This document shows, in pieces, positions 1-64,000 of a stretch of 64,000 nt of DNA (position 1 is the first letter of the stretch; every line of letters begins with the position of its first letter). This DNA is from Acidobacteriota bacterium (GTDB lineage Bacteria > Acidobacteriota > Vicinamibacteria > Vicinamibacterales > UBA8438): assembly GCA_009838525.1 (NCBI GenBank), contig VXRJ01000018.1, forward strand, positions 1-64,000, read 5' to 3'. The position numbers were made by a program, and so were the translations under genes. The notes under the pieces are model-generated. The model searched no databases, was not told the origin of the DNA, and was given only the letters and a program-made list of their open reading frames with translations.

Positions 1-1
1 G

Positions 2-169
2 GAGGCTGACGCCGGCAGCATAGTCAACCCGTCCACGAAAGTGGATCAAGCCCACTTGGTGCTCTTCTTGGGTCGGATGCAGTTGTCGGCGTCGTGGCCT
101 GACGACGGTGCGGAGTTGTTACACTGTTTTGGGAGATTGAGGGGATGCGCGGATGCCTACGCTAGATGA
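2..169 (+). CDS. C-terminal end of an unidentified protein, cut by window edge
   Basis: This reading frame is open from the left edge and ends with TGA at 167-169, giving about 55 residues. Third positions are mostly G or C and the residue mix looks like protein (for example DQAHLVLFLGRMQLSASWP), so it is probably the tail of a real gene. Its last 17 nt overlap the start of the next gene, which hints at translational coupling with the HEPN-like gene. The family cannot be identified from this piece. Confidence 0.4.
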   Translation, partial: EADAGSIVNPSTKVDQAHLVLFLGRMQLSASWPDDGAELLHCFGRLRGCADAYAR

Positions 170-635
170 AGTCTACAGGAAGTTCGGCGAAGTATCCGAA
201 GGCGCGCAGCTTCTGGAGACAGAGCTCGGTAATTTGCTCCTGACCCACAAGTGCATCGAAGCGGGTCTCCTCGATAACCCGGACTCGAACAGAGCGACTG
301 ATATATACGATCGCCTCAATAGGCAAACTCTCGGCCAACTAGTGCGGAGCCTCGGACAGGCGGGGCTGCCGATTGGGAATATCGAGCAACTGCTCAGCGA
401 TGCCTTAGTGTCACGCAATCGATTGGTACACTCCTTTTACCTCAAACACAACTTCCGCCGCAATTCAGATGCTGGTCGTGAAGTAATGCTTCGCGACTTG
501 GAAGCAATACACGGGACTTTGCTGGATGCTTACAAGGCGGTCTTGCTCCATTCGGGCGTCGACTTGGACGAGCTTGCTGCAGAAGACCTCGGCGATGGCG
601 AATTGCCGACGGGCCATTTGCCGATTCGGACATAA
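153..635 (+). CDS. HEPN-like small protein, putative RNase or toxin-like
   Basis: 160-residue all-alpha-looking protein. About residues 87-95 read SRNRLVHSF, which fits the R-N-x3-H signature of HEPN domains, whose Arg and His form the RNase centre in active members. A GAGGGG ribosome-binding sequence lies 9 nt before the ATG. It follows an unidentified partial gene with a 17-nt overlap and begins a defence island that also holds an AbiJ-like HEPN protein and a type I RM system. HEPN proteins are commonly toxins or antiviral RNases; that role here is inferred. No neighbouring MNT nucleotidyltransferase is visible, so a HEPN/MNT pair is not supported within the window. Confidence 0.6.
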   Translation: MPTLDEVYRKFGEVSEGAQLLETELGNLLLTHKCIEAGLLDNPDSNRATDIYDRLNRQTLGQLVRSLGQAGLPIGNIEQLLSDALVSRNRLVHSFYLKHNFRRNSDAGREVMLRDLEAIHGTLLDAYKAVLLHSGVDLDELAAEDLGDGELPTGHLPIRT

Positions 636-1004
636 GCCGGCGAAATCGGATTGCACATGGACGTGGCCGATGCGCTACAACAGTCGACAATTCGAACGGG
701 CCGGACTCCACTCGCTCCGCTCCCTGCGTCCAGCCCGAAACGCGTGGTCGGCATCAACGGGAGAACATCCGCTGAGCCCGAGACGTCTCCCCCAAGAGTG
801 TGCAGTTTTCGATTGCCATTGACAACACCGCGAACAGCGCCGCGTGGTGTAGATCCGGTAATGATTTCTGGTCGACGGCCCGACCGGGCGATTGGTCGCG
901 ACCACGGCGACGGTGACATATACGCTCGCCAGCCATCACTGACACCCGACTTCCACGCCCGGCGCCAGCTACGCGGTGCGTGTGGGTGTTGCGCGGCAGA
1001 TTGC
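636..1004. other. Intergenic stretch without a convincing gene
   Basis: About 370 nt between the HEPN-like gene and the 3' end of the minus-strand Abi-like gene. The open frames here overlap on both strands, show no recognisable motif and have no good ribosome-binding site. It may be decayed DNA. No hairpin with a T tract and no repeat was seen. Confidence 0.5.
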
Positions 1005-1955
1005 CTACCTTCCCGCCGCATGCACCAGCAACACTATCGCAGCGGCCGTGGTCGTGATGGCGTATTGGGCAGTATGTCGCTCAACGTCCCGGACAGCCGT
1101 CCCGCCACCGTGGGAGCTGCTCAGCTTGTTTCGCATAGTTGCGATCAGCGCGAGAGGATCCTTAAAGAACTTGTCGAGAGTTGAATGAGAGATGATGGTA
1201 TCCAAGAGTAGCCAAGCCGTCGCTTTATTTTCGTCGAACGGCCATTGGTGACGCTGACAAAGAGCCTTCATCACGCTTTCGAACGCGCTGTTACATTTCG
1301 TGAGGCAGTCGCCGTAATGGCCTTTGCGGTATTCCTCTAACGCATCACGGAATTCGAGATTGGCCGCCTTGAAGTGCGGTGCCGCCAGGACCGACAGAGC
1401 TGGGGCGACCGCTTCGGAATGCGTCACCTCGTCCTCCACCCTGACAATCTTTGGCAACGCAACGGTATGGATGTACGTTCCGCCGCCAGGTGCCTCTTCG
1501 TGCTCCGTCACCACCGGCGTCAGCTGGTATGGCGCGTCCTCTACACGGAATATCTCATTGATCGCATCGACGAGTTCATTACGATCGAAAATGACGTGCC
1601 GGAGACACTCTGTCTTGAAAGTCAGCTCCAGAAAATCGAAGAAGTGGGCAGGGTCGCATTCGTAGACGAAGCGGTGGGCATCCTCCGCGGCTGAATGAGT
1701 CCGCGTCGTTGACAGCCTGGGCCGGCCGTAGAGGTGCTGGAGGAGCCTGGCTATGTCTTCCCAGAATTCTCTGGTGAAGCCGCCTTGCGAGGCATAGCGA
1801 TTCGGCCATTGACCCGACAGCAGGTCACGGTATAACAGCAACACTCGATTTCGCAGCGTGTCGGAGATTGCGTCTGGCTTGTATCCCTTCGCCTGAGGCG
1901 CTGAGCGCCTGGAGAATGCGTCAAAGATGGAAACGAGCTTGTCCTTGAGTGCCAT
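1005..1955 (-). CDS. AbiJ/STM4504-like abortive infection protein with HEPN C-terminus
   Basis: 316 residues from the ATG at 1955. The N-terminal half (around GYKPDAISDTLRNRVLLLYR) resembles the AbiJ N-terminal domain 4 of STM4504/CBY_0614-like proteins. The C-terminal 100 residues match the abortive-infection C-terminal domain, with MRNKLSSSHG as its R-N-x-HEPN-type motif and a hydrophobic final helix. Members of these families are linked with phage exclusion, and RNase activity is likely but inferred. The frame stays open to an ATG at 2108, adding 51 residues (ending QQLLGSG). The inner start is preferred because known relatives begin close to it and a GGAAG lies just upstream. It faces away from the HEPN-like gene. 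Confidence 0.7.
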   Translation of the reverse strand: MALKDKLVSIFDAFSRRSAPQAKGYKPDAISDTLRNRVLLLYRDLLSGQWPNRYASQGGFTREFWEDIARLLQHLYGRPRLSTTRTHSAAEDAHRFVYECDPAHFFDFLELTFKTECLRHVIFDRNELVDAINEIFRVEDAPYQLTPVVTEHEEAPGGGTYIHTVALPKIVRVEDEVTHSEAVAPALSVLAAPHFKAANLEFRDALEEYRKGHYGDCLTKCNSAFESVMKALCQRHQWPFDENKATAWLLLDTIISHSTLDKFFKDPLALIATMRNKLSSSHGGGTAVRDVERHTAQYAITTTAAAIVLLVHAAGR

Positions 1956-2520
1956 AAGGCCACTTCCGAGCAGTTGTTGATCTGTAGCGTCCAGCAGTCC
2001 GAGTTGCCCGTCATTTCGATCGTATCCTGGCGCGCTGGTTGTCAGCCCGGCGGTCTCAAGCCATTCGAGCAGTTCAAGAAACGCGAGTTGGCGGCTGGCG
2101 GGTGGCATACAACAACGGCTCCAGAAAAACTGTTGAATTCAGTTCATCGCCCATGGTGGCACGGCAGCCTTGGCTCTTCCGCCAGTTCGCCGATTGCATA
2201 TGCGCGGCGTTGCCAACGTGCTCGAGCGACTGCTCGTGCATGTCTGCGGGGGCGAATCTGGATGTGCTCATGCGGGAACTGGCCGGTGTCGGGACGCCGC
2301 GCAGCCTCCAGGGCCGCGCCGCGGCACTTCTGGACGGCCTGATCCGGGCTCTCAGCCGCCATTGGCACCTCGTAGCGCCTTCCCGAGCGGCAGAGCCGCT
2401 TGATCCGCACCCTGCATCGTGGATTGTGCCCGCCACGCAGCGTCATCGACTTGGTCCGCTCACGTTACAGAGTGGCTGTTCTGCCAGAGCCTGCGAGCGC
2501 GGTGTGTTTCCTGGCAGGGG
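1956..2520. other. Gap between Abi-like gene and hsdR; no clear gene
   Basis: About 565 nt. Positions 1956-2108 could encode an N-terminal extension of the Abi-like gene. The rest (2109-2520) carries only short overlapping frames. One on the minus strand (2144-2446) is Arg- and Cys-rich with HNPRCRVRIKRLCRSGRRYE near its start, which looks somewhat protein-like but matches no family I know. It may be a decayed gene left between defence modules. Confidence 0.4.
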
Positions 2521-5500
2521 CTATTGCGAGTTGAATCGGGTGGCGACGTACTTGTTGGCGTCCTCTTCGCCGAGTCGCACGGAGCCAGGACCCGTCCGAA
2601 CGTAGAGGTCGCCGCCATCGGTCTTCTCAACACCCTTCCAGCGCAGGTACACGGGCTCGGGGCTGCGCTGGCAGCTCACGAGGCAGACGGTCTTGCCGTC
2701 GACGATCTGCGTCTTGGGATCGATGCAGGTGCCGGCGCGGTCGCCGAGGCCGTTGCGCACGGCCTGGGTCAGGTGGCGCATGAACTTGTCGTCGCCCTCC
2801 AGGCGGTCGTGCTCGATGCCGAGCACTTTGCGGTCGTCGTCCACGCCTATGAGGAGGTCGCCGCCCTCGGTGTTGAGGAACGCGGCGATGGTCTTGAGCG
2901 CCGCGTGGGTCACATGCCGGTCGTCCTTGCGATCCTCCTGCAGGTTCCAGCGCAGGCTCGACTTGAACTCGAGTGTCTTCGATTCCTGCAGCTTGAGCAG
3001 TTCCTCGGCGCGCCTGTGCCGCCGGATGTAGTCGTCGAAAAGGAAGTTCTTGAGCGCTTGGCCGAAGTCCGGGTCGTCGGTGATGCGCTTGTAGAGGTCG
3101 AAGTTGGTTTCGACGATCTCCTGGATCTTGTCCTCGACCTTGGGATCGAAGGTCAGCCGCACGTTCTCGCGGGTGTTCACGCGGGCGCTGGCATCCAGGC
3201 CGGCGTCCTCGTCGAGAGCCGAGCGGATCTGCTCCAGGGCGACGCGGTGCTCGGGACCCAGGTTCAGGCCGAAGCGTTCGTTCAGCGCCTCGATGATCCG
3301 TGAGAGCGACTCGATCTCCTCCGCGACCCCGCCTCCAGACGGCTTGCTTCCGGCGGGGTCAAGGGCCTGCCCTTGCCGTTCCAACTTGATCCGGCCGCGA
3401 CTCGTTTGCTGGATGCGGAACGACTCCATGTCGATGTTCTGCTGGACCTCGCGAGGCAGCTCGTCGGGGTCGGGCGGGAGCAGGCGCCGGAGGTACCGGG
3501 CGAAGACGTTGAGCTTCTCCAGGTCCGGGTCGGCGAAGGTCAACACTTGGGAGAGGAACGAGTACAGGCGTACGTAGTCGGTGAGCTGGCCGCGGAAGTC
3601 GCCACGCTCGTCGGGACCGAGCTCGACGAAGCGCTGGCGAGCGGGTTCCAGTGCCGCGTAGAGCCGGTCCTGGTTCGACTTTGGGTCGAAATAGACCCGC
3701 GCGAAAGACTCGACATCGTATGCGGTGAAGACGCCGAAATCGAGCAGCCGGCCCTGGACTTCGTAGAGTAGGTTGGGGTCGGTTTCTTCGGAGAGCAGCG
3801 TGGTCTCGTAGTACGGCTCGAAGGCCTTCTTGATCTCGTCCGCCTCGTTCGCGAAGTCGAGCACCATCGTGCCCTGCTTGCCGGGGTGGGTGCGGTTCAG
3901 ACGGGACAGCGTCTGCACCGCGTTCACGCCGCCGAGCTTCTTGTCCACGTACATGGTGTGGAGCAGCGGCTGGTCGAAGCCGGTCTGGAACTTGCTGGCT
4001 ACCACCAGGAAGCGGTACTCGGGCTTGTCGAACTCGGCCGCCGTTTGCCGGTCGCTGATGACGCGATCCTCTCCGGCCGAGTTCATGCCCGACTCCGTGT
4101 AGGACTCGCCGCCGTCCTTCACGGTGCCGGAGAACGCGACGAGCGCCCTCCACGGATGGCCCTGCCCGGCGAGGTAACTGTCCAAGGCGATCTTGGTGCG
4201 GACCGCGTGAAGCCGCGAGCGCGTGACGATCATCGCCTTGGCCCGGCCGTCGATCTCTGCGGCAACCTGGGCGGCGAAGTGCTCGACGCAGATGGCGATC
4301 TTCTCGCCGATGGCGTGCGGGTGCAGCTCGACGAACGACTTGAGCAGGTACTCCGCCTTGCGCTTGTCGTAGCGGGGGTCGTTCTCGATCTTCTTCAGCA
4401 GCCGCCAGTAGGCCCGATAGGTCGAATAGCTCCGGAGCACGTCGAGGATGAATCCTTCCTCGATGGCCTGGCGCATGCTGTAGCGATGGAACGGCTCGAA
4501 CTTCCCGTCGGGCCGCTTGCTGCCGAACAGCTCCAGGGTCTTGGGCTTCGGGGTGGCCGTGAAGGCGAACGTCGACAGGTTCGGCAGCCGCCCACGTTTA
4601 CGGATCTCCTCGAGGACTCGATCCTCGATCTCCTCCTCCGGGGTCTCGGCGCCCGCTTCTTCCCGTTCGGCGTCCTCCAGGCTTCCTGACGCGAGCACCG
4701 CCTTGAGGCTCTTCGTGCTTTCGCCGGACTGCGACGAATGCGCCTCGTCCACGATCACGGCGAAGCGCTTGCCGGGAAGCTCGCCGATCTGCTCCGCGAT
4801 GACGGGGAACTTCTGGAGCGTGGTGACGATGATCGTCCGTCCTGCTTCGAGCGCCTCGCGGAGCTGGCGCGACGTCTCGTCGATGTTCTCCACCACACCG
4901 AGGGTCTGCTCGAACTGCCGGATGGTGCGCTGTAGCTGGCGGTCAAGCACGCGCCGGTCGGTCACCACGACCACCGAGTCGAAGACGCGGCGGTCGTCGG
5001 CATCGTGCAGGACCGAGAGTCGGTGGGCGAGCCAGGCGATGGTGAAGCTCTTGCCGCTGCCGGCCGAGTGCTGAATCAGGTAGCGCTGGCCCGCACCGTG
5101 GTTGCGTGCGTGGCCCACGAGCCGGCGCACGCAGTCGAGCTGCTGGTAGCGGGGGAAGATCAGGAAGCGCTTGCCGGTCCTTCGTCCACGGTCGTCCTCC
5201 ACCTCGACCTCGTGGATGAACTGGCGGACGAGGTCGAGCACGCTGTCGCGAGCCCAGACGCGTTCCCACAGGTAGTCGGTCGGGAGGCCTTTGCGGGTGG
5301 GCGGGACCGGTGGGTTGCCCGCCCCGCCGAAGCGGCCCTGGTTGAACGGCAGGAAGCGCGTCTTCGGACCGGCGAGCGCCGTCGTCACGAACACTTGCTC
5401 TGGGTCCACCGCGAAGTGGGCGAGACAGCGCCCATAGGCGAACAGTGGCTCGCGTGGATCGCGGTCTTCGCAGTACTGCTGGATGGCGTCCTGGACGTCC

Positions 5501-6057
5501 TGCCCGTTGAACCGGTTCTTGAGCTCGGCCGTGAAGATGGGGATGCCATTCAGGAAGAGCGCGAGATCGAGGCTCTGCTCGCCCTGTTCGCTGTAGCGGA
5601 GCTGGCGCGCGACGGCGAAGAGGTTGGCCGCGTGCAGGCGCTGCAGTTCTTCGTTGAGACCGCTCGCGGGGCGGAAGTAAGCCAAGTCGAACTTGCAGCC
5701 GGAGTCCTTGACGCCGTTGCGAAGCACGTCGAGGGCGCCGCGCCGGGCGATCTCGCGCGAGAGCCGGCCGAGGAAGCGCGGCTTGATGTCGGCGCCGTGG
5801 TGCTGCCGTAGCCGCTCCCATTCCTTTGGCTGTGTGGCCAGGAGGAAGTCGACGACGTCCGTTGGGAGCAGGCAAAGCCCCCGGTCGTAATCCTCCGGAC
5901 GCCGCTTGCGGTAGCCACCCGGCAACGGATCGTCGCCGTAGGTCGGCGATGATTCCCGTGCCCGTGTTGAGCTGCTGCGACGGGCGCTGGGGCCGTGGCG
6001 CAGCAGGGTCGCCTCGATCGTGTCCTCAAAGGCTCGCTCGGACACATCGGGGGTCAC
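2521..6057 (-). CDS. hsdR: Type I restriction enzyme R subunit with C-terminal AlbA_2 domain
   Basis: 1178-residue motor and nuclease subunit of a type I RM complex. It cuts DNA after ATP-driven translocation when HsdS sites are unmethylated. In order: an HSDR_N-type nuclease domain with LDLALFLNG followed by AELK (the D...ExK core, about 165-200); a superfamily 2 helicase with Walker A HSAGSGKS, DEAH box VDEAHSSQSG and FTATPK; then a helical region. About residues 1019-1178 form an AlbA_2/Schlafen-type DNA-binding domain: ESKTLEFK, AFLNTEGGDLLIGVDDD and GGDLYVRTGPGSVRL are its hallmarks. That domain is not part of the usual HsdR layout. The start is GTG, overlapping the hsdS stop as GTGA, so translation is coupled. 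It is the last gene of the operon. Confidence 0.93.
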   Translation of the reverse strand: MTPDVSERAFEDTIEATLLRHGPSARRSSSTRARESSPTYGDDPLPGGYRKRRPEDYDRGLCLLPTDVVDFLLATQPKEWERLRQHHGADIKPRFLGRLSREIARRGALDVLRNGVKDSGCKFDLAYFRPASGLNEELQRLHAANLFAVARQLRYSEQGEQSLDLALFLNGIPIFTAELKNRFNGQDVQDAIQQYCEDRDPREPLFAYGRCLAHFAVDPEQVFVTTALAGPKTRFLPFNQGRFGGAGNPPVPPTRKGLPTDYLWERVWARDSVLDLVRQFIHEVEVEDDRGRRTGKRFLIFPRYQQLDCVRRLVGHARNHGAGQRYLIQHSAGSGKSFTIAWLAHRLSVLHDADDRRVFDSVVVVTDRRVLDRQLQRTIRQFEQTLGVVENIDETSRQLREALEAGRTIIVTTLQKFPVIAEQIGELPGKRFAVIVDEAHSSQSGESTKSLKAVLASGSLEDAEREEAGAETPEEEIEDRVLEEIRKRGRLPNLSTFAFTATPKPKTLELFGSKRPDGKFEPFHRYSMRQAIEEGFILDVLRSYSTYRAYWRLLKKIENDPRYDKRKAEYLLKSFVELHPHAIGEKIAICVEHFAAQVAAEIDGRAKAMIVTRSRLHAVRTKIALDSYLAGQGHPWRALVAFSGTVKDGGESYTESGMNSAGEDRVISDRQTAAEFDKPEYRFLVVASKFQTGFDQPLLHTMYVDKKLGGVNAVQTLSRLNRTHPGKQGTMVLDFANEADEIKKAFEPYYETTLLSEETDPNLLYEVQGRLLDFGVFTAYDVESFARVYFDPKSNQDRLYAALEPARQRFVELGPDERGDFRGQLTDYVRLYSFLSQVLTFADPDLEKLNVFARYLRRLLPPDPDELPREVQQNIDMESFRIQQTSRGRIKLERQGQALDPAGSKPSGGGVAEEIESLSRIIEALNERFGLNLGPEHRVALEQIRSALDEDAGLDASARVNTRENVRLTFDPKVEDKIQEIVETNFDLYKRITDDPDFGQALKNFLFDDYIRRHRRAEELLKLQESKTLEFKSSLRWNLQEDRKDDRHVTHAALKTIAAFLNTEGGDLLIGVDDDRKVLGIEHDRLEGDDKFMRHLTQAVRNGLGDRAGTCIDPKTQIVDGKTVCLVSCQRSPEPVYLRWKGVEKTDGGDLYVRTGPGSVRLGEEDANKYVATRFNSQ

Positions 6058-7451
6058 AGCGCGCCTCCCTGAGTCGTTGCTTGGTCGGGGGCGTCTCGGA
6101 CGTCGATCTTACCGGTCACCGCAGCGGAGATCAGGGTGGTGCGGAACTCCTTGAGGTGGTCGACGGCTTCGCGGATCTTGGTGACGAGAGCGTCGAGCTT
6201 CGTGGTCCTGAGGTCGAGGAAAGCGGCAATCTCCCGCTGCTCGGATGCAGGAGCCAATGGGACCACGAACTCTACAGCGTGAGCGACGTTGAACTGTTCC
6301 TGGGCAGCACCGTACTGAACGAGTTCAACCTGATGCCGGACGATCCTACTGTTCATCGCATAGCAGAGCCACTGTGAATCGAAGGTGCTCGCGTGGCGGA
6401 CGATCAGAACGGAAGCGCAGTTGGCCCCTTCGAGCTCAGGCGAGATGACAGCAGTGACACCGGGTGCGCCCACGCGCACGCACACTAGGTCGCCGGCGCT
6501 CAGACGAGACTTGCTGAGCGACTTACTATCCTCGTCGCTCATGCGTCTTGCAGTAGCGGCAACTGCGCGCCCTTCGCGAATGTCGCTACCGTACAAGAAC
6601 GGAACCCCTTCCGTCTGGACGTACGTGGACGGATTGACTACCACTCCAACGGTGATTTCGGGAGAAATCCGCTTGAGTGGTCCGAGCTGCCACTGGGCGG
6701 GGATCTTGTCCAGCCACTGCACACCGGAGTCCTTCATGGGGACGTTCGGGTCGAGGCCCCGGGTGACAGCGCGGGTGACTAGAGCCGTGCGTTTTTCCTG
6801 AAGCAGTTCGATCAGTCGCTCCTTTTTCGCCAAGAGCGCATCGATCTTCGCCGTCTCACCGTCGAGGAAGTCGGCGATGACGCGTTGTTCGTACAGCGGT
6901 GGTACGGCGAGCTCAGTTGATTGCAGGTCTTCGCTCCCGAGTTCCTTGAACGTGCTACCTCGACCTGCCGCCTCGAGCACAGGTCTTGCCGCATGGAGTT
7001 GGAAGTAGAAGTACCTCTCGTCACCTAGGCGTCGAAATACGAGCGATCGGCAACCTTGATTCGTGCAGACCGCAGTGCCGGCAATCCCAAGATGACCGAT
7101 CGGGGCGCGAGTAGATAGAACAAGGCTTCCGGCACGCACCATCTGTGTGCCGCAACTCTCGTATCCCTTGCGTGTGAGGTGCCGTGAGGGCTCGTTGATC
7201 ACGCGGTCGTTCATCTTGCCGAGGTCGTCCGGAGTGACCCAGGGGATGTCACCATCCCAGTTCTCAGCCGCACCGCTCTTGGGGGTAGACCCGTTCACAA
7301 CGCGAAACTGGCGTTTCACCGCCTTGGACTCCCAGTGCTCCGGGATCTCGCCCAGCCACTCGACACCGGACTCCGTGTATTTGGGGTACGGCCGGAAGCC
7401 ACGATGTCGCACCTCCGGAACCGAATCGGTCGCGTCAGTCACCGCCCTCAC
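6054..7451 (-). CDS. hsdS: Type I RM specificity subunit
   Basis: 465 residues, normal for HsdS, which recognises the bipartite DNA target for both HsdM and HsdR. Two target-recognition domains are seen, each opened by the family phrase: GVEWLGEIPEHWE near residue 28 and GVQWLDKIPAQWQ near residue 250. Each is followed by a helical spacer (for example DFLDGETAKIDALLAKKERLIELL). The GTG start overlaps the end of abiEii by 17 nt; a second GTG three codons later is also possible. Either way hsdS translation depends on the toxin gene in front of it. The stop overlaps the GTG of hsdR by 4 nt. Confidence 0.92.
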   Translation of the reverse strand: MRAVTDATDSVPEVRHRGFRPYPKYTESGVEWLGEIPEHWESKAVKRQFRVVNGSTPKSGAAENWDGDIPWVTPDDLGKMNDRVINEPSRHLTRKGYESCGTQMVRAGSLVLSTRAPIGHLGIAGTAVCTNQGCRSLVFRRLGDERYFYFQLHAARPVLEAAGRGSTFKELGSEDLQSTELAVPPLYEQRVIADFLDGETAKIDALLAKKERLIELLQEKRTALVTRAVTRGLDPNVPMKDSGVQWLDKIPAQWQLGPLKRISPEITVGVVVNPSTYVQTEGVPFLYGSDIREGRAVAATARRMSDEDSKSLSKSRLSAGDLVCVRVGAPGVTAVISPELEGANCASVLIVRHASTFDSQWLCYAMNSRIVRHQVELVQYGAAQEQFNVAHAVEFVVPLAPASEQREIAAFLDLRTTKLDALVTKIREAVDHLKEFRTTLISAAVTGKIDVRDAPDQATTQGGAL

Positions 7452-8406
7452 CTACGGCTCGAACCTGTTCTGTCGGCAGCCACGGCCCGCCAGCGGGCCA
7501 CGCGTGCGTGAACGGACGCTTCTCGATCAGGCTGTCGCAGACCGGGCCGAGGAAGCGCCGCAGATCGTCGCCTGCATCCTCAAGGCGGTCTGGCCCATCG
7601 ATGTCGCTCGCGATCTGCCGTCTCAGTTCGCGCCAGCGTTGCCCGCGGGCGGGTGACTCGTGCTCGTCGTAGTAGGCGGGGAGCAGAGCCGTCGGCCGGC
7701 CGCCCGCGAGCGACGTCCCGCGGTGACGGAACGCCTCTTCGATGGCGGTGCGCAAGGTGTCGCCGTCGAACGCGAAGCGGCGTGCGAGGCAGGCCACGTC
7801 CCAGAGATCCTTCACGCGCGAGTTCGCGTCGCCCAGGCTAGCCATCGCGTGGAACTTTTCGGCGACCATCGTCTCGCGCGGGTATGTCCAGAGGCGGGGG
7901 GCAGGCAGATCGAGGAGCGTGGGGTAGTCATCCTCCCTACGCCCGAGTGTGAGGACGTCGCCGAAGCCGATGTCGATCGGAACCGTGAGTCGGACCCGGC
8001 CGAGGCTGCCCCGGATGTGGACCCGAAGGCCGCCGTTCGGCTGATCGATACGGATGCTTGTGATCGCGATCGTCGCAGGGTCGAAGACGACGCCGTCCTG
8101 TAGGCAGGAAACGCCGCAGATATCGCGCAGGCCGGCGCGAATGGCGGCCTCGTCGCGGTCGCCGCAGGCCAGGAAGTCGATGTCGCGGGTCGGCCGCAGC
8201 TCGTGTCCGGTCCACATGCGGAGGAGCGCCGCGCCCTTCAGGGTGTATCGGTCCACCTCGTCCGAGGCGGAGAGGCGGTAGAGGAAGCGCTCGACGGCGA
8301 AGCGCTGGAGCACGGCTTCGAAGCGGAGTTGCTGCTCGCGGGCGAGGTTCAGCAGGTGCTGGCGAACGGACGCGGGTACGTCCCGGATGGCCTTCTTGGG
8401 AGTCAT
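7435..8406 (-). CDS. abiEii: AbiEii/AbiGii-type nucleotidyltransferase toxin
   Basis: 323 residues from the ATG at 8406, which overlaps the abiEi stop as ATGA. Family hallmarks are KGAALLRMW (57-65), RPTRDIDF with the metal-binding Asp75 and Asp77, and a downstream EKFHAM lysine motif followed by KDLWD. AbiEii toxins are DNA-polymerase-beta-fold nucleotidyltransferases that stop growth when not checked by AbiEi, and some give abortive infection against phage. The gene lies between abiEi and hsdS with overlaps on both sides, so it is co-translated within the RM operon. All expected catalytic residues are present. The frame extends upstream to 8454, but that would bury the start inside abiEi. 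Confidence 0.92.
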   Translation of the reverse strand: MTPKKAIRDVPASVRQHLLNLAREQQLRFEAVLQRFAVERFLYRLSASDEVDRYTLKGAALLRMWTGHELRPTRDIDFLACGDRDEAAIRAGLRDICGVSCLQDGVVFDPATIAITSIRIDQPNGGLRVHIRGSLGRVRLTVPIDIGFGDVLTLGRREDDYPTLLDLPAPRLWTYPRETMVAEKFHAMASLGDANSRVKDLWDVACLARRFAFDGDTLRTAIEEAFRHRGTSLAGGRPTALLPAYYDEHESPARGQRWRELRRQIASDIDGPDRLEDAGDDLRRFLGPVCDSLIEKRPFTHAWPAGGPWLPTEQVRAVGEGGD

Positions 8407-9059
8407 GCCACCAGCGCTTCGAGCGCCGGGCCGACGAGCGACTTCGCGCGGCACACTTCGGCCGCCCGCCAGATCTGGTCGACGCTCGCCTTGCGGTCGA
8501 ACAGGGCGTCGCGCAGCGCCTCGATCGCGACGTCCTTGCCGACCAGCCGACGGAAGCGGAAGCAGTCCACGACGGTGCGGGCCGGGCTGGTGATGCGGAC
8601 GGGCACCCCCTCAAAGGTCGTGTTCACGACGCCGTAGTGCAGCGCGGCGCCGGAGAAGCGCACCACCCGGACCGGAAGTCCGGGCAGGCGGGGCACGCGG
8701 GCCTTGTGGGGGATGGCGATCCACTCCTGCCACGCAATCTGCGTGGTGAGCTCGTGGACGCTCAGAGCGGAGAGCAGGCAGACGATGGCGTCCGGGACCC
8801 GGGCGCAGACAGCGGCCAGGGTGTAGTGTTCGGTCACCTCGGCATCCGCGACGCGGTAGAGGCCGCGCGCTACGCGCTCGACGGATCCATCGTCTACCAG
8901 TCGCCGCAGCGTACGGGAGTCGACGCCCATTGCGGCCGCATCGCGCTGGCGGAAGAACGTCTTCCTGCCGAGGTTCTCCAGGCCGACGGCGCCAGGCCCG
9001 GAATCATGTCTTGAAATGTCGGCAGATACAGACAGTTGCCTGCTGTTCGGATCGGTCAC
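8403..9059 (-). CDS. abiEi: AbiEi-type antitoxin and transcriptional repressor
   Basis: 218 residues from the GTG at 9059. The N-terminal winged helix (RKTFFRQRDAAAMGVDSRTL ... VARGLYRV) and the C-terminal core (SPARTVVDCFRFRRLVG) are typical of AbiEi, which neutralises AbiEii and, in studied cases, represses its own promoter through inverted repeats. An in-frame ATG at 9125 exists, but it lies inside an operator repeat and upstream of the best promoter. That promoter predicts a transcript starting exactly at the GTG of 9059, so the mRNA is likely leaderless. If the ATG at 9125 were used the protein would gain 22 residues. It is coupled to abiEii by an ATGA overlap. Confidence 0.88.
   Translation of the reverse strand: MTDPNSRQLSVSADISRHDSGPGAVGLENLGRKTFFRQRDAAAMGVDSRTLRRLVDDGSVERVARGLYRVADAEVTEHYTLAAVCARVPDAIVCLLSALSVHELTTQIAWQEWIAIPHKARVPRLPGLPVRVVRFSGAALHYGVVNTTFEGVPVRITSPARTVVDCFRFRRLVGKDVAIEALRDALFDRKASVDQIWRAAEVCRAKSLVGPALEALVA
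9017..9044. promoter_or_regulatory. Second AbiEi operator candidate, downstream of the promoter
   Basis: TGTCGGCA recurs at 9017-9024, and a weak partner arm TGCCTGCT (5 of 8 matches to TGCCGACA) falls at the same 12-nt spacing (9037-9044). It lies inside the first codons of abiEi, so a bound repressor would block elongation or clasp the promoter from both sides. Confidence 0.5.
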
Positions 9060-9065
9060 CTTGCA

Positions 9066-9094
9066 ATCATAGCTCGGGCGTCCGGATGAATCAA
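9066..9094 (-). promoter_or_regulatory. Sigma-70-type promoter of abiE, predicted leaderless
   Basis: On the minus strand TTGATT (9094-9089) is followed after exactly 17 nt by TATGAT (9071-9066). Seven nt past the -10 box is 9059, the G of the abiEi GTG codon. The promoter sits between operator-like TGTCGGCA repeats. It would give abiEi, abiEii, hsdS and hsdR expression independent of hsdM. Confidence 0.7.
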
Positions 9095-9096
9095 AT

Positions 9097-9124
9097 TGTC
9101 GGCATGTGTTTGCAACTGCCGACA
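9097..9124. promoter_or_regulatory. AbiEi operator candidate, upstream inverted repeat
   Basis: TGTCGGCA (9097-9104) and TGCCGACA (9117-9124) are perfect 8-bp inverted arms with a 12-nt spacer, placed directly upstream of the -35 box. AbiEi proteins are known to bind inverted repeats in their own promoters, so this is the expected operator. Confidence 0.7.
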
Positions 9125-9134
9125 TTAAACTGCA

Positions 9135-11246
9135 TCAGCCCGTCATCTCCCGGAGCATGGCCACGATGTCTTCCTCTACCTTCTTGATGTCGGCCTCGAT
9201 CTCCTCCAGCGGCCGGGGCGGGCGGTACTCGTAGAAGTACCGGTTGAAGTTGATCTCGTAGCCGACGAGCCCGACCTCGCCGTCCTGCGGATCCCGGCGC
9301 GTCGTGTCGATCCAGGCGTCGGGAACGTGGGGCCTTACCTCGCGTTCGAAGAACGACTCGACAGACTCCCGGAGAGGTACGTTCTCCGTGTCGCGCAGTT
9401 CCGGATCGGGTTCGGGGCGGCCCTCCCGATCGCGGCAGATTTCCGCCTTGGCGTTACGCTCCGACAGTGCGGAAAGAATCGCCTTCCGGATGGGGGCGGC
9501 GAGCTTGAGTTCAGCGTCTCGGGCGGCGCGGGAGAGCTCCTCGTTGAAGTCCGCCCGATCCAGAAACAGCTTGTCCGGCAGGCTCCGGAGCAGGGCCCGG
9601 ATGGCGTCTTGCTGCTGCCGGCCATCTTGTTCGTCGCGAGCCTTGGCGTCGCCCTTCTTGCGCGAGACAGCCAGGTTGGCGAAGGCGCTTTGGTCGTCCA
9701 CCCGTGCGATCCGCTCGGAGTTGGCCTGGAAATCGAGTCGTAACGGTCTCTCGACCGTGATCTTGCGGAACCCGAAGTGCGTAGTGGGGTAGACGCGGCT
9801 GACGACGGTCCCTCGCTCTTCGTCGTCCTGATCCACGTTGCGCGTGGCGCCGTCCTCGAAGTCGGCCAGCAGACGCAGAATGTCCTCCTTCCGCTCGAAC
9901 GGTACCTCGCGGCGCTTGGCGCCCAGACTCTTGCGCAGCAGGATCCAGAACGAGGTAGCGTCGATGAGCTGGACCATGCCGCGCCGTTCCGGCCGCTTGC
10001 GGTTCGTCAGCACCCAGACGTAGGTGGCGATGCCCGTGTTGTAGAAGAGCTGTTCGGGTAAGGCTATCAGCGCTTCGAGGAGGTCGTTCTCCAGGACCCA
10101 GCGCCGGATCTCGCTCTCGCCGCTGCCGGCGTCGCCGGTGAATAGCGGCGATCCGTTCATGATGATCGCCACGCGTGAGCCACCCTGGGACGGCTCGTTG
10201 ACGTGCGCCAGCATGTGCTGCAGGAACAGGAGTTGGCCGTCGCTGATCCGCGGCAGCCCCGGCCCGAAACGGCCGCTCCCACCCCGGTCGTGCTCGTTCC
10301 GCACGGCGTCTTGGTCGCGCTTCCAGTCCTTGCCGTAGGGCGGATTGGCGATCATGTAGTCAAAGCCGCGTCCGCCGTGCCGGTCGTTGGAGAGCGTGCT
10401 GCCGAACAGGATGTTCTCGGCGTCACGGCCGTCCGCGGACTTCATGAAGAGGTCGGACTTGCAGATGGCGAAGGTCTCCGGGTTGACCTCCTGCCCGAAC
10501 AGGTGGATGTCGGCGTCCGGGTTCACCGCCTCGCCGCGACGTTCGCCGTCGCGCGTCTCGCCGTCCGTGATGTGTTCCTTGGCGATGGTGAGCATCCCGC
10601 CCGAGCCGCAGCACGGGTCGTAGACGCTGAGCACGACCCCCTTGGTCCGCAGCCGGTCCTCGTCGCCTGCCAGCAGCAGGTCGACCATCAGGTGGACGAC
10701 GTCGCGGGGCGTGAAGTGCTCGCCGGGGTTTTCGTTCAGCGCCTCGTTGAACTTGCGAATGAGCTCTTCGAAGATGGTGCCCATCGCGGCGTTGTCGACC
10801 GCATCGGGGTGGAGGTTCACCTTCGGGTCGCCGAAGCGCTGGACGACCTGGAACAGGAGGCCAGCCTCGTCGAGTTTTGAGATCGTGTTGTCGAAATCGA
10901 ACTTCTCGAGCACCTCCCGCATGTTGGGACTGAAACCGGCTTTGTAGTTGCGCAGGTTCTGGGCGATGTGGGGAGCATCGGCCAGCAGCTTCTCGAAGTC
11001 GTAGCGCGACGTGTTGTAAAAGGCGAATCCGGAGGCGCCCTGGAGCAGTTGATCCGGGTTGTCGATCTTGCCCGCGTACTTGGCCTGGACATCGAGGACT
11101 CGCCGCTTGGTGGGAGCCAGCACGCAGTCGAGCCGGCGCAGCACCGTGAGCGGCAGGATCACGTCCTGGTACTTGCCCCGCTTGAAGGTGTCGCGGATCA
11201 GGTCCGCCACGCCCCAGATGAAGCTGACGATCTGGCTGTGGTTCAT
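9135..11246 (-). CDS. hsdM: Type I RM DNA methyltransferase subunit
   Basis: 703 residues. The N-terminal HsdM_N helical domain (IVSFIWGVADLIRDTFKRGK) is followed by an N6-adenine methyltransferase domain with the SAM-binding motif DPCCGSGG (210-217) and the catalytic NPPY (301-304). The C-terminus is long and ends in a coiled-coil-like helix (PLEEIEADIKKVEEDIVAML). It methylates adenine in the site chosen by HsdS. It is first in the RM operon but is separated from hsdS by abiEi and abiEii. There is no good Shine-Dalgarno. A TATAAA at 11266-11261 could be a -10 box 8 nt before the predicted start, but no well-spaced -35 is seen. Confidence 0.93.
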   Translation of the reverse strand: MNHSQIVSFIWGVADLIRDTFKRGKYQDVILPLTVLRRLDCVLAPTKRRVLDVQAKYAGKIDNPDQLLQGASGFAFYNTSRYDFEKLLADAPHIAQNLRNYKAGFSPNMREVLEKFDFDNTISKLDEAGLLFQVVQRFGDPKVNLHPDAVDNAAMGTIFEELIRKFNEALNENPGEHFTPRDVVHLMVDLLLAGDEDRLRTKGVVLSVYDPCCGSGGMLTIAKEHITDGETRDGERRGEAVNPDADIHLFGQEVNPETFAICKSDLFMKSADGRDAENILFGSTLSNDRHGGRGFDYMIANPPYGKDWKRDQDAVRNEHDRGGSGRFGPGLPRISDGQLLFLQHMLAHVNEPSQGGSRVAIIMNGSPLFTGDAGSGESEIRRWVLENDLLEALIALPEQLFYNTGIATYVWVLTNRKRPERRGMVQLIDATSFWILLRKSLGAKRREVPFERKEDILRLLADFEDGATRNVDQDDEERGTVVSRVYPTTHFGFRKITVERPLRLDFQANSERIARVDDQSAFANLAVSRKKGDAKARDEQDGRQQQDAIRALLRSLPDKLFLDRADFNEELSRAARDAELKLAAPIRKAILSALSERNAKAEICRDREGRPEPDPELRDTENVPLRESVESFFEREVRPHVPDAWIDTTRRDPQDGEVGLVGYEINFNRYFYEYRPPRPLEEIEADIKKVEEDIVAMLREMTG

Positions 11247-11336
11247 GGGTTGGTCTTGAGTTTATAGGCGCATAGTGTCGCCCTCGTTGGCAACATGTCG
11301 AACATCGGTCCTTGCGTTCGGTTGTCTCCCAGCGCG

Positions 11337-11942
11337 TCACGCGCCGTCATCAGCGAACAGCTTCAGCGCCTGCCGCTGTGCATCGGTTAGCGTCAGTAAC
11401 GCTTCGGGCGCTGCCTCCGGATAGATCCTCGCCGCCTCCCACTCGTGTTGCCGCACGTAGGCGGCGACGCCAAGTTTGCGCTTCTGAACCCGGAAGCGCT
11501 CATGAAGCGCTCGCGCCTCGAACAGGAACACCTCCGTGATCAGCCACGGCAGCGTTTGGCCCCGCGAAGTCGTCGCTGCCGCCTTCGGCCCGGTCATTAC
11601 CAGGTAGCAGTGCGGGATGCCATCGGGATTGATGTCGAGTATCCCCTCGCGCTTGCCATACCACTTCGCATTCACCGTCTTTCCGGCCAACCGACCGTCG
11701 GTAAATCGGCCGTCGAAGCCCTTCTGAGTCGCGGATTCCTCCAGCTTCACCGCAAAGATCTGCTGCGCGATCCACTCCCCGACATGACCCCTGAGAGCTG
11801 GACGGCCGATCAGCTCCGCAATCCTCTCGTCGATGGTGTTGCGGTTCGCCAAGAGGGAGGCCAGTTGCTGCAGTTCGCCGGGCGCTGCGGAGTCAGCAGA
11901 ATCGTCGCCAACGTTGTCAGCCGCTCTCCGCAACCGGGGCAC
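11337..11942 (-). CDS. Conserved protein, DUF6998-like, defence-island associated
   Basis: 201 residues from a GTG. The central part (IAELIGRPALRGHVGEWIAQ, then FDGRFTDGRLAGKTVNAKWYGKREGILDI) resembles proteins annotated as DUF6998. The pattern E-x-IA then KTVNAKWYGK could be a PD-(D/E)XK-like core, but that is inference. It starts 9 nt after the DUF1828-type gene ends, so the two form an operon reading towards hsdM. The function is unknown; position suggests a defence or nuclease-linked role. Confidence 0.6.
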   Translation of the reverse strand: MPRLRRAADNVGDDSADSAAPGELQQLASLLANRNTIDERIAELIGRPALRGHVGEWIAQQIFAVKLEESATQKGFDGRFTDGRLAGKTVNAKWYGKREGILDINPDGIPHCYLVMTGPKAAATTSRGQTLPWLITEVFLFEARALHERFRVQKRKLGVAAYVRQHEWEAARIYPEAAPEALLTLTDAQRQALKLFADDGA

Positions 11943-11951
11943 CTCTTCGAG

Positions 11952-12734
11952 CTACGCGACGCGCTTGAACAGCTTCCGGTCGAGATCGGCCCTGGACTCC
12001 AAAGACGAGATCATCTCGCCGCCGACGTCGGACAACCGCGCCAGATCGAGTCGCGGGATTTCCGATTGATCCTCGAAAACAAGAATGGACTCGAACTCCA
12101 GGTCCTGCCGATGGAAGTGCGAGAGCATGACCGTTGTCAGGCGCGCCTTGTCCCGGTTCGGCACCCCGTACAGGAACAAGGGAGTGTTGAACTTGCCCTC
12201 GATCCTGTAGTCGACGCGGTACGCCTCGGGGTTCGGAAGTTCATCCGGCAGGTAGTCCGCCTGCATCTTGTCCTCGTCGATCAGGCTCTTCAGTATCTCG
12301 GCGAGGTCGTCGTAGAACGTCGACTTGACCCGGGATCGGGACAGGAAGGTCAGGTCGTACACACGCGTCAGCGCCTGGCCGAAGCGGAATACCGCCTCCG
12401 GGAGTTTCTCGATGGGTGTGTCAAGGCGGAAGGTGCCCCCCTCTCGTTCCACTCCCATTTCGGCCACGATCCGTTCGAGCAACTGTCCTCTTGTGCCATC
12501 CAGAAACGCGTCGACATCGTGGTCGTAGCTGATGTGCATAAGCGTGTGACCGCGATCCGACAGACGCACGCCACCCACGCCGGCGTCGGACACGTGGATC
12601 GGAAACCTGTCTCCGTCGGGGAACTCGAAGTGCGTTCGCAACATCAGTGCGCCGTCGGGGCGCGTCGTTAGTTGCACGTCCGTGCACAGTCTCTCGCAGA
12701 GGCGTTTCTGCAGAGCGTCGACATCAAGATCCAT
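11952..12734 (-). CDS. DUF1828/DUF1829 domain protein
   Basis: 260 residues. The N-terminal half (DGALMLRTHFEFPDGDRFPI ... VSDAGVGGVRLSDRGHTLMH) is DUF1828-like. The C-terminal half (YRIEGKFNTPLFLYGVPNRD, MLSHFHRQDLEFESILVFED) resembles DUF1829. No enzymatic role is established for these domains, although they often occur near TA and mobile genes. The gene is paired with the DUF6998-like gene. A shrunken copy of this gene lies at 19744-19866, showing that a second copy once existed here. A HicB-like gene reads away from its 5' side. Confidence 0.75.
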   Translation of the reverse strand: MDLDVDALQKRLCERLCTDVQLTTRPDGALMLRTHFEFPDGDRFPIHVSDAGVGGVRLSDRGHTLMHISYDHDVDAFLDGTRGQLLERIVAEMGVEREGGTFRLDTPIEKLPEAVFRFGQALTRVYDLTFLSRSRVKSTFYDDLAEILKSLIDEDKMQADYLPDELPNPEAYRVDYRIEGKFNTPLFLYGVPNRDKARLTTVMLSHFHRQDLEFESILVFEDQSEIPRLDLARLSDVGGEMISSLESRADLDRKLFKRVA

Positions 12735-12967
12735 ACGGCAACCGTTGTTCGTCGCCTCGGCTCGTACCGAGCGTCCTTCGTGAAGCCCCGGTGCTCACGT
12801 AGAGCATCGATCGTCCGGACGCCTACCGCCAAGAAAGGACCGATCTCTTCGGCTCCCATGGTAGAGCCTCGCGGACGCTTGCCCTCGACGAGTATCCTTG
12901 GCAGCCATGCGAAACCCTATCAGGTGCGGCGGATCCTGATGAAGTACGAACTGGCCGGGTAAGAGTG

Positions 12968-13180
12968 ATGTACAAGTACGAGATCATCCTCTACTGGAGC
13001 AACGAAGACGACGCGTTCGTCGCCGAAGTGCCGGAGCTCCCCGGCTGTATGGCGCACGGGCGCACGCAGGAGACGGCGCTCCGGGAAATCCAAGAGGCGA
13101 TACGTCTTTGGATCGAGACAGCCCGCGAGGGTGGTGATCCGGTGCCGGAACCGAAGGGCGAACGGTTGATGCTCGCCTGA
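12968..13180 (+). CDS. HicB-like protein without visible HicA partner
   Basis: 70 residues matching the HicB N-terminal fold: YEIILYWSNEDDAFVAEVPE, LPGCMAHG, then the helix ETALREIQEAIRLWIE. HicB antitoxins normally add a DNA-binding tail and pair with a HicA dsRBD-like RNase; neither is seen here. A tiny frame ending 5 nt upstream (12858-12962, 34 residues, ending VRRILMKYELAG) could be the stump of a lost partner but has no recognisable motif. GTG at 12965 is an alternative start directly before the ATG. Confidence 0.75.
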   Translation: MYKYEIILYWSNEDDAFVAEVPELPGCMAHGRTQETALREIQEAIRLWIETAREGGDPVPEPKGERLMLA

Positions 13181-13184
13181 AGAG

Positions 13185-13802
13185 CTACTCAGGGACGCGG
13201 TTCGACCGCGTTCCGTGCGGCTTCTTGTGCCACGCGGACACCCACGCGGTGCCCAGCCGCGCCCAGGCGCTGGTGGCATGCGCGGCCCAGAGGGTCGGCT
13301 GCAGGGTCCAGTGGGCGACGTGGGCAGATCCGGTCTTCGGCTTGACGTAGGCGACAGCGGCCTTCGGCGGCAACAGCACGGATTCGCCGGTGAGGACCTC
13401 TTTGCCGTCCTGGTTGGTGCACGCGATGTTCAGCCGTAACCGGTTGCGCTCCGGCAGCCGTTCGACGACCTCCGCCCGCGCGGTGATGCGGTCGCCGAAG
13501 TAGACGGGACGGGTGAACTGGATCTGCAGGTTGACGTAGATGCAGCCGGGTCCGGGAAGCTGCGTGCCCAGGACGGCGGAGACGAGGCTGGCCGTCCACA
13601 TACCGGGCACGATGGGTTCCTTGAAGTGGGTTGAGGCGGCGTAGGCGCGGTCGTGGTGGATGGGGTTGCGGTCGCCGACGGAGTCGATGAATCCGGCGAC
13701 GTCACCGGGGCTGGCGACCCGCGTCAGTTCCGCGGAGTCGCCGACGGCGATTTCCTCTATCGGGAGTCCTCGCATCCGCGCCATCCATCCGTCACCGGCC
13801 AC
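13185..13802 (-). CDS. phaJ: MaoC-type (R)-specific enoyl-CoA hydratase, PhaJ-like
   Basis: 205 residues from a GTG; ATG codons at 13784 and 13775 are alternatives. It has the hot-dog hydratase motif DRNPIHHDRAYAA with catalytic Asp and His, and PIVPGMW where many relatives read HGM. It would convert beta-oxidation enoyl-CoA into (R)-3-hydroxyacyl-CoA for the neighbouring PHA synthase. The last 45 residues (VAHWTLQPTLWAAHATSAWA...) go beyond a normal PhaJ and look amphipathic, perhaps a granule-binding tail. It is last in the PHA cluster. A TATAAT at 13834-13829, in the 44-nt gap after phaE, might be an internal -10 but lacks a -35. Confidence 0.82.
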   Translation of the reverse strand: MAGDGWMARMRGLPIEEIAVGDSAELTRVASPGDVAGFIDSVGDRNPIHHDRAYAASTHFKEPIVPGMWTASLVSAVLGTQLPGPGCIYVNLQIQFTRPVYFGDRITARAEVVERLPERNRLRLNIACTNQDGKEVLTGESVLLPPKAAVAYVKPKTGSAHVAHWTLQPTLWAAHATSAWARLGTAWVSAWHKKPHGTRSNRVPE

Positions 13803-13846
13803 CCAAAGAGGGGGGCGACGGGCGGCGAATTATACACGGAGGGCGG

Positions 13847-14512
13847 CTACGCGGGCTTCTTTGGTGTCTTGGCGCCGCCGGCGGGTTTCCGGCGGGTCGG
13901 CCGGCGGCGTGGCGCTGAGCCGGCCGCTTTGGGTGGCGCTGGGCCAGCCGCTTTGGGCGCCGCCGCGGGAGGGGTCGTGGCCGCAGGGGCCGCTGCCGCG
14001 GGCGGGCGAGCCGCGAGGGCGTCGAGCTTGTCGGCCAGCGACTCGATGCGATCTTCGAGATCCATCATCTGCCGCGAGAGGCCGACCACTTGGTCGCGGG
14101 ACGGGAGTCCGAGCGAGTCGATCACGGTCTTGGTCGTGCTCTCCGTCGCCTGCCTGGCCTTGGCCTGGACGTTGAGGAACTGGTCGAGGGTCTTGCCGAG
14201 GGCTTGGGCGAACTCCTCGGTCTGCATCACCTGCTCGAGGGCGCGGCTCCACGCCGCGAGCCATTCGTCGAGGAAGCGCTTCCACTGGGCGAGTACGTCG
14301 GGATCGATCGGTCCGGTCCCCGGGAACGGAGACGCGCCCGGCATGCCGAAGCTCGAGAACTGACGCCAGAACTGGGTGGGATCCGGTGGGTTGGGGACCT
14401 GGCCCTGGCTCGTCATCTGCTGGGCCGCCTTGACCCAGGCCTCGGTGCCGGCCTCCACCTGCTTCCGCCACATCGCGAACAGATCGTCGGGCGACGAAGT
14501 GGGTTCTGCCAT
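13847..14512 (-). CDS. phaE: Class III PHA synthase subunit PhaE
   Basis: 221 residues from the ATG at 14512, with GGGAGGA about 9 nt upstream. The helical body (FAMWRKQVEAGTEAWVKAAQ, QWKRFLDEWLAAWSRALEQV) and the coiled-coil segment around RQMMDLEDRIESLADKLDAL fit PhaE, the non-catalytic partner that activates class III PhaC. The last 55 residues are Ala/Pro-rich and end very basic (PRRRPTRRKP ... KTPKKPA), like the DNA- or granule-binding tails of phasin-type proteins. It lies 29 nt downstream of phaC. The low-complexity tail makes exact family assignment less certain than the position does. Confidence 0.82.
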   Translation of the reverse strand: MAEPTSSPDDLFAMWRKQVEAGTEAWVKAAQQMTSQGQVPNPPDPTQFWRQFSSFGMPGASPFPGTGPIDPDVLAQWKRFLDEWLAAWSRALEQVMQTEEFAQALGKTLDQFLNVQAKARQATESTTKTVIDSLGLPSRDQVVGLSRQMMDLEDRIESLADKLDALAARPPAAAAPAATTPPAAAPKAAGPAPPKAAGSAPRRRPTRRKPAGGAKTPKKPA

Positions 14513-14541
14513 CGGTTCAAATCCTCCCGGAGTGACGGGCG

Positions 14542-15642
14542 CTACTGCGCTACGGCGGACTCGTGCGAGCGCGCCGCGAGCCAACTCGCCACGTGCGGCC
14601 AGCAGTCGCGGGACGCGCTCCGCCCGGCGATGAGCGAGATATGGCCGCCGGGAAGCTCCTTGTACTCCTTGTCCCGGCTGCCGACCAGGTCGACGAGCGC
14701 CCTGACGCCCGCTGGCGGGGCGATGTTGTCTTCGCTGGCGCCGACGACGAGCAGGGGACAGGTGATGCTGCCGACGTCGACGGGCCGTCCGTTGAGCCGC
14801 AGCGTGCCCTGGGCCAGGCGGTTCTCCTGGTAGAAGTCGGTGACCCACTGGCGGAAGAACTCGCCCGGGAACGGGACGTACTCCGAGCTCCACTTCCGGA
14901 GCGCCTTGTAGCCGGCGAGATAGCGGTCGTTCCAGGCGTTCCACCACAGGTTCAGGCCGGTGCTCATGTCCATCGTGGGGCGGAGCAGCTTGAAGCCGAG
15001 CTGCACCATCTCCGCCGGCATCTGCCCGAGGGTGTCGACCAGCTTGTGGACGTTGAAGTACCGGGGGGCGAGCCAGCGGCCGAAGAGGCCGGCGTGGGTG
15101 AAGTCGATGGGTCCGGCAAGGTTGACGAGGTTCTTCACCGGGAAGGCGGGGTGGGAGCCCAGAAAACTGACCGCGAGGGGGGCGCCCATGCAGTAGCCGA
15201 TGACGGAACAGGAGTCGGCCTCCGCGTGGGCCAGCAGCTTCTGGCCCATGCGGGGCAGGATGCGGGTGGAGCAGTCGGCGACCGTCAGATGGTCGTCCTC
15301 GGGACCGAAGACGCCCCAGTCGAGCAGGTAGAAGGGAAATCCCTGGCCCACCATGTACTCGATGAAGCTGGCCCCCGGCATCAGGTCGAAGACGGTGGGA
15401 CGGCTGATGCCGAGGTTGGGGACGAACAGCACCGGCGTGTCGTAACGGACGGGGCCGTCGTAGCGGTACAGGCGCGCCTTGTGCTTGCGGTAGACCTCCT
15501 CGCGGGGGCTCTGCGCCAGGACGGGCTCGTTCGATTCGGCCACGAGTTCGCCGACGTTGCGGACCCGTTGAACGGTGCGCTCCATCTCCGCCTGCCAGGC
15601 GGACCGGGCGCTCGCGTCACCCGCGGTGGATGGTTCCGACAT
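14542..15642 (-). CDS. phaC: Class III poly(3-hydroxyalkanoate) synthase
   Basis: 366 residues, the class III length. It polymerises (R)-3-hydroxyacyl-CoA on the surface of PHA granules. The lipase-like box GYCMG places the catalytic Cys at 151; Asp305 (ASEDNIAPP) and His334 (PGGHISLIAG) complete the triad. The alpha/beta-hydrolase core is well kept (PVLFVPNLGISRPTVFDLMP, FYLLDWGVFG). It lies between the phasin-like gene and phaE in one transcription direction. Pairing with PhaE supports class III rather than class I. Confidence 0.95.
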   Translation of the reverse strand: MSEPSTAGDASARSAWQAEMERTVQRVRNVGELVAESNEPVLAQSPREEVYRKHKARLYRYDGPVRYDTPVLFVPNLGISRPTVFDLMPGASFIEYMVGQGFPFYLLDWGVFGPEDDHLTVADCSTRILPRMGQKLLAHAEADSCSVIGYCMGAPLAVSFLGSHPAFPVKNLVNLAGPIDFTHAGLFGRWLAPRYFNVHKLVDTLGQMPAEMVQLGFKLLRPTMDMSTGLNLWWNAWNDRYLAGYKALRKWSSEYVPFPGEFFRQWVTDFYQENRLAQGTLRLNGRPVDVGSITCPLLVVGASEDNIAPPAGVRALVDLVGSRDKEYKELPGGHISLIAGRSASRDCWPHVASWLAARSHESAVAQ

Positions 15643-15705
15643 GCCGGTCAGCTCCTCGGAAGGTGAATGATGGCCGAAGCGGCGGGCGGAAGGCGAGCGC
15701 CGCGG

Positions 15706-16242
15706 CTACGCGGCGGCCTTGCCGGTCGACTTCGCCTTCGCGGTGGTCGTGGTCGCGGTCGGTGCGGCGGCGGCGGCATTCTCGGTCCACATCTGCGCCC
15801 ACGCCAACTGGGCCGCGCCGATCTTCTCCACCGACTCCTGCCACGTCGCGAACAGCTTCTGGTTCTCGTCGTCGATGGTGCCGAGCATCTTCACCGGCAC
15901 CGCCTTGCGGACCATGCCGAAGTAGCTTTCCCACAACTCGGCCTGGGCCTCGGTCCAGCGGGCGCTGAGGGTCTGGGTCTGCGTGGCCCAGTCCGCCAGG
16001 TCCGAGGGGATGCCGGGGACGGCCGACGCGCTGTCGCCGAAGCTCTTCATCGCCGCGTTCTGCGACTCGATGCCGTTCTTGACGGTGGCTTCCCAGGTGT
16101 CCACGGCCTTCCGCCAAGTCTCGGCCAACTGCGCCTGGCTGGCCTGCTGGCCGGCGGCCTCGGCCCAGATGCCCCAGATCTTCTTCTGCGTGTCGGTCAA
16201 CGCCTGCAACGTGTCGTCGGTTTGCTTGGTCCAGTTGATCAT
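15706..16242 (-). CDS. Phasin-like PHA granule protein
   Basis: 178 residues, almost all helical, with many Trp, Gln and Ala (for example TQKKIWGIWAEAAGQQASQA and FATWQESVEKIGAAQLAWAQ) and an Ala/Thr/Lys tail. This make-up, size and position directly before phaC are those of phasins, which coat granules and limit their fusion. Sequence alone does not fix the family. It has its own well-spaced promoter and a 93-nt leader, as expected for an abundant protein. Confidence 0.75.
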   Translation of the reverse strand: MINWTKQTDDTLQALTDTQKKIWGIWAEAAGQQASQAQLAETWRKAVDTWEATVKNGIESQNAAMKSFGDSASAVPGIPSDLADWATQTQTLSARWTEAQAELWESYFGMVRKAVPVKMLGTIDDENQKLFATWQESVEKIGAAQLAWAQMWTENAAAAAPTATTTTAKAKSTGKAAA

Positions 16243-16341
16243 CGGTCTCCCTCAAGTAGAGCGTGCGGTGTGCGCCTCGGAAGGCGTGCGGATTCGCCGC
16301 GTTGACGGCCGCGAGAGCGGCTATTTCTTCGAACTGTGCGG

Positions 16342-16370
16342 ATGGTAACAAGAAGTGTTTACTTTTGCAA
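16342..16370 (-). promoter_or_regulatory. Promoter of the phasin-phaC-phaE-phaJ unit with operator-like spacer
   Basis: TTGCAA (16370-16365), a 17-nt spacer and TACCAT (16347-16342) read towards the phasin gene, with a predicted start near 16335. The spacer holds AAGTAAACACTT, which has AAGT/ACTT arms. The XRE-type regulator encoded just upstream is the obvious candidate to bind it; that link is inference. Confidence 0.55.
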
Positions 16371-16414
16371 GCGCTCTCGGGACCGTGGTCGCAAACGGCG
16401 CGCTGACCCCGGGT

Positions 16415-16774
16415 TCAGTCGGCGTCGTTCAACTTGCGGAACGACTCGTACATCTCGACGAGCACTTCGCGCTGGCGGGCCGACAGGTAGGGATCGTGGC
16501 GTATCGCCTCGATGACGTCGCCCGCCTCGCCTTCGGTCGGATCGATGATGCCGGCCTGGGCGTAGAGCGTCTCGGCGGACATCTCCAGGCCGTCGGCGAG
16601 CGCCTTGAGGACGAAGCTGCTGGGGTTCCGATAACCGCGCTCGATCTGGCTGAGATAGGCGTTCGAGATGCCGCAGGCGTCGGCGAGTTGGCGGACGGAC
16701 AGATGCCCCAGCTCGCGCTGGCGGCGGATGAACTCGCCGAGGCCGGTGTCGGGGCCGGGTCGCTTGACGGTCAT
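16415..16774 (-). CDS. XRE-family regulator in PHA cluster
   Basis: 119 residues from the ATG at 16774. A Cro/C1-type HTH (LSVRQLADACGISNAYLSQI then ERGYRNPSSFVLKALADGL) is followed by a short C-terminal region (ARQREVLVEMYESFRKLNDA). It lies 23 nt after phaB and before the phasin promoter, so it likely plays the role that PhaR plays in other bacteria, matching phasin and synthase expression to polymer. No PhaR homologue is seen here. The reading frame runs further upstream but without protein-like sequence. Confidence 0.85.
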   Translation of the reverse strand: MTVKRPGPDTGLGEFIRRQRELGHLSVRQLADACGISNAYLSQIERGYRNPSSFVLKALADGLEMSAETLYAQAGIIDPTEGEAGDVIEAIRHDPYLSARQREVLVEMYESFRKLNDAD

Positions 16775-16797
16775 GCGTCTGTGGTCTGGCGCTCCGC

Positions 16798-17538
16798 CTA
16801 CATCTCCAGGCCGCCGTTGACGGCCACGACGGTGCCGGTAATGTACCCCGCCTCGTCTTCGAGCAGGAACCGCACGCAACGGGCCACTTCGTCAGCCTGC
16901 CCCAGGCGGCCCACCGGGATGCGGCCGATAATCGTGTCGAGGACCGGCGCGGGGATCGAGGCGACCATCTCGGTTTCGATGAACCCGGGGGCGACGCAGT
17001 TGACGGTGATCCCCTTGCGGGCCACCTCCAGCGCGAGGCTCTTGGTGAAGCCGAACTGGCCGGACTTCGACGCGGCGTAGTTCGCCTGCCCGATATTGCC
17101 GCTCTGGCCGATGACGGAGCTGATGTTGACGATGCGGCCGAACTGGCGCTCGACCATGTGGTCGAGCACCGCCTTGGTCATGTAGAACGCGCCGGACAGG
17201 TTCACGCGGAGCACGGCGTGCCAGTTCTCGACGGTCATCCGGCGCACCGTCTTGTCGACGTTGATGCCCGCGTTGTTGACCAGGAAGTCGATACGCCCGT
17301 GCTCGTCGAGCACTTCCTGGACCACCCGCTGGCACGCCTCGGGCTCGGCGACGTTGCCCTGGTGCAGCGAGATGGAGCGGCCTTCCGCGCGCAGGCCGGC
17401 CGCGAGTTCTTCCGCCGCGTCCGACCCCCGGTTGTAGCCGGCCGCCACGTGGGCGCCGGACTCGGCCAGTGATTTCGTGATGGCGGCGCCGATCCCGCGG
17501 CATCCTCCGGTGACGACGGCGACCTTTCCTGCAAACAT
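16798..17538 (-). CDS. phaB: Acetoacetyl-CoA/3-ketoacyl reductase, PhaB/FabG-type SDR
   Basis: 246 residues. A short-chain dehydrogenase with cofactor loop TGGCRGIG, NNAG, catalytic Ser (NISSVIGQSG) and YAASKSG (Y-x3-K), ending VNGGLEM. It reduces 3-ketoacyl-CoA to the (R)-3-hydroxyacyl-CoA used by PhaC. GGAGAGG precedes the ATG by a normal distance. FabG acting in fatty-acid synthesis cannot be told apart by sequence alone; the PHA context favours PhaB. It follows the KAS III-like gene by 26 nt. Confidence 0.88.
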   Translation of the reverse strand: MFAGKVAVVTGGCRGIGAAITKSLAESGAHVAAGYNRGSDAAEELAAGLRAEGRSISLHQGNVAEPEACQRVVQEVLDEHGRIDFLVNNAGINVDKTVRRMTVENWHAVLRVNLSGAFYMTKAVLDHMVERQFGRIVNISSVIGQSGNIGQANYAASKSGQFGFTKSLALEVARKGITVNCVAPGFIETEMVASIPAPVLDTIIGRIPVGRLGQADEVARCVRFLLEDEAGYITGTVVAVNGGLEM

Positions 17539-17564
17539 TGGTTTTCCTCTCCGGCCGGCCCCGG

Positions 17565-19520
17565 TCAACTTGCCAGGGCCGCGCCGACTTCGGTGGACGT
17601 GGAGATGTGGGGTAGCGCCGGCGACAGGGTGCGGTCCGACTCCGGCGGCGCGGTTTGTTCCTCGGCGACGACGGCCGGATCGATGCGCAGCACGGCGTAA
17701 CCGGCCACCGCACCGGCCCCGAAACCGGGCGTGAACACGCGGGTCGGGGCCGAGATGACGCCGTCGCGCACCGCATCGTGGATCGCCAGCGGAATGCTGG
17801 CCGCCGACGTGTTGCCGACCCGGGCGATGTTGAAGTACATCCGGTCGCGGCCGATGCCCGCCTGCTCGGCCAGGTCGATCACCATCCGCTTGTTGGCCTG
17901 GTGCGGGACGATCAGGTCGATGGCCTCGATGAGGGTTCCCGGCCGGCCGTCGGGATGGGGCAGGGCCTGCAGCTCCTCGATCATCTGGTCGAGGTAGCGG
18001 CTCACCAGCGCCCTGACCTCCGGGCCGTAGACGGTGATGTCGCAGCCGAACTCGGTGTTGGGCCAGATGATGGAGTTCACCTGGCTGACGGGGCCGCTGG
18101 CGTAGGTCTGCAGCACGTCCACATCGCCGGGCGCGCCCGCTTCGGCCGGGGCGACGACCAGTCCGGCCGCCGCGTCGCCGAAGATCATGCGCGACGTGCG
18201 CACGCTGCCCACCTTGTCGGAGAACTTCTCGGCGCAGACGAGCAGGATCGGACGCTCGACTTCCTGCATGATGCGAACGGCGTCCGCGAGGCCGTAGGGA
18301 AAGCCGGCGCAGGCCGCGACGAGGTCGACCGACGTGTGGGTCTGGAACATGCCGAGCTGCCCGGACAGCCAGGTGGCGGCCGAGGGCAGCAGGCGGGGGT
18401 TCGTGCAGGTGCAGAAGAGGACCGCCCCGATCTCCTCCGGGGAGCGGCCGGCCCGATCCAGCGCGCTCACCGCCGCGTCGAGGGCGAGGTTCTCGAGGCC
18501 GCCCTCGGTATAGCACCGGCTCTCGATGCCGGTCTTGGCGGCGATCTGCGCCGCGCTCATGGGCGACCAGCTCGAGGCCGAGTTGCGGACGATGTCGTCG
18601 TTGGTGCACAGGATCTCGCCGCGGCGCACGGCGAGGGCCTCGATGCGCGGCTGCACCGCGAACTGCGACCGGACCTGCACGGCGGGGAGCGGCGCGGCCG
18701 GCTGTCGCGGCGGGCGGGCCGGAGGCGGAGTGGGACGCCGCCGAGCGCCGTTCTTCACGCGTCGAATGAAGTCCAGCACGTCGGGCGTGCGGGGGTGGTA
18801 GATGACCACGACGTCATCGTCCTTCAGCCCGCCCACCGGGACCAGCCCGGTGTCGGAACGGTCCCACGGATACTGGTTGTGCAGGGTCATCGCCCAGCGC
18901 CGCAGGGCCTCGAGCTCCGGCACGCTCTCGTGGCAGTCGAGGATGTCGTCCAGGCTGAACCGGGGATAGTCCGGATCGAACGATCCGAGCCGGTACACGA
19001 GCTGGGAGCCGCCGGCGACCGCCTCGGCGACGGTCGGCTTGATGGCGGGAAGGTCGGTCGCATGGTGCCGCTTGTGGCGGAACACGTCGAAGAGCATGCG
19101 GTACAGCTCGTCCTCGACATCGGCCGACCACGTGGCGGGAAGGTGGGGGTAGCAGGACTCGACCGCCGCCACCTTGCGCGGGCCGTCCTCCCACGGGGTC
19201 AGCGCGGGGAGGAAGATGTCGTTGCGTCGCCGGGCCACGTCCCGCCAGCGGGTCGGCCGCTTCTCGTACATCGTGATCACGTAGCGGTTCATCCAGAACA
19301 GGTGCAGGCCCAGATCGCGCAGCAGCTCGTACCGATTGGCGTACCCGCCCGATTCCGCGCGCGCCGCGATGTCCGACCCGGTCGGCGCCTTGGCTTCGAA
19401 GTCGCGCCGAACGATGGCGGCGAGGTCGTCGATGGTGTCGATGGACGAGAAATCCGGCTCCGGAAAGAAGTTGGACGGAAAGACGAGCCGCCGGTGCGAG
19501 TTCACGACGAACGGTTTCAT
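17565..19520 (-). CDS. KAS III-like ketoacyl synthase with large unknown N-terminal region
   Basis: 651 residues, about twice the length of FabH. Residues from about 290 form a thiolase-fold ketoacyl synthase III with the full triad: Cys404 (VAACAGFPYG), His540 (VPHQANKRM) and Asn570 (RVGNTSAASIP). Residues 1-260 are a separate domain I do not recognise (WMNRYVITMYEKRPTRWRDV, DVFRHKRHHATDLPAIKPTV), joined by a Pro/Arg linker at about 258-285. It is first in the cluster before phaB, so it may make 3-ketoacyl-CoA for reduction to PHA monomer, replacing a PhaA thiolase, which is not present here. That role is inference. The extra domain has no transmembrane segment or signal. Confidence 0.8.
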   Translation of the reverse strand: MKPFVVNSHRRLVFPSNFFPEPDFSSIDTIDDLAAIVRRDFEAKAPTGSDIAARAESGGYANRYELLRDLGLHLFWMNRYVITMYEKRPTRWRDVARRRNDIFLPALTPWEDGPRKVAAVESCYPHLPATWSADVEDELYRMLFDVFRHKRHHATDLPAIKPTVAEAVAGGSQLVYRLGSFDPDYPRFSLDDILDCHESVPELEALRRWAMTLHNQYPWDRSDTGLVPVGGLKDDDVVVIYHPRTPDVLDFIRRVKNGARRRPTPPPARPPRQPAAPLPAVQVRSQFAVQPRIEALAVRRGEILCTNDDIVRNSASSWSPMSAAQIAAKTGIESRCYTEGGLENLALDAAVSALDRAGRSPEEIGAVLFCTCTNPRLLPSAATWLSGQLGMFQTHTSVDLVAACAGFPYGLADAVRIMQEVERPILLVCAEKFSDKVGSVRTSRMIFGDAAAGLVVAPAEAGAPGDVDVLQTYASGPVSQVNSIIWPNTEFGCDITVYGPEVRALVSRYLDQMIEELQALPHPDGRPGTLIEAIDLIVPHQANKRMVIDLAEQAGIGRDRMYFNIARVGNTSAASIPLAIHDAVRDGVISAPTRVFTPGFGAGAVAGYAVLRIDPAVVAEEQTAPPESDRTLSPALPHISTSTEVGAALAS

Positions 19521-19743
19521 CCTGTTCTATCTCCGGTGCCCTGACCGTGGTTTGCCGCCGCGACTCTGCGGGCGCGAGAGTGGGACGGGCCCGACCTGGG
19601 ATCGTCGGGCGAGCGATGACGAGACTGTCGGCGCCGCGCTAGCTGGTGTCGGTCACCGCGCTACCGGGCGCATTCAGTATAGGCCGTTAGGCCGTTCGTG
19701 TGCGTGCAGCCAGTGTTAATTTTTGTTAACACGGTGAGGAGCC

Positions 19744-19866
19744 GTCCCGGTTTGGCACCCCGTACAGGAACAAGGGAGTGTCGGAATACCGCTTCTGGAA
19801 GTCTCTCGATGGAGGCAATTGTGGAGAGCGCCCACATCAAGATCCATAGGGCAACCTCGGTTCGTC
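19744..19866 (-). pseudogene. Relic of a DUF1828-type gene with two internal deletions
   Basis: Three blocks match the intact DUF1828 gene, in the same order and strand. 19744-19781 equals 12150-12187 at 37 of 38 nt. 19782-19812 equals 12385-12415 at about 27 of 31. 19825-19866 equals 12712-12753 at about 36 of 42, including the start codon region and upstream bases. About 200 and 300 nt are missing between blocks. The remaining frame still reads IERLPEAVFR. It is followed by divergent antitoxin-like genes, as the intact copy is. The rest of the 380-nt gap (19521-19900) holds nothing else clear. Confidence 0.8.
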
Positions 19867-19900
19867 CCTTCTCCCTGCTGGAGGTGATACGGTTTTCCAT

Positions 19901-20125
19901 ATGAAGACCACCTTCAACATCGATGATTCCGTCATGCGACGACTGCGCGAAGAGGCAGCGCGGCGAGGAACAACGATGTCGGCTCTGGTGGAGGCAGGCC
20001 TCCGTCGTGTGCTGGGCGCCCAAGTGGCCGGCCAGAATCTGCCGGAGCAACTACCTCCGTTGCCGTCTTGGCAAGGTGGGAAGGAGTTGGTCGACATCGC
20101 CAACCGTGAAGAGCTGTACAGGTGA
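19901..20125 (+). CDS. Ribbon-helix-helix antitoxin-like protein, no toxin alongside
   Basis: 74 residues. The N-terminal MKTTFNIDDSVMRRLREEAA and TTMSALVEAGLRRVL form a typical MetJ/Arc ribbon-helix-helix, and the C-terminal half is a VapB-like toxin-binding tail (LPPLPSWQGG...). VapB genes are normally followed at once by a PIN-domain VapC. Here the next gene, 4 nt later, is a HicB-like fold instead, so the toxin seems lost. A GGAGGTGA lies about 13 nt before the ATG, longer than ideal. Confidence 0.75.
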   Translation: MKTTFNIDDSVMRRLREEAARRGTTMSALVEAGLRRVLGAQVAGQNLPEQLPPLPSWQGGKELVDIANREELYR

Positions 20126-20129
20126 GACC

Positions 20130-20333
20130 ATGATGGAGTACAAGGGCTACGTGGCTGCGGTCGAGTTCGACGATTCCGTCGGTCTGCTTCACGGGCGGGT
20201 AGTCAACAGCGGTCCGTATCCCATTGCGACGTTCGAAGCGACCGACGTTGACGGGATTCGGCGCGAGTTTCAACGGTCTATCGATGAGTACCTCGCCTCG
20301 TGCGAGGAAGACGGGGAGAAGGCGTCGCGGTGA
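20130..20333 (+). CDS. HicB-like N-terminal domain only, orphan
   Basis: 67 residues: MEYKGYVAAVEFDDSVGLLH, GRVVNS, then DVDGIRREFQRSIDEYLASC match the HicB_lk fold of the larger HicB subfamily. The ribbon-helix-helix tail that normally follows at residue 70 or so is absent. It ends soon after EEDGEKASR, as if truncated. No HicA gene is present. It is co-oriented with the RHH gene 4 nt upstream; together they might act as a split regulator, but decay after toxin loss is simpler. Confidence 0.7.
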   Translation: MMEYKGYVAAVEFDDSVGLLHGRVVNSGPYPIATFEATDVDGIRREFQRSIDEYLASCEEDGEKASR

Positions 20334-20367
20334 CGATGCGGCGGATCGCGACGTACGCTCAAGCGCG

Positions 20368-21297
20368 CTATGGGCTCTTTCCTGTGGCGACCTCGTTGTC
20401 GGCGAGGAAAGCGTCGAACAGAGCGAAGCACTGTTCCGGCTCCTCGAGCTGCAGGAGGTGGCTCGTATCGGGCACAAAGGCGTAGTCGATGCCGAACGTC
20501 TCGCAGAATAGCCTGCAACATGGCGCGGTCTTCGGCGCGTCCTTCGGCGCTGGGTCGGCGCCGACGATCAGGAGCGGGCGCCCCGACGGGTTGGGCTGTC
20601 GCCATATTGCCAGGTCGGCGATGTCGGTATAGAGGTCCGCCTCGACCGCGCCAGGGCAACCGAGCAGCCATTCTCCGCTGGCGGGATCGAAGTGCAACAC
20701 CGAGCGTGCATTGAGTTCCGCCACTCCTGGCCGCAGGCGACGGAACAGGGGCAGCCAACGGTACACCTCGGCAAGTTCCTCGGGGTCCCGGAACCGGTTC
20801 TGGCGGGCCAGGGCGGCGGCGCGCAGCGTCTCGCCGTCGGCCATCAGCGGGCCGCGGTGCGGGTCGCCCTCAGGCGGGACCAGCGGCGGGTCGAACAATA
20901 CCAGCGCGTCCCAGTGCCAGACGCCGTCGATGATCGCCAGCAGGGCTGCGAACGCCGTCATCGAATGGAAGACGCCGATCGTGGTCTTCTCGCCCCATGC
21001 TTCCGCGATCGCGCTGTGCACGCGCGCCATGTCACGCACGAAGTGGGGATAGTCGTGAGCCTCGCCCGCGTGAAAGGGGTTGCGCCCGCAGTTGCGGACG
21101 TCGTACAGGGCAAGGTCGAACCGCTCGAGCATATGTCGCCAGAACGGGAAGTAGGAATCGCTCGCGAAGCCGTTGCCGTGGCTCAGCACGACACGTGGTC
21201 CTGACGGGTTGCCGTGGCGCACGACGCGAATCGGCGCGCCATCGTCCATCACGACGTCGAGGGTTGCGGAATATTCGGGAAGGATGAACCCAGCCAT
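20368..21297 (-). CDS. Alpha/beta hydrolase
   Basis: 309 residues with the alpha/beta-hydrolase order: oxyanion region LSHGNGFASDSY, Asp in YDVRNCGRNP, nucleophile elbow GVFHSMTA (Ser in H-S-M-T, where many have GHSMGG), and a final His in PDTSHLLQLEEPEQ. Cytoplasmic, with no signal peptide. The substrate is unknown. The protocatechuate operon nearby lacks an enol-lactonase (PcaD), also an alpha/beta hydrolase, but the gap of two genes and the divergent elbow argue against assigning that role. It is convergent with the orphan HicB-like gene. Confidence 0.82.
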   Translation of the reverse strand: MAGFILPEYSATLDVVMDDGAPIRVVRHGNPSGPRVVLSHGNGFASDSYFPFWRHMLERFDLALYDVRNCGRNPFHAGEAHDYPHFVRDMARVHSAIAEAWGEKTTIGVFHSMTAFAALLAIIDGVWHWDALVLFDPPLVPPEGDPHRGPLMADGETLRAAALARQNRFRDPEELAEVYRWLPLFRRLRPGVAELNARSVLHFDPASGEWLLGCPGAVEADLYTDIADLAIWRQPNPSGRPLLIVGADPAPKDAPKTAPCCRLFCETFGIDYAFVPDTSHLLQLEEPEQCFALFDAFLADNEVATGKSP

Positions 21298-21301
21298 CGT
21301 T

Positions 21302-22525
21302 TCAAGGTGTGAACGTCGCCGTCATCACCTCCGCCAGGTCGCCGGAAGACGCTGGGCGCAGTCGCCATCCGGGCACGGCGGTTACGCCCGGCGTCACCTG
21401 GAAGGCGGTCGCGGTCGTGCAGGCGATGAAGCCTTCCGCGACCGCGTCGCCATAGAACGCGCGCAGGCGCCGGATGCCTGCTGCGTCGCCGGGATCCGGA
21501 CGCTCCTTCCACTTGCACTCCACCGGCACGAGCCGCTGGTCGGTTTCGATCAGCAGGTCGACCTCGCGGCCGGTTCGATCCTGCCAGAACCAGAGCTGCA
21601 CGGCCGGCGCGTGCCAGTCGCGATAGCGGATCCACTGACCCACCACGTGGTTTTCCCAGAACGCGCCGATGGCCGGCGAATGGAGGAGGGCGCCGGCGGA
21701 CTGGAATCCGGCCAGCCAGGCAGCCAGTCCGGTGTCCGCGAAATAGAGCTTCGGGCTCTTGACCAGGCGCTTGCCGAGGGAGCGATGATAGGGCTCCAGC
21801 AGCACGATCTGGCCGGAGGTCAGCAGCACGCTGATCCACTCGCGCGCGGTCGTGGCCGAGACGCCGACGTCGCGTCCGAGCTCCGACATGTTCAGAAGTT
21901 GGCCGGTGCGCACGGCGCACGCCCGCAGGAAACGCTCGAAGTCGCGCAGCCGCGCAACATTGAGCAGGTTGCGGACATCGCGCTCCAGGTACGTCGCGAC
22001 ATAGCCCTGATACCACCGGTCGCGAGTCGGCGCGCTGTCGTCGGGCGCCCAGAGGCCGGGATAGCTGCCGCGCCACAGGAACTCCGACGGAACATGCGCC
22101 GCGGCCAGCTCCGGAACCGACAGCCATTCATCCGCCGAGAGGCCGAGTAGCGGCACCACGGCCGCACGACCCGCGAGACTCTCGGAAACCGACTGCATCA
22201 ACGGGAAAGTCTGCGAGCCGGTCAGCAGGTATTGCCCGGGCTCGCGGCGCCGGTCGACGCGGGCCTTGATGTCGCGGAGCAGTCGAGGCGCGTACTGAAT
22301 CTCGTCGAGTATCACCGGCGGAGCGTGCGCGTCGAGGAACTCCCCCGGACGAGTCTCCGCAGTTTCGGCGTTCTGGCCCGCGTCGAGCGCCACGAACCGA
22401 TGCGTGGGAAACGAGCGCTCCAGCAGCGTCGTCTTGCCTACCTGCCGGGGGCCGGTCAGTACGACGACCTGAAACGAATCCGCCAGGCGCCGCAACTCCG
22501 GGGCCAGCGTGCGCGGAACCCACAT
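21302..22525 (-). CDS. AAA ATPase with C-terminal DUF4143 domain
   Basis: 407 residues. Walker A is TGPRQVGKTT and Walker B VILDEIQYAP, followed by sensor-type LLTGSQTFPLMQ. A winged-helix segment in the middle (LNMSELGRDVGVSATTAREW) precedes DUF4143, which ends with EVDLLIETDQRLVPVECKWK, the D...E-x-K pattern of a PD-(D/E)XK-like fold. Such proteins are widespread, and their cellular role is not settled. It is divergent from an HTH protein over a palindrome that covers its own promoter. The predicted leader is only 3 nt. Its stop is 4 nt from the hydrolase start. Confidence 0.88.
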   Translation of the reverse strand: MWVPRTLAPELRRLADSFQVVVLTGPRQVGKTTLLERSFPTHRFVALDAGQNAETAETRPGEFLDAHAPPVILDEIQYAPRLLRDIKARVDRRREPGQYLLTGSQTFPLMQSVSESLAGRAAVVPLLGLSADEWLSVPELAAAHVPSEFLWRGSYPGLWAPDDSAPTRDRWYQGYVATYLERDVRNLLNVARLRDFERFLRACAVRTGQLLNMSELGRDVGVSATTAREWISVLLTSGQIVLLEPYHRSLGKRLVKSPKLYFADTGLAAWLAGFQSAGALLHSPAIGAFWENHVVGQWIRYRDWHAPAVQLWFWQDRTGREVDLLIETDQRLVPVECKWKERPDPGDAAGIRRLRAFYGDAVAEGFIACTTATAFQVTPGVTAVPGWRLRPASSGDLAEVMTATFTP

Positions 22526-22530
22526 GGTCA

Positions 22531-22563
22531 GACAATTTTAAGGCAGCGCCGCTAAATTGTCAC
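22531..22563 (-). promoter_or_regulatory. Palindrome-covered promoter of the DUF4143 ATPase
   Basis: Arms GACAATTT (22531-22538) and AAATTGTC (22554-22561) are perfect inverted repeats with a 15-nt spacer. On the minus strand they overlay GTGACA (22563-22558), 17 nt, and TAAAAT (22540-22535). The predicted start is at 22528, 3 nt before the ATG. A protein on this site would block the promoter completely. Confidence 0.7.
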
Positions 22564-22663
22564 GGTGGAAGCGGCAGACTGCAGGCCGCGTTGGTCGGCG
22601 GGGATGGAGAGACGAAGTCCGACGTGCTCGATCAGCGATACTGTCACGCGGGGAGGCTTACCG

Positions 22664-23032
22664 ATGAGCCCTACGCCGCAGACCCTGACCCTCGCGGGCG
22701 AGGACTACGTCGTGATCCGCCGCGAAGAATACGAGCAGTTGCGCGCCGCCGCGGACGAAGACGCTGCCGACCTCGCCGTCATCCGGCGCGTCCTCGATGA
22801 CCCCGACCAGATCTGGGCGCCCGCGGACCTCGTACGGCGCATAGCCGAAGGAGAACATCCTGTGCGCGCCTGGCGTACGCACCGGAGCATGACGGCGCGC
22901 GCCCTGGCCGCTAAGGCAGGAATCCCGAGTTCCTATCTCTCGGCCATCGAGCGTGGAGCAAAGCCCGGCTCCGTGAAGGCGCTCAAGAGTCTCGCGACAG
23001 CCCTTGGCGTGTCGTTGGATGATCTCGTGTGA
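22664..23032 (+). CDS. Antitoxin-like protein with C-terminal XRE HTH
   Basis: 122 residues from the ATG at 22664, with GGGAGG 7 nt upstream. The N-terminal part (TLAGEDYVVIRREEYEQLRA) is Phd/RelB-like. The C-terminal part is an XRE-type HTH (MTARALAAKAGIPSSYLSAI, ERGAKPGSVKALKSLATALG). Such proteins are usually antitoxins or autorepressors. No toxin follows. It is divergent from the DUF4143 ATPase and shares the 22531-22561 palindrome region, so it may regulate that gene. Confidence 0.8.
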   Translation: MSPTPQTLTLAGEDYVVIRREEYEQLRAAADEDAADLAVIRRVLDDPDQIWAPADLVRRIAEGEHPVRAWRTHRSMTARALAAKAGIPSSYLSAIERGAKPGSVKALKSLATALGVSLDDLV

Positions 23033-23082
23033 CTGTCAAACGCCTAGCTTCGGGTCGATCCTGCCGGTCGGTCGGCAGGCTG

Positions 23083-24627
23083 CTACAACAATCCCACCAG
23101 TGGGCCGACGACGATCAGTAGCGCCGTCATCAAGACCACCCACACGGCGCTGATGACAAGCCCCGCCGGCAGCATGTCGAACATCCGATAGTAGCCCCGG
23201 CTGTAGGTGACGAGGGGCACGGCGTCGAGCGGCAGCAGGAAGGCGCAGGAGGCGGTGAAGATGACGGGCAGCGCGTAGAGGGCCGGGTTCACGCCCGCCG
23301 CGGCGCCGAGGACCATGATGGGCGGGATCATGACGGCGTTGATGACCGGCGCGATGGGCAGCATGAGGTGGATGACGACGGTGAAGGCGCTGATGGCGGC
23401 GATGAGGGCGACGGCGTTCCAGTCGGCGAGGCCGCCGAGGGCGGATTCGGCGAGCCAGGTGGCGAGACCGGTCTGCGACGACGCCTGGCCGAGCGACGTG
23501 ACGCCGCCGATGACCATCAGCGTGTCCCAGCCGGTGACCCTCTGAATCTCCTTCCAGGTGAACAGGCCGATGCCGGGGAGGAACATCGCCACCGCGCCGA
23601 CGACGGCCACGAGGAAGGTGTCGAACACGGGCAGCCACGTGCTCGCGATCCAGAGGGTGAGCATGGCGCTCATGATCACGACCACCTTCCATTCGTCGCG
23701 GCTGACCGGGCCCAGGCGGCGTCGCTCGTCGTGAATCTCCTCGAGATCGCCGATGGACGCGATCTCCGGCGGAAAGAACTTCACCAGCACCCAGGCCGCC
23801 ACCGGCAGCAGGATGGCCACCATCGGGATGCCGATCGCCATCCAGTGGAGGAAGGGAACGCGCTCGCCGCCCGCCTGCTCGATCATGACCAGGCCGAGCA
23901 GGTTGATGGAGCTGCCGGCCGGCGTGCCGACGCCGCCGATGAGGGCCGCGATCGGGATCCCGAGCATCACCGCCCGGCCGAAGCGCGATCCGGGCCGCAG
24001 CCCCAGCTTGTCGAGGATGCCGACCGCGATGGCCATGAAGATGGCGGCGGCGGGCACGTCGGAGATCACCATCGAGATGGCGCCGGTGCCGATCATGAAG
24101 ACGTAGACGGCGCGCGTGGCGTCGGTGCCGGCCCGCGCGATGAGCCACAGCGCGAAGCGGCGGGCGAGGCCGGTCTTCACCCAGGCGTGGGCGATGGCGA
24201 ACATCACGAGCACGAAGAAGAAGACGCTGCTCATGAAGTTGGCGGCGGCCGCGCCGAAGATGGCGCCGGGGGTGGGCGGCCGGCCGGTGACGAGCGACGT
24301 GAGCCCGAAGATGGGCTGCAGGGCGACGGCGAGCAGGGCGGTGACGGCGATCGGCAGCGCCTCGGTGGCCCACAGCACGAGGATGCCGGCGAACAGCGCG
24401 GCGAGCCGGTGCGCCTCCGGGGGCATGCCGTCGGGCGTCGGGAGGATGAGGATGAAGGCGGTGAGTGCGGCGGCGCCGATGAGGCCGGGGGTGTTGGTGG
24501 ATGCCGGCCCGGACGCCGGCGCACCGGGAGATGCCGGCCTGGAGGCCGGCGCACCTGTGTGGGGCCTCGGTCCGCCGGCCTCCGGGCCGGCATCCGGCGT
24601 ACCTGCGGGTACGTCGTCGGAGGTCAT
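23083..24627 (-). CDS. DASS/SLC13-family carboxylate transporter
   Basis: 514 residues from the ATG at 24627, which overlaps the pcaC stop as ATGA. Around 12 hydrophobic segments are visible. Family marks include GGVGTPAGSSINLLG (the SNT-type substrate and sodium motif region) and its inverted repeat partner GGVTSLGQASSQTG. The first 48 residues are a Pro/Ala/Gly repeat region encoded by repeated GATGCCGGCC-like DNA and are probably disordered. Being the last gene of the pca operon, it is likely to import protocatechuate or a related carboxylate; that is inferred from position only. Confidence 0.85.
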   Translation of the reverse strand: MTSDDVPAGTPDAGPEAGGPRPHTGAPASRPASPGAPASGPASTNTPGLIGAAALTAFILILPTPDGMPPEAHRLAALFAGILVLWATEALPIAVTALLAVALQPIFGLTSLVTGRPPTPGAIFGAAAANFMSSVFFFVLVMFAIAHAWVKTGLARRFALWLIARAGTDATRAVYVFMIGTGAISMVISDVPAAAIFMAIAVGILDKLGLRPGSRFGRAVMLGIPIAALIGGVGTPAGSSINLLGLVMIEQAGGERVPFLHWMAIGIPMVAILLPVAAWVLVKFFPPEIASIGDLEEIHDERRRLGPVSRDEWKVVVIMSAMLTLWIASTWLPVFDTFLVAVVGAVAMFLPGIGLFTWKEIQRVTGWDTLMVIGGVTSLGQASSQTGLATWLAESALGGLADWNAVALIAAISAFTVVIHLMLPIAPVINAVMIPPIMVLGAAAGVNPALYALPVIFTASCAFLLPLDAVPLVTYSRGYYRMFDMLPAGLVISAVWVVLMTALLIVVGPLVGLL

Positions 24628-25013
24628 GAACGGCCCTCGATTTCGTCCCGCAGTTGGCGGGCGATGTTGACGGCGGTGAGGGCGGCGGGCGCGCCGCAGT
24701 AGATCGCCTGCTGGAGGACGATCTCGTTGACGTCGTCCATCGTGAACCCGCCCTCGGTGAGCGCCGCCCGCACGTGGATGCGGTACTGGTCCCACTGCCG
24801 GAGGGCGATCTGCGTCCCGATTACCAGGATGCGGCGCGTGCGGTGGTCCAATCCCGGCCGCGTCCAGATCTCGCCCCACGCGTAGCGCGTGATCAGGTCC
24901 TGAATCTCCGCCGTGACGTCGGTCGTGTCGGCGACGGCCCGGTCCACGTAGGCGTCGCCCAGAATCTTCCGTCGGATGGCCGTGCCTGCCGCGTGCCGCT
25001 GCTTTTCGTCCAT
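24624..25013 (-). CDS. pcaC: 4-carboxymuconolactone decarboxylase
   Basis: 129 residues, the usual length. Typical sequence includes YAWGEIWTRPGLDHRTRRIL and HVRAALTEGGFTMDDVNEIV then QQAIYCGAPAALTAVNIARQ. It converts 4-carboxymuconolactone to 3-oxoadipate enol-lactone in the protocatechuate branch. It lies 65 nt after pcaB and overlaps the transporter start by 4 nt. Confidence 0.92.
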   Translation of the reverse strand: MDEKQRHAAGTAIRRKILGDAYVDRAVADTTDVTAEIQDLITRYAWGEIWTRPGLDHRTRRILVIGTQIALRQWDQYRIHVRAALTEGGFTMDDVNEIVLQQAIYCGAPAALTAVNIARQLRDEIEGRS

Positions 25014-25078
25014 TGCTGCCTCAGTCTGTCAGGAACTCGATGACTGCCGCGTTGAAGGCGGCGGGGAGATGTGCATCG

Positions 25079-26440
25079 TCATGCGTCGGATGCGGCGACT
25101 CGTGCGAGCACGCGGTCGATATAGTCGCGGGTCGCGCCAAGGTAGTTGTCCGGCGACAGCCGCCGGGCGATTTCCGCTCGGTCGAGATGCTGCGTGACGA
25201 GCGGATCGTCGCCGAGCACGTCGGCGAACGGGCGTCCCTCGGCCGCCGCGCGCCGGCAGGCGGCGGCGATACAGGCGTGCGCCTCGTGCTTGCCGACGGA
25301 CTTCGCCAGCGTCATGGCGATGGACTCGGCCAGCAGCAAGCCGCCGGACGCCTCCGCGTTGGCGCGCATGCGATCCGTGTCGACCTGAAGGCCGTCCAGC
25401 GCGTCGGCGGCCGCCCGGGTTCCGCTGGTCGCGCAGATCACGAGGTCGGGCAGGGTATCCCACTCGACCTGCCAGCCGCCGAGTCCGCGCTCGTGTTCCT
25501 GGATCATCGCGCCGAGCAGGGTGGCGACCAGCCCCGGCGCGCGACCGGCGGCGGCGAGGGCGACGGAGGACGCGACCGGGTTCTGCTTCTGCGGCATCGT
25601 CGACGATCCGCCGCGTCCCGGCGCCGTCGCCTCGGACGCCTCGCCGACCTCGGTCTGAGCGAGCAGGGCGATGTCGCGTCCGATCTTCCCGCACGTGCCG
25701 GCCGCGATGCCGAGGGCGGAGGCGAGCTGTGCGAACCGGTCGCGGTGGGCGTGCCAGGGGATGTCCGGCACGGGCAGGTCGAGCCGGGCGGCCAGCCGCT
25801 CGGTGACGGCGAGGCCCTGGGATCCGAGCGACGCCAGCGTGCCGGTGGCGCCGCCGAACTGGAGAACGAGCGCGTCGTCGAGGGCGGACTGCAAGCGGCG
25901 CCGGGACCGGTCCATAGCGTCGGCCCAACCCGCCGCCTTGAGCCCGAACGTCACCGGCGTTGCTTGCTGCAGCCACGTGCGGCCGGCCATCGTGGCGTCG
26001 CGGTGGCGGTGGGCGTGGGCGGCGGCGGCGCGCACGCCCTGCGCCAAGTGGTCGATGGCGCCCGGAACCGCCGCCCGGAGCTGGAGCAGCAGGCCGGTAT
26101 CCAGGATGTCCTGGCTGGTCGCCCCCCAGTGGACGTAGCGCGCCGCGTCCGCGTCGGATTTCGCCACCCGCGCGGTCAGATGCCGCACCACCGGAATGAC
26201 CGGATTGCCGGTCTCCGTCGCCTCGGCCTTGAGAACGTCCAGGTCGTACAGCTCGGCGCGGGCCGCCGCCTGAATGGGCGCCACGCAGCTTGCCGGCGCC
26301 ACGCCGGCGTCGGCCTGCGCCGCCGTCAGGGCCGCCTCGACGTCCAGCATCGCCTGGAGCTGGGCGCGCCCGGAGAAGCACTCCGCGGTGTCCGCGTTGT
26401 GCAGGACGCGAGCGTGGAGGCGTGTGGCGCGGTCAGACAT
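25079..26440 (-). CDS. pcaB: 3-carboxy-cis,cis-muconate cycloisomerase
   Basis: 453 residues of the fumarase/aspartase superfamily. The signature GGSSTMPQKQNPVAS is intact, and HWGATSQDILDT carries the expected His. It cyclises 3-carboxymuconate, made by PcaGH, to 4-carboxymuconolactone. Its first 8 nt overlap the end of pcaG. Adenylosuccinate lyase-like enzymes share the fold, but the neighbours settle the call. Confidence 0.93.
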   Translation of the reverse strand: MSDRATRLHARVLHNADTAECFSGRAQLQAMLDVEAALTAAQADAGVAPASCVAPIQAAARAELYDLDVLKAEATETGNPVIPVVRHLTARVAKSDADAARYVHWGATSQDILDTGLLLQLRAAVPGAIDHLAQGVRAAAAHAHRHRDATMAGRTWLQQATPVTFGLKAAGWADAMDRSRRRLQSALDDALVLQFGGATGTLASLGSQGLAVTERLAARLDLPVPDIPWHAHRDRFAQLASALGIAAGTCGKIGRDIALLAQTEVGEASEATAPGRGGSSTMPQKQNPVASSVALAAAGRAPGLVATLLGAMIQEHERGLGGWQVEWDTLPDLVICATSGTRAAADALDGLQVDTDRMRANAEASGGLLLAESIAMTLAKSVGKHEAHACIAAACRRAAAEGRPFADVLGDDPLVTQHLDRAEIARRLSPDNYLGATRDYIDRVLARVAASDA

Positions 26441-26993
26441 CGAAGAACACCGTTTCTCCCGGTCCCTGGAGCGTGATCGTGTGCGTGTAGCGCCCGTCGT
26501 CCCGACGCGCCGCGACCAGCGTCGGCCGGCGGTCCGGCGCCACCGCGGCCAGGATCGGGTCGTCGCCGTTCGCCGGCTCGTCGGAGAAGTAGATCCGCGT
26601 GACGAGGCGCGAGAGCAGCCCGCGCGCGAAGAGTCCCACCAGTAGATGCGGCGCCTGGGGCTGGCCGTCGGGTCCGGGCACGGGCCCCGGCTTGATGGTC
26701 TTCAGGGAAAAGCCGCCCGCACCGTCCGTACGCACGCGCCCGAACCCGCCGAACGCGGGGTCCGGTCCCGTGCAGCGGGCGTCGTCCGGATGGTTGTAGC
26801 AGCCTGCCGCGTTTGCCTGCCAGATCTCGATGAGGGCATCGGGCACCGGCTGGCTCGCGCCGTCGTGGACCGTCGCCTCGATGACGATGCGCTCGCCGGG
26901 AACGTCGGCGCCCGCCAGCGTCAGGCGCCCCTGCTCGGGGACGAGGATCGCGAAGAAGGGGCCGACGGTCTGGAAGGGGGTGAGGGCGAGCAT
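26433..26993 (-). CDS. pcaG: Protocatechuate 3,4-dioxygenase alpha subunit
   Basis: 186 residues. Intradiol dioxygenase fold with TPFQTVGPFF at the start, ALIEIWQANAAGCYNHP and PHLLVGLFARGLLSRLVTRI then YFSDE. The alpha subunit lacks the iron ligands and pairs with PcaH. It starts 59 nt after pcaH ends and overlaps pcaB. Confidence 0.93.
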   Translation of the reverse strand: MLALTPFQTVGPFFAILVPEQGRLTLAGADVPGERIVIEATVHDGASQPVPDALIEIWQANAAGCYNHPDDARCTGPDPAFGGFGRVRTDGAGGFSLKTIKPGPVPGPDGQPQAPHLLVGLFARGLLSRLVTRIYFSDEPANGDDPILAAVAPDRRPTLVAARRDDGRYTHTITLQGPGETVFFDV

Positions 26994-27052
26994 GGCGCTG
27001 GCGCCGGTCTACCGCTCGGTCTCCATCCGGCGCGCGGTCGCCCTGCCGGGGC

Positions 27053-27784
27053 TCACGCCGGTCCCTCCATCGGGGTCGCGTCCCGGCCGCGCAGGACGAT
27101 GTCGAAACGGTAGCCGAGGGCGCGCCCCGCCTCCGTCACGTCGAGATCGAAGGCCGCCACCATCCGCTGGCGGCCACGCTCGGTGGGGACCGCGTTGAAG
27201 ATGGGATCGAAGGCCAACAGCGGGTCGCCGGGGAAGTACATCTGGGTCACGAGGCGCGTCAGGAAGCTGCGCCCGAAGACGGAGAAGTGCACGTGCGCGG
27301 GGCGCCAGGCGTTGTCGTGGTTCCCCCAGGGGTATGCGCCGGGCCGGATGGTCGTGAAGTGGAACCGACCGTCCGCGTCCGTGAGCAACCGGCCGGCGCC
27401 GCTGAAGTTCGGATCGAGCGGGGCGTCGTGGGTGTCGAGGGCGTGGGCGTAGCGGCCGGCGGCGTTCGCCTGCCAGACTTCTACCAGGGTATCCGCCACC
27501 GGCCGGGCGTCTTCGTCCAGAACGCGGCCGCCGATGACGATGCGTTCGCCGAGGGGCTCGCCGGCGTGCTGGCGGGTCAGGTCGGCGTCGTGCGGCCCGA
27601 CCGCACCGTCCCCGTAGCCGTAGACCGGGCCCGTCAGCTCCGACAGCGTCTGCGGAATCACCACGAGCGGCCGGGCGGGGTGGCGCAGCCCGGTGGACCG
27701 GTAGTCCGGCACGTCGTTCGGGGGATGGGCGTCGGCCGGCGGTCGGCGATACGGGAGAATCTGGGACGCCACGGCGCGCGACAA
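27053..27784 (-). CDS. pcaH: Protocatechuate 3,4-dioxygenase beta subunit
   Basis: 243 residues. The catalytic non-haem iron subunit that opens the ring of protocatechuate between its two hydroxyl carbons. Ligand regions are visible: Tyr in WQANAAGRYAHALDTH, Tyr in IRPGAYPWGN, and the His pair in RPAHVHFSVFG. It is the first gene of the operon pcaHGBC-transporter. The 69-nt gap upstream is shared with the divergent avtA. No LysR or IclR-type pca regulator is seen nearby. Confidence 0.95.
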   Translation of the reverse strand: MSRAVASQILPYRRPPADAHPPNDVPDYRSTGLRHPARPLVVIPQTLSELTGPVYGYGDGAVGPHDADLTRQHAGEPLGERIVIGGRVLDEDARPVADTLVEVWQANAAGRYAHALDTHDAPLDPNFSGAGRLLTDADGRFHFTTIRPGAYPWGNHDNAWRPAHVHFSVFGRSFLTRLVTQMYFPGDPLLAFDPIFNAVPTERGRQRMVAAFDLDVTEAGRALGYRFDIVLRGRDATPMEGPA

Positions 27785-27813
27785 TCGTAGCGGACTTCAG
27801 TCGGGCCCGCACG

Positions 27814-27842
27814 TTGCCGGGAGGGGTCCCCGGTCGTACTAT
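27814..27842 (+). promoter_or_regulatory. Promoter of avtA with very short leader
   Basis: TTGCCG (27814-27819), exactly 17 nt, then TACTAT (27837-27842). The predicted start is 27849, 5 nt before the ATG. No Shine-Dalgarno fits in that leader. Confidence 0.5.
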
Positions 27843-27853
27843 CGTTAGCGGAA

Positions 27854-29113
27854 ATGGACATTTCGGCGTACGGGCGGCGGCTGACGAGCGACACGGGTCC
27901 GCTGTCGCTGATGAAGGATCTCGGCGACGCCGCGGAGGCCGGCGGCTCGCTGATGAACCTTGGCGGCGGCAGTCCCAGTCTGATCCCTGCCGCCGAAGCA
28001 CTGTTCCGCCGCCAGATGGAGGCCCTGCTGCAACGGGAGGGGTCGTTCGAACGGGCCATCGGCCTCTACGGCGGCCCCGACGGCGACCGCGACTTCGCCC
28101 GCGTCCTCGCCGGTTTCCTCCGGCGCGAGCTCGGCTGGGACATCAGCGAGCGCAACATCGCCCTGACCAACGGCAGCCAGTCCGCCTTTCTGCCGCTGTT
28201 CACCCTGCTGGCCGGGCCGATGGGCGACGGCCGCCCGCCGCGGCGCATCCTGCTGCCGCTCGCGCCGGAGTACATCGGCTACGCGGACCTGGGTCTCGTC
28301 CCGGGGCTGTTCACGGCGCGGCACTCGATCATCCATGAGCTCGACGATCAGCTCTTCAAGTACGGGGTGGACCTGGCGGGGCTCGACGGGGTGGAGGACA
28401 TCGGCGCGATTTGCGTGTCGCGCCCGACCAACCCGACGGGAAACGTGATCACTGACGCGGAGGTCGAGGAGCTCGGCGCCATCGCCCGCGCCCGCGACGT
28501 GCCGCTGATTCTCGACACCGCCTACGGCGCGCCGTTTCCCGGCATCGTGTTCGGCGAGTCGACGCCGGTCTGGAACGAGAACACGGTCGTCTGCATGAGC
28601 CTGTCGAAGCTCGGGCTGCCCGGCTTCCGCACCGGCATCGTGATCGCGAACGAGGAGATCATCGAGGCGCTGGCCGCCGCCACCGCCATGTACTGTCTAT
28701 CGCCGGGGCGGCTCGGCCCCGCATTCGGCGCCGAGCTGATCCGGAGCGGCGAGCTGATGCCGCTGGTCCGCGACGTCATCCGGCCGCACTACGCCGGCCG
28801 CGCCACGCGCGCCCTCGACCGGCTCCGCGACGGCCTGCGCGGCTATCCGGCGCGCATCCACACGCCGGAGGGCGCCTTCTTCCTCTGGCTCTGGATGCCG
28901 GGGCTGCCCATCACCAACGCCGAGCTCTACGAACGGCTCAAGCAGCGCGACGTCATCGTCGTCTCCGGCCACTATTTCTTCCCGGGGCTCGAGGACGACG
29001 ACTGGCTGCACAAGCGCGAGTGCGTCCGCATCAGCTTCGCCGACGACTGGGGACGCACGGAGCGCGGGATCGACATCATCGCGGACGAGGTGCGGCGCGC
29101 CTACGACGGCTAA
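27854..29113 (+). CDS. avtA: Valine-pyruvate aminotransferase
   Basis: 419 residues, collinear with E. coli AvtA (417). It transfers amino groups between valine, alanine and their 2-oxo acids. Matches include NIALTNGSQSAF, PLAPEYIGYADLGL, ICVSRPTNPTGNVITD and the PLP lysine in CMSLSKLGLPGFR, then TPEGAFFLWLW. Fold type I, cytoplasmic. The gene is divergent from pcaH, and its stop overlaps the stop of the convergent cyclase gene (29110-29113). Confidence 0.93.
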   Translation: MDISAYGRRLTSDTGPLSLMKDLGDAAEAGGSLMNLGGGSPSLIPAAEALFRRQMEALLQREGSFERAIGLYGGPDGDRDFARVLAGFLRRELGWDISERNIALTNGSQSAFLPLFTLLAGPMGDGRPPRRILLPLAPEYIGYADLGLVPGLFTARHSIIHELDDQLFKYGVDLAGLDGVEDIGAICVSRPTNPTGNVITDAEVEELGAIARARDVPLILDTAYGAPFPGIVFGESTPVWNENTVVCMSLSKLGLPGFRTGIVIANEEIIEALAAATAMYCLSPGRLGPAFGAELIRSGELMPLVRDVIRPHYAGRATRALDRLRDGLRGYPARIHTPEGAFFLWLWMPGLPITNAELYERLKQRDVIVVSGHYFFPGLEDDDWLHKRECVRISFADDWGRTERGIDIIADEVRRAYDG

Positions 29114-30117
29114 AACATCGCTATCGGGTTGACCGGCGATCCGGTGCCGTTCGGAATCCGCAGCGGCGCGATGGTGATCATGAACTCCCAGCGGTTGCGC
29201 TCCGCCGCGGCGTTGGCGAGGTCCTGGAAGTCCGCCCGATCCAGCAACTGGATGCCGAGGATGGTCAGCGCGAAGTTGTGGAGCGCGGTGCGGGGCAGGT
29301 CGCCATCGGGCTGCGGGGCGTAGCCGGGCGTCTCCCAGCCGGCGATGGCGACGTCGCGCTCCTTCAGCCACGGGATGACGTTGTTGTCGAGACCCGCCGC
29401 CTCGCGCCCCGTGTCGAACGGGCCGAGGGCGTCCTGGCGGGCCCAGCGTCCCCAGCGAATCAAGAACGCGTCGCCGGGGCCGGCGCGGACGCCGGACATC
29501 TCCTCCCAGGCCTCCAGATCCTCGACCGTGATACGCGTCCCCGGCTCCAGCCACGGCACGCCTTTCAGGCGCGGGATGTCATACAGGACGCCGCGCGTCA
29601 CGAGGCCATCCTTCACCGCCATGATGGAGTTCTTCTTGGCGCCCTCGTCCATCGTGACCAGCCCGTCGACGTCGTAGCCGTTCCACATCTTGCCGTCGAA
29701 GAAGACGTGGGCGAACGCATCCAGGTGCGTGGTGCCGGGACCGTGGATGCAGGGGTACGCGATCTGGTCGCTGGCCCCCGTGCGCGTAGCGCGGACCATC
29801 TGCCATTCGACCGGGCACGGCACGTCGGCGGTCTCGTAGTTCTGCGCGTTCGACGCCAGCGATACCGCGAACCCTTCCGTGACCAGCCGCGCCGCCTCCG
29901 CGCGCTTGGCCGGCGTGATCAGGTTCGCCATGCCCAGCTCGTCGTCCGGACCGAAGCGGCCCCAGTTGGACAACTCGGTGAGCCAGCGGTCGAACTGCTC
30001 CTGGCTCACGAGAGGCGGTTCCGATGATTGCTGCGCCGACGCCGGAGGCTGTCCCGCCATCGCAATAGCAGCCGCCAGGGCGCCGACGACGATCGCGCCA
30101 GTCCACCATGTCTTCAT
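29110..30117 (-). CDS. Secreted cyclase-family (kynurenine formamidase-like) hydrolase
   Basis: 335 residues from the ATG at 30117, preceded by GGGGGAA. The signal peptide is MKTWWTGAIVVGALAAAIAM up to ASAQ. The metal-binding motif HGPGTTHLDAFAHVF matches the H-x-G-T-H-x-D-x3-H of the cyclase family (PF04199), with a later histidine in ALHNFALTILG. Family members hydrolyse formamides, isatin or similar amides; the substrate here is unknown. Export to the periplasm is predicted. It follows the SnoaL-like lipoprotein gene by 24 nt in the same direction, so the two are likely co-transcribed. Confidence 0.85.
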   Translation of the reverse strand: MKTWWTGAIVVGALAAAIAMAGQPPASAQQSSEPPLVSQEQFDRWLTELSNWGRFGPDDELGMANLITPAKRAEAARLVTEGFAVSLASNAQNYETADVPCPVEWQMVRATRTGASDQIAYPCIHGPGTTHLDAFAHVFFDGKMWNGYDVDGLVTMDEGAKKNSIMAVKDGLVTRGVLYDIPRLKGVPWLEPGTRITVEDLEAWEEMSGVRAGPGDAFLIRWGRWARQDALGPFDTGREAAGLDNNVIPWLKERDVAIAGWETPGYAPQPDGDLPRTALHNFALTILGIQLLDRADFQDLANAAAERNRWEFMITIAPLRIPNGTGSPVNPIAMF

Positions 30118-30141
30118 GATTTCCCCCGCTCGTGTGTCCAC

Positions 30142-30642
30142 CTACTCGTTGCTCGCGTCCGGCACCGTCATCGCCCGGTGCATCTTCCACGACCCGTCGG
30201 GCTGGCGCTGCAGGATCCGCAGCAGCTTGCCGCTACTCGAATACACCTCTCCGGTCTCGATCGCCCGGGAGCTCGATCGGACCGTGCCCCACTGGAACGC
30301 GTAGTCGCCGGCGACAATCGTCTCCTCGAAGTCCAGATCGTGTTCGACCGGCTCGAGCAGGTGCGCCGTCGCCCGCGCGCCTTCCGTCAGGGCGGCGTTG
30401 GCGTCGCGCCCGCGCACGATGGCGCCGCCGGTAATCACGACGAAGTCCTCGGTCCACTGGGAGATCAGTGCGTCGAAGTCGCCGGACAGCACGGCATCGA
30501 CGTCGTGCTGGTTGAGCGCCTCGATGGCGCGCAGATCCTCCTGCGGATCCGGCGAGGCGGGTGCGCACGCGGCGGCCACGACCCCCGCTGCGGCCGCTAC
30601 CGCAACGAGGGCCGGAAGCAGGCGACGGGACGGTTTGTTCAT
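30142..30642 (-). CDS. SnoaL/DUF4440-like lipoprotein
   Basis: 166 residues. The N-terminus has a lipoprotein signal with cleavage box VAAAC (Cys about residue 26). The mature part is an NTF2-like cone fold: DLRAIEALNQHDVDAVLSGD, FVVITGGAIVRGRDA and AFQWGTVRSSS. Such proteins bind or turn over small molecules, with no function assigned. It is probably anchored to the inner or outer membrane facing the periplasm. Confidence 0.78.
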   Translation of the reverse strand: MNKPSRRLLPALVAVAAAAGVVAAACAPASPDPQEDLRAIEALNQHDVDAVLSGDFDALISQWTEDFVVITGGAIVRGRDANAALTEGARATAHLLEPVEHDLDFEETIVAGDYAFQWGTVRSSSRAIETGEVYSSSGKLLRILQRQPDGSWKMHRAMTVPDASNE

Positions 30643-30690
30643 CTCCGGCAGCCTACCATCATCCGGACCGCCCCACGTGCGGTGTTCCGG

Positions 30691-31878
30691 CTAGATGTCC
30701 GACCACCGGTACACGGTGGAGCCCAGGCGCCGGAACGATCGGTCGCCGCCGTAGACGAGCACGGCTTCCCGGGTTCGGGAGAGTTTTCGCCAGAACTCCA
30801 GACCGGTGAAGAAGCCGCCGGCAATGGTCTGCCCGGACCTCGCCTCAATCGGGGTCAGTCTCTCGCCATCGTCGATGAGGAAGTCGATTTCATGACCGGC
30901 CGAGTCGCGCCAGAAGTAGATGTCGGGCTCTTTGCCGTGATGCAGTCGCGCCTTGAGCAGTTCGGACAGCACGTAGCTCTCGAATACCACGCCCCGGGCA
31001 GCGTGCGTGCGAAGCTCCTCGGGCGTCCGGATGCGAAGCAGGACGCAGAGCAGGCCGGTGTCGAGGAAGTACAGCTTCGGCGACTTGATGAGTCGCTTGT
31101 TGAAGCTGCGCTGATGCGGGCGGAGCAGGACGACAAGACAGTTGACTTCGAGGGCGAACAGCCACCTTCGCACTGTCGTGTGCGTGACGCCGGCATCGCT
31201 CGCCAGGCTGCTGAGATTGAGCAACTGGCCGTTGCGGCCCGCGCACATGCGGAGGAACAGGAGGAACGTGTCCACCTCGGCCACGTGGACGTGCCGACTG
31301 AGATCGCGTTCGACGAAGTTCCGCAGGTAGTTGCGCAGCCAGGACCGCGCATCGAGCTGCCTGTCGTGAATCCTGGGGTAGAAGCCTCGGAACAGCGTTT
31401 CCATCAGGTCCGCCTCCTCGGGAGGCCTGCTCGGGGGCGGCCGCCGGCCGAGGACGGAGAGGTCGACGGCGGGACGCGACGCCAACTCGGAGAAGGAGAA
31501 AGGGAACAGGTGCAGGACCGTGTAGCGGTCACTGGGCATCTGGGCAGCTCGTGACGGCAAGTAGTTCCCCGAGCCGATGAGGACAAAACGTCCGGGCCGC
31601 TCATCGCGTTCGACGAGTGCCTGCACATGTGAGAGGAGTTGAACGCCGTGGTGGAAGTCGTCAATCAGGACGTTGCGGCGGAACTGCTTGAGGAAGCCAC
31701 TCGGATCCTCGTGGGCGAAGGAGCGGACGTCCGGATCCGCAAGTGAGATGTAAGTGTGGCGCGGAAGCGCGGCGCGGGCCAGCGTGGTCTTGCCGGATTG
31801 CCGCGGGCCGCTCAGGACTACGACCGGCACCTGGCGCGCGGCGGAGCGGAGTATTGGTTGGAGCTGTCTCGCGATCAT
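30691..31878 (-). CDS. AAA ATPase/DUF4143 protein, second copy, altered active sites
   Basis: 395 residues, same layout as the ATPase at 21302-22525: Walker A SGPRQSGKTT, central winged helix (LNLSSLASDAGVTHTTVRRW), and C-terminal DUF4143 with RPHQRSFNKRLIKSPKLYFL. Two catalytic spots differ. Walker B reads NVLIDDFHHG, where most have DE, and the nuclease-like site reads EIDFLIDD...PIEARSGQT, with Arg in place of Lys. A perfect 12-bp inverted repeat touches the ATG. No partner gene is adjacent. Confidence 0.87.
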   Translation of the reverse strand: MIARQLQPILRSAARQVPVVVLSGPRQSGKTTLARAALPRHTYISLADPDVRSFAHEDPSGFLKQFRRNVLIDDFHHGVQLLSHVQALVERDERPGRFVLIGSGNYLPSRAAQMPSDRYTVLHLFPFSFSELASRPAVDLSVLGRRPPPSRPPEEADLMETLFRGFYPRIHDRQLDARSWLRNYLRNFVERDLSRHVHVAEVDTFLLFLRMCAGRNGQLLNLSSLASDAGVTHTTVRRWLFALEVNCLVVLLRPHQRSFNKRLIKSPKLYFLDTGLLCVLLRIRTPEELRTHAARGVVFESYVLSELLKARLHHGKEPDIYFWRDSAGHEIDFLIDDGERLTPIEARSGQTIAGGFFTGLEFWRKLSRTREAVLVYGGDRSFRRLGSTVYRWSDI

Positions 31879-31911
31879 GTGTACATTGAATATCTAAAGT
31901 TCAATGTACAC
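31879..31911. promoter_or_regulatory. Perfect 12-bp-arm palindrome at DUF4143 gene start
   Basis: GTGTACATTGAA (31879-31890) and TTCAATGTACAC (31900-31911) are exact inverted arms around a 9-nt AT-rich spacer. The repeat ends at the base before the ATG (31878). No convincing spaced -35/-10 pair was found, but a -10 must lie within or next to it. It looks like an autoregulatory operator. Confidence 0.75.
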
Positions 31912-32020
31912 GCACGGTCGAAATGGCTCGGAGGATACCCTCGGGCCGTCGGCTAGCGTGAGCAGATAGACTTGGGCCCGCCCCGCGGCCGGAAGGACTC
32001 AGCCGGCGCGAGGCGCCTAG

Positions 32021-33487
32021 TCACAGTGGCGGGTTCCGCCACGGCTCGCGCGGCACGAGCTCGCCGCTGCCGGCGGCGCCGAGGATCTCGCCGCCGCGAT
32101 AGACGATCTCGCCGCGCCGGATCGTGAGTTGCGGCCAGCCGGTCACCTCGCGCCCCGCGTGAATGGAGTAGCCGCTGCCCGAGAACATGTCCTCGTTCCG
32201 GATGGTGCGCGTCTCGTCGGGATCCCACAGCACGAGGTCGGCGTCGGACCCGACGGCGATCGTTCCCTTGCGCGGGTAGAGCCCGAACAGGCGGGCGGGG
32301 TTGGACGAGGTGACCTCCACGAAGCGCTCGAGGGAGATGCGCCCCTCGCCCACGCCGTCGCTGTAGAGCATCGGCAGCATCACCTGGAGGTTGCTCATGC
32401 CGGCCCGGTGCTGCACGACGTTCTGCGAGGGATCGAGCTTCTGTTCGCGCGTATAGGCGACGTGGTCGGTGGCCACCACCTGGACGGTCCCGCGGGCGAT
32501 GCCGTCCCAGAGGGCGTCGACGTCGCTCTGTGCGCGGAGCGGCGGCTGGCCGATGTAGAGCCCTGGCGTGTCGCCCTCGAACCGTTCACGGGTCAGGTGC
32601 AGGTAGATGGGGCGGGTCTCGACGTAGACGGGCAGGCCGCGCTGCTGCGCCGCCTCGGCGACGCGCAGGGCGCGCTCGGACGACAGGTGCACGATGTAGA
32701 CGGGCGCGCCGGTCACCTCCGCCATGGCTACGGCGCGGAGCGTGGCGGCTTCCTCCGCCTCCACGGGTCGGGCGTCGGCAAAGTAGCGGAGCGAGCCGCG
32801 TCCCTCGGCGAGCATCCGCTCCGACGTGATCTGCACGATGGCGGCGTCCTCGCAGTGCATCATCATCAGCACGCCCGTCTCGCGGGCGGCGTGCATCGTG
32901 GTGAGGAAGCCGGGCGCGTTGGCGTCGAACGTCGGCCGCACCATGAACACCTTGATGGTGGTTTGGCCCGCCTCGGCCAGCGCCGCCAGCGATTCCGCGG
33001 TGGCGCTGGCCGGATCGGAGACGATGGGGTGGTAGATGATGTCGGCGATGGTCTGCGCCTGGATCTCCGGCATCGCCCGCGCCAGTGTCTCGGCCGGCGT
33101 CTCGCCCTCGGCGACGCCGCCGAAGTTGGAGATGGTGGTAATCCCGCCGGCCAGCGCCGCGCGCGAGCCGGACGTGTAGTCGTCCACGCGGCCAATGTGC
33201 ACGTGGGGGTCGATGCCGCCCGGCAGCACCTGCAGGCCGCCGGCGTCAATCTCCTGTGTGTTCGCGTCGCGCGCCGCGAGTCCGGTTCCGATCTCGGCGA
33301 TCGTCTCGCCCACGATGCGGATGTCGGCCACCCGCAGGCTTCCCTCGGTGAAGACGTTGCCTCCCCGGACGATGAGCTCGCGTTCGGCTTGGGCAGTGAC
33401 GACCGGGGCGACCGTGCGGTAACCCGTGGCGAGCAGGGCTGCGGTAGCGAGTCCGGTGATGACGACGGCGTTGCGCAGGCGGTTCAT
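32021..33487 (-). CDS. Exported dihydropyrimidinase/hydantoinase-like amidohydrolase
   Basis: 488 residues from the ATG at 33487, with GGAGGG 6 nt upstream. An N-terminal hydrophobic signal (NAVVITGLATAALLATG) is followed by a cyclic amidohydrolase domain: metal pair DPHVHIG, carboxylated Lys in TTIKVFMV, and ligands in MMMHCED, YIVHLSSE and VATDHVAYT. Hydantoinases, dihydropyrimidinases and allantoinases share this set, so the substrate is open. A signal peptide is unusual, since most of the family are cytoplasmic. The final GELVPREPWRNPPL is an extra tail. Confidence 0.85.
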   Translation of the reverse strand: MNRLRNAVVITGLATAALLATGYRTVAPVVTAQAERELIVRGGNVFTEGSLRVADIRIVGETIAEIGTGLAARDANTQEIDAGGLQVLPGGIDPHVHIGRVDDYTSGSRAALAGGITTISNFGGVAEGETPAETLARAMPEIQAQTIADIIYHPIVSDPASATAESLAALAEAGQTTIKVFMVRPTFDANAPGFLTTMHAARETGVLMMMHCEDAAIVQITSERMLAEGRGSLRYFADARPVEAEEAATLRAVAMAEVTGAPVYIVHLSSERALRVAEAAQQRGLPVYVETRPIYLHLTRERFEGDTPGLYIGQPPLRAQSDVDALWDGIARGTVQVVATDHVAYTREQKLDPSQNVVQHRAGMSNLQVMLPMLYSDGVGEGRISLERFVEVTSSNPARLFGLYPRKGTIAVGSDADLVLWDPDETRTIRNEDMFSGSGYSIHAGREVTGWPQLTIRRGEIVYRGGEILGAAGSGELVPREPWRNPPL

Positions 33488-33546
33488 GGCGCCCTCCACT
33501 TAGTCCGCAGCTCAGTCTAGACTGGCCATTGGCATGATTGTCAGCA

Positions 33547-36492
33547 TCAACGGGCGTGGGGCTCCACGAGCTCGAGGCCCAGCGTCCGGCCCTTGTCGAC
33601 GGCCGGCACGCCCTTCTCCATCCACGCCGGGGCGGGGGCGCCCTGCAGGTAGTGGTCGAAGAACTGCTGCATGCGGACGGCCCAGTCCTTGCGGTTGGCG
33701 TCGCCGCTGAGGCCGTGGCCCTCGCCGTTGTAGTTGAGCATCCACACCGGCTGTTGCAGGCGGCGGAGAGCGACGAACAGCTCGATGCCCTGGTACCACG
33801 GCACGGCGCCGTCGTCGTCGTTGTGCATCATGAGGAGCGGCGTGCGGATCTTGTCGGCGTAGAAGAGGGGCGAATTGTGCAGGTAGGTGTCGGTCGCCTC
33901 CCAGAGCGAGGCGCCGATGCGGCTCTGCGTCCGCTCGTACTGGAACATCCGGCTCATGCCGGTCTGCCAGCGGATGCCGCCGTAGGCGCTGGTCATGTTG
34001 GCGACGGGCGCGCCCGCCTCGGCCGCCGCGAAGAGGTTGGTTTTCGTGAGCATGTAGGCGATCTGGTAGCCGCCCCAGGAGTGGCCCTGGACGCCGATCC
34101 GGTCCCGCGCCACGAATCCCTGATCGACGAGGCTGAGCACGCCGGGGACGACCGCGTCGAGGGCGCTCTCGCCGGGGTAGCCAAGCTCGTAGGGGATGTC
34201 GGGGATGAAGACGACATAGCCGCGGCTGACGTAGAAGGGGACGGCGACGGATGAACCGCCGGGCCGGGGCGTTCGCCAGGTGTAGACCCCGTCCGACATC
34301 CGCTCGTAGAAGTAGACGAGCAGGGGATACTGGGTCGCGGGATCAAAGCCGTCGGGCGTGAACAGCATGCCCTGCAGCTCGTCACCGTCGTTGGACGTCC
34401 ACTCGACGATCTCCGCTGAGCCCCACCGGTAGTCGGCCTGCTGCGGATTGGCGTCCGACATCCGCTGCATGTCGGTGATGGCTCCGCCGGACACCCAGAG
34501 GTCGGGGAACTCGCGGAAGTCCTCGCGAGTGACGAGCCAGCGGTCCGCCTTCTTCGCCTTGCCGCGCAGGCGGAAGCTCTTGTCCGCCATGACGATTTGC
34601 GCCGGCGGCGCCTCCCGGTCGGTGCGGCCGCGATAGAAGCCGCCCTGCTTCTCCGTGTCGTGGAACGCCTGCCAGAGGGCTTCCCCTTCCGGGATGTGGT
34701 CCAGCTCGGGGTCGGTCCGCGCGTAACGGAACCGGATCTCCGCCGCCCGGCCCGCACCGGCGGTGAGATTGACGGTGCGGCCGGTCTCCGGCTCGAAGCG
34801 CCAGACGTCGAATCGGTCATAGAAGAGGAAGGCGCCGTCGTCCGCGGTCCAGCCGGCCGAGCCGTAGGGAGGCGGATCTTGGGGGCGGTCGTCCAGCTCG
34901 TTCCAGACGGGGTGCGGAACCGCCGCGTTGGCGGTCAGCGGCTCGCCGCTGCCGCTGCCACCGTCCAGGCGGGCCACCTTCCAGTGGCGCTCGGCGCCGT
35001 CCCACCACGCCGCGTGCGTTCCGGCTGGCGAAATGGCGGCGCGGGCGAAGACGCCCGTTTTCTCGGCGATGCGTCGCTGCTCTCCGCTGGCCAGGTCGAT
35101 GGCGTAAAGGTCGTTGTAGCGCCCGTCCCAGGAGAGGAGCTGCCGGTAGGGCAGGTCGGTGACGCCCAGGGCCTGCGGCGCGTCGCGTTCGGCGGCGAAC
35201 CGGACGTTGGGGACGTCGAGCGTGCCGAGCTGCACCACCGCGCCGCCGTCCAGGTGGACCGCCGCCGCGTAGGTGCGCTCCCGTTCGTCGTCGGCCTGCA
35301 CGAGCTGCATCGGTTGCAGGTAGGGGTCCTTCCAGTTCCAGACGTCCAGACGCACCTTGTCCTCGTCCAGCGTGTCGTCTTCGGGTTCCGGGGTCGGGCG
35401 CGGCGCGGTTCCGAAGAGGAGCAGGCCGCCCCCCTCCGAGAAGCGGACGTCGCCGTGCTCGCTGACCCACCAGTCGTCGGGGAGGCCGGGCGTGCCGGAG
35501 TCGGCGAGCGGCGCGGCCTCCCAGCCCGGCGCCGCCGCGCGATACAGGGTGAAGTCGGGCTGATCGGCGTCGACGTCGTCACGGTCCGTGAGGAAGGCGA
35601 CCTGTGCGCCGTCCTTCGACAGGGCGAGCCGTTCGTAGTGCCCTTCACCTTCGAGCGCCGCGCGCGGGGTCGCATCGTCGAGCGGGACGACGTAGGCCCC
35701 GTCGCCGGAGCCGTCCGCCGTGGAGGTGGTGAAGGCGAAGACGGCGGCCTCCTCGGCGAAACGGTAGTCGGCCACGAGTTCGTGGCGTGTCTCGTCGCCT
35801 GTCGCCAGGTTCAGGAGGACCAGGGTGGAGCCGTCCTCCTTCGCGTCGTCGTCGGCGTCGCTGTCGTCGTCGGAACCCTCGGCGCCAGTTTCGATCTCGG
35901 GGGCTGGCGCAGCGGACGGCGCAGGCTCCTCGGCGGCGGCCGGTTCCCCGGCGCTGGGCGCCTCCGACTCCGCCGAGTCGGCGTCGTCCTCTGGCAAATA
36001 GGCGACCCAGCTTCCTTCCGCCGCGACCCTGTAGCTCTCTACCGGACCGAGGTCACGGACTCCTGTTTCCTGGGGCTCGGCTCCGGCAAACACCGCCGCG
36101 ATGTCCGCCACCGCGAGGGCATCCTTCGGCAGGTCGTCGCCCTCCATGCCTTCCCGCTTGAGCGCGTCGACCTCAGCCTCAGGCGCCGGGACGGCGTAGA
36201 CGAGGTAACGCGAGTCCGACGTGAAGGTCGGCTCCGTTCCGCGCACCGTCAGCGCCGGTCCGCCCCCGGTCGTCGCTTTCAGCGTGAGCTCGGGGTCGCC
36301 CTCCAGGGGCGTAAGGACGAACGCGAGCCATTCGCCGTCGGGCGACAGCGACGGGTCGTTGATCGTCTTCCACTGGAGCACGTCCTGATGATCGAGCGCA
36401 GGCTGCTGCGCGCCGGCGGGCACGGCCGCTCCCAGCAGCAGGGCCAGTGTGATGGTGGAAACAACGGTGGTGCGTGCGCCTGGGTATCTCAT
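33547..36492 (-). CDS. Secreted S9-family (prolyl oligopeptidase/DPP-like) peptidase
   Basis: 981 residues. Signal peptide to AVPAGAQQ. The N-terminal part is a beta-propeller of WD40-like PD40 repeats (NDPSLSPDGEWLAF) with a long acidic Ala/Glu/Asp insert at about 165-215. The C-terminal hydrolase has nucleophile GHSWGGYQ (Ser about 805), Asp in HNDDDGAVPW (about 892) and His in GEGHGLS (about 926). It cleaves peptides outside the cytoplasm. It shares the region 36493-36629 with the divergent padR gene. Confidence 0.92.
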   Translation of the reverse strand: MRYPGARTTVVSTITLALLLGAAVPAGAQQPALDHQDVLQWKTINDPSLSPDGEWLAFVLTPLEGDPELTLKATTGGGPALTVRGTEPTFTSDSRYLVYAVPAPEAEVDALKREGMEGDDLPKDALAVADIAAVFAGAEPQETGVRDLGPVESYRVAAEGSWVAYLPEDDADSAESEAPSAGEPAAAEEPAPSAAPAPEIETGAEGSDDDSDADDDAKEDGSTLVLLNLATGDETRHELVADYRFAEEAAVFAFTTSTADGSGDGAYVVPLDDATPRAALEGEGHYERLALSKDGAQVAFLTDRDDVDADQPDFTLYRAAAPGWEAAPLADSGTPGLPDDWWVSEHGDVRFSEGGGLLLFGTAPRPTPEPEDDTLDEDKVRLDVWNWKDPYLQPMQLVQADDERERTYAAAVHLDGGAVVQLGTLDVPNVRFAAERDAPQALGVTDLPYRQLLSWDGRYNDLYAIDLASGEQRRIAEKTGVFARAAISPAGTHAAWWDGAERHWKVARLDGGSGSGEPLTANAAVPHPVWNELDDRPQDPPPYGSAGWTADDGAFLFYDRFDVWRFEPETGRTVNLTAGAGRAAEIRFRYARTDPELDHIPEGEALWQAFHDTEKQGGFYRGRTDREAPPAQIVMADKSFRLRGKAKKADRWLVTREDFREFPDLWVSGGAITDMQRMSDANPQQADYRWGSAEIVEWTSNDGDELQGMLFTPDGFDPATQYPLLVYFYERMSDGVYTWRTPRPGGSSVAVPFYVSRGYVVFIPDIPYELGYPGESALDAVVPGVLSLVDQGFVARDRIGVQGHSWGGYQIAYMLTKTNLFAAAEAGAPVANMTSAYGGIRWQTGMSRMFQYERTQSRIGASLWEATDTYLHNSPLFYADKIRTPLLMMHNDDDGAVPWYQGIELFVALRRLQQPVWMLNYNGEGHGLSGDANRKDWAVRMQQFFDHYLQGAPAPAWMEKGVPAVDKGRTLGLELVEPHAR

Positions 36493-36590
36493 CGCTTCGT
36501 CTCCCCGGCGTACCCCGCCGGTCAGCGGCGCCCCTGCGCGAGGCGCCGCCGTCAGTTTCGAGTGCTTCGATAGTAACGGGTGACTTGGGG

Positions 36591-36619
36591 TTGATCGCGA
36601 GGAGCTATTAATATATATT
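36591..36619 (+). promoter_or_regulatory. Promoter of padR in an AT-rich patch
   Basis: TTGATC (36591-36596), 17 nt, then TATATT (36614-36619). The predicted start is 36626, 4 nt before the ATG. The patch TATTAATATATATTTTG stands out from the GC-rich surroundings and may also be the PadR operator. Confidence 0.5.
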
Positions 36620-36629
36620 TTGTGAAGAA

Positions 36630-36962
36630 ATGGCCCGAAGCCTTCTGACCGACTTCGAGCTGATGATCCTCCTGGCGACCCTCAGGGTCGGCGAGGGAGC
36701 CTATGGGGTGGCGATTGCCCGCGAGATCGAGCGGACGGGCGGCCGCCGCGTCGTGCTGGGGGCGGTTTACACGGCCCTCGACCGGCTGGAGCGGAACGGC
36801 CTGGTGACGTCCACGGTGGGCGAGCCGACGGCGGAACGGGGAGGTCGCGCCAAGCGCATCTTCGAAGTGACGCCGGTCGGCGTGCGAGCCGTCAGGAGCA
36901 CGCAAAATGCTCTGGTCTCGTTGTGGACGGGGCTGCCGGAGCTGAAGGGAGCGCCATCATGA
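36630..36962 (+). CDS. PadR-family transcriptional regulator
   Basis: 110 residues with the PadR winged helix: LTDFELMILLATLRVGEGAY, GVAIAREIERTGGRRVVLGA, VYTALDRLERNGLV and GRAKRIFEVTPVG. These repressors often control genes beside them. It is coupled to a small membrane protein by an ATGA overlap. In Acidobacteriota such PadR genes commonly precede large ABC permeases, but none is present here. Confidence 0.93.
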   Translation: MARSLLTDFELMILLATLRVGEGAYGVAIAREIERTGGRRVVLGAVYTALDRLERNGLVTSTVGEPTAERGGRAKRIFEVTPVGVRAVRSTQNALVSLWTGLPELKGAPS

Positions 36963-37246
36963 TGACTTCGCGTTCAACGAAGACCAGAACAGCGCGGTCC
37001 GAACCTCCGCGGATAGATCCAGGCGTCGGCCGCAGCTTGAGCGGCGGACCCGTTCCCGGCGTCGGAGGGCTGACTACGCTGGCGCTCGTCTTTCACGTGG
37101 CGGTGGTGAGTCCGCAGTTCCTGTGGCTGCCGGTCGCTGGTCTGGCTGCGGGGAGTTTCCTGAGCGTCGCGCTCGTCGTGCGTCATCGGCGGCAGCCGTA
37201 TCCGACGACGGGCCGCCCCTCGCTTGGCCTGTCTACGTCGCGCTGA
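36959..37246 (+). CDS. Small membrane protein coupled to PadR
   Basis: 95 residues from the ATG at 36959, overlapping the padR stop. The first 40 residues are polar. Two hydrophobic stretches follow (TTLALVFHVAVV and FLWLPVAGLAAGSFLSVALV) before a basic end (RHRRQPY). No family recognised. Tight coupling suggests it acts with or is controlled by PadR. Its end runs to within 15 nt of the next start. Confidence 0.6.
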   Translation: MMTSRSTKTRTARSEPPRIDPGVGRSLSGGPVPGVGGLTTLALVFHVAVVSPQFLWLPVAGLAAGSFLSVALVVRHRRQPYPTTGRPSLGLSTSR

Positions 37247-37260
37247 TCGCGGAGACCTCC

Positions 37261-38217
37261 GTGCGTCGCGCCACGGCACTTGTCATCCTGGTTGCGGTTT
37301 CGTCCGGCCTCTGGGCCCAGGAAGGCGCGCCCGCTCGCCCGGCAGCGCCACTGGAACCGATGGCGGCGCTCCTTGACGCGTTCGAGTCGTACGACGTCGT
37401 CGCCCTCAGTGATCCCCACGGGAACCAGCAGGTGCACGCCTTTCATCTCTCGCTGATTCGCGATCCCCGGTTGGCGCGGGCGGTGGACGACATCGTCTTC
37501 GAGACGGGGAATGCGCTGTATCAGGAGGTCGTCGATCGCTACGTGAACGGCGCGGACGTCCCTATCGACGAACTGCGCCTCGTCTGGCAAAACACGACCC
37601 AGCGTCGGGTGGGGGAGCCTCCGGTCGAACGGCCACTGGTGGCAGCGTTCTTTCGCAACGTCCGCGAGGTCAATCTCTCCCGGTCGCCCGGGCAGCGGCT
37701 TCGGATCTTGCTTGGAGATCCACCCATCAACTGGGCCGAGATCGAGACACAGTCGGACGTGCAGCCATGGCTCTACCTTCGGGACACGCATCCCGCTGAG
37801 CTCATTCAGCGCGAGGTGCTCGACAAGGGGCGGCGCGCCTTCGTCATCTATGGCGGCATGCATCTTCAGCGTCAGAACCTGTTCAGCAACTACGAGCTCG
37901 TGGACGACCGGCGCGTCCACACGCTGGTCCAGCAGCTCGAGGGCGCCGGAACTCCCGTGTTCACGGTCTGGGTGAACGCGAGCACGGATCTGGAGGCATT
38001 GCAGGCCGACATCAGCACGTGGCCGGCACCGAGCCTGGCCCACGTGCGCGGCACGCTGCTCGGCGCAGCCGACTTCGAGACTTTCTATCCGTTTGACGTT
38101 CCGCGGGCCAGGTTGGTGGAGGGTGCTCTGGTTCCTATTGCCCGCGAGGAATGGCGCACGTTGCCTATGGAGGAGCAGTTCGACGCCGTCCTGCACCTGG
38201 GTTCTCCCGCCCGTTAG
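37261..38217 (+). CDS. Secreted protein resembling ChaN/erythromycin-esterase-like folds
   Basis: 318 residues from the GTG at 37261, chosen because it begins a clean signal peptide (RRATALVILVAVSSGLWAQ) and has GGAG about 7 nt upstream. The mature part begins ALLDAFESYDVVALSDPHGN, followed by DDIVFETGNALYQEVVDRYV, LRILLGDPPINW and RAFVIYGGMHLQ. The D-P-H-G, E-T-G-N and G-G-M-H-L spacing recalls ChaN/EreA-type proteins, but I cannot place it firmly. Probably periplasmic, function unknown. Confidence 0.65.
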   Translation: MRRATALVILVAVSSGLWAQEGAPARPAAPLEPMAALLDAFESYDVVALSDPHGNQQVHAFHLSLIRDPRLARAVDDIVFETGNALYQEVVDRYVNGADVPIDELRLVWQNTTQRRVGEPPVERPLVAAFFRNVREVNLSRSPGQRLRILLGDPPINWAEIETQSDVQPWLYLRDTHPAELIQREVLDKGRRAFVIYGGMHLQRQNLFSNYELVDDRRVHTLVQQLEGAGTPVFTVWVNASTDLEALQADISTWPAPSLAHVRGTLLGAADFETFYPFDVPRARLVEGALVPIAREEWRTLPMEEQFDAVLHLGSPAR

Positions 38218-38291
38218 GCATCGCGACGCGATCCTTAGTCGCGGGCGGCGGCGTCGGAATCGACTTCCGCGGTCCAAAACCGGCAGACTGT

Positions 38292-39458
38292 ATGGCCATG
38301 ACCGCGAGCGAACCGAAGTTGGACATCACACTTGGAGTCGAGGAGGAGTTCTTCCTCGTCAACCCCGAAACCCGCAATCTGGAGTCCGATCCGGACCCAC
38401 GCATCTTCGAGGCATGCGAGCGCAACCGCGGCCCGCACACGGTTTCGCACGAGGTGCTGCGGACGCAGATCGAGACCAGCACCAAGGTGTGCCACTCGGT
38501 CGCGGAGGCGTGCGGAGCGGTGCGGGAGACCCGCCGCTTCGTGATCGAGGCCGCCGCGCAGTACGGCCTGGCGGTGCTGGCTGCGTCCACCCACCCGTTT
38601 GCCGAATGGAAGGCCCAGTTGATCACGCCGCGTGAACGCTACGAGCGATTCGCCGTCACCTTCCAGGAAAGCGTGCGGCGGCAGATCGTCGGCGGCATGC
38701 ATATCCACGCCGGCTTCGGGGACCCCGACTCGCGGGTCCGGGTCATGACGGCGATGCGGCAATACCTGCCCCTGTTCCATGCGCTGTCGACGTCGTCGCC
38801 GTTCCATGGAGGGCGCGAGACGGGCTTCAAGTCCCACCGGTTGAGCATCATGGGGGTGCTGCCCCGCACCAGCCTGCCGCGCCCGCTGAATTCGTGGACC
38901 GAGTATGAGGATCTACTGGCTGCCTACCAGCGCATGAAGTTCATCCGGAGCGGCAGCGAACTGTGGTGGGACATCCGCCCGTCCCAGCACTTTCCGACAG
39001 TGGAGATACGGATCTGCGACATTTGCCCGCGTCTTGACGACATGGGGGGTATCGTGGCGCTCTATGCCGCGCTGATTCGGCGCCTGTTGCGCCTCGACAG
39101 TGCGGGGCAACTGCCAGAGGATCCACCGACCGAGATCATCGCCGAGAATCGCTGGCTCGCCCAGCGCTACGGCGTGCTGGCGTTCCTCGGTGACGTGTAC
39201 GGCGGCGAAGGCAAGGTGGACATCGAAGACTATGCCGCGCGGCTGGTAGAGGAAGTGGCGCAGGATGCCCGCGAGCTCGGCTGCGAGCAGGAGCTTCACC
39301 ACGTGCTCAACGTCATTCGGGACGGCAGCAGCGCCGACCGGCAGCTCGACCTTTTTCGGCTCCGCCGGCTGGAGGGCGACACCGAGGAGGAAGCGCTGCG
39401 CGCGGTGGTCGATCTGGTGATTGCCGAGACTCGCGAGGGCGTCGACGCCGAGACCTAG
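38292..39458 (+). CDS. YbdK-type glutamate-cysteine ligase-like carboxylate-amine ligase
   Basis: 388 residues from the ATG at 38292; a second ATG is 6 nt later, and neither has a strong ribosome-binding site. GCS2 family: ITLGVEEEFFLVNPETRNLE, GGMHIHAGFGD, FKSHRLSIMG, and WWDIRPSQHFPTVEIRICDI. Family members join glutamate or a similar acid to an amine or amino acid using ATP. YbdK has only weak gamma-glutamylcysteine activity, so the true product is open. Cytoplasmic. Confidence 0.88.
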   Translation: MAMTASEPKLDITLGVEEEFFLVNPETRNLESDPDPRIFEACERNRGPHTVSHEVLRTQIETSTKVCHSVAEACGAVRETRRFVIEAAAQYGLAVLAASTHPFAEWKAQLITPRERYERFAVTFQESVRRQIVGGMHIHAGFGDPDSRVRVMTAMRQYLPLFHALSTSSPFHGGRETGFKSHRLSIMGVLPRTSLPRPLNSWTEYEDLLAAYQRMKFIRSGSELWWDIRPSQHFPTVEIRICDICPRLDDMGGIVALYAALIRRLLRLDSAGQLPEDPPTEIIAENRWLAQRYGVLAFLGDVYGGEGKVDIEDYAARLVEEVAQDARELGCEQELHHVLNVIRDGSSADRQLDLFRLRRLEGDTEEEALRAVVDLVIAETREGVDAET

Positions 39459-39473
39459 CGCTGGCGGCCGCAC

Positions 39474-40427
39474 TCACGCGGCCGGGCCGGACTTCAGCCA
39501 GCGCCGCACCACGCGGGTCCACCACATGAAGGCGCCGGTGACGAACAGCGCGGGCGGGACCAGCCCGACGAGGGCCCAGATCGCCTTGGTGGTCTCGCCG
39601 CAGACGGATCCGCAGCCGGGGATGCCACGGCCGCCGAGCCGGCCGAAGTGCAGGTAGGCGAGCCAGTACATCACGCGGTCGCCGACGCGCTCCACGGGGT
39701 TCGACTCGTCGAACGGCTCCAGGTAGTCGACGACCGCGGCGAACAGGGCGGGGTACGACAGGTAGAGCCCCGTGATGGCCCAGAGGACCAGGAACGGCCA
39801 GCACCAGAAGCCGAACGCGCTGTGGAGGCTCCAGTTGAACCGTTTCCAGTCCGCCCGCCGGTCAACGGTCAGGCTGCGCCGCCAGCGCAGGATGCCGGGC
39901 CACCAGATCACGGCGCCGGTCAGCGCCAGCAGGAGGAGGAAGACCGCTCCGATGCCGTTCACGCGCCGGCCCGTCTGGCCGGCGAGGAGGTTGTCGTGGA
40001 GGTCGAGGGTCCAGGCCGAGATGCGGTAGCCGAGCGGGAGAGGGTCGCCGAGATCCTCGCCCGTGTAGGGGTCGAACAGCCGCCGTACCCGGTCGCCATC
40101 GCGCGTCAGGGTGATCTCGACCGCCTGGTCTTCGGTCCGGCCCGGCCGCAGCTCCTGCACGGCGTAACCGGGGTATGCCTCAACGGCCACGCGCTCCAGG
40201 CCGTCCTCGCCGAGCGGCGCCGCCGCACTCGGGTTGTCCACGATGACGGGTTCCGGCGAGAAGGCGCGGTACAGCTCGTTCCGGTAGACCAGCACGCTCC
40301 CGGTCACGCAGATCACGAAGATGTAGGCGCCGAGGCCGATGCCGGTCCACAGGTGGACCTGGAAGACGGCCTTGCGCAGCCAGACGCTCTGCGGCGCCTG
40401 CACCCAACGTGACCAGCTATTAGCCAT
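39474..40427 (-). CDS. PepSY-associated membrane protein
   Basis: 317 residues from the ATG at 40427. Four hydrophobic segments: WTGIGLGAYIFVICVTGSVL, GIGAVFLLLLALTGAVIWWP, FWCWPFLVLWAITGLYLSYP and IWALVGLVPPALFVTGAFMW. PepSY_TM signatures are WLRKAVFQVHLWTGIG and RFNWSLHSAFGFW, with histidines likely to bind haem or metal, and a periplasmic PepSY-like part between. Relatives act in ferric-siderophore reduction; no siderophore receptor is nearby. It is divergent from the cytochrome/propeller gene. Confidence 0.85.
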   Translation of the reverse strand: MANSWSRWVQAPQSVWLRKAVFQVHLWTGIGLGAYIFVICVTGSVLVYRNELYRAFSPEPVIVDNPSAAAPLGEDGLERVAVEAYPGYAVQELRPGRTEDQAVEITLTRDGDRVRRLFDPYTGEDLGDPLPLGYRISAWTLDLHDNLLAGQTGRRVNGIGAVFLLLLALTGAVIWWPGILRWRRSLTVDRRADWKRFNWSLHSAFGFWCWPFLVLWAITGLYLSYPALFAAVVDYLEPFDESNPVERVGDRVMYWLAYLHFGRLGGRGIPGCGSVCGETTKAIWALVGLVPPALFVTGAFMWWTRVVRRWLKSGPAA

Positions 40428-40578
40428 GGAGCTTCGACCGCCTGTCTCGAAGGACCCGCGCCGGTCGCGCACCGAAACGCTGATAGATTACTGCGGGAAG
40501 CGTTACAGGCTTGACTTGCCCCGCGTCGGGGCGCATTCTCGTCACGGTACATTCCATCGTTCATCGAAGGAGCAGGTG

Positions 40579-42498
40579 ATGGTGCTTTCAAACGCGCGCG
40601 GTGCAAACCGAAATCGTGCCCGGCTGGTCGCCGTGGCGATGTCCGCGGCCGTCCTGATACTGACCGGGGTCAGCCTGCAGGCCGAGGTGCCGGGCACGGC
40701 GACGCTGACGGGGACGGTGACCGCGCCCCAGTCGTTCCAGGCGGCGCAGGTCTACATCCGGAACGTCGACCGGGGCATCGTGTACATGGTCTACACGAAC
40801 GGCGGCAACTACCGCGCTGTCGCCCTGTTCCCCGGCACCTACGAGGTGAGCGCGAGCACGAAGCACCTGGAGTCGGGCACCCAGACCGTGACGCTGGGGG
40901 CGGGCGACGCGGGAGAGGTCGATCTCGCGATGAGCGCGCTCGCGGGCGATGCGCCGCAGCTCGTCATCCCGGCCGGGCGGACCGCGATGGAGAGCGGCAA
41001 CGCCGGGCCGTTCGAGTACGCGAGCTACGACGAGATCTATCCGCCGGGGCCGGGCAAGGAAGTCGCCGAACAGGTCTGCATGGCGTGCCACGGCGAGAAT
41101 TTCTTCCCGACGCGGCCGGGTACCGAGCGGCAGTGGATGGCGTGGATCGACCACATGGTCGGCAGCACGCTCGGCGAGCAGGACCCGACCCGCTACGGCC
41201 AGGGGCTGCTGTCGTTCCGGGCGTCGATGTTCCGCTTCGGGCGGCAGGACCGGGACGACCTGCTGGCATACGTCGTCAAGAACTTCGGGCCCGACAGCAA
41301 GCGCCGACGCGTGCGCATCGAGCAGCAGACGCCGATCGACGAGGAGGAGCTCGGCAAGGCGATGTACATCGAGTACTACCTCCCGCTGGACGGTCCCGGC
41401 GAGGGTGTGAACGATCCGCAGTGGGCTCGTGACGGGGTCCGGCGCTACGGCCAGGATCCGCGCTTCGACGCGGACGGCAACGTCTGGCTGGTCGACCGCG
41501 GCGTGCCGCACCGGCTGGTCAAGCTGGATCCGCGCACCGGCGAGCAGAAGGCGTATCTCTATCCCGATCCCCGGAACGGGAACCACGAGATCCTCATCGA
41601 TCCGGCCGGTCTGATCTGGCTGCCGGAGCATCGCGGCCGCACCGGCGACAAGGAAAAGCGGCTCCTCGGGTTCAATCCCGAGACGGAGAAATTCGAGTAC
41701 CAGATCCCGATGGACCCCGACAACGTGGTCCGCAACCCGACGAAGTTCCTGCAGTCGCTGGCGATGGACTCGAAGGGCAACATCTACATCGGCTGGATCA
41801 TGGGCGGCGCCCTCAGCAAGTGGGACCGGGCGACGGGCGAGGTGTCGGTGTTCCGCATCCCGACCCCGCACTCGATTCCCTACGGCGTGGTGGCGGACCG
41901 CAACGACAACATCTGGGTCGCCCTCTGGAGCGGCGGCAAGATCGTCAAGTTCGACACGTCCAACAACTCGTGGACGGAGTACACGGCGCCCACCTATCCG
42001 GGCCACACGCGGCGCCTGAACGTCGACTCCCAGAACAACATCTGGTGGGGCATCTACTCGGCCGGCAAGCGGCCCGGCAAGCTGGTCAAGCTGGATCAGT
42101 CGACGGGCAAGATGACCGAGTGGTCGATTCCCCAGCAGAACGCGGAGCCCTATGACGTCGCGGCCGACCCGGACGACAACATCTGGGCTCCTGACGTTGG
42201 CCAGCGGATGGACGGTGAGTCCGGCGCCACGCTCTGGAGATTCAATCCGCGCACCGAGGAGTTCACGTTCTATCCGAAGCCGCAGCGGCACGCCGACTCG
42301 CCCAAGATCCAGATCACGCGGGACGGCGCCGTCTGGTACTCACCGCGCGGCAGCCGCGAGGCGCCGGCCTTTGGCGTGCTGTATCCGGACATGGACAAGA
42401 TCGACAACCTGGGAGCGTTCTACCAGCACGGACCTCCGGGGTATCCGTTCCCGGTGCCGACGCCGTCGATTCCCGAGGCGACGACCGGAGGACAGTAA
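40579..42498 (+). CDS. Secreted cytochrome c/Vgb-like beta-propeller protein
   Basis: 639 residues from the ATG at 40579, with GAAGGAG 6 nt upstream. A signal peptide (to VSLQA) leads into a carboxypeptidase-regulatory-like beta domain (ATLTGTVTAPQSFQAAQVYI), then a haem c site CMACH (167-171). From about 270 it is a propeller like streptogramin lyase Vgb (FDADGNVWLVDRG, LRILIDPAGLIWLPEH-like blades, NDNIWVALW, NNIWWGIYS). It is followed 69 nt later by a quinoprotein dehydrogenase, so it may be its electron acceptor. True streptogramin lyase activity is not supported. Confidence 0.82.
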   Translation: MVLSNARGANRNRARLVAVAMSAAVLILTGVSLQAEVPGTATLTGTVTAPQSFQAAQVYIRNVDRGIVYMVYTNGGNYRAVALFPGTYEVSASTKHLESGTQTVTLGAGDAGEVDLAMSALAGDAPQLVIPAGRTAMESGNAGPFEYASYDEIYPPGPGKEVAEQVCMACHGENFFPTRPGTERQWMAWIDHMVGSTLGEQDPTRYGQGLLSFRASMFRFGRQDRDDLLAYVVKNFGPDSKRRRVRIEQQTPIDEEELGKAMYIEYYLPLDGPGEGVNDPQWARDGVRRYGQDPRFDADGNVWLVDRGVPHRLVKLDPRTGEQKAYLYPDPRNGNHEILIDPAGLIWLPEHRGRTGDKEKRLLGFNPETEKFEYQIPMDPDNVVRNPTKFLQSLAMDSKGNIYIGWIMGGALSKWDRATGEVSVFRIPTPHSIPYGVVADRNDNIWVALWSGGKIVKFDTSNNSWTEYTAPTYPGHTRRLNVDSQNNIWWGIYSAGKRPGKLVKLDQSTGKMTEWSIPQQNAEPYDVAADPDDNIWAPDVGQRMDGESGATLWRFNPRTEEFTFYPKPQRHADSPKIQITRDGAVWYSPRGSREAPAFGVLYPDMDKIDNLGAFYQHGPPGYPFPVPTPSIPEATTGGQ

Positions 42499-42567
42499 CT
42501 TCCACCTCGGCCTGCGGCCCCGCGTCGCAGGTCCGCGGCTGCGTGCCGCGGGGAACAGGAGCGTCGC

Positions 42568-44565
42568 ATGTCGACATGGTCTGGTCGGTGTGTCCGGAGG
42601 AGTGTCGCTGTTGCCGCCGTACTGCTCGGCGCAGGGGTTTCCGTCCCCGCCCAGCAGGACGCCGGTGAGGGCGAGTGGCGGTACTACGGTGGAGATTCCG
42701 GCAGCACCAAGTACTCGTCCCTCGACCAGATAGATCGCGACAACGTCGCCGACCTCGAGATTGCGTGGCGGTGGCGGACGGACAACTTCGGCTCGCGGCT
42801 CGACTTCAACTACCAGGCGACGCCGCTGGCGGTGGGGGGCGTGCTGTATACGACGGCCGGCTGGCGGCGCAACGCCGTGGCCATCGACGGGGCCACCGGC
42901 GAAACCCTCTGGATGTACCGCCTCGATGAAGGCGAGCGGGGCGACGCCGCACCGGTGCGGGCCAGCTCCGGCCGGGGCGTGGCGTACTGGACGGACGAGC
43001 GGGGCGACGACCGGATCATCCACGTCACGAGGGGGTATCACCTGGTGGCGCTGGACGCCGCGACGGGACGGCCGGTTTCCGGCTTCGGTGAGGACGGCGT
43101 CGTCGATCTCTACGACGGACTCTACGAAGGGGTCGACCGCTCGCCCATCGAGGACGGCCAGATCGGGTGGAACTCGCCGGCCATGGTGGTCGGCGACGTG
43201 ATCGTGGTGGGGGCGGCGCTTCTCGCCACGGCGCCCGCGCCCGAGTTCACGGCCGGTTTCGTCCGGGGTTTCGACGCGCGCACCGGCGAGCAGTTGTGGG
43301 TCTTCCACACGATCCCCCAGCCGGGCGAGTTCGGCAACGACACCTGGGAGAACGATTCCTGGCGCTACACCGGCAACACCGGCGTGTGGGCCCCGATGGC
43401 GGCGGATCAGGAACTCGGCTATGTGTACCTGCCGGTCGAGACCCCCACGAACGACCTCTACGGCGGCCATCGGCCCGGCGACAACCTGTTCGCGGAGAGT
43501 CTGGTGTGCCTGGATGCCAGAACCGGCGAGCGGGTCTGGCACTTCCAGTTGGTCCATCACGGGATCTGGGACTACGACATCCCGACCGCGCCGACGCTCG
43601 TCGACATCACCGTGGACGGGCGCGAGATCAAGGCCGTGGCCCAGATGACGAAGCAGGCGTTCACGTATGTGTTCGACCGGGCCACCGGCGAGCCGGTCTG
43701 GCCGATCGAGGAACGTCCGGTGCCCGCCTCGACCGTCCCCGGGGAGCAGGCCGCGCCGACCCAGCCGTTCCCCACGCGGCCTGCCCCGTTCGATCGCCAG
43801 GGGGTGTCAGAGGATGACCTCCTGGACTTTACGCCGGAGCTGGCCGCCGAGGCGCGGCGCATCGCGTCGGAATACCAGATGGGTCCGTTGTTCACGCCGC
43901 CGATTCTGGCCGGGCCGGACGGCCCGCGCGGACTGCTGATGCTGCCGCAGATGACCGGTGGCGCGAACTGGCAGGGCGGGGCGGTGGATCCCGAGACGGG
44001 CATCCTCTACGTGGCGTCGGTCACCCATCCGACCGTCGCGGCGCTCGCGAACAATCCGGACCGGTCGACGATGGACTATGTGCAGAGTTACTCCGGCCGT
44101 CCGCGTGGAGCCGCCGCCAGGCAAGGTTGCGGCGAGATCGGACCGCTGGGCCTGCCCCTCATCAAGCCGCCCTGGGGACGCATCACCGCCATCGACCTGA
44201 ACAGCGGCGACCACGTCTGGATGATCGCGAACGGCGACACGCCGGACTGCGTGAGGGACCATCCGGCCTTGAGCGGCCTCGACATCCCGCGGACCGGCAA
44301 GCCGGAACGGAGCGGCTTGTTCGTCACAAAGACGCTGCTCTTCGCCGGGGAGGGCGGCGGGCTCTTCGCCACGCCCACATGGGCCGGGGGACGGATGTTC
44401 CATGCCTACGACAAGCTGACGGGCGAGACGATCTGGGAGTTCGAGCTGCCCAAGCGCCAGACCGGCATTCCGATGACCTACCTGGTCGACGGGAAGCAGT
44501 ACATCGCCGTGGCGATCGGGGACCGCGGTGAATCGGCGGAGTTGATCGCGCTGGCGCTCCCGTAG
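42568..44565 (+). CDS. Secreted PQQ-dependent dehydrogenase, quinoprotein type
   Basis: 665 residues with a signal peptide ending VSVPAQQ. The eight-bladed propeller is recognisable from W-motifs such as TGEQLWVFHTIPQPGEFG, TGERVWHFQLVHHGIWDYDI and TGETIWEFELPKR. WNSPAMVVGD and WDYDIPTAPT are regions that face PQQ and its metal ion. There is no CxxCH at the C-terminus, so electrons must leave through another protein, plausibly the cytochrome-bearing gene before it. Substrate likely an alcohol or sugar, unknown. Confidence 0.9.
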   Translation: MSTWSGRCVRRSVAVAAVLLGAGVSVPAQQDAGEGEWRYYGGDSGSTKYSSLDQIDRDNVADLEIAWRWRTDNFGSRLDFNYQATPLAVGGVLYTTAGWRRNAVAIDGATGETLWMYRLDEGERGDAAPVRASSGRGVAYWTDERGDDRIIHVTRGYHLVALDAATGRPVSGFGEDGVVDLYDGLYEGVDRSPIEDGQIGWNSPAMVVGDVIVVGAALLATAPAPEFTAGFVRGFDARTGEQLWVFHTIPQPGEFGNDTWENDSWRYTGNTGVWAPMAADQELGYVYLPVETPTNDLYGGHRPGDNLFAESLVCLDARTGERVWHFQLVHHGIWDYDIPTAPTLVDITVDGREIKAVAQMTKQAFTYVFDRATGEPVWPIEERPVPASTVPGEQAAPTQPFPTRPAPFDRQGVSEDDLLDFTPELAAEARRIASEYQMGPLFTPPILAGPDGPRGLLMLPQMTGGANWQGGAVDPETGILYVASVTHPTVAALANNPDRSTMDYVQSYSGRPRGAAARQGCGEIGPLGLPLIKPPWGRITAIDLNSGDHVWMIANGDTPDCVRDHPALSGLDIPRTGKPERSGLFVTKTLLFAGEGGGLFATPTWAGGRMFHAYDKLTGETIWEFELPKRQTGIPMTYLVDGKQYIAVAIGDRGESAELIALALP

Positions 44566-44574
44566 GGACGTCCG

Positions 44575-44874
44575 TCAGCCGCCAAGGAGAGCGGCGGAGA
44601 GAATGCTGACGAGCGTCAGCATGGTGGCGACCAGGGTGCCGGTCAGCCAGAGGAACCGGCGGTCGATGGCTTCGAAGCGCTGGTCGATGGTTTCGAACCG
44701 GCGGTCGATAGCCTCGAACCGTCGGTCGAAGCGTTGTTCCATGGCCTCGAACCGTCGGTCCATCCGCTCGCCCAACTCGGCGATCGCTTCGCGCAGCCCG
44801 TCGATCCGACTTGCGTTCTCTGCCATCTTGTGCTCGACGACGGTTAGCCTTTCCTCAACGGTCTTCACTGCCAC
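44575..44874 (-). CDS. Short coiled-coil protein with C-terminal membrane anchor, copy 1
   Basis: 99 residues from the GTG at 44874, which has GGAGG 7 nt upstream and matches the start of copy 2. After TVEERLTVVEHKMAENAS come heptads RRFEAMEQRFDRRFEAID, then a C-terminal transmembrane helix (FLWLTGTLVATMLTLVSILS). Tail-anchored coiled coil; function unknown. Its paralog at 49131-49514 is nearly identical at both ends and shares the upstream DNA, but has four more heptads. It is convergent with the quinoprotein gene 9 nt away. Confidence 0.72.
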   Translation of the reverse strand: MAVKTVEERLTVVEHKMAENASRIDGLREAIAELGERMDRRFEAMEQRFDRRFEAIDRRFETIDQRFEAIDRRFLWLTGTLVATMLTLVSILSAALLGG

Positions 44875-45047
44875 TCGGTGCCTCCTCAGTATAGGTGGCG
44901 CGCGTGCGCTCACAACGCCGCCGTTCGAAAAAACCCCGCTGCAAGAAACATGCCGCCGGAAGGCAACAAACCGGTCAAGAGCGTTCGTCAACGGATGTAT
45001 GATGGCCGGACTACAGCCGTCTAGAGCGAGATTACGCACGCGCGGTC

Positions 45048-46538
45048 ATGATCGAATCCTCTCCAGCAGGAATGGCCAGAGCCCTCGATCGGCGTGAGTT
45101 CCTGGCGGCGAGCACGCTAGCCGCCGCGTACGCGTTGAGCCGTCCCGCGTTCGCGCAGGCCACGGATCCGACGACGCTGAGCATCGCCGAGGCGCAACGG
45201 CTGATTCGGTCGGGCGCGCTCTCGCCGCTCGAGTTGGTGGAGGCCTATGTCGAGCGCATCGGGCGCTTCGACGATCGCCTCAACGCCTTCGTCACCGTGA
45301 CCGAGGAACGGGCGGTGGAGCGGGCGAGGGCCCTCGAAGCAGAGCTCGCGGGCGGGCGGTGGCGCGGCCCGCTGCACGGTATTCCGATCGCGCTCAAGGA
45401 CAACATCGACACGGCGGGCGTGCTGACCACCGCCGGGAGCGCCGTGTACGCGAACCGCGTCCCGGACGAGGATGCCGAGGTGGTGACCCGGCTCGAGGAG
45501 GCCGGCGCCATCGTCGTGGGCAAGCTCAACATGCACGAGTTCGCCTACGGCGCGACGTCGGCGTTCACGCATACCGGCCCGGTGCGCAATCCGTGGGACG
45601 TGGACCGCATTCCGGGCGGGTCGTCCGGCGGGTCCGGTGCCGCGGTCGCGGCGCGGCTGTGCGCGGGCGCGCTTGGGACGGATACCGGGGGCTCGGTGCG
45701 CATTCCGGCCGCCCACTGCGGCATCGCTGGCCTGAAAGCGACCTACGGGCTGGCGAGCATTCGCGGCATCATCCCGCTGAGCGTGTCGCTCGATCACGTG
45801 GGCCCGATGTGCCGGACGGCGGCCGACACGGCGCTCATGCTGCAGGCGCTGGCCGGATACGACCCGCGGGGCATCGCGAGCATTCGCGCGGACGTGCCCG
45901 ACTATGCGGGTGCGTTGCAGCGCCGCACGTCGTCGCTGCGGCTCGGCGTGCCACGCTCGCCGTACTACGACGATCTGGACCCGCAGATCGCGGAGGCGGT
46001 TGACCGCGCACTCGGCGTGTTGAGCGACCTGGCGGCGAGCACGCGGGAGGTGGAGCTACCGGCATTACCGGAGGAGCGCCCCATCGGGGTCGAGGCCTAC
46101 GCGTATCACGCCGATCTCCTCGCCGAGAACCGGGAACTGTACGAGGCGAGCGTATTGGCGCGCCTCGACCCCGGCGCCGAGGTGCCCGCGGCGGAGTATG
46201 CCGAATCGCTGTACCAATTGAAGCTGGCGAGAAAGGCGATCGCGGGGGTTTTCGACGACGTGGATCTACTGGTCACGCCGACTCTGCCGGTGCTGCCAAT
46301 CGGGATCGAAGCGGCCCAGGAGACGCCGCTGGAGGCGACCCGGATCCTGATTCGCAATACGGCGCCCTTCAACATCTACGGGAGCCCGGCGATCTCCGTC
46401 CCGTGCGGATTCAGCCGGGAGGGTCTGCCCATCGGGTTGCAGATCTGCGGCCCCGCCCTCGGCGAAGTCGACGTGCTGGCTCTCGCGCACGCCTACGAAC
46501 AAGCGACGGACTGGCACGAACGCACGCCGTCGTTGTGA
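45048..46538 (+). CDS. Amidase-signature enzyme with Tat-like signal
   Basis: 496 residues; the ATG at 45072 is an alternative start. DRREFLAASTLAAAYALSRP fits a Tat export signal. The amidase Ser-cisSer-Lys triad is present: Lys in PIALKDNIDTAG, cis-Ser in GGSSGGSGAAVAARLC, and nucleophile Ser in GTDTGGSVRIPAAHCGIAGL. It hydrolyses amide bonds, substrate unknown. GatA is excluded by the export signal and lack of GatB/C genes. A second, very different amidase follows. Confidence 0.9.
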   Translation: MIESSPAGMARALDRREFLAASTLAAAYALSRPAFAQATDPTTLSIAEAQRLIRSGALSPLELVEAYVERIGRFDDRLNAFVTVTEERAVERARALEAELAGGRWRGPLHGIPIALKDNIDTAGVLTTAGSAVYANRVPDEDAEVVTRLEEAGAIVVGKLNMHEFAYGATSAFTHTGPVRNPWDVDRIPGGSSGGSGAAVAARLCAGALGTDTGGSVRIPAAHCGIAGLKATYGLASIRGIIPLSVSLDHVGPMCRTAADTALMLQALAGYDPRGIASIRADVPDYAGALQRRTSSLRLGVPRSPYYDDLDPQIAEAVDRALGVLSDLAASTREVELPALPEERPIGVEAYAYHADLLAENRELYEASVLARLDPGAEVPAAEYAESLYQLKLARKAIAGVFDDVDLLVTPTLPVLPIGIEAAQETPLEATRILIRNTAPFNIYGSPAISVPCGFSREGLPIGLQICGPALGEVDVLALAHAYEQATDWHERTPSL

Positions 46539-46658
46539 GGCCTCCGGCCCCAGGCGGTGCGGGCGCGGCCCAGGGCCACATACGCGGAGGGGAAGTTGGC
46601 TCGAACCGCTAGCGTGGTGCGGAACTTGCCCTATTCCTGTCATGCAGGGAAGGCGACC

Positions 46659-49001
46659 ATGAGTGCATCGAGAACAGCTCGCCGCCGGGCCGGCGGGGCG
46701 TCGGGCGGAACGCTGGGAGCCGCAGTCCTGGTGTTGCTGTTACCGGGAAGCGGGCTCGCGCAGTCCGCGGCGGGCCAGCCGGACGGGTTCCGCCTCGAGG
46801 AATCGACCATCGAGAGCATTCACACGGCCATCCGGGAGGGCCAGATCAGTTGTCAGGGGCTGGTGCAGGCGTACATCGACCGCGCCCGGGCCTACAACGG
46901 CGCATGCACGCGACTGGTCACGCTCGACGGCGGGCCGATCGAGCCGGCCAGCGGCCCCGTACGAGCCGGTGCGCCGGTCAGTTTTCCCACGTCGACGGTT
47001 CCGGTTTCGAGCGTCCTTCCCGATTTCGACCGGTATTCCGGCCTTCCGTTGGATCTGGGCCGAATGGAGCCGACGATCTCCGATCCGGCGGTGCAGGCGC
47101 AGTACGGGATGGTGGCTGGCGTCCGGAATGCGGGCCAGGTGAACGCGCTCAGCACGCTCAACCTGCGCGGCGAGCGCTCCGTGACCTGCAAGGCGGGCTG
47201 TGACGCGCATCCGTCGACGGGGGCGATGCCGGCCAACTGCCCCGCCGCGTGCGAGCGGTTCCGACAGCAGCCCGACGCCCTGGAGCGGGCGGCGGAGCTC
47301 GACGCGCAATACGGCGACGACCCCGATCTGGCCGAGCTGCCCATGTACTGCGTGCCGTTCGCCTTCAAGGACGTCTACGACACCCGGGACATGCGGACGA
47401 CGACGGGGGCGGACATCAACTTCGCCATGGACGCGCCTCCCGCCGATTCCACCATCGTCGAGCGGCTGCGGGAGAAGGGCGCCATCATCTACGCCAAGGC
47501 CAACGCCACCGAGTTCAACGGCGGCATCGGGAATCCCGGCGGGGCGGCTACGCCGGCGGCCCGGTACCTGGGATACGACGAACGGAGCACGTGGGGCGGT
47601 CAGGCCTGCAATCCCTATGACACCGAGCGCTCGCCACGGGGTTCGAGCTCCGGGTCCGGCGTAGCGGTGTCGGCCAACCTCGCCACCTGCGCCTTCTGCG
47701 AGCAGACGGGGGGATCCTGCAAGGGGCCGGCGTCCCGCAATGCCGTCGTCAGCCTGCTGACGACGAAGGGGCTGATTCCCTATGGCGGCGCCGTCGGGTC
47801 GAATCCGCTGGTCGACCGGGCCGGCATCAACTGCCGTACCGTCAAGGACGCGGCGCTGGTTCTGGACGCGCTTGCGGATCCGGAGCTCGGCTACTTCGAT
47901 CCCCGGGACATCTACACCGCGTTGCCGGAAGCCCTGACGTCCGGGGAACCCTATGCCCGCCATGTCGTCGAGGAGGCTCCCCGCGACGGGGAAGAGCCGC
48001 CGCTGGCCGGCATGCGCATCGGCATCGTCCGCGAGTACATGGTCAAGCACACGCAGAACGACGCGGCGATCAGCGATCAGATCGACGGCGAGATCAAGGC
48101 GGTCCTGCGCGATCGGCTGGGAGCCAGCCTTGTCGAGTCCGTCGATCCGCTCTATCCCGACGACCCGGGCGTCCCCAACATGGCCTACGCGTTCCAGGAC
48201 GCGCTCGCCGAGATCTTGCCCATCCACATGCCGGAGTACTTCTTCACGGCCACCGGCGACGGCGAGCTGGAGTTCGCGGTGCCGGGGCATGACGTGACGT
48301 CCCCGCGGTATCTCGTCGATCTGGCGGAAGGGAACGCGCCGCTCGCACCCAACCTGAACCTGCGGCGCGTGACGCTGTCGCCGGCGACGCGGGCCTTCGC
48401 CTTCCACATCGATCAGTACCTGGCCCGGCGAGGCGACGCGCGCGTCACCGACAGGGCGAGCCTGGACGCCAACACCAAGTACTTCGCCGCCGCGGACGAG
48501 GCGGGATCCGCGAACTGGGCCGCGCTCGACGACGTCCGGTCGGACGGCAATACCGAGCGGATGAAGATGCGCGCGGTGATGCAGCTCGTGCTGGCCAAGG
48601 TGATGCGGGAGAACCGGCTGGACGTGCTGGTAAACCCGGAGAACACGCTGCCGCACCAGAAGGTGGGCGGACCGAGCGAGCCGACCGTCAACGGCCGGGG
48701 CCCGTCGGGTGCGACGCAGACCATCACCGCACTCATCGGAGCGCCCGAGATCGCCGTGCCGGCCGGGTTCAACGAGGTCGTCTACGAGCCCCGGTTCGTC
48801 TTGAACGAGGCGGGCGATCGTTACCGCGAGGCCATCGGCGACGTGCCGTCGCGGCTCGAGACGCCGCTGCCGATCAGCATGATGTTCTGGGCCGGCCCGG
48901 GCGCGGAAGCGGCGGTGCTGAAGGCGGCTTCCGCCTACGAAGCGGCGACGCGCCACCGGATGCCGCCGCCCGACTTCGGCCCGCTGCGCGACGAGCCGTA
49001 G
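46659..49001 (+). CDS. Large secreted amidase-signature enzyme
   Basis: 780 residues from the ATG at 46659, with AGGGAAGG upstream. Signal peptide to SGLAQSAAG. Amidase motifs: CVPFAFKDVYDTRDMRTTTG (Lys), SPRGSSSGSGVAVSANLATC (cis-Ser) and EQTGGSCKGPASRNAVVSL (nucleophile region). Compared with the upstream amidase it has about 280 extra residues, including a Cys-rich insert CKAGCDAHPSTGAMPANCPA that suggests disulphides in the periplasm. The nucleophile loop has Cys-Lys where most have Val-Arg or Ile-Arg. Substrate unknown. Confidence 0.87.
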   Translation: MSASRTARRRAGGASGGTLGAAVLVLLLPGSGLAQSAAGQPDGFRLEESTIESIHTAIREGQISCQGLVQAYIDRARAYNGACTRLVTLDGGPIEPASGPVRAGAPVSFPTSTVPVSSVLPDFDRYSGLPLDLGRMEPTISDPAVQAQYGMVAGVRNAGQVNALSTLNLRGERSVTCKAGCDAHPSTGAMPANCPAACERFRQQPDALERAAELDAQYGDDPDLAELPMYCVPFAFKDVYDTRDMRTTTGADINFAMDAPPADSTIVERLREKGAIIYAKANATEFNGGIGNPGGAATPAARYLGYDERSTWGGQACNPYDTERSPRGSSSGSGVAVSANLATCAFCEQTGGSCKGPASRNAVVSLLTTKGLIPYGGAVGSNPLVDRAGINCRTVKDAALVLDALADPELGYFDPRDIYTALPEALTSGEPYARHVVEEAPRDGEEPPLAGMRIGIVREYMVKHTQNDAAISDQIDGEIKAVLRDRLGASLVESVDPLYPDDPGVPNMAYAFQDALAEILPIHMPEYFFTATGDGELEFAVPGHDVTSPRYLVDLAEGNAPLAPNLNLRRVTLSPATRAFAFHIDQYLARRGDARVTDRASLDANTKYFAAADEAGSANWAALDDVRSDGNTERMKMRAVMQLVLAKVMRENRLDVLVNPENTLPHQKVGGPSEPTVNGRGPSGATQTITALIGAPEIAVPAGFNEVVYEPRFVLNEAGDRYREAIGDVPSRLETPLPISMMFWAGPGAEAAVLKAASAYEAATRHRMPPPDFGPLRDEP

Positions 49002-49130
49002 ACTGAAGGTCGAGGAGTCGTGTCCGTCGGTGCCCCGCGGCTCGACCGGATTGCCCGTCGTAACGCGCAGCAGGACATCGACTGATACGGCGAGCGACTC
49101 AGGTCCGGCGCCGGCCGCTATCTGGAGTCG

Positions 49131-49514
49131 TCAGCCGCCGAGCAGGGCGGCGGAGAGGATGCTGACGAGCGTCAGCATGGTGGCGACCAGCGTGCCGGTC
49201 AGCCAGAGAAACCGTCGGTCCATGGTGTCGAATCGCTGTTCGATAGTCTCGAAACGCCCGTCGACAACATCGAATCGCCGGTCAATGGACTCGAATCGCC
49301 GGTCAATGGACTCGAATCGCCGGTCAATGGACTCGAATCGCCCGTCAATGGCTTCGAATCGCCGGTCGAAGCGCTGCTCCATGGCCTCGAAACGGCGGTC
49401 CATCCGGTTGCCCAGCTCGGCGATCGCTTCGCGCAGCCCGTCGTTACGACTTGCGTTCTCGGCCACTCTGTGCTCGACGACGGTCAGTCTTTGCTCAACG
49501 CTCTTAACAGCCAC
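49131..49514 (-). CDS. Coiled-coil membrane-anchored protein, copy 2, expanded
   Basis: 127 residues from a GTG with GGAGG upstream. Same plan as the 44575-44874 protein: SVEQRLTVVEHRVAENAS, then heptads, then FLWLTGTLVATMLTLVSILS. It has 28 more residues, exactly four heptads, three of which are the identical FESIDRR encoded by exact 21-nt DNA repeats. Function unknown. The shared upstream sequence (CCTCCTCAGTATAGG) shows that the duplication included the control region. Confidence 0.72.
   Translation of the reverse strand: MAVKSVEQRLTVVEHRVAENASRNDGLREAIAELGNRMDRRFEAMEQRFDRRFEAIDGRFESIDRRFESIDRRFESIDRRFDVVDGRFETIEQRFDTMDRRFLWLTGTLVATMLTLVSILSAALLGG
49270..49374. repeat. 21-nt tandem repeats inside the coiled-coil gene
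   Basis: Three exact copies of TCGAATCGCCGGTCAATGGAC (units at 49270-49290, 49291-49311 and 49312-49332) are followed by two imperfect ones to 49374. Each unit encodes one heptad, so slippage lengthens the coiled coil without a frameshift. Confidence 0.9.
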
Positions 49515-49594
49515 CGGGTACCTCCTCAGTATAGGTCGGCGCGCGTTAGCTCACAACGCCGCTTCGTTGGAGGTACGGGAAGCAAGAAGTGTGC

Positions 49595-50191
49595 CTAGAG
49601 CCAGCCTTTGTGCCGCGCGATTCGCGCCGCTTCCACCCGGTTGGCCGCGTCGAGCTTGCTGATCGCCTCGGACAGGTAGTTGCGCACAGTGCCTTCCGAC
49701 AGGTGCAGTTCGGCCGCGATGCCGGCGCCTGACATCCCCTCACCGGCCAGCCGCAGCACCTCACGCTCGCGGTCGGTTAGCGGGTCCGCCTCCGACCACG
49801 CTTCGGCGGCCAGCTCCGGGGAGATCGCCCGTCCCCCGGCATGGACGTCGCGCACGGCTCGGGCGAGGTCTTCGGCCGGCGCATCCTTCAGCAGGTAGCC
49901 CCGGACGCCCGCGTCCAGCGCGCGTCGCAGATAGCCGGGACGCGCGAAGGTGGTGAGGATGATCACCCGCATACCACGCTCCACCAGTCTTGCCGCGAGC
50001 TCCAGTCCGGTCACCCGCGGCATCTCGATGTCGGTGAGGACGACATCCGGTTCCAGGCGCTCCGCGAGCGTCTGCGCTTCGGCGCCGTCCCGCGCCCGGC
50101 CGACCACTTCGATGTCGTGCTCGAGGTCGAGCAGGGCGGTCAGGGCGCCCAGCACCATCGCCTGATCCTCGGCCACCAGAACGCGTATCAC
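49595..50191 (-). CDS. DesR/NarL-type response regulator
   Basis: 198 residues. The receiver domain has the acidic pair ED (8-9), phospho-acceptor Asp54 (VVLTDIEMP) and Lys in GYLLKDAP. The C-terminal LuxR-type HTH is LTDREREVLRLAGEGMSGAG then IAAELHLSEGTVRNYLSEAI. It overlaps the kinase stop by 4 nt (ATGA) and is last in the ABC exporter operon, which it probably controls. Confidence 0.92.
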   Translation of the reverse strand: MIRVLVAEDQAMVLGALTALLDLEHDIEVVGRARDGAEAQTLAERLEPDVVLTDIEMPRVTGLELAARLVERGMRVIILTTFARPGYLRRALDAGVRGYLLKDAPAEDLARAVRDVHAGGRAISPELAAEAWSEADPLTDREREVLRLAGEGMSGAGIAAELHLSEGTVRNYLSEAISKLDAANRVEAARIARHKGWL

Positions 50192-51372
50192 GCGGCAGCC
50201 TCCCCGGAGGCGGGCACGCGCGAGGTCGGACGCTCGGGGCCGGCCGGCAGGCGAACCGTCAGGGTGACGCCATGCGCCGTCTCAATCGTCATCTCCCCGC
50301 CGGCCTGCCTGACCCGCTCGCGCATGCCGGCCAGACCCGCGCCCTCTCGGATAGCGCCGCCGCGTCCGTCGTCCTGCACCGTCAGGCACGCCCACCCCGC
50401 ATCGCGGACCAGACTCGCCTGGCACCGGCTGGCGCCGGCATGGCGGACGACGTTGGTTATCGCCTCGCGCAGGCACATCGCCAGCACCGCTTCCTGCTCC
50501 GGAGGCATGTCGAGCGGCGGTCGTTCGACCGTCAACTGAATGTCGGCCGCGTGGCAGGCGAGCCGGGCGCTGGCCAGTTCGGCGTCCAGGTCCGCCCGCC
50601 GGAACCCGGTCACCGCTTCTCGGATCTCCTTCAGCGCGCCGCGCGAGATGCGCTCCACTTCGCGGATCTCCTGCTCGGCGCGGCTGTCGCGCCGGCCCGC
50701 GAGCTTCGCCGCGAGTTCCGCCTTGATGGTGATGAGCGAGAGCGTATGCCCGAGCAGATCGTGCAGGTCGCGGCCTATCCGCTCGCGTTCCGCGACGGCG
50801 GCGAGGCGTCGCACCTCGGCCTGCGAGAGCTTGAGTGCCGCGTCCTGACGGTCGAGCTCCTCGAAGTGGATGATCGCGGCGCCGATTACCGTCGTGACCG
50901 CACAGCCGAACAGCAGGACGAAGTTGGAGAGGTCCAGCACCAGCCATTCGCCGGCGACCAGCAGCACGATGCCGGCGAGCCAGGCAAAGGCGCTGGGCGG
51001 TCGGCTCGCCCTGCCGATGAACGCGGCCGCGTAGACGAAGAAGGTGATGGCGCCTCCGTTGAATGGAGTCCACAGGAGGGCGATGAGGAGGATGCCGGCG
51101 ATGTTGAGGAACACGCGGCGGCCGGAATGCCAGTGGGCGTCGAAGTACAGCCACAGGAACGGCGGCAGGGTGAGCAGGGCGAGGGAGAACTCCACCGGCT
51201 CTAGCGGTACGAAGAACCACTTGAGGGCGAAGCTGATCAGCCAGAAGAGCCAGAGGTAAGGTGTCCAGCCGATGCGCGGCGAATCCGGCAGCAGGCGCCG
51301 GTGCACGGCGAGGGTGCCCGCGCGGGCGACGAGGATCGCGCCGCGCAGGGCCTGGGCCAGACTTCCCGACAT
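50188..51372 (-). CDS. DesK-type sensor histidine kinase
   Basis: 394 residues. Five or six membrane helices (about 38-165) form the sensor, with no large periplasmic part, as in DesK. The HisKA_3 domain has phospho-acceptor His204 in RDLHDLLGHTLSLI. The ATPase domain carries the N-box REAITNVVRHA and the G-box VQDDGRGGAIREGAGLAGMR. The membrane sensor suggests it detects bilayer state or envelope stress; the signal is unknown. The start lies at the base next to the amidohydrolase stop, so translation is coupled. Confidence 0.9.
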   Translation of the reverse strand: MSGSLAQALRGAILVARAGTLAVHRRLLPDSPRIGWTPYLWLFWLISFALKWFFVPLEPVEFSLALLTLPPFLWLYFDAHWHSGRRVFLNIAGILLIALLWTPFNGGAITFFVYAAAFIGRASRPPSAFAWLAGIVLLVAGEWLVLDLSNFVLLFGCAVTTVIGAAIIHFEELDRQDAALKLSQAEVRRLAAVAERERIGRDLHDLLGHTLSLITIKAELAAKLAGRRDSRAEQEIREVERISRGALKEIREAVTGFRRADLDAELASARLACHAADIQLTVERPPLDMPPEQEAVLAMCLREAITNVVRHAGASRCQASLVRDAGWACLTVQDDGRGGAIREGAGLAGMRERVRQAGGEMTIETAHGVTLTVRLPAGPERPTSRVPASGEAAA

Positions 51373-53226
51373 CTACCGGATCTCCACGTCGTCTATCTCG
51401 AAACCGAACGCGCCAAGCGGAGGGGCCTGCGCCACGAAGGCCAGCCCACCGATGATGCCGGGCGACGCCGATGGGAACTGCCCCAGCGGAATCTCCACCT
51501 GGCTCCATTCGGCGGTTGCGGTGAACGGCGCCATCGCTGGCACGGTTGTGCTCGTGTCGCCAATGAACAGCATGACGATATAGGTTCGGCCGTCCCCGCG
51601 CGCGCGGAAACGCAGCGTCTCGCGGTCCGAGAAGTCCACCGGCTGCATCGGCTGCGCGCCGGGGAAGTAGGTGACGCCGGCCCATGGGAACGGCGACCCC
51701 GTGGCCACTTCGCCCTCGACGCGCAGCGCTCCGTTCTCCGCGGCCACGCGGGCGGTGGACGAGCCGCCCTGCATCCCGTCGGTCGTGATCTGCCAGCCGA
51801 AGCCGAAACTGGCGCGGAGGCCATCCTCGAAGTCGGCGATCAGCGTCGTCGCGGGCGCCGTCGTCGGCGCGGCCGTGGTCTGCTGCCAGTCCTGATCCAG
51901 GTGGTCGCGGTCTACCGGGTAGCCGTCCTTCCAGACGGTGACGATGCGCATGCTGAGCGACAGGTCGCTCTCGAGATCGCCGTCCACCAGCACGAGGTCG
52001 GCGAGCCGGCCCGCGGCTATCCTTCCGCGGTCGTCAATCCCGAACGCTTCGGCTCCGGCCACGGTCGCCGCGATCAGCGCCTCGGCGGCGGTCAGGCCGG
52101 CGCGCGCCAGGAGCCGCAGCTCGCCGTGCATGGAGAGGCCGGACGCAGTGCCCGGGTTGGGAGCGTCCGTGCCGGCAATCAGCTTCACGCCGGCCGCGTA
52201 CAGGCGCCGCACGTTCTCGAGCGCGACGTCATCCACTCCCGACGTCGTCTCGGTCTCGGTCCCCGAGAAACGGGCGGCCAGGGTGGAGCGTTGCATATAC
52301 GAGAGTGGTGTGTCGCCTGCGGCCTCCAGCAGTGCCGGCGCCATCGACTCGCCGCCGACGGTGGCCATCACCGACAGGGTCGGAACGACGAAGACGCCCG
52401 CATCGGCGATGCGCGCCGCCTGAACGTCGTCGATGACGGTGTCGCCCCAGACGTGCACGAGCCCGTCCGCGCCGAGTGCGACCGCATCCAGGGCATGCTC
52501 CAGCGCGCTCACATGTACGACGGCGCGCAGGCCTTCGCCGTGGGCCGCCGCGATGAGCGCGGCGATCGTGTCGCGGTCGAGGGTGGCGATTCCCTGGCCG
52601 TAGGCGCTGCCGTCCTCCCAGATGATCTTGATCCAGTCCGAGCCTTCCGCCTTGCGGGCTCGCACCCAGGCCGGCGCCTCGTCCGGGCCGCTCACGGTTT
52701 CCACCGGAACCCCGTACTGCGTGCCGTGCCCGCCGGCCGCGGTCGCCAGCATGCCGGCGGAGAAGAGGTCGGCCTCGTTTCCTCGGTCCAGGGTCTCCCG
52801 GGCCGGCCGCTTCGAGGCCGCGAGCTGCGGATCGGTGAACTGATCGAGGACGGTGGTCACCCCGAAGCGCACGGCGTCGTTCAGCGTGCCGCCGAACGTG
52901 TGGACGTGGCCGTCGATGAGGCCCGGCGCGAGCGTTCGCCCGCGGCCGTCGACGCGAGCGAGATCCCCCGGCAGGTCCAGTCCGCGTCCCATGCGGTGGA
53001 TGCGGCCGTCTTCCACCCAGACGTCGGTCTCCGGCTGGAAGGCCTCGCCGTCGAAGACTTTCGCGCCGACGATGGCGAAGCTGCCCTCCGGCGGCGCCTC
53101 GGTGGCGGCGTCGGCGGGCGGCGGTGGCGTCGGCTCGGGCAGCGCCATGAGGACGCCGACGAATACGGCGAGCACCGCGGCCAGGTAGGTCAGCGTGCGC
53201 GTGACGGTGCTTCCTGTTGCAGGCAT
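51373..53226 (-). CDS. Membrane-anchored amidohydrolase with CIA30-like C-terminal domain
   Basis: 617 residues. One N-terminal hydrophobic helix (TLTYLAAVLAVFVGVLMALP) anchors or exports it. Residues about 45-430 are a metal-dependent amidohydrolase: PGLIDGHVHTFGG, HVSALEHALD, and GTDAPNPGTASGLSMHGELR. The last 160 residues (TLIADFEDGLRASFGFGWQI, DRETLRFRARGDGRTYIVML) form a CIA30-like beta sandwich. That fusion recurs in exported amidohydrolases; its ligand is unknown. It lies inside the ABC exporter/two-component operon, 16 nt after the permease and 0 nt before the kinase. Confidence 0.87.
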   Translation of the reverse strand: MPATGSTVTRTLTYLAAVLAVFVGVLMALPEPTPPPPADAATEAPPEGSFAIVGAKVFDGEAFQPETDVWVEDGRIHRMGRGLDLPGDLARVDGRGRTLAPGLIDGHVHTFGGTLNDAVRFGVTTVLDQFTDPQLAASKRPARETLDRGNEADLFSAGMLATAAGGHGTQYGVPVETVSGPDEAPAWVRARKAEGSDWIKIIWEDGSAYGQGIATLDRDTIAALIAAAHGEGLRAVVHVSALEHALDAVALGADGLVHVWGDTVIDDVQAARIADAGVFVVPTLSVMATVGGESMAPALLEAAGDTPLSYMQRSTLAARFSGTETETTSGVDDVALENVRRLYAAGVKLIAGTDAPNPGTASGLSMHGELRLLARAGLTAAEALIAATVAGAEAFGIDDRGRIAAGRLADLVLVDGDLESDLSLSMRIVTVWKDGYPVDRDHLDQDWQQTTAAPTTAPATTLIADFEDGLRASFGFGWQITTDGMQGGSSTARVAAENGALRVEGEVATGSPFPWAGVTYFPGAQPMQPVDFSDRETLRFRARGDGRTYIVMLFIGDTSTTVPAMAPFTATAEWSQVEIPLGQFPSASPGIIGGLAFVAQAPPLGAFGFEIDDVEIR

Positions 53227-53242
53227 TGCTACCCCCTGGCTG

Positions 53243-54031
53243 CTAGCGCTGGCTGACGCGGCGGAACCCGACGGCCGCGATGACGAGAAAGACCGCCGTG
53301 AAGACGCCGATTACAAAGATGTGCATGCCGGCGGCCCCGCCCTCGTCCATGTTGATCACCTTCAGCGCGAGTTGCGCCTGGTGATAGGCGGGGAAGACGA
53401 TGGCCATGTCCTGCAGGAACCCCGGCAACACGGCAATGGGCATCCAGAGGCCGGACAGGAACGCCATCGGCAAATAGACGAGGTTGACGATGGCGACGGC
53501 GGCCTGTGCCTTTACCCAGGCGCCGATCGCGAGGCCGAGGGCGCAGAACGGGATCACGCTCGATAGCACGATGCCGGCCAGCGAGAACCATTGCCAGCGG
53601 TACAGGGTCACGTTCGCGGCGTACGCGCCAAGCAGGAACAGACCGGTCACGATGGCGATGCCGAAGACGAGCGCGGTCGCCACGCGCGCCAGCAGGTAGG
53701 CCGCGGCGGGCATCGGAGTCGTCTGTTTCAACAGGAGTGCGCCGCTGTCCCGTTCTGTGGCGAATCCGACCCCGAACCCGAACAGGGCCGGTCCGATGAG
53801 CCCGAACACGCCATAGGTGGCCAGCAGGTAGGTCGGCGCGGTCGGCGAGAAGCTCATCACCACGCCGAAGAAGACGTAGAACATGAGTGGAAACACCAGC
53901 GTCGGGATGGTGAACGCCGGGGTGCGCAGCATGGTCAGGAACTGCGCCCGGGCTTCCAGCACATAGATGGGCGCGCGGCGAGCCGGTCGGAGATGCGGGA
54001 CACGATCACTTGCTGCTTCCATCGTGTTCAT
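53243..54031 (-). CDS. ABC-2 type exporter permease
   Basis: 262 residues from the ATG at 54031, overlapping the ATPase stop by 1 nt (TGATG). Six hydrophobic segments, including TPAFTIPTLVFPLMFYVFFG and the signature region FCALGLAIGAWVKAQAAVAI followed by LPMAFLSGLWMPIAVLPGFL. It forms the membrane channel for the ATPase encoded before it. The substrate is unknown; relatives export lipids, drugs or peptides. Confidence 0.9.
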   Translation of the reverse strand: MNTMEAASDRVPHLRPARRAPIYVLEARAQFLTMLRTPAFTIPTLVFPLMFYVFFGVVMSFSPTAPTYLLATYGVFGLIGPALFGFGVGFATERDSGALLLKQTTPMPAAAYLLARVATALVFGIAIVTGLFLLGAYAANVTLYRWQWFSLAGIVLSSVIPFCALGLAIGAWVKAQAAVAIVNLVYLPMAFLSGLWMPIAVLPGFLQDMAIVFPAYHQAQLALKVINMDEGGAAGMHIFVIGVFTAVFLVIAAVGFRRVSQR

Positions 54032-54945
54032 CACGCCACCTCCCGTTCTTCTTTGTTGCGGACCAGGGTGAGGAACGCGTCCTCCAGCCCGGCTCCCGTG
54101 ACGTGCAGGTCGTGCAGGTCGGGATCCAGCGCAAGCAGGGTCCGCAGCAGTTCTTCGGGCCGCGCGGTCAGAATCTCGAGGTGCTGGCCGCTGGCCTCGA
54201 CCCGGGCGACGCCCGGCAGGGCTGCCACTTCCTCGCGGTTGACGGAGGTGATGCAGCGGACGCGGCGATCTGCGGCGCGTGACTTGATCTGCGCCGGCGT
54301 GCCCTGCGCGACGACCCGGCCCTGGTGGATGACCACGATCCGGTCCGCAAGCGCATCCGCCTCCTCCAGATAGTGCGTGGTGAGCACCGCGGTCCGGCCG
54401 GCCGCCTTCAGGTCGCGGATCTCGTTCCACAGGCTGCGGCGCGCCTCGACGTCGAGCCCAGTGGTGGGCTCGTCGAGGAAGACCAGCTCCGGGTCGCCAG
54501 CGAGAGCCAACGCGAACATCACCCGCTGCTTCTGGCCGCCGGACAGGCGGCCGTACCGCCGATCGGCCAGGTCCTCGAGCCCGGCCATCGCCAGCAATCG
54601 GGAGATGGGCAGCGGAGCCGGGTAGTAGCTGGAGAAGAGCTCGAGGTGTTCGGCGATGGTCAGCGTGGCGGGAACCCCCGAGACCTGCAGCATCGCGCCC
54701 CGGCGCATCCGGACCGAGCCGGCGCCCGGTTGGTCGCCGAACACGCGCACCGTGCCCTCCTGTGTCTGCAGCGTTCCCAGGAGCAGACTGATGGCCGTGG
54801 TCTTCCCCGCACCGTTCGGACCGAGGACGGCAAGCACTTCGCCGGCACGAATCTCCAGATCCAGGGCGTCGAGGGCGACAACCTCACCGTAGCGATGCGT
54901 AACCGCCGACATCGTTGCGAGGTGTCCGTTCGTCATGGTGATCAC
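54031..54945 (-). CDS. ABC exporter ATPase
   Basis: 304 residues from a GTG; an ATG 9 nt later is also possible. Walker A LGPNGAGKTTAIS, signature RLSGGQKQRVMFALALAGDP, Walker B ELVFLDEPTTGLD, switch His in TTHYLEEADALAD. The C-terminal 80 residues are the usual extra domain of the DrrA/CcmA-like exporter group. First gene of the five-gene operon with the permease, amidohydrolase, kinase and regulator. Confidence 0.93.
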   Translation of the reverse strand: MITMTNGHLATMSAVTHRYGEVVALDALDLEIRAGEVLAVLGPNGAGKTTAISLLLGTLQTQEGTVRVFGDQPGAGSVRMRRGAMLQVSGVPATLTIAEHLELFSSYYPAPLPISRLLAMAGLEDLADRRYGRLSGGQKQRVMFALALAGDPELVFLDEPTTGLDVEARRSLWNEIRDLKAAGRTAVLTTHYLEEADALADRIVVIHQGRVVAQGTPAQIKSRAADRRVRCITSVNREEVAALPGVARVEASGQHLEILTARPEELLRTLLALDPDLHDLHVTGAGLEDAFLTLVRNKEEREVA

Positions 54946-55008
54946 GATGATACGGACCGGGGCCGATCCCAGGTAGTGCGGGTCGTCACCGGCGTTCCGT
55001 GACGAATG

Positions 55009-55791
55009 TCACGCGCGCCGATACACGAGCGCGTTGCCGCGCTTGCCGCAGATCTCGCTGACGCCCGCCTTGCGAAAGCAGAACGCGGCCTGCTGGCCGA
55101 GGCGTCGCGGCGACTTCATGGCGGTTGCCAGGTCGCCGGCGGTGAACTGTTCGGGCAGGTCGGCGTCGACCATCGCGAAGAGATCGGCCATCGAGGCAAT
55201 CCGATGGGTCGCGACGACGTCCACGAGCTGGCGCTCCAGGCGTATCCAGCCGCGGCGTCGCCAGGCGCGGCCCTCGGCGACCGTGCGTAACTCGTCTTCG
55301 ACGGTCATCACGATCTCCAGAGTGAAGTCGGGGTGGGCCAGCAGGGCGGGGATGCTGACGAGGGCGGAGAAGACGTCGAACACGGTCCCGTGTTTCGGCG
55401 ACTTGCGCCGCGACCGGCGGAGTCGGACCGTCCCCCGACCATCCCGGTCGGTCGCCACCTTGACGATGTACTTGTCGCGAGGGATGGGATGCACCAGCGT
55501 CACCCGATGCCGCTTCAACAGCCGTGGCAGCTTCGTCTTCAGCCTCGAAAAGCCGCTGGTGTGGATTTCGACGATCCGGCCGCCGATGACCAGGTCGACC
55601 ACGAAACCGTCGATTGCCTGTTCCGCCGCGGCGCCAACGGTGGCATAGCGCGCTTTCAGGGCCCGGTGCAGCGACCGTTCGTTGAGCTCGCCGATCGACC
55701 GCGCCCGGCTCAGGTCGTGCATTGTGGCCTTACTGACATGTTGTCGGACGCGAACGCCGGGGGCTTCATCGCGTGGGAGTTGACGTACCAT
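55009..55791 (-). CDS. Unrecognised protein, possible PD-(D/E)XK nuclease with winged helix
   Basis: 260 residues from the ATG at 55791; the ATG at 55722 (MHDLSRARSIGELNE) is a likely alternative, because the first lies inside an operator-like palindrome. The segment AIDGFVVDLVIGGRIVEIHT has a D then E-x-H layout like variant PD-(D/E)XK cores, followed by KTKLPRLLKRHRVTLVHPIP. The middle is very basic (RLRRSRRKSPKHGTVFDVFS). The end (FTAGDLATAMKSPRRLGQQA then AFCFRKAGVSEIC) looks like a winged helix. The nuclease idea is inference. It is divergent from the XRE/DUF6036 pair. Confidence 0.6.
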   Translation of the reverse strand: MVRQLPRDEAPGVRVRQHVSKATMHDLSRARSIGELNERSLHRALKARYATVGAAAEQAIDGFVVDLVIGGRIVEIHTSGFSRLKTKLPRLLKRHRVTLVHPIPRDKYIVKVATDRDGRGTVRLRRSRRKSPKHGTVFDVFSALVSIPALLAHPDFTLEIVMTVEDELRTVAEGRAWRRRGWIRLERQLVDVVATHRIASMADLFAMVDADLPEQFTAGDLATAMKSPRRLGQQAAFCFRKAGVSEICGKRGNALVYRRA

Positions 55792-55803
55792 ACTTAGTCA
55801 ACT
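55778..55803. promoter_or_regulatory. Palindrome between divergent accessory genes
   Basis: AGTTGAC (55778-55784) and GTCAACT (55797-55803) are perfect arms with a 12-nt AT-rich spacer (GTACCATACTTA). It lies in the 23-nt gap and first codons between the unknown minus-strand gene and the XRE-type gene, so one protein bound here would control both. Confidence 0.6.
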
Positions 55804-55814
55804 AGGCTCCGAGT

Positions 55815-56381
55815 GTGGAGTTGGTCCGCACGGTCAGGGATCGGCGCGGATTGTCGCAGCGGGCCCTCGCGCACCGTGCTGGATTGTCGTTCCGGGGCGT
55901 ACAGCTCATCGAGTCGCCCGATCACGACGCTCGCCTGTCGAGCCTGGAGCAGGTCACCCGTGCGTTCGGACTGCCCGCGGGTGGTCTCAGGCGAGCGGTT
56001 TCCACCCTCCTTCTGGAACCACCCGACTCGCTGTTCTGCGCGTCCCTCCGCATCCTCGAGGATGGGGAACGTTCGTGGCGCGGGCACCTGATGAACTGCG
56101 TGGACGAGGTGCGCCGCTCTCGATCGACGGCAATGTTGGAGACGCCGCCGGCCGCGGAGCTACCCGAGCGGCTGCAGGCGCTTGCGGCGGGAGTCGCGGA
56201 AGCCCTGGCGGCGGAATGCGGGGCGGCCCCACCACGGTGGACCGGTGGCGTGGGGCCGCTCGAACGCCCCTGGTTCGTTTCAGGGTACGAGAACCTCAAG
56301 GCGGCGGCGCTCGTCGAGAGCCCCGTCCCCTTTCGGTCGCGCAACGTGTTCGTGCTGGCCAACTTCCTGGAGCGGGTCTGA
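55815..56381 (+). CDS. XRE-type antitoxin-like regulator paired with DUF6036 protein
   Basis: 188 residues. The first 60 form a Cro/C1 HTH (LVRTVRDRRGLSQRALAHRA, GLSFRGVQLIESPDHDAR). The C-terminal part (LERPWFVSGYENLKAAALVE ... FRSRNVFVLANFLERV) is typical of the partner proteins encoded before DUF6036 nucleotidyltransferases. Likely the antitoxin and autorepressor of a TA-like pair. The next gene starts 1 nt after its stop. Confidence 0.75.
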   Translation: MELVRTVRDRRGLSQRALAHRAGLSFRGVQLIESPDHDARLSSLEQVTRAFGLPAGGLRRAVSTLLLEPPDSLFCASLRILEDGERSWRGHLMNCVDEVRRSRSTAMLETPPAAELPERLQALAAGVAEALAAECGAAPPRWTGGVGPLERPWFVSGYENLKAAALVESPVPFRSRNVFVLANFLERV

Positions 56382-56382
56382 G

Positions 56383-56898
56383 GTGCTCAGCGGCGACCGT
56401 AGCCGGGAGCTCTTCGTGGCCCTCGACTGGGAACTCGCCAAGCGCTCGGTTGTCGGCGAAGTCGGGCTGCTCGGCGGAGCCGTGATGTGTCTGGTCTTTC
56501 GGGCCCGTGACAGCACGAAGGATGTCGCCGCGCTCTTTGCTCCGACGCGCGAGATCCGCGACGCGGCGGTCGCCGTCGCCCGCGCGTTTGGCATACCGGA
56601 CGATTGGCTGAATGATGCCGCGAAGGGCTTCGTCGTGTCGTCACCTCCCCGGCTTGAGGTCCTGGAGCTTCCCAACCTGCGGGTCTGGGCTCCGACCGCC
56701 GACTACATGCTTGCCATGAAGTGCGTCTCCGCACGGTTCGACACCCACGACGCTGACGATGTGGCGTTCCTCGTCCGACACCTCGAACTCGCCACGCCGG
56801 ACGAGGTGTTCGAGCGCATCACCCGCTACTATCCGCACGGGCGGGTGCCGCCCAAGACACGCTTTCTCGTCGAGGAATTGCTGAGCCAAGGCAACTAG
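56383..56898 (+). CDS. DUF6036-type nucleotidyltransferase, one catalytic Asp missing
   Basis: 171 residues from the GTG at 56383, with GGAGCGG upstream. LGGAVMCLVFRARDSTKDVA then ALFAPTREIRDAAVAVARAF and GIPDDWLNDAAKGFV match the DUF6036 family, a minimal nucleotidyltransferase fold. The metal-binding D-x-D appears as Asp47-Val-Ala49, so the second Asp is lost. The later ADYMLAMKCVSARFDTHDAD DVAFLV region is intact. Relatives are regarded as AbiEii-like toxins. Here catalysis may be impaired, or a different acidic residue is used. Confidence 0.75.
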   Translation: MLSGDRSRELFVALDWELAKRSVVGEVGLLGGAVMCLVFRARDSTKDVAALFAPTREIRDAAVAVARAFGIPDDWLNDAAKGFVVSSPPRLEVLELPNLRVWAPTADYMLAMKCVSARFDTHDADDVAFLVRHLELATPDEVFERITRYYPHGRVPPKTRFLVEELLSQGN

Positions 56899-56929
56899 TC
56901 CGGAAGCGAGCGTTAGACTGATACCACCA

Positions 56930-57379
56930 ATGGACCGCTCATACCGTTTCGCTTGCTTTGTGCTGCTTGCCGTCTGGACGGGAGGCGTCGTTGCCGCCCA
57001 GCAATCGACCGATACCGTCGAGCAAACCCTCATCGAGCTCGAGCGGGGCTGGAACACGGCCTTCTACGACCGTGATGTCGCCTTCCTCGACAGCATCCTG
57101 GCCGAGGACTTCATCGTCACGTACGACGACGGCACTCGGGGAGACAAGGCGCGGGAGCTGGAGCTGGCCGAGACGTTCAACCAGCGAGTCGTGTCCGCGA
57201 CGCAGGAAGACTTCATCGTCCAGGTTTACGGTGACAGCGCCGTCGTGTGGTTCACCCTGCGCGTGGTCGGCATCCGGCAGGGGCAGGAGGCGGAGGTGAT
57301 GTTGCGCTACACCGACGTCTGGGTGCAGCGCGACGGCCGCTGGCAATGCGTCTCGTCGCACAGCACGCGCGTGCGGTAG
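56930..57379 (+). CDS. Secreted NTF2-like (DUF4440) protein
   Basis: 149 residues. Signal peptide FACFVLLAVWTGGVVAAQQ. The NTF2-like fold shows in TLIELERGWNTAFYDRDVAF, LAEDFIVTYDDG, and YTDVWVQRDGRWQCVSSHST. No catalytic role assigned to the family. Its end overlaps the alkB start by 34 nt in another frame. Confidence 0.82.
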   Translation: MDRSYRFACFVLLAVWTGGVVAAQQSTDTVEQTLIELERGWNTAFYDRDVAFLDSILAEDFIVTYDDGTRGDKARELELAETFNQRVVSATQEDFIVQVYGDSAVVWFTLRVVGIRQGQEAEVMLRYTDVWVQRDGRWQCVSSHSTRVR

Positions 57380-57999
57380 TCGCGCCCGGCGCGTTCCACC
57401 TGCCGGGTTTCCTGGGGCCGGCGGAACAGACCCGGATTCTGGCGGCCATCGAAGCGCTCGCGGCGGGGCAGGCGGGATTCTATCGTCCCCGCGTGCGCGG
57501 CGGCGGCCTGATGCACTGCGACATGCTCTGCCTCGGACGCCACTGGAACGCGAAGGCCTACACCTACGGGCCGGTGCGCTCCGATTACGACGGCTTGCCG
57601 ACGCCGCCGCTGCCGGAGGAGCTGGCGGATTCCGCGAAGCGCGCGGCGGTGGCTGTCGGCTTCGATCTTGTGCCCGACATCTGCCTCGTCAATCGCTACG
57701 GCGCGGACGGCCGGATGGGCCTGCATCAGGACAAGGACGAGGACGCGTCGACTCTCGATGCGGGCGTTCCCGTCGTTTCGCTCTCGATTGGCGACAGCGC
57801 GCGCTTCCTGCTCGGTGGGTTCCGCCGCCGCGATCCGGTGACGGAAGTTGTACTGCGGTCGGGCGATGCATTCGTGATGGGCGGGCCGAGCCGGCTTCGT
57901 TACCATGGCGTGGCGCGGATACTGCCGGCGTCGTGCCCGCACGGTCTTGGGCTGGAGGGACGGATCAGCCTGACCTTCCGCCAGTTCGCGCTGGTCTGA
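57346..57999 (+). CDS. alkB: AlkB-type 2-oxoglutarate/Fe(II) dioxygenase
   Basis: 217 residues from the ATG at 57346, the same length as E. coli AlkB (216). Oxidative demethylation repairs 1-methyladenine and 3-methylcytosine in DNA and RNA. Iron ligands: His and Asp of GLHQDKDED, and a distal His in RLRYHGVAR. The oxoglutarate-binding Arg motif is GRISLTFRQF, close to the RxNxTxR of the family. VPVVSLSIGDSARFLLGG is also typical. It overlaps the NTF2-like gene by 34 nt; no ada or alkA gene is nearby. Confidence 0.88.
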   Translation: MRLVAQHARAVVAPGAFHLPGFLGPAEQTRILAAIEALAAGQAGFYRPRVRGGGLMHCDMLCLGRHWNAKAYTYGPVRSDYDGLPTPPLPEELADSAKRAAVAVGFDLVPDICLVNRYGADGRMGLHQDKDEDASTLDAGVPVVSLSIGDSARFLLGGFRRRDPVTEVVLRSGDAFVMGGPSRLRYHGVARILPASCPHGLGLEGRISLTFRQFALV

Positions 58000-58087
58000 T
58001 GTGCAAGGTCGACGCCAACGGTGGCGCCAATACACCAGCGGGAGTTGGAACGTGAAGACGTCGTTATGGGAGTCGGGAGGCGGGGAC

Positions 58088-59047
58088 ATGGAAGGGTGGA
58101 TCGCGGTTACTCACCACGGTTGGTACGAACATCTCGCGCGAAGGCCTTTCTGGGACGAGGTGAACTTCTGGCGGCCATCCGCACGCCATGCCTTCAGAGG
58201 CACGCCGGGCAGTCCTTTCTTCTTCAAGCTCAAGACGCCGCACAACGCCATCGGTGGGTTTGGATTGGTCGCGCGGTTTTCACGGCTACCCGACTGGCTG
58301 GCGTGGGAGTCCTTCCGGGAAGCAAATGGTGCTGTCTCATTCGCCGAGATGGAGCAACGGCTAAACGAAATACGCACCAAGAACAAGTTTCGGGACGCTG
58401 GCCCGGTGCCGCAGATCGGGTGCATCCTGCTAAGCACAGCCGTCTTCTTTCCGCCGGAGTTGTGGATTCCTCAGCCCGCTGACTGGCCCGTACGCAACCT
58501 CACGAATATGCGGTATGACTTGACGCAGGGGGAGGGTCTTCGCATCTGGCGTGAGTGCGAGCAGCGGCTGATCGCCATGCGGGGTGACATTGGACGAGCA
58601 CCGGCCACCCAAGCGAACGAGTTGAGCGTCGCCGAAGACGTCCTTGGGCGATTCGGAAAACCACAGTTGGTCGCGCCCAGGCTGGGTCAGGGCGCGTTCA
58701 GAATCGGCGTAACCGACGCCTATGGTCGCGCCTGCACCGTCACAGGCGAACACTCTCTGCCCGCCCTTGAGGCCGCGCACATCAAGCCCTACCGTCAGGA
58801 CGGACCGCACGCGATCGCGAACGGTCTCCTCTTGCGGGCCGATTTGCATCGTCTCTTCGACCAGGGCTACTTGACCGTTACACCGCAACATCGGCTCGAG
58901 ATCAGTCGACACCTGAGAATCGACTACGCGAACGGTCGCAGCTACTATCCCCACCACGGCAGGGAGATCGTGCTGCCGGACGACCCGGCCTGCCGGCCCA
59001 GCCCGGAGTTCCTACACTGGCACAACGAGAATGTGTACCGGGCGTGA
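58088..59047 (+). CDS. HNH endonuclease, restriction-like
   Basis: 319 residues from the ATG at 58088, with GGGAGG about 10 nt upstream; the frame is open from 58001. The N-terminal 190 residues are a DNA-target-reading-like domain (WIAVTHHGWYEHLARRPFWD, FFFKLKTPHNAIGGFGLVAR). The C-terminal HNH nuclease reads ACTVTGEHSLPALEAAHIKP, then GPHAIANGLLLRADLHRLFD, with the D/E-H, N and H metal residues. Similar proteins are stand-alone modification-dependent or phage-defence nucleases. No methylase is adjacent, which fits a modification-dependent enzyme; that is inference. Confidence 0.85.
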   Translation: MEGWIAVTHHGWYEHLARRPFWDEVNFWRPSARHAFRGTPGSPFFFKLKTPHNAIGGFGLVARFSRLPDWLAWESFREANGAVSFAEMEQRLNEIRTKNKFRDAGPVPQIGCILLSTAVFFPPELWIPQPADWPVRNLTNMRYDLTQGEGLRIWRECEQRLIAMRGDIGRAPATQANELSVAEDVLGRFGKPQLVAPRLGQGAFRIGVTDAYGRACTVTGEHSLPALEAAHIKPYRQDGPHAIANGLLLRADLHRLFDQGYLTVTPQHRLEISRHLRIDYANGRSYYPHHGREIVLPDDPACRPSPEFLHWHNENVYRA

Positions 59048-59136
59048 TGTGACCGGCTGCGGCGCTCCTGTTGGACTTCCGTTGACTCGCTGACGGCGAT
59101 TGACAGCGGTTTCCAATAGCAGGGAAGCTCACCGTG

Positions 59137-59153
59137 ACCGGCGTAACGCCGGT
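59137..59153. terminator. Hairpin between convergent genes
   Basis: ACCGGCG (59137-59143), TAA loop, CGCCGGT (59147-59153): a 7-bp GC-rich stem between the convergent HNH and GSDH genes. No T tract on either side, so if it stops transcription it does so weakly or in both directions. Confidence 0.4.
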
Positions 59154-59164
59154 GTGTTGACGGC

Positions 59165-60592
59165 CTAACGCACCGGGACTAGCTTCCGGACCCAGCCGTC
59201 GCCCTTCGTCAGCAGGTAGAGCTCTCCGGCGGAATCGATCCCGAGGCGCGCGTCCACACGGTCGCCCTGGCCGTAGGTGTTGGGGAACCCGGCCACGTCG
59301 ACGAGGTCCTGTTCCTCGCCGTTCAGTATCAGCCGGAGTTCCTGGATCTCGGCGAGTTGGCCGCTCACGAGGTTGTCCGCGTCGATGTAGAAGACCCGGC
59401 CGCGCGGGAAGTCGGTGAAGACGTACTTGCCCTGCAGCTCGGGGATGGCCTGACCGCGGTAGACGTACCCGCCGCCGACGGCGTTACCCTCGCCGTGGTC
59501 ATACTGCGCCACGGGATACACGAAGGCCTGGTCGTCCTCCGCCGGGCGCGGATACACCCGGCCCGGACGCCTTTCGCCGACCGCGAAGGCGGTTGCGAAC
59601 GCGCCTTCCCGGAGCCGCCAGCCGTAGTTGGCGCCCGGGATGCCCAGATTGACCTCTTCCACGAAGTTCTGGCCGATGTCGCCCATGAACATCCGGCCGT
59701 CCGTGTCCCAGGAGAAGTACTGCGCGTGCCGCAGACCGTAGGCCCAGATCTCGGGGGCGACGCCTGCCTCGCCCACGAAGGGGTTGTCCGGCGGAATGCC
59801 GTATCCCCGGTCGCCGTCGCCGGCAAGGGGATCGATACGAATGATTGCCCCGTGAGGATCGCTGAGGGACTGGCCATAGTCGCGGGGATCGTTGGCGGCC
59901 CCCGCGTCACCGAAAGTGGCATAGAGGATGCCGTAGTCAGGCGACCCCGGGGCAGCCGTCGGATTGAACGCGATGGCGCCGACGTTGTGGTTGGAGGCGA
60001 ACTGGCCGATCCGGAACACTTCGCGTGAGGTGCCGCTGAACACGTTCGCGGCCGGATCGTCCGTCGTCCACTCCCGGATAACGCTCTCGTGGCTCTCGGC
60101 GTCGTCGTCCAGGTAGTCCGCGTGGCCACTGTCCGAAGTGGCGCTGTAGGCGGTGTAGAACTTGCCGAACCCCGCCGTGCCCGCGTCGGCGAACTGCGGG
60201 TGGAACGCCACGCCCACGATGCCGGTCTCGTTGGGGAACATCGAGTCGTCGAAGCCGACGTCGAGGGTGCGAATGTCCATGTAGGTGACCGGCGCCATCC
60301 CGTTCTCGTCGGTGACGTAGAGCACGCCGCGCAGGTCGTTGAGGACGAGGCGTCCCGAGCCGTCCCCGATGGGCGTCATGTACTGGATGCGGGCATAGGC
60401 CAGGTTCGTGATGGCGTCCAGGGCCGATTCCTCGGTTCGCGGAGCGCGAACGAACTCGGTCGCTTCCACGACGAGGTCGCCCTTCCGGATCGGCTCTGGA
60501 ATGGGATCGGGCAGCGCCTCCTGAGCGTCGGCCGGGAAGGTCCCGGCCAGGATGATCATTGCGGTTATGACGAGCGCTCGTGCAACGTGCAT
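59165..60592 (-). CDS. Secreted GSDH-type PQQ-dependent sugar dehydrogenase
   Basis: 475 residues from the ATG at 60592, with GGAG upstream; an ATG 12 nt earlier is possible. Signal peptide ends FPADAQ. It has the six-bladed glucose/sorbosone dehydrogenase layout: GVAFHPQFA, ASNHNVGAIAFNP (catalytic His region), GLRHAQYFSWDTDGRMFMGD IGQNFVEEVN and YGWRLREG. Such enzymes oxidise aldose sugars in the periplasm with PQQ. Some relatives do not bind PQQ, so the substrate and cofactor remain to be shown. Confidence 0.87.
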   Translation of the reverse strand: MHVARALVITAMIILAGTFPADAQEALPDPIPEPIRKGDLVVEATEFVRAPRTEESALDAITNLAYARIQYMTPIGDGSGRLVLNDLRGVLYVTDENGMAPVTYMDIRTLDVGFDDSMFPNETGIVGVAFHPQFADAGTAGFGKFYTAYSATSDSGHADYLDDDAESHESVIREWTTDDPAANVFSGTSREVFRIGQFASNHNVGAIAFNPTAAPGSPDYGILYATFGDAGAANDPRDYGQSLSDPHGAIIRIDPLAGDGDRGYGIPPDNPFVGEAGVAPEIWAYGLRHAQYFSWDTDGRMFMGDIGQNFVEEVNLGIPGANYGWRLREGAFATAFAVGERRPGRVYPRPAEDDQAFVYPVAQYDHGEGNAVGGGYVYRGQAIPELQGKYVFTDFPRGRVFYIDADNLVSGQLAEIQELRLILNGEEQDLVDVAGFPNTYGQGDRVDARLGIDSAGELYLLTKGDGWVRKLVPVR

Positions 60593-60692
60593 AGCGGGCT
60601 CCATGGGCTTTGTCTTGGTGATTGCGGCAGTCGCGGAGAGCCGCCACGGGATTCGGCGACGCCGTCGATCATATCGCGTCAGGCCGTCCAGA

Positions 60693-60737
60693 TTGTGCTC
60701 TCAGTCTTATACGTATATTCTGCTTCTCATACGTGTA
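60693..60737 (+). promoter_or_regulatory. vapBC promoter with two operator-like half palindromes
   Basis: TTGTGC (60693-60698), 17 nt, TATTCT (60716-60721). The perfect palindrome TATACGTATA (60708-60717) covers the -10, and a near copy ATACGTGTA lies at 60729-60737. Their centres are 20 bp apart, two helical turns, as expected for a VapB/VapC autoregulatory operator. Confidence 0.6.
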
Positions 60738-60758
60738 GCGAACGTCTGGCGGTTGAGA

Positions 60759-60980
60759 ATGAAGAAGAAACTGACGATCACTGTCGACAGTGAGTTGCTG
60801 CCCCAGGCCAAGCAGTACGCCCGTTCGCGCGGCGTGTCCCTGTCGTCTCTCGTCGAAGCGTCACTCAGGGAGATGGCGGTGACCGACGCTCCTTCGTTTG
60901 CATCGCGATGGAGGGGCCGGTTCGATGCGGCGCGGCGAGATGATCCCCGCTACGATGCGCTGGCCTCGAAGTACCTCTGA
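60759..60980 (+). CDS. vapB: VapB-type antitoxin
   Basis: 73 residues. The ribbon-helix-helix start (KKKLTITVDSELLPQAKQYA, SRGVSLSSLVEASLREM) is followed by a toxin-binding tail (FASRWRGRFDAARRDDPRYD). It binds and silences the PIN toxin encoded next and represses the operon. Its stop overlaps the toxin ATG by 1 nt. Confidence 0.88.
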   Translation: MKKKLTITVDSELLPQAKQYARSRGVSLSSLVEASLREMAVTDAPSFASRWRGRFDAARRDDPRYDALASKYL

Positions 60981-61384
60981 TGCTGCTGGGCACCGACGTG
61001 CTTGTCGATGTCGCCCTGGATCGGCAGCCCCATTCCGGGCCCTCTGCCGAGTTGCTTGATCGGGTCGAGCACGGTTCCCGCCGTGCGTTCGTCGCGTGGC
61101 ACACGCTCTCGAACTTCTACTACCTGGTGACTTCCGCCCGTGGGGATGCCGACACGCGCGACTTTATTTCCGAGTTGATCCGCTTCGTCGCCGTCGCGCC
61201 GACGGATACAAGCGCTCTCCGTTACGCGGTTGCGCTTCCAATGGCGGACTTCGAAGACGCCATGCAGGTGGCTGCAGCACGGTCCTGTGGTGCGCGGTAC
61301 ATCGTGACCAGGAACGTCAGGGACTTCGCACGTTCGCCGATCCCAGCCGTTACACCAAGGGAAGCGCTCGTGCAGTTGTTCTGA
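60980..61384 (+). CDS. vapC: PIN-domain RNase toxin
   Basis: 134 residues with the PIN acidic residues: Asp6 in LLGTDVLVDVALDRQ, Asp residues in LPMADFEDAMQVAAA, and TRNVRDF near the C-terminus. Family members cleave tRNA or rRNA. It begins at the last base of the vapB stop (TGATG), so the two are translated together. No sign of decay. Confidence 0.9.
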   Translation: MLLGTDVLVDVALDRQPHSGPSAELLDRVEHGSRRAFVAWHTLSNFYYLVTSARGDADTRDFISELIRFVAVAPTDTSALRYAVALPMADFEDAMQVAAARSCGARYIVTRNVRDFARSPIPAVTPREALVQLF

Positions 61385-61460
61385 AGTGTCGTGAGCGCGC
61401 GGCTGATGTAGTCTCTGTTAGCTGTAACCATGGCGGATTGTGGCCGCCGGGAGAACACCG

Positions 61461-62462
61461 ATGTCGAGAACCTTCGCAACGCTTTGCACACTCGCCCTGC
61501 TCGTCGCGCTGGCGCCGCTGCCCTCGCTTGCCCAGGACGCCGAGCGCACCATGCCGATGCGCACGCCCGACGGTAAGCCGGACGTCTCCGGCATCTTCAC
61601 CTTCAGGACGCTCACGCCGCTGCAGCGGCCGGAGCAGTTCGAGGGGCAGGAGACCCTCTCGCTGGAGGACGCGGCGGCCTTCGAGGCGGCGGAGCGCACG
61701 CGGCGCAACCGCGACCTGTTCGATCCCGAGAAGGGCGCGCTGTTCTACCGGCCGCGGTCGGAGGGCGGCGTGCTGTCGTACAACGAGTTCTGGTACGAGC
61801 GGGGCGTCGAGATGACCTCCGACAAGCGGACGTCCCTGATCATCGATCCGCCCGACGGCCGGCTGCCGCCGCGCGTTCCCCGCACCGACGAGGAAATCGC
61901 CCGCGGCCGCGAGGAGGCGGCACAGCGGGCCGCCAGCCGGTACGACTCCTATGAGAACCGGAGCATGGCCGACCGCTGCCTCATGGGTTTCAACTCCGGC
62001 CCGCCGATGCGGTCGAGCACGTACAACAACAACGTGATGGTCTTCCAGTCGCCCGGCTGGGTAGCGATTCTCACCGAGATGGTGCACGACGCCCGGCTCA
62101 TCCCGGTCGACGACACCCCGATGCCGCCGTTCCCGCAGCGCAGCGGCGTCTCCCGCGCGCGCTATGAAGGGGAGTCGCTCATCATCGAGACGACGCAGTT
62201 CGCCGGTGGCAGCAGCGGCCTGACCTCGACGAACATGCACCTGGTCGAGCGGCTGACGCGGATCGACCCGGATACCGTGGCCTACGAGTACACGGTGACC
62301 GACCCGACGGTGTACACCGCGCCGTACACGGTGATGATGCCGTTCCGGCGCCTCGATGGAACGCTCTTCGAGTACGCGTGCCACGAGGGGAACTACGGGC
62401 TCTACAACATCCTGGCCGGAGCGCGCCAGTTCGAGCGGGATGGCCGGGAGCTGCGCCCATAG
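61461..62462 (+). CDS. Secreted protein of unknown function
   Basis: 333 residues from the ATG at 61461, with GGGAGA upstream. Signal peptide FATLCTLALLVALAPLPSLA. The mature protein opens RTPDGKPDVSGIFTFRTLTP, a phrase common in exported proteins of Acidobacteriota. Later parts are mostly beta: YNNNVMVFQSPGWVAILTEM, VSRARYEGESLIIETTQFAG, FEYACHEGNYGLYNILAGAR. No catalytic motif recognised. It lies 20 nt before the next quinoprotein gene, so the two may act together. Confidence 0.75.
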   Translation: MSRTFATLCTLALLVALAPLPSLAQDAERTMPMRTPDGKPDVSGIFTFRTLTPLQRPEQFEGQETLSLEDAAAFEAAERTRRNRDLFDPEKGALFYRPRSEGGVLSYNEFWYERGVEMTSDKRTSLIIDPPDGRLPPRVPRTDEEIARGREEAAQRAASRYDSYENRSMADRCLMGFNSGPPMRSSTYNNNVMVFQSPGWVAILTEMVHDARLIPVDDTPMPPFPQRSGVSRARYEGESLIIETTQFAGGSSGLTSTNMHLVERLTRIDPDTVAYEYTVTDPTVYTAPYTVMMPFRRLDGTLFEYACHEGNYGLYNILAGARQFERDGRELRP

Positions 62463-62482
62463 CCATAGTCATAGGCAGACCA

Positions 62483-64000
62483 ATGCGAGCAGCCGACAGC
62501 CGGTACTTCCGCCTAACGGTGGCGGCGTTCGCCGTTGCGGCCTTCAGTGGTCTCCATGCCGCCGGGGCCGGGCAGCAGGGCACGACGACCCGCGAGAGCG
62601 AGCCGCCCACGATCATCGCGGGCCAGAGCCAGGCGAACTGGGCGAGCCACAACCTCGACCCGTTCAACCAGCGGTTCGCGGAGCTCGACCAGATTAATGC
62701 CGGGAACGCCGGCCAGTTGCGGCAGCGCTGGTCCTACGACGTTCCGCCGGAACTGAACGTCAGCCAGACCACGCCGCTGGTCGTCGACGGGGTGATGTAC
62801 CTGCACGCCGGCGCGTCAGTGGTAGCCATTGACGCGACGACCGGCGAGCCGGTGTGGACGCTTGAGATCGAAGGCGCCAGGGGCGGTACGGTTCGCGGGC
62901 CGCTGTACGTCGACGGGAAGATCTACTCGTACCACAACGACAAGCTGGTCGCGACGGACGCGAAGACCGGCGAGTTGGTCGAGTCCTTCGGCGACGGCGG
63001 CATCCTGCCGGTCTTCGGCGACGCTCTTGCGTTCAAGTATCCGGACACCTATCCGCCCGGGTTCGATGCGTCCACGCTCGCCTATCGGATGAACAGTTCG
63101 CCCGCGTACCACGACGGCACCCTGTACGTCGGTTCCGCGATCTCCGAAGGGCACATTCCTGGCGGCCTCGTTGTCGCCGCCGATGCCGAGACCGGCAGCA
63201 TCAAGTGGGTGTTCAACACGATCCCCCAGCGCCCGCAGGACGAGGGCTGGGAGCTGGCCGCCCCGACGTGGGGCGACGGCGCGCGTGCGGGCGCCGGTAT
63301 CTGGACCCAGCCGGCGGTCGACGCCGAGCTCGGCATGCTCTACTTCAACGCCGCGAACCCGAACCCGCCCTACGACGGCTCGGCGCGCCCCGGGGCGAAT
63401 CTCTTCACCAACTCGACCATCGCCCTGGATCTGGAGACCGGGGAGCTGGAGTGGTATTTCCAGACCATCCACCACGACCTCTGGGACTGGGACCACGTGA
63501 CCGGCCCGGTCCTCTTCGACATCACGAGCAACGGCGAGACCATCAAGGGCGTCGGGGCGGCGGGCAAGAACTGCCTGCTCTACCTCTGGCACCGGGACAC
63601 GGGCGAGCCGATCAATCCGATCGTCGAAACGCCCTTCCCGACCGAGACGAACGTGCCGGGGGAGGTGGTCTATCCCACCCAGCCCATCCCGTACAACGCC
63701 CGCGGCATCCCGCTCGCGCCGTTCTGCGCCACCTACCTCGACCTCAACGATCCCGAGTTGCAGGCGCAGGCGCGGCCGATGTACTGGCCCTACTCGACGG
63801 ACGAGCACTACATCGTCGCGCACGGGGGCTCCAGTTTCGGCTCACCCTCGTTCAGCCCCCGGACGGGCCTGCTCTATGTGACCGGCAAGAACGCCGGGGT
63901 GTCCCTGCTCGTCAAGCCGCTCGGCGACAGCCTGCAGCTCGGCGAGGGCGGCGGCCACCAGAAGAACCTCACCGAGATCAGCCGGATCCCGGAATACCCG
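62483..64000 (+). CDS. Secreted PQQ-dependent dehydrogenase, 3' end outside window
   Basis: The frame opens at ATG 62483 and stays open to the edge: 506 residues seen. The signal-like start LTVAAFAVAAFSGLHAAGAG is followed by quinoprotein propeller blades: ANWASHNLDPFNQRFAELDQ, TGEPVWTLEIEG, ETGSIKWVFNTIPQRPQDEG, TGELEWYFQTIHHDLWDWDH. It is related to, but clearly diverged from, the quinoprotein at 42568-44565. Whether it ends in a cytochrome domain cannot be seen. Likely co-transcribed with the preceding secreted protein. Confidence 0.88.
   Translation, partial: MRAADSRYFRLTVAAFAVAAFSGLHAAGAGQQGTTTRESEPPTIIAGQSQANWASHNLDPFNQRFAELDQINAGNAGQLRQRWSYDVPPELNVSQTTPLVVDGVMYLHAGASVVAIDATTGEPVWTLEIEGARGGTVRGPLYVDGKIYSYHNDKLVATDAKTGELVESFGDGGILPVFGDALAFKYPDTYPPGFDASTLAYRMNSSPAYHDGTLYVGSAISEGHIPGGLVVAADAETGSIKWVFNTIPQRPQDEGWELAAPTWGDGARAGAGIWTQPAVDAELGMLYFNAANPNPPYDGSARPGANLFTNSTIALDLETGELEWYFQTIHHDLWDWDHVTGPVLFDITSNGETIKGVGAAGKNCLLYLWHRDTGEPINPIVETPFPTETNVPGEVVYPTQPIPYNARGIPLAPFCATYLDLNDPELQAQARPMYWPYSTDEHYIVAHGGSSFGSPSFSPRTGLLYVTGKNAGVSLLVKPLGDSLQLGEGGGHQKNLTEISRIPEYP

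Follow-up and report, generated by a model that had tools for sequence, protein, structure and literature searches.

PHB synthesis is taught as a sequence of thiolase, reductase and synthase whose first step is both unfavourable and reversible: in the canonical PhaCAB system, PhaA condenses two molecules of acetyl-CoA and supplies acetoacetyl-CoA to PhaB and PhaC. A different condensation is carried out by NphT7 of Streptomyces sp. CL190, a KAS III homologue with a Cys-His-Asn triad that joins acetyl-CoA and malonyl-CoA irreversibly, sits in a mevalonate cluster and is proposed to reject ACP for want of an arginine needed to bind it (PMC5432608). NphT7 also carries an AGGSR motif, proposed to recognise CoA, which occurs in some ordinary KAS III enzymes as well and so is not exclusive to it (PMC5432608). 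According to work cited in PMC10530661, NphT7 has replaced PhaA in sugarcane engineered for PHB. On the side of malonyl-CoA supply, a eukaryotic-type acetyl-CoA carboxylase (ACC) is the essential fatty-acid ACC of Saccharopolyspora erythraea, and the Saccharopolyspora multidomain enzyme of this design carboxylates both acetyl- and propionyl-CoA (PMC6491548).

Here we describe a gene that joins a KAS III condensing enzyme to a 263-residue N-terminal domain (N-domain) in the window, by which we mean the whole 64,000-nucleotide stretch of Vicinamibacterales DNA that was analysed. Judging from sequence and gene neighbourhood, the fusion is probably an acetoacetyl-CoA synthase of KAS III type that takes the place of PhaA in the synthesis of PHA (probably PHB or PHBV). 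Like PhaA, it would supply acetoacetyl-CoA to PhaB and PhaC; unlike PhaA, it belongs to another gene family, and its condensation would be decarboxylative and malonyl-CoA-dependent rather than reversible. The pathway logic would be identical to that of the NphT7-PhaB-PhaC sugarcane cited in PMC10530661, which is man-made, whereas the operons considered here are natural and include a dedicated carboxylase. NphT7 chemistry and the artificially built pathway are thus already known. In the open-access literature, we found no description of a natural carboxylase-KAS III-PhaB-PhaC operon or of a PHB cluster of KAS III or NphT7 type, nor of Rhodococcus or Geodermatophilus PHA with ACC, of FabH in pha clusters or of the N-domain, which appears to be undescribed. 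The fusion gene has the following parts:

17565..19520, minus strand: fusion gene, apparently novel N-terminal domain plus KAS III condensing enzyme, 651 aa (ORF and translation, KAS III families, conserved in the best 80 of 125 loci)
18732..19520, minus strand: N-terminal domain, residues 1-263, without Pfam family or fold match (model pLDDT 92, pTM 0.88; Pfam, Foldseek, VIA-align and viral library searches)
18669..18731, minus strand: variable Pro-rich linker, residues 264-284 (amino acid identity 38-71%, against 69-92% in the flanking domains)
17676..18668, minus strand: KAS III domain, residues 285-615 (Pfam, FabH structures, alignment)
18309..18311, minus strand: catalytic Cys404 codon (alignment of 44 members)
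17901..17903, minus strand: catalytic His540 codon (alignment of 44 members)
17886..17888, minus strand: Arg545 codon, aligned with the ACP-binding Arg249 of E. coli FabH (alignment; Thr in 35 of 44 relatives)
17811..17813, minus strand: catalytic Asn570 codon (alignment of 44 members)

An earlier note on this DNA had placed a double-length ketoacyl synthase with an intact triad at 17565-19520. The gene does lie at these coordinates, on the minus strand, and the extra length is the N-domain in front of KAS III. Pfam (ACP_syn_III and ACP_syn_III_C), NCBIfam KAS III models and solved FabH structures all match residues ~320-613, with PF08541 and PF08545 above their gathering thresholds, and an alignment of diverse members located the triad as C404, H540 and N570, invariant in 44/44, as in the KAS III superfamily. 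A full-length AlphaFold2 model of the fusion (pLDDT 83.8, pTM 0.84) has the FabH fold in its C-terminal half (Foldseek E 2.5e-22, TM 0.85 on FabH length). The protein nevertheless fails the curated FabH models, scoring 137.2 bits with TIGR00747 (cut-off 292.1) and 170.5 with NF006829 (cut-off 249). Because an ordinary FabH, only 31% identical to the fusion, is encoded elsewhere in the genome, the fusion is not the housekeeping enzyme.

The N-domain is a genuine protein domain. All 80 kept homologues (the best 80 of 125) start at the same point and run into the KAS domain, some leaving the contig end, and among 149 genomes from the same order as the window we found no close KAS relative without the N-domain, save one remnant. 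Its identity to family relatives is 88-90% in five and 69% in a sixth, and most substitutions are at third codon positions, with a rate close to that of the KAS half, whereas linker and tail show free variation. An artefact or chance ORF is ruled out by conservation in 80 loci and by this third-position pattern. The earlier note had recognised nothing in the extra ~260 residues, and this impression was upheld: residues 1-263 of the window protein have no Pfam match, and across 47 diverse members there was no convincing family match either. Structure prediction, which the note had proposed as a check on a known fold of unrelated function, gave a confident model of the domain alone (pLDDT 92, pTM 0.88). 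Searches with it returned nothing usable from the PDB by Foldseek (best E 2.8), from Foldseek's 198 top chains by VIA-align (best Z 2.4) or from a viral structure library (best E 1.3), and a search for the domain on plasmids gave no match. We dismissed as chance the best hit of an N-domain profile to PDB sequences (E 0.035 over 57 residues), and low hhalign probabilities led us to reject the ideas that the N-domain is a degenerate KAS copy (0.1) or corresponds to the N-terminal region of class I PhaC (0.2). The model fits a new fold, of which missing matches are not proof. Since no known fold matched in the searches made, nothing marks the N-domain as the loading domain that the note had imagined; most likely, and this is a guess, it docks to partners (carboxylase, reductase or granule) or helps to select a CoA-bound acceptor. 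As a well-folded, widely conserved 260-residue family without annotation, it is a clear structure target.

The fusion heads a PHA cluster, whose remaining genes are as follows, in order from the fusion:

16798..17538, minus strand: phaB-like SDR reductase, acetoacetyl-CoA / 3-ketoacyl reductase (TIGR01829 298.7 bits, cut-off 302.1)
16415..16774, minus strand: XRE-type HTH regulator (HTH_3; start inferred from the part conserved in relatives)
15706..16242, minus strand: phasin / PhaE-like protein (weak PHA_synth_III_E match below cut-off; conserved in the cluster)
14542..15642, minus strand: phaC, PHA synthase of class III type with a GYCMG box (TIGR01836 match at E 5e-75, under the cut-off of that model)
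13847..14512, minus strand: phaE/phaR-like synthase subunit (PF09712 above cut-off)
13185..13784, minus strand: phaJ-like MaoC hydratase (PF01575; start inferred from the ORF)

The phaB-like ATG lies 26 bp past the fusion stop codon and has a ribosome-binding site, GGAGAGG. Synthase, subunit, reductase and phasin thus occur together, as in a PHA cluster; several scores are under curated cut-offs, and the set is conserved in relatives. Neither the ORF list nor Pfam gave a PhaA beta-ketothiolase in the cluster, which therefore is not a canonical phaCAB set. The earlier note had already described the fusion as heading a PHA cluster free of PhaA, and we confirmed this, though three clear thiolases are encoded elsewhere in the genome; these could supply acetoacetyl-CoA and count against the acetoacetyl-CoA synthase reading. 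So does the lack of a carboxylase gene in the window's own cluster, as does the lack of a close homologue of the eukaryotic-type carboxylase in its genome, where the search gave only a weak 29% CT match. PhaB-like reductases, moreover, are hard to separate from FabG by sequence, which also weighs against it. Elsewhere in the window, not far from the PHA cluster, positions 24624-28001 hold an aromatic-ring degradation cluster, with genes resembling those for two protocatechuate dioxygenase subunits, carboxymuconolactone decarboxylase and a PcaB-type lyase; 9135-12734 (minus strand) holds a gene like a type I restriction-modification methylase (HsdM) with its neighbours, and 40339-44565 encodes a cytochrome / virginiamycin-B-lyase-like protein and, after it, one like a PQQ-type dehydrogenase.

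In the route we propose, acetyl-CoA carboxylase would spend ATP to make malonyl-CoA, the enzyme being a dedicated single-chain neighbour in many relatives and, in the window's organism, presumably the cell's ordinary carboxylase. Cys404 would take the acetyl group from acetyl-CoA, and His540 and Asn570 would decarboxylate malonyl-CoA and condense it with the acetyl group to acetoacetyl-CoA, with release of CO2. The neighbouring PhaB-like reductase would then form (R)-3-hydroxybutyryl-CoA, which the class III-type PhaC/PhaE synthase would polymerise. Through the decarboxylation, the supply of monomers would become irreversible and ATP-driven, in contrast to the unfavourable thiolase reaction. 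If this is true, PHA potential would have to be read differently from genomes and organisms without phaA re-scored, PHA formation at low acetyl-CoA would be explained, and ready-made operons would be at hand for what engineers have assembled with NphT7.

A genome-wide scan gave 125 candidate loci, the best 80 of which were kept as the basis of all neighbour counts; a weak match in G224 (E 3e-5) was discarded as spurious, with no corresponding ORF at that place. The best 80 of 125 loci include Vicinamibacterales, Geodermatophilaceae, Pseudonocardia, Rhodococcus, Citricoccus, Rokubacteria, Desulfuromonadales and Thermoleophilia, and the N-domain-KAS III fusion is found in at least five major bacterial groups. 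We searched the flanks of these 80 loci by tblastn for carboxylase, PhaB and PhaC. A single-chain acyl-CoA carboxylase was present in 57/80, at 300 bp or less in 47, a PhaB-like gene in 53/80, PhaC in 36/80 and at least one of the three in 65/80 (all for the best 80 of 125), raw locus counts that overstate independence because Geodermatophilaceae are over-represented. Actinobacteria make up most of the set, and the carboxylase pattern recurs in Desulfuromonadales (8/9 loci) and Thermoleophilia; Vicinamibacterales loci have PhaB/PhaC neighbours. Clear thiolase matches occur in just two of the best 80 of 125 loci (L090 and L098, both Desulfuromonadales).

The neighbouring carboxylases are of two designs. 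In Geodermatophilus, Pseudonocardia and Thermoleophilia they are proteins of ~1830-1890 aa in the order BC-BCCP-ACC_central-CT, ACC_central being typical of eukaryotic ACC, and in actinobacteria they directly adjoin the fusion (L078:4476-9968, L081:11940-17603, L088:4344-9917). The bacterial multidomain ACC SACE_4237 has the same domain plan and is assigned to fatty acids, and the text describing it never uses ketosynthase, ketoacyl or polyhydroxy (PMC6491548). In the Desulfuromonadales locus L099 (5321-9892), the carboxylase is a 1523-aa single chain laid out AccA-AccD-AccC-BCCP, unlike the eukaryotic type, within a one-strand operon phaE-phaC-phaB-carboxylase-KAS fusion, whose predicted products are everything needed from acetyl-CoA to PHB via malonyl-CoA by the proposed route. 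Two carboxylase designs beside the same enzyme suggest repeated association with malonyl-CoA supply, and a PHA role is suggested for some bacterial eukaryotic-type ACCs so far assigned to fatty acids. Furthermore, in another acidobacterial class (L018, 10265-12952, minus strand), N-domain, KAS III and a C-terminal PhaB-like reductase are joined in a single protein of 895 aa. Upstream of its gene lies one resembling an acyl-CoA carboxylase carboxyltransferase (best match mmdA); downstream are phasin, phaR-like and phaC genes.

The earlier note's idea that a KAS III may provide PHA monomers in place of PhaA thus has good contextual support, from PhaB-like and PHA synthase neighbours in several phyla, from the carboxylase neighbours, which the note had not foreseen, and from this distant KAS III-reductase fusion. 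The linkage of homologues to PHA genes on which the note's reading depends is for the most part present (a PhaB-like gene in 53/80 and PhaC in 36/80 of the best 80 of 125), with a local exception in Rokubacteria, where 0/10 loci have PHA neighbours, a result that counts against an acetoacetyl-CoA synthase for PHA. In these Rokubacteria, PhaC is encoded elsewhere in 6/7 tested genomes, 60-63% identical to the window's and adjoined by phaE- and phaJ-like genes. The fusion stands alone in L051, L055, L067, L085 and others, for instance between amidase-like and amidohydrolase-like genes in L085, and genomes with such a lone fusion have phaC-phaE-phaJ and a phaB-like gene at other places. Taken further, and here we are roughly evenly divided with some leaning to doubt, a dedicated single-chain carboxylase, N-domain-KAS III, PhaB and PhaC may make up a natural ATP-driven, thiolase-free PHB route in many phyla, in which the N-domain would tether the enzymes to one another and malonyl-CoA and acetoacetyl-CoA would be handed on, not lost to fatty-acid synthesis or thiolysis.

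To place the active site, we compared it with those of FabH and NphT7. The fusion shares with FabH the fold, the triad and the overall KAS domain; it differs in its double length and, across the fusion family, in having Glu, Gln, Asp or Ala at the FabH Trp32 position (residue 325) and Lys at Arg36. The position of FabH Arg249, which we take to be the arginine missing from NphT7, is Thr in 35, Asn in 4, Arg in 3, Lys in 1 and Ser in 1 of 44 members, so that Arg is missing in 41/44. Thr in 35/44 favours CoA over ACP as acceptor in the wider family. The earlier suggestion of CoA instead of ACP thus fits the wider family, and the window protein may use either, since it keeps Arg545 together with its lineage; this arginine is a point against an NphT7-like reading. 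The AGGSR motif, likewise against it, was found in 0/44 members. Otherwise the likeness to NphT7 comprises KAS III homology, the triad, the proposed reaction and, in most relatives, the missing ACP-binding arginine; for NphT7 no 260-residue N-domain is described, and the fusion lies with PHA and ACC genes rather than in a mevalonate cluster. Our best reading from these comparisons is that the fusion would work like NphT7, on contextual evidence, without being assigned to the NphT7 family.

Arg545 also speaks for the main rival, in which the fusion is a second FabH using malonyl-ACP to initiate fatty-acid synthesis, carboxylase and FabG-like reductase serve fatty acids, and PHA genes are near in some lineages only. 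It is the main rival because one actinobacterium, S. erythraea, depends on an ACC of this kind for its fatty acids (PMC6491548), and because the reductase, which scores alike as FabG or acetoacetyl-CoA reductase, could be FabG. We nonetheless consider fatty-acid initiation unlikely: FabH cut-offs are far from reached (137 against 292 bits and 170.5 against 249), a separate FabH is present in the same genome, and the Arg249 position is Thr in 35/44. On inspection, which was unsystematic, we noticed no acyl-carrier-protein, FabD, FabF or FabZ among the neighbours. In addition, phaC, phaE or phasin genes are neighbours in several phyla, and PhaC co-occurrence is near-perfect in the window's family, where the fusion is intact in 7 of 28 genomes, all 7 with the cluster phaC, and both are missing from 19/28; these genomes are related, so any probability is merely indicative. 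The other two PhaC-bearing genomes of the family have, in one case, a truncated fusion remnant upstream of phaB and are, in the other, incomplete.

A special starter (propionyl-CoA, a branched or another acyl-CoA), with the fusion making 3-hydroxyvalerate or another co-monomer and a thiolase elsewhere providing acetoacetyl-CoA, also seems improbable. The thiolases elsewhere in the genome would allow it, the fusion family has Ile, Leu or Met where FabH has the pocket residue Phe87, and the actinobacterial multidomain ACC accepts acetyl- and propionyl-CoA alike (PMC6491548); most of the evidence would agree with a propionyl-CoA starter for 3-hydroxyvalerate. Starter choice, however, is not readable from sequence, the clusters almost never include a thiolase (2/80; best 80 of 125), and the complete phaE-phaC-phaB-ACC-fusion operons seem to need nothing more for 3HB. 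That acetoacetyl-CoA instead serves the ethylmalonyl-CoA pathway, in which PhaB is also used, or mevalonate, with PHA linkage secondary, is very improbable: many actinobacterial loci do have ACC and phaB and no phaC in the fetched flank (phaC 36/80 overall; best 80 of 125), but PhaC/PhaE/phasin cluster directly with the fusion in Acidobacteriota, Desulfuromonadales and others, and a PhaC-like match is present in 11/12 tested genomes, although the weaker matches may be other alpha/beta hydrolases.

We return to the acetoacetyl-CoA synthase reading with gene order in the window's relatives. The order fusion-phaB-XRE-phasin-phaC-phaE-phaJ is kept in L010 and L012 and, to the contig limits, in L013 and L014, while L015 has a similar cluster with phaB placed first. 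The G073 fusion is separated by ~53 kb from the remaining cluster, which counts against this reading. In G058 (L118:4233-4625), the last 131 fusion residues are left upstream of phaB and the contig goes on for ~750 bp, so that either the gene has been truncated or the assembly is broken there. Finally, the N-domain, KAS and phaB of the window recur at 91% identity on a contig labelled Alphaproteobacteria (L020), which probably reflects a binning or label error, or else recent transfer.
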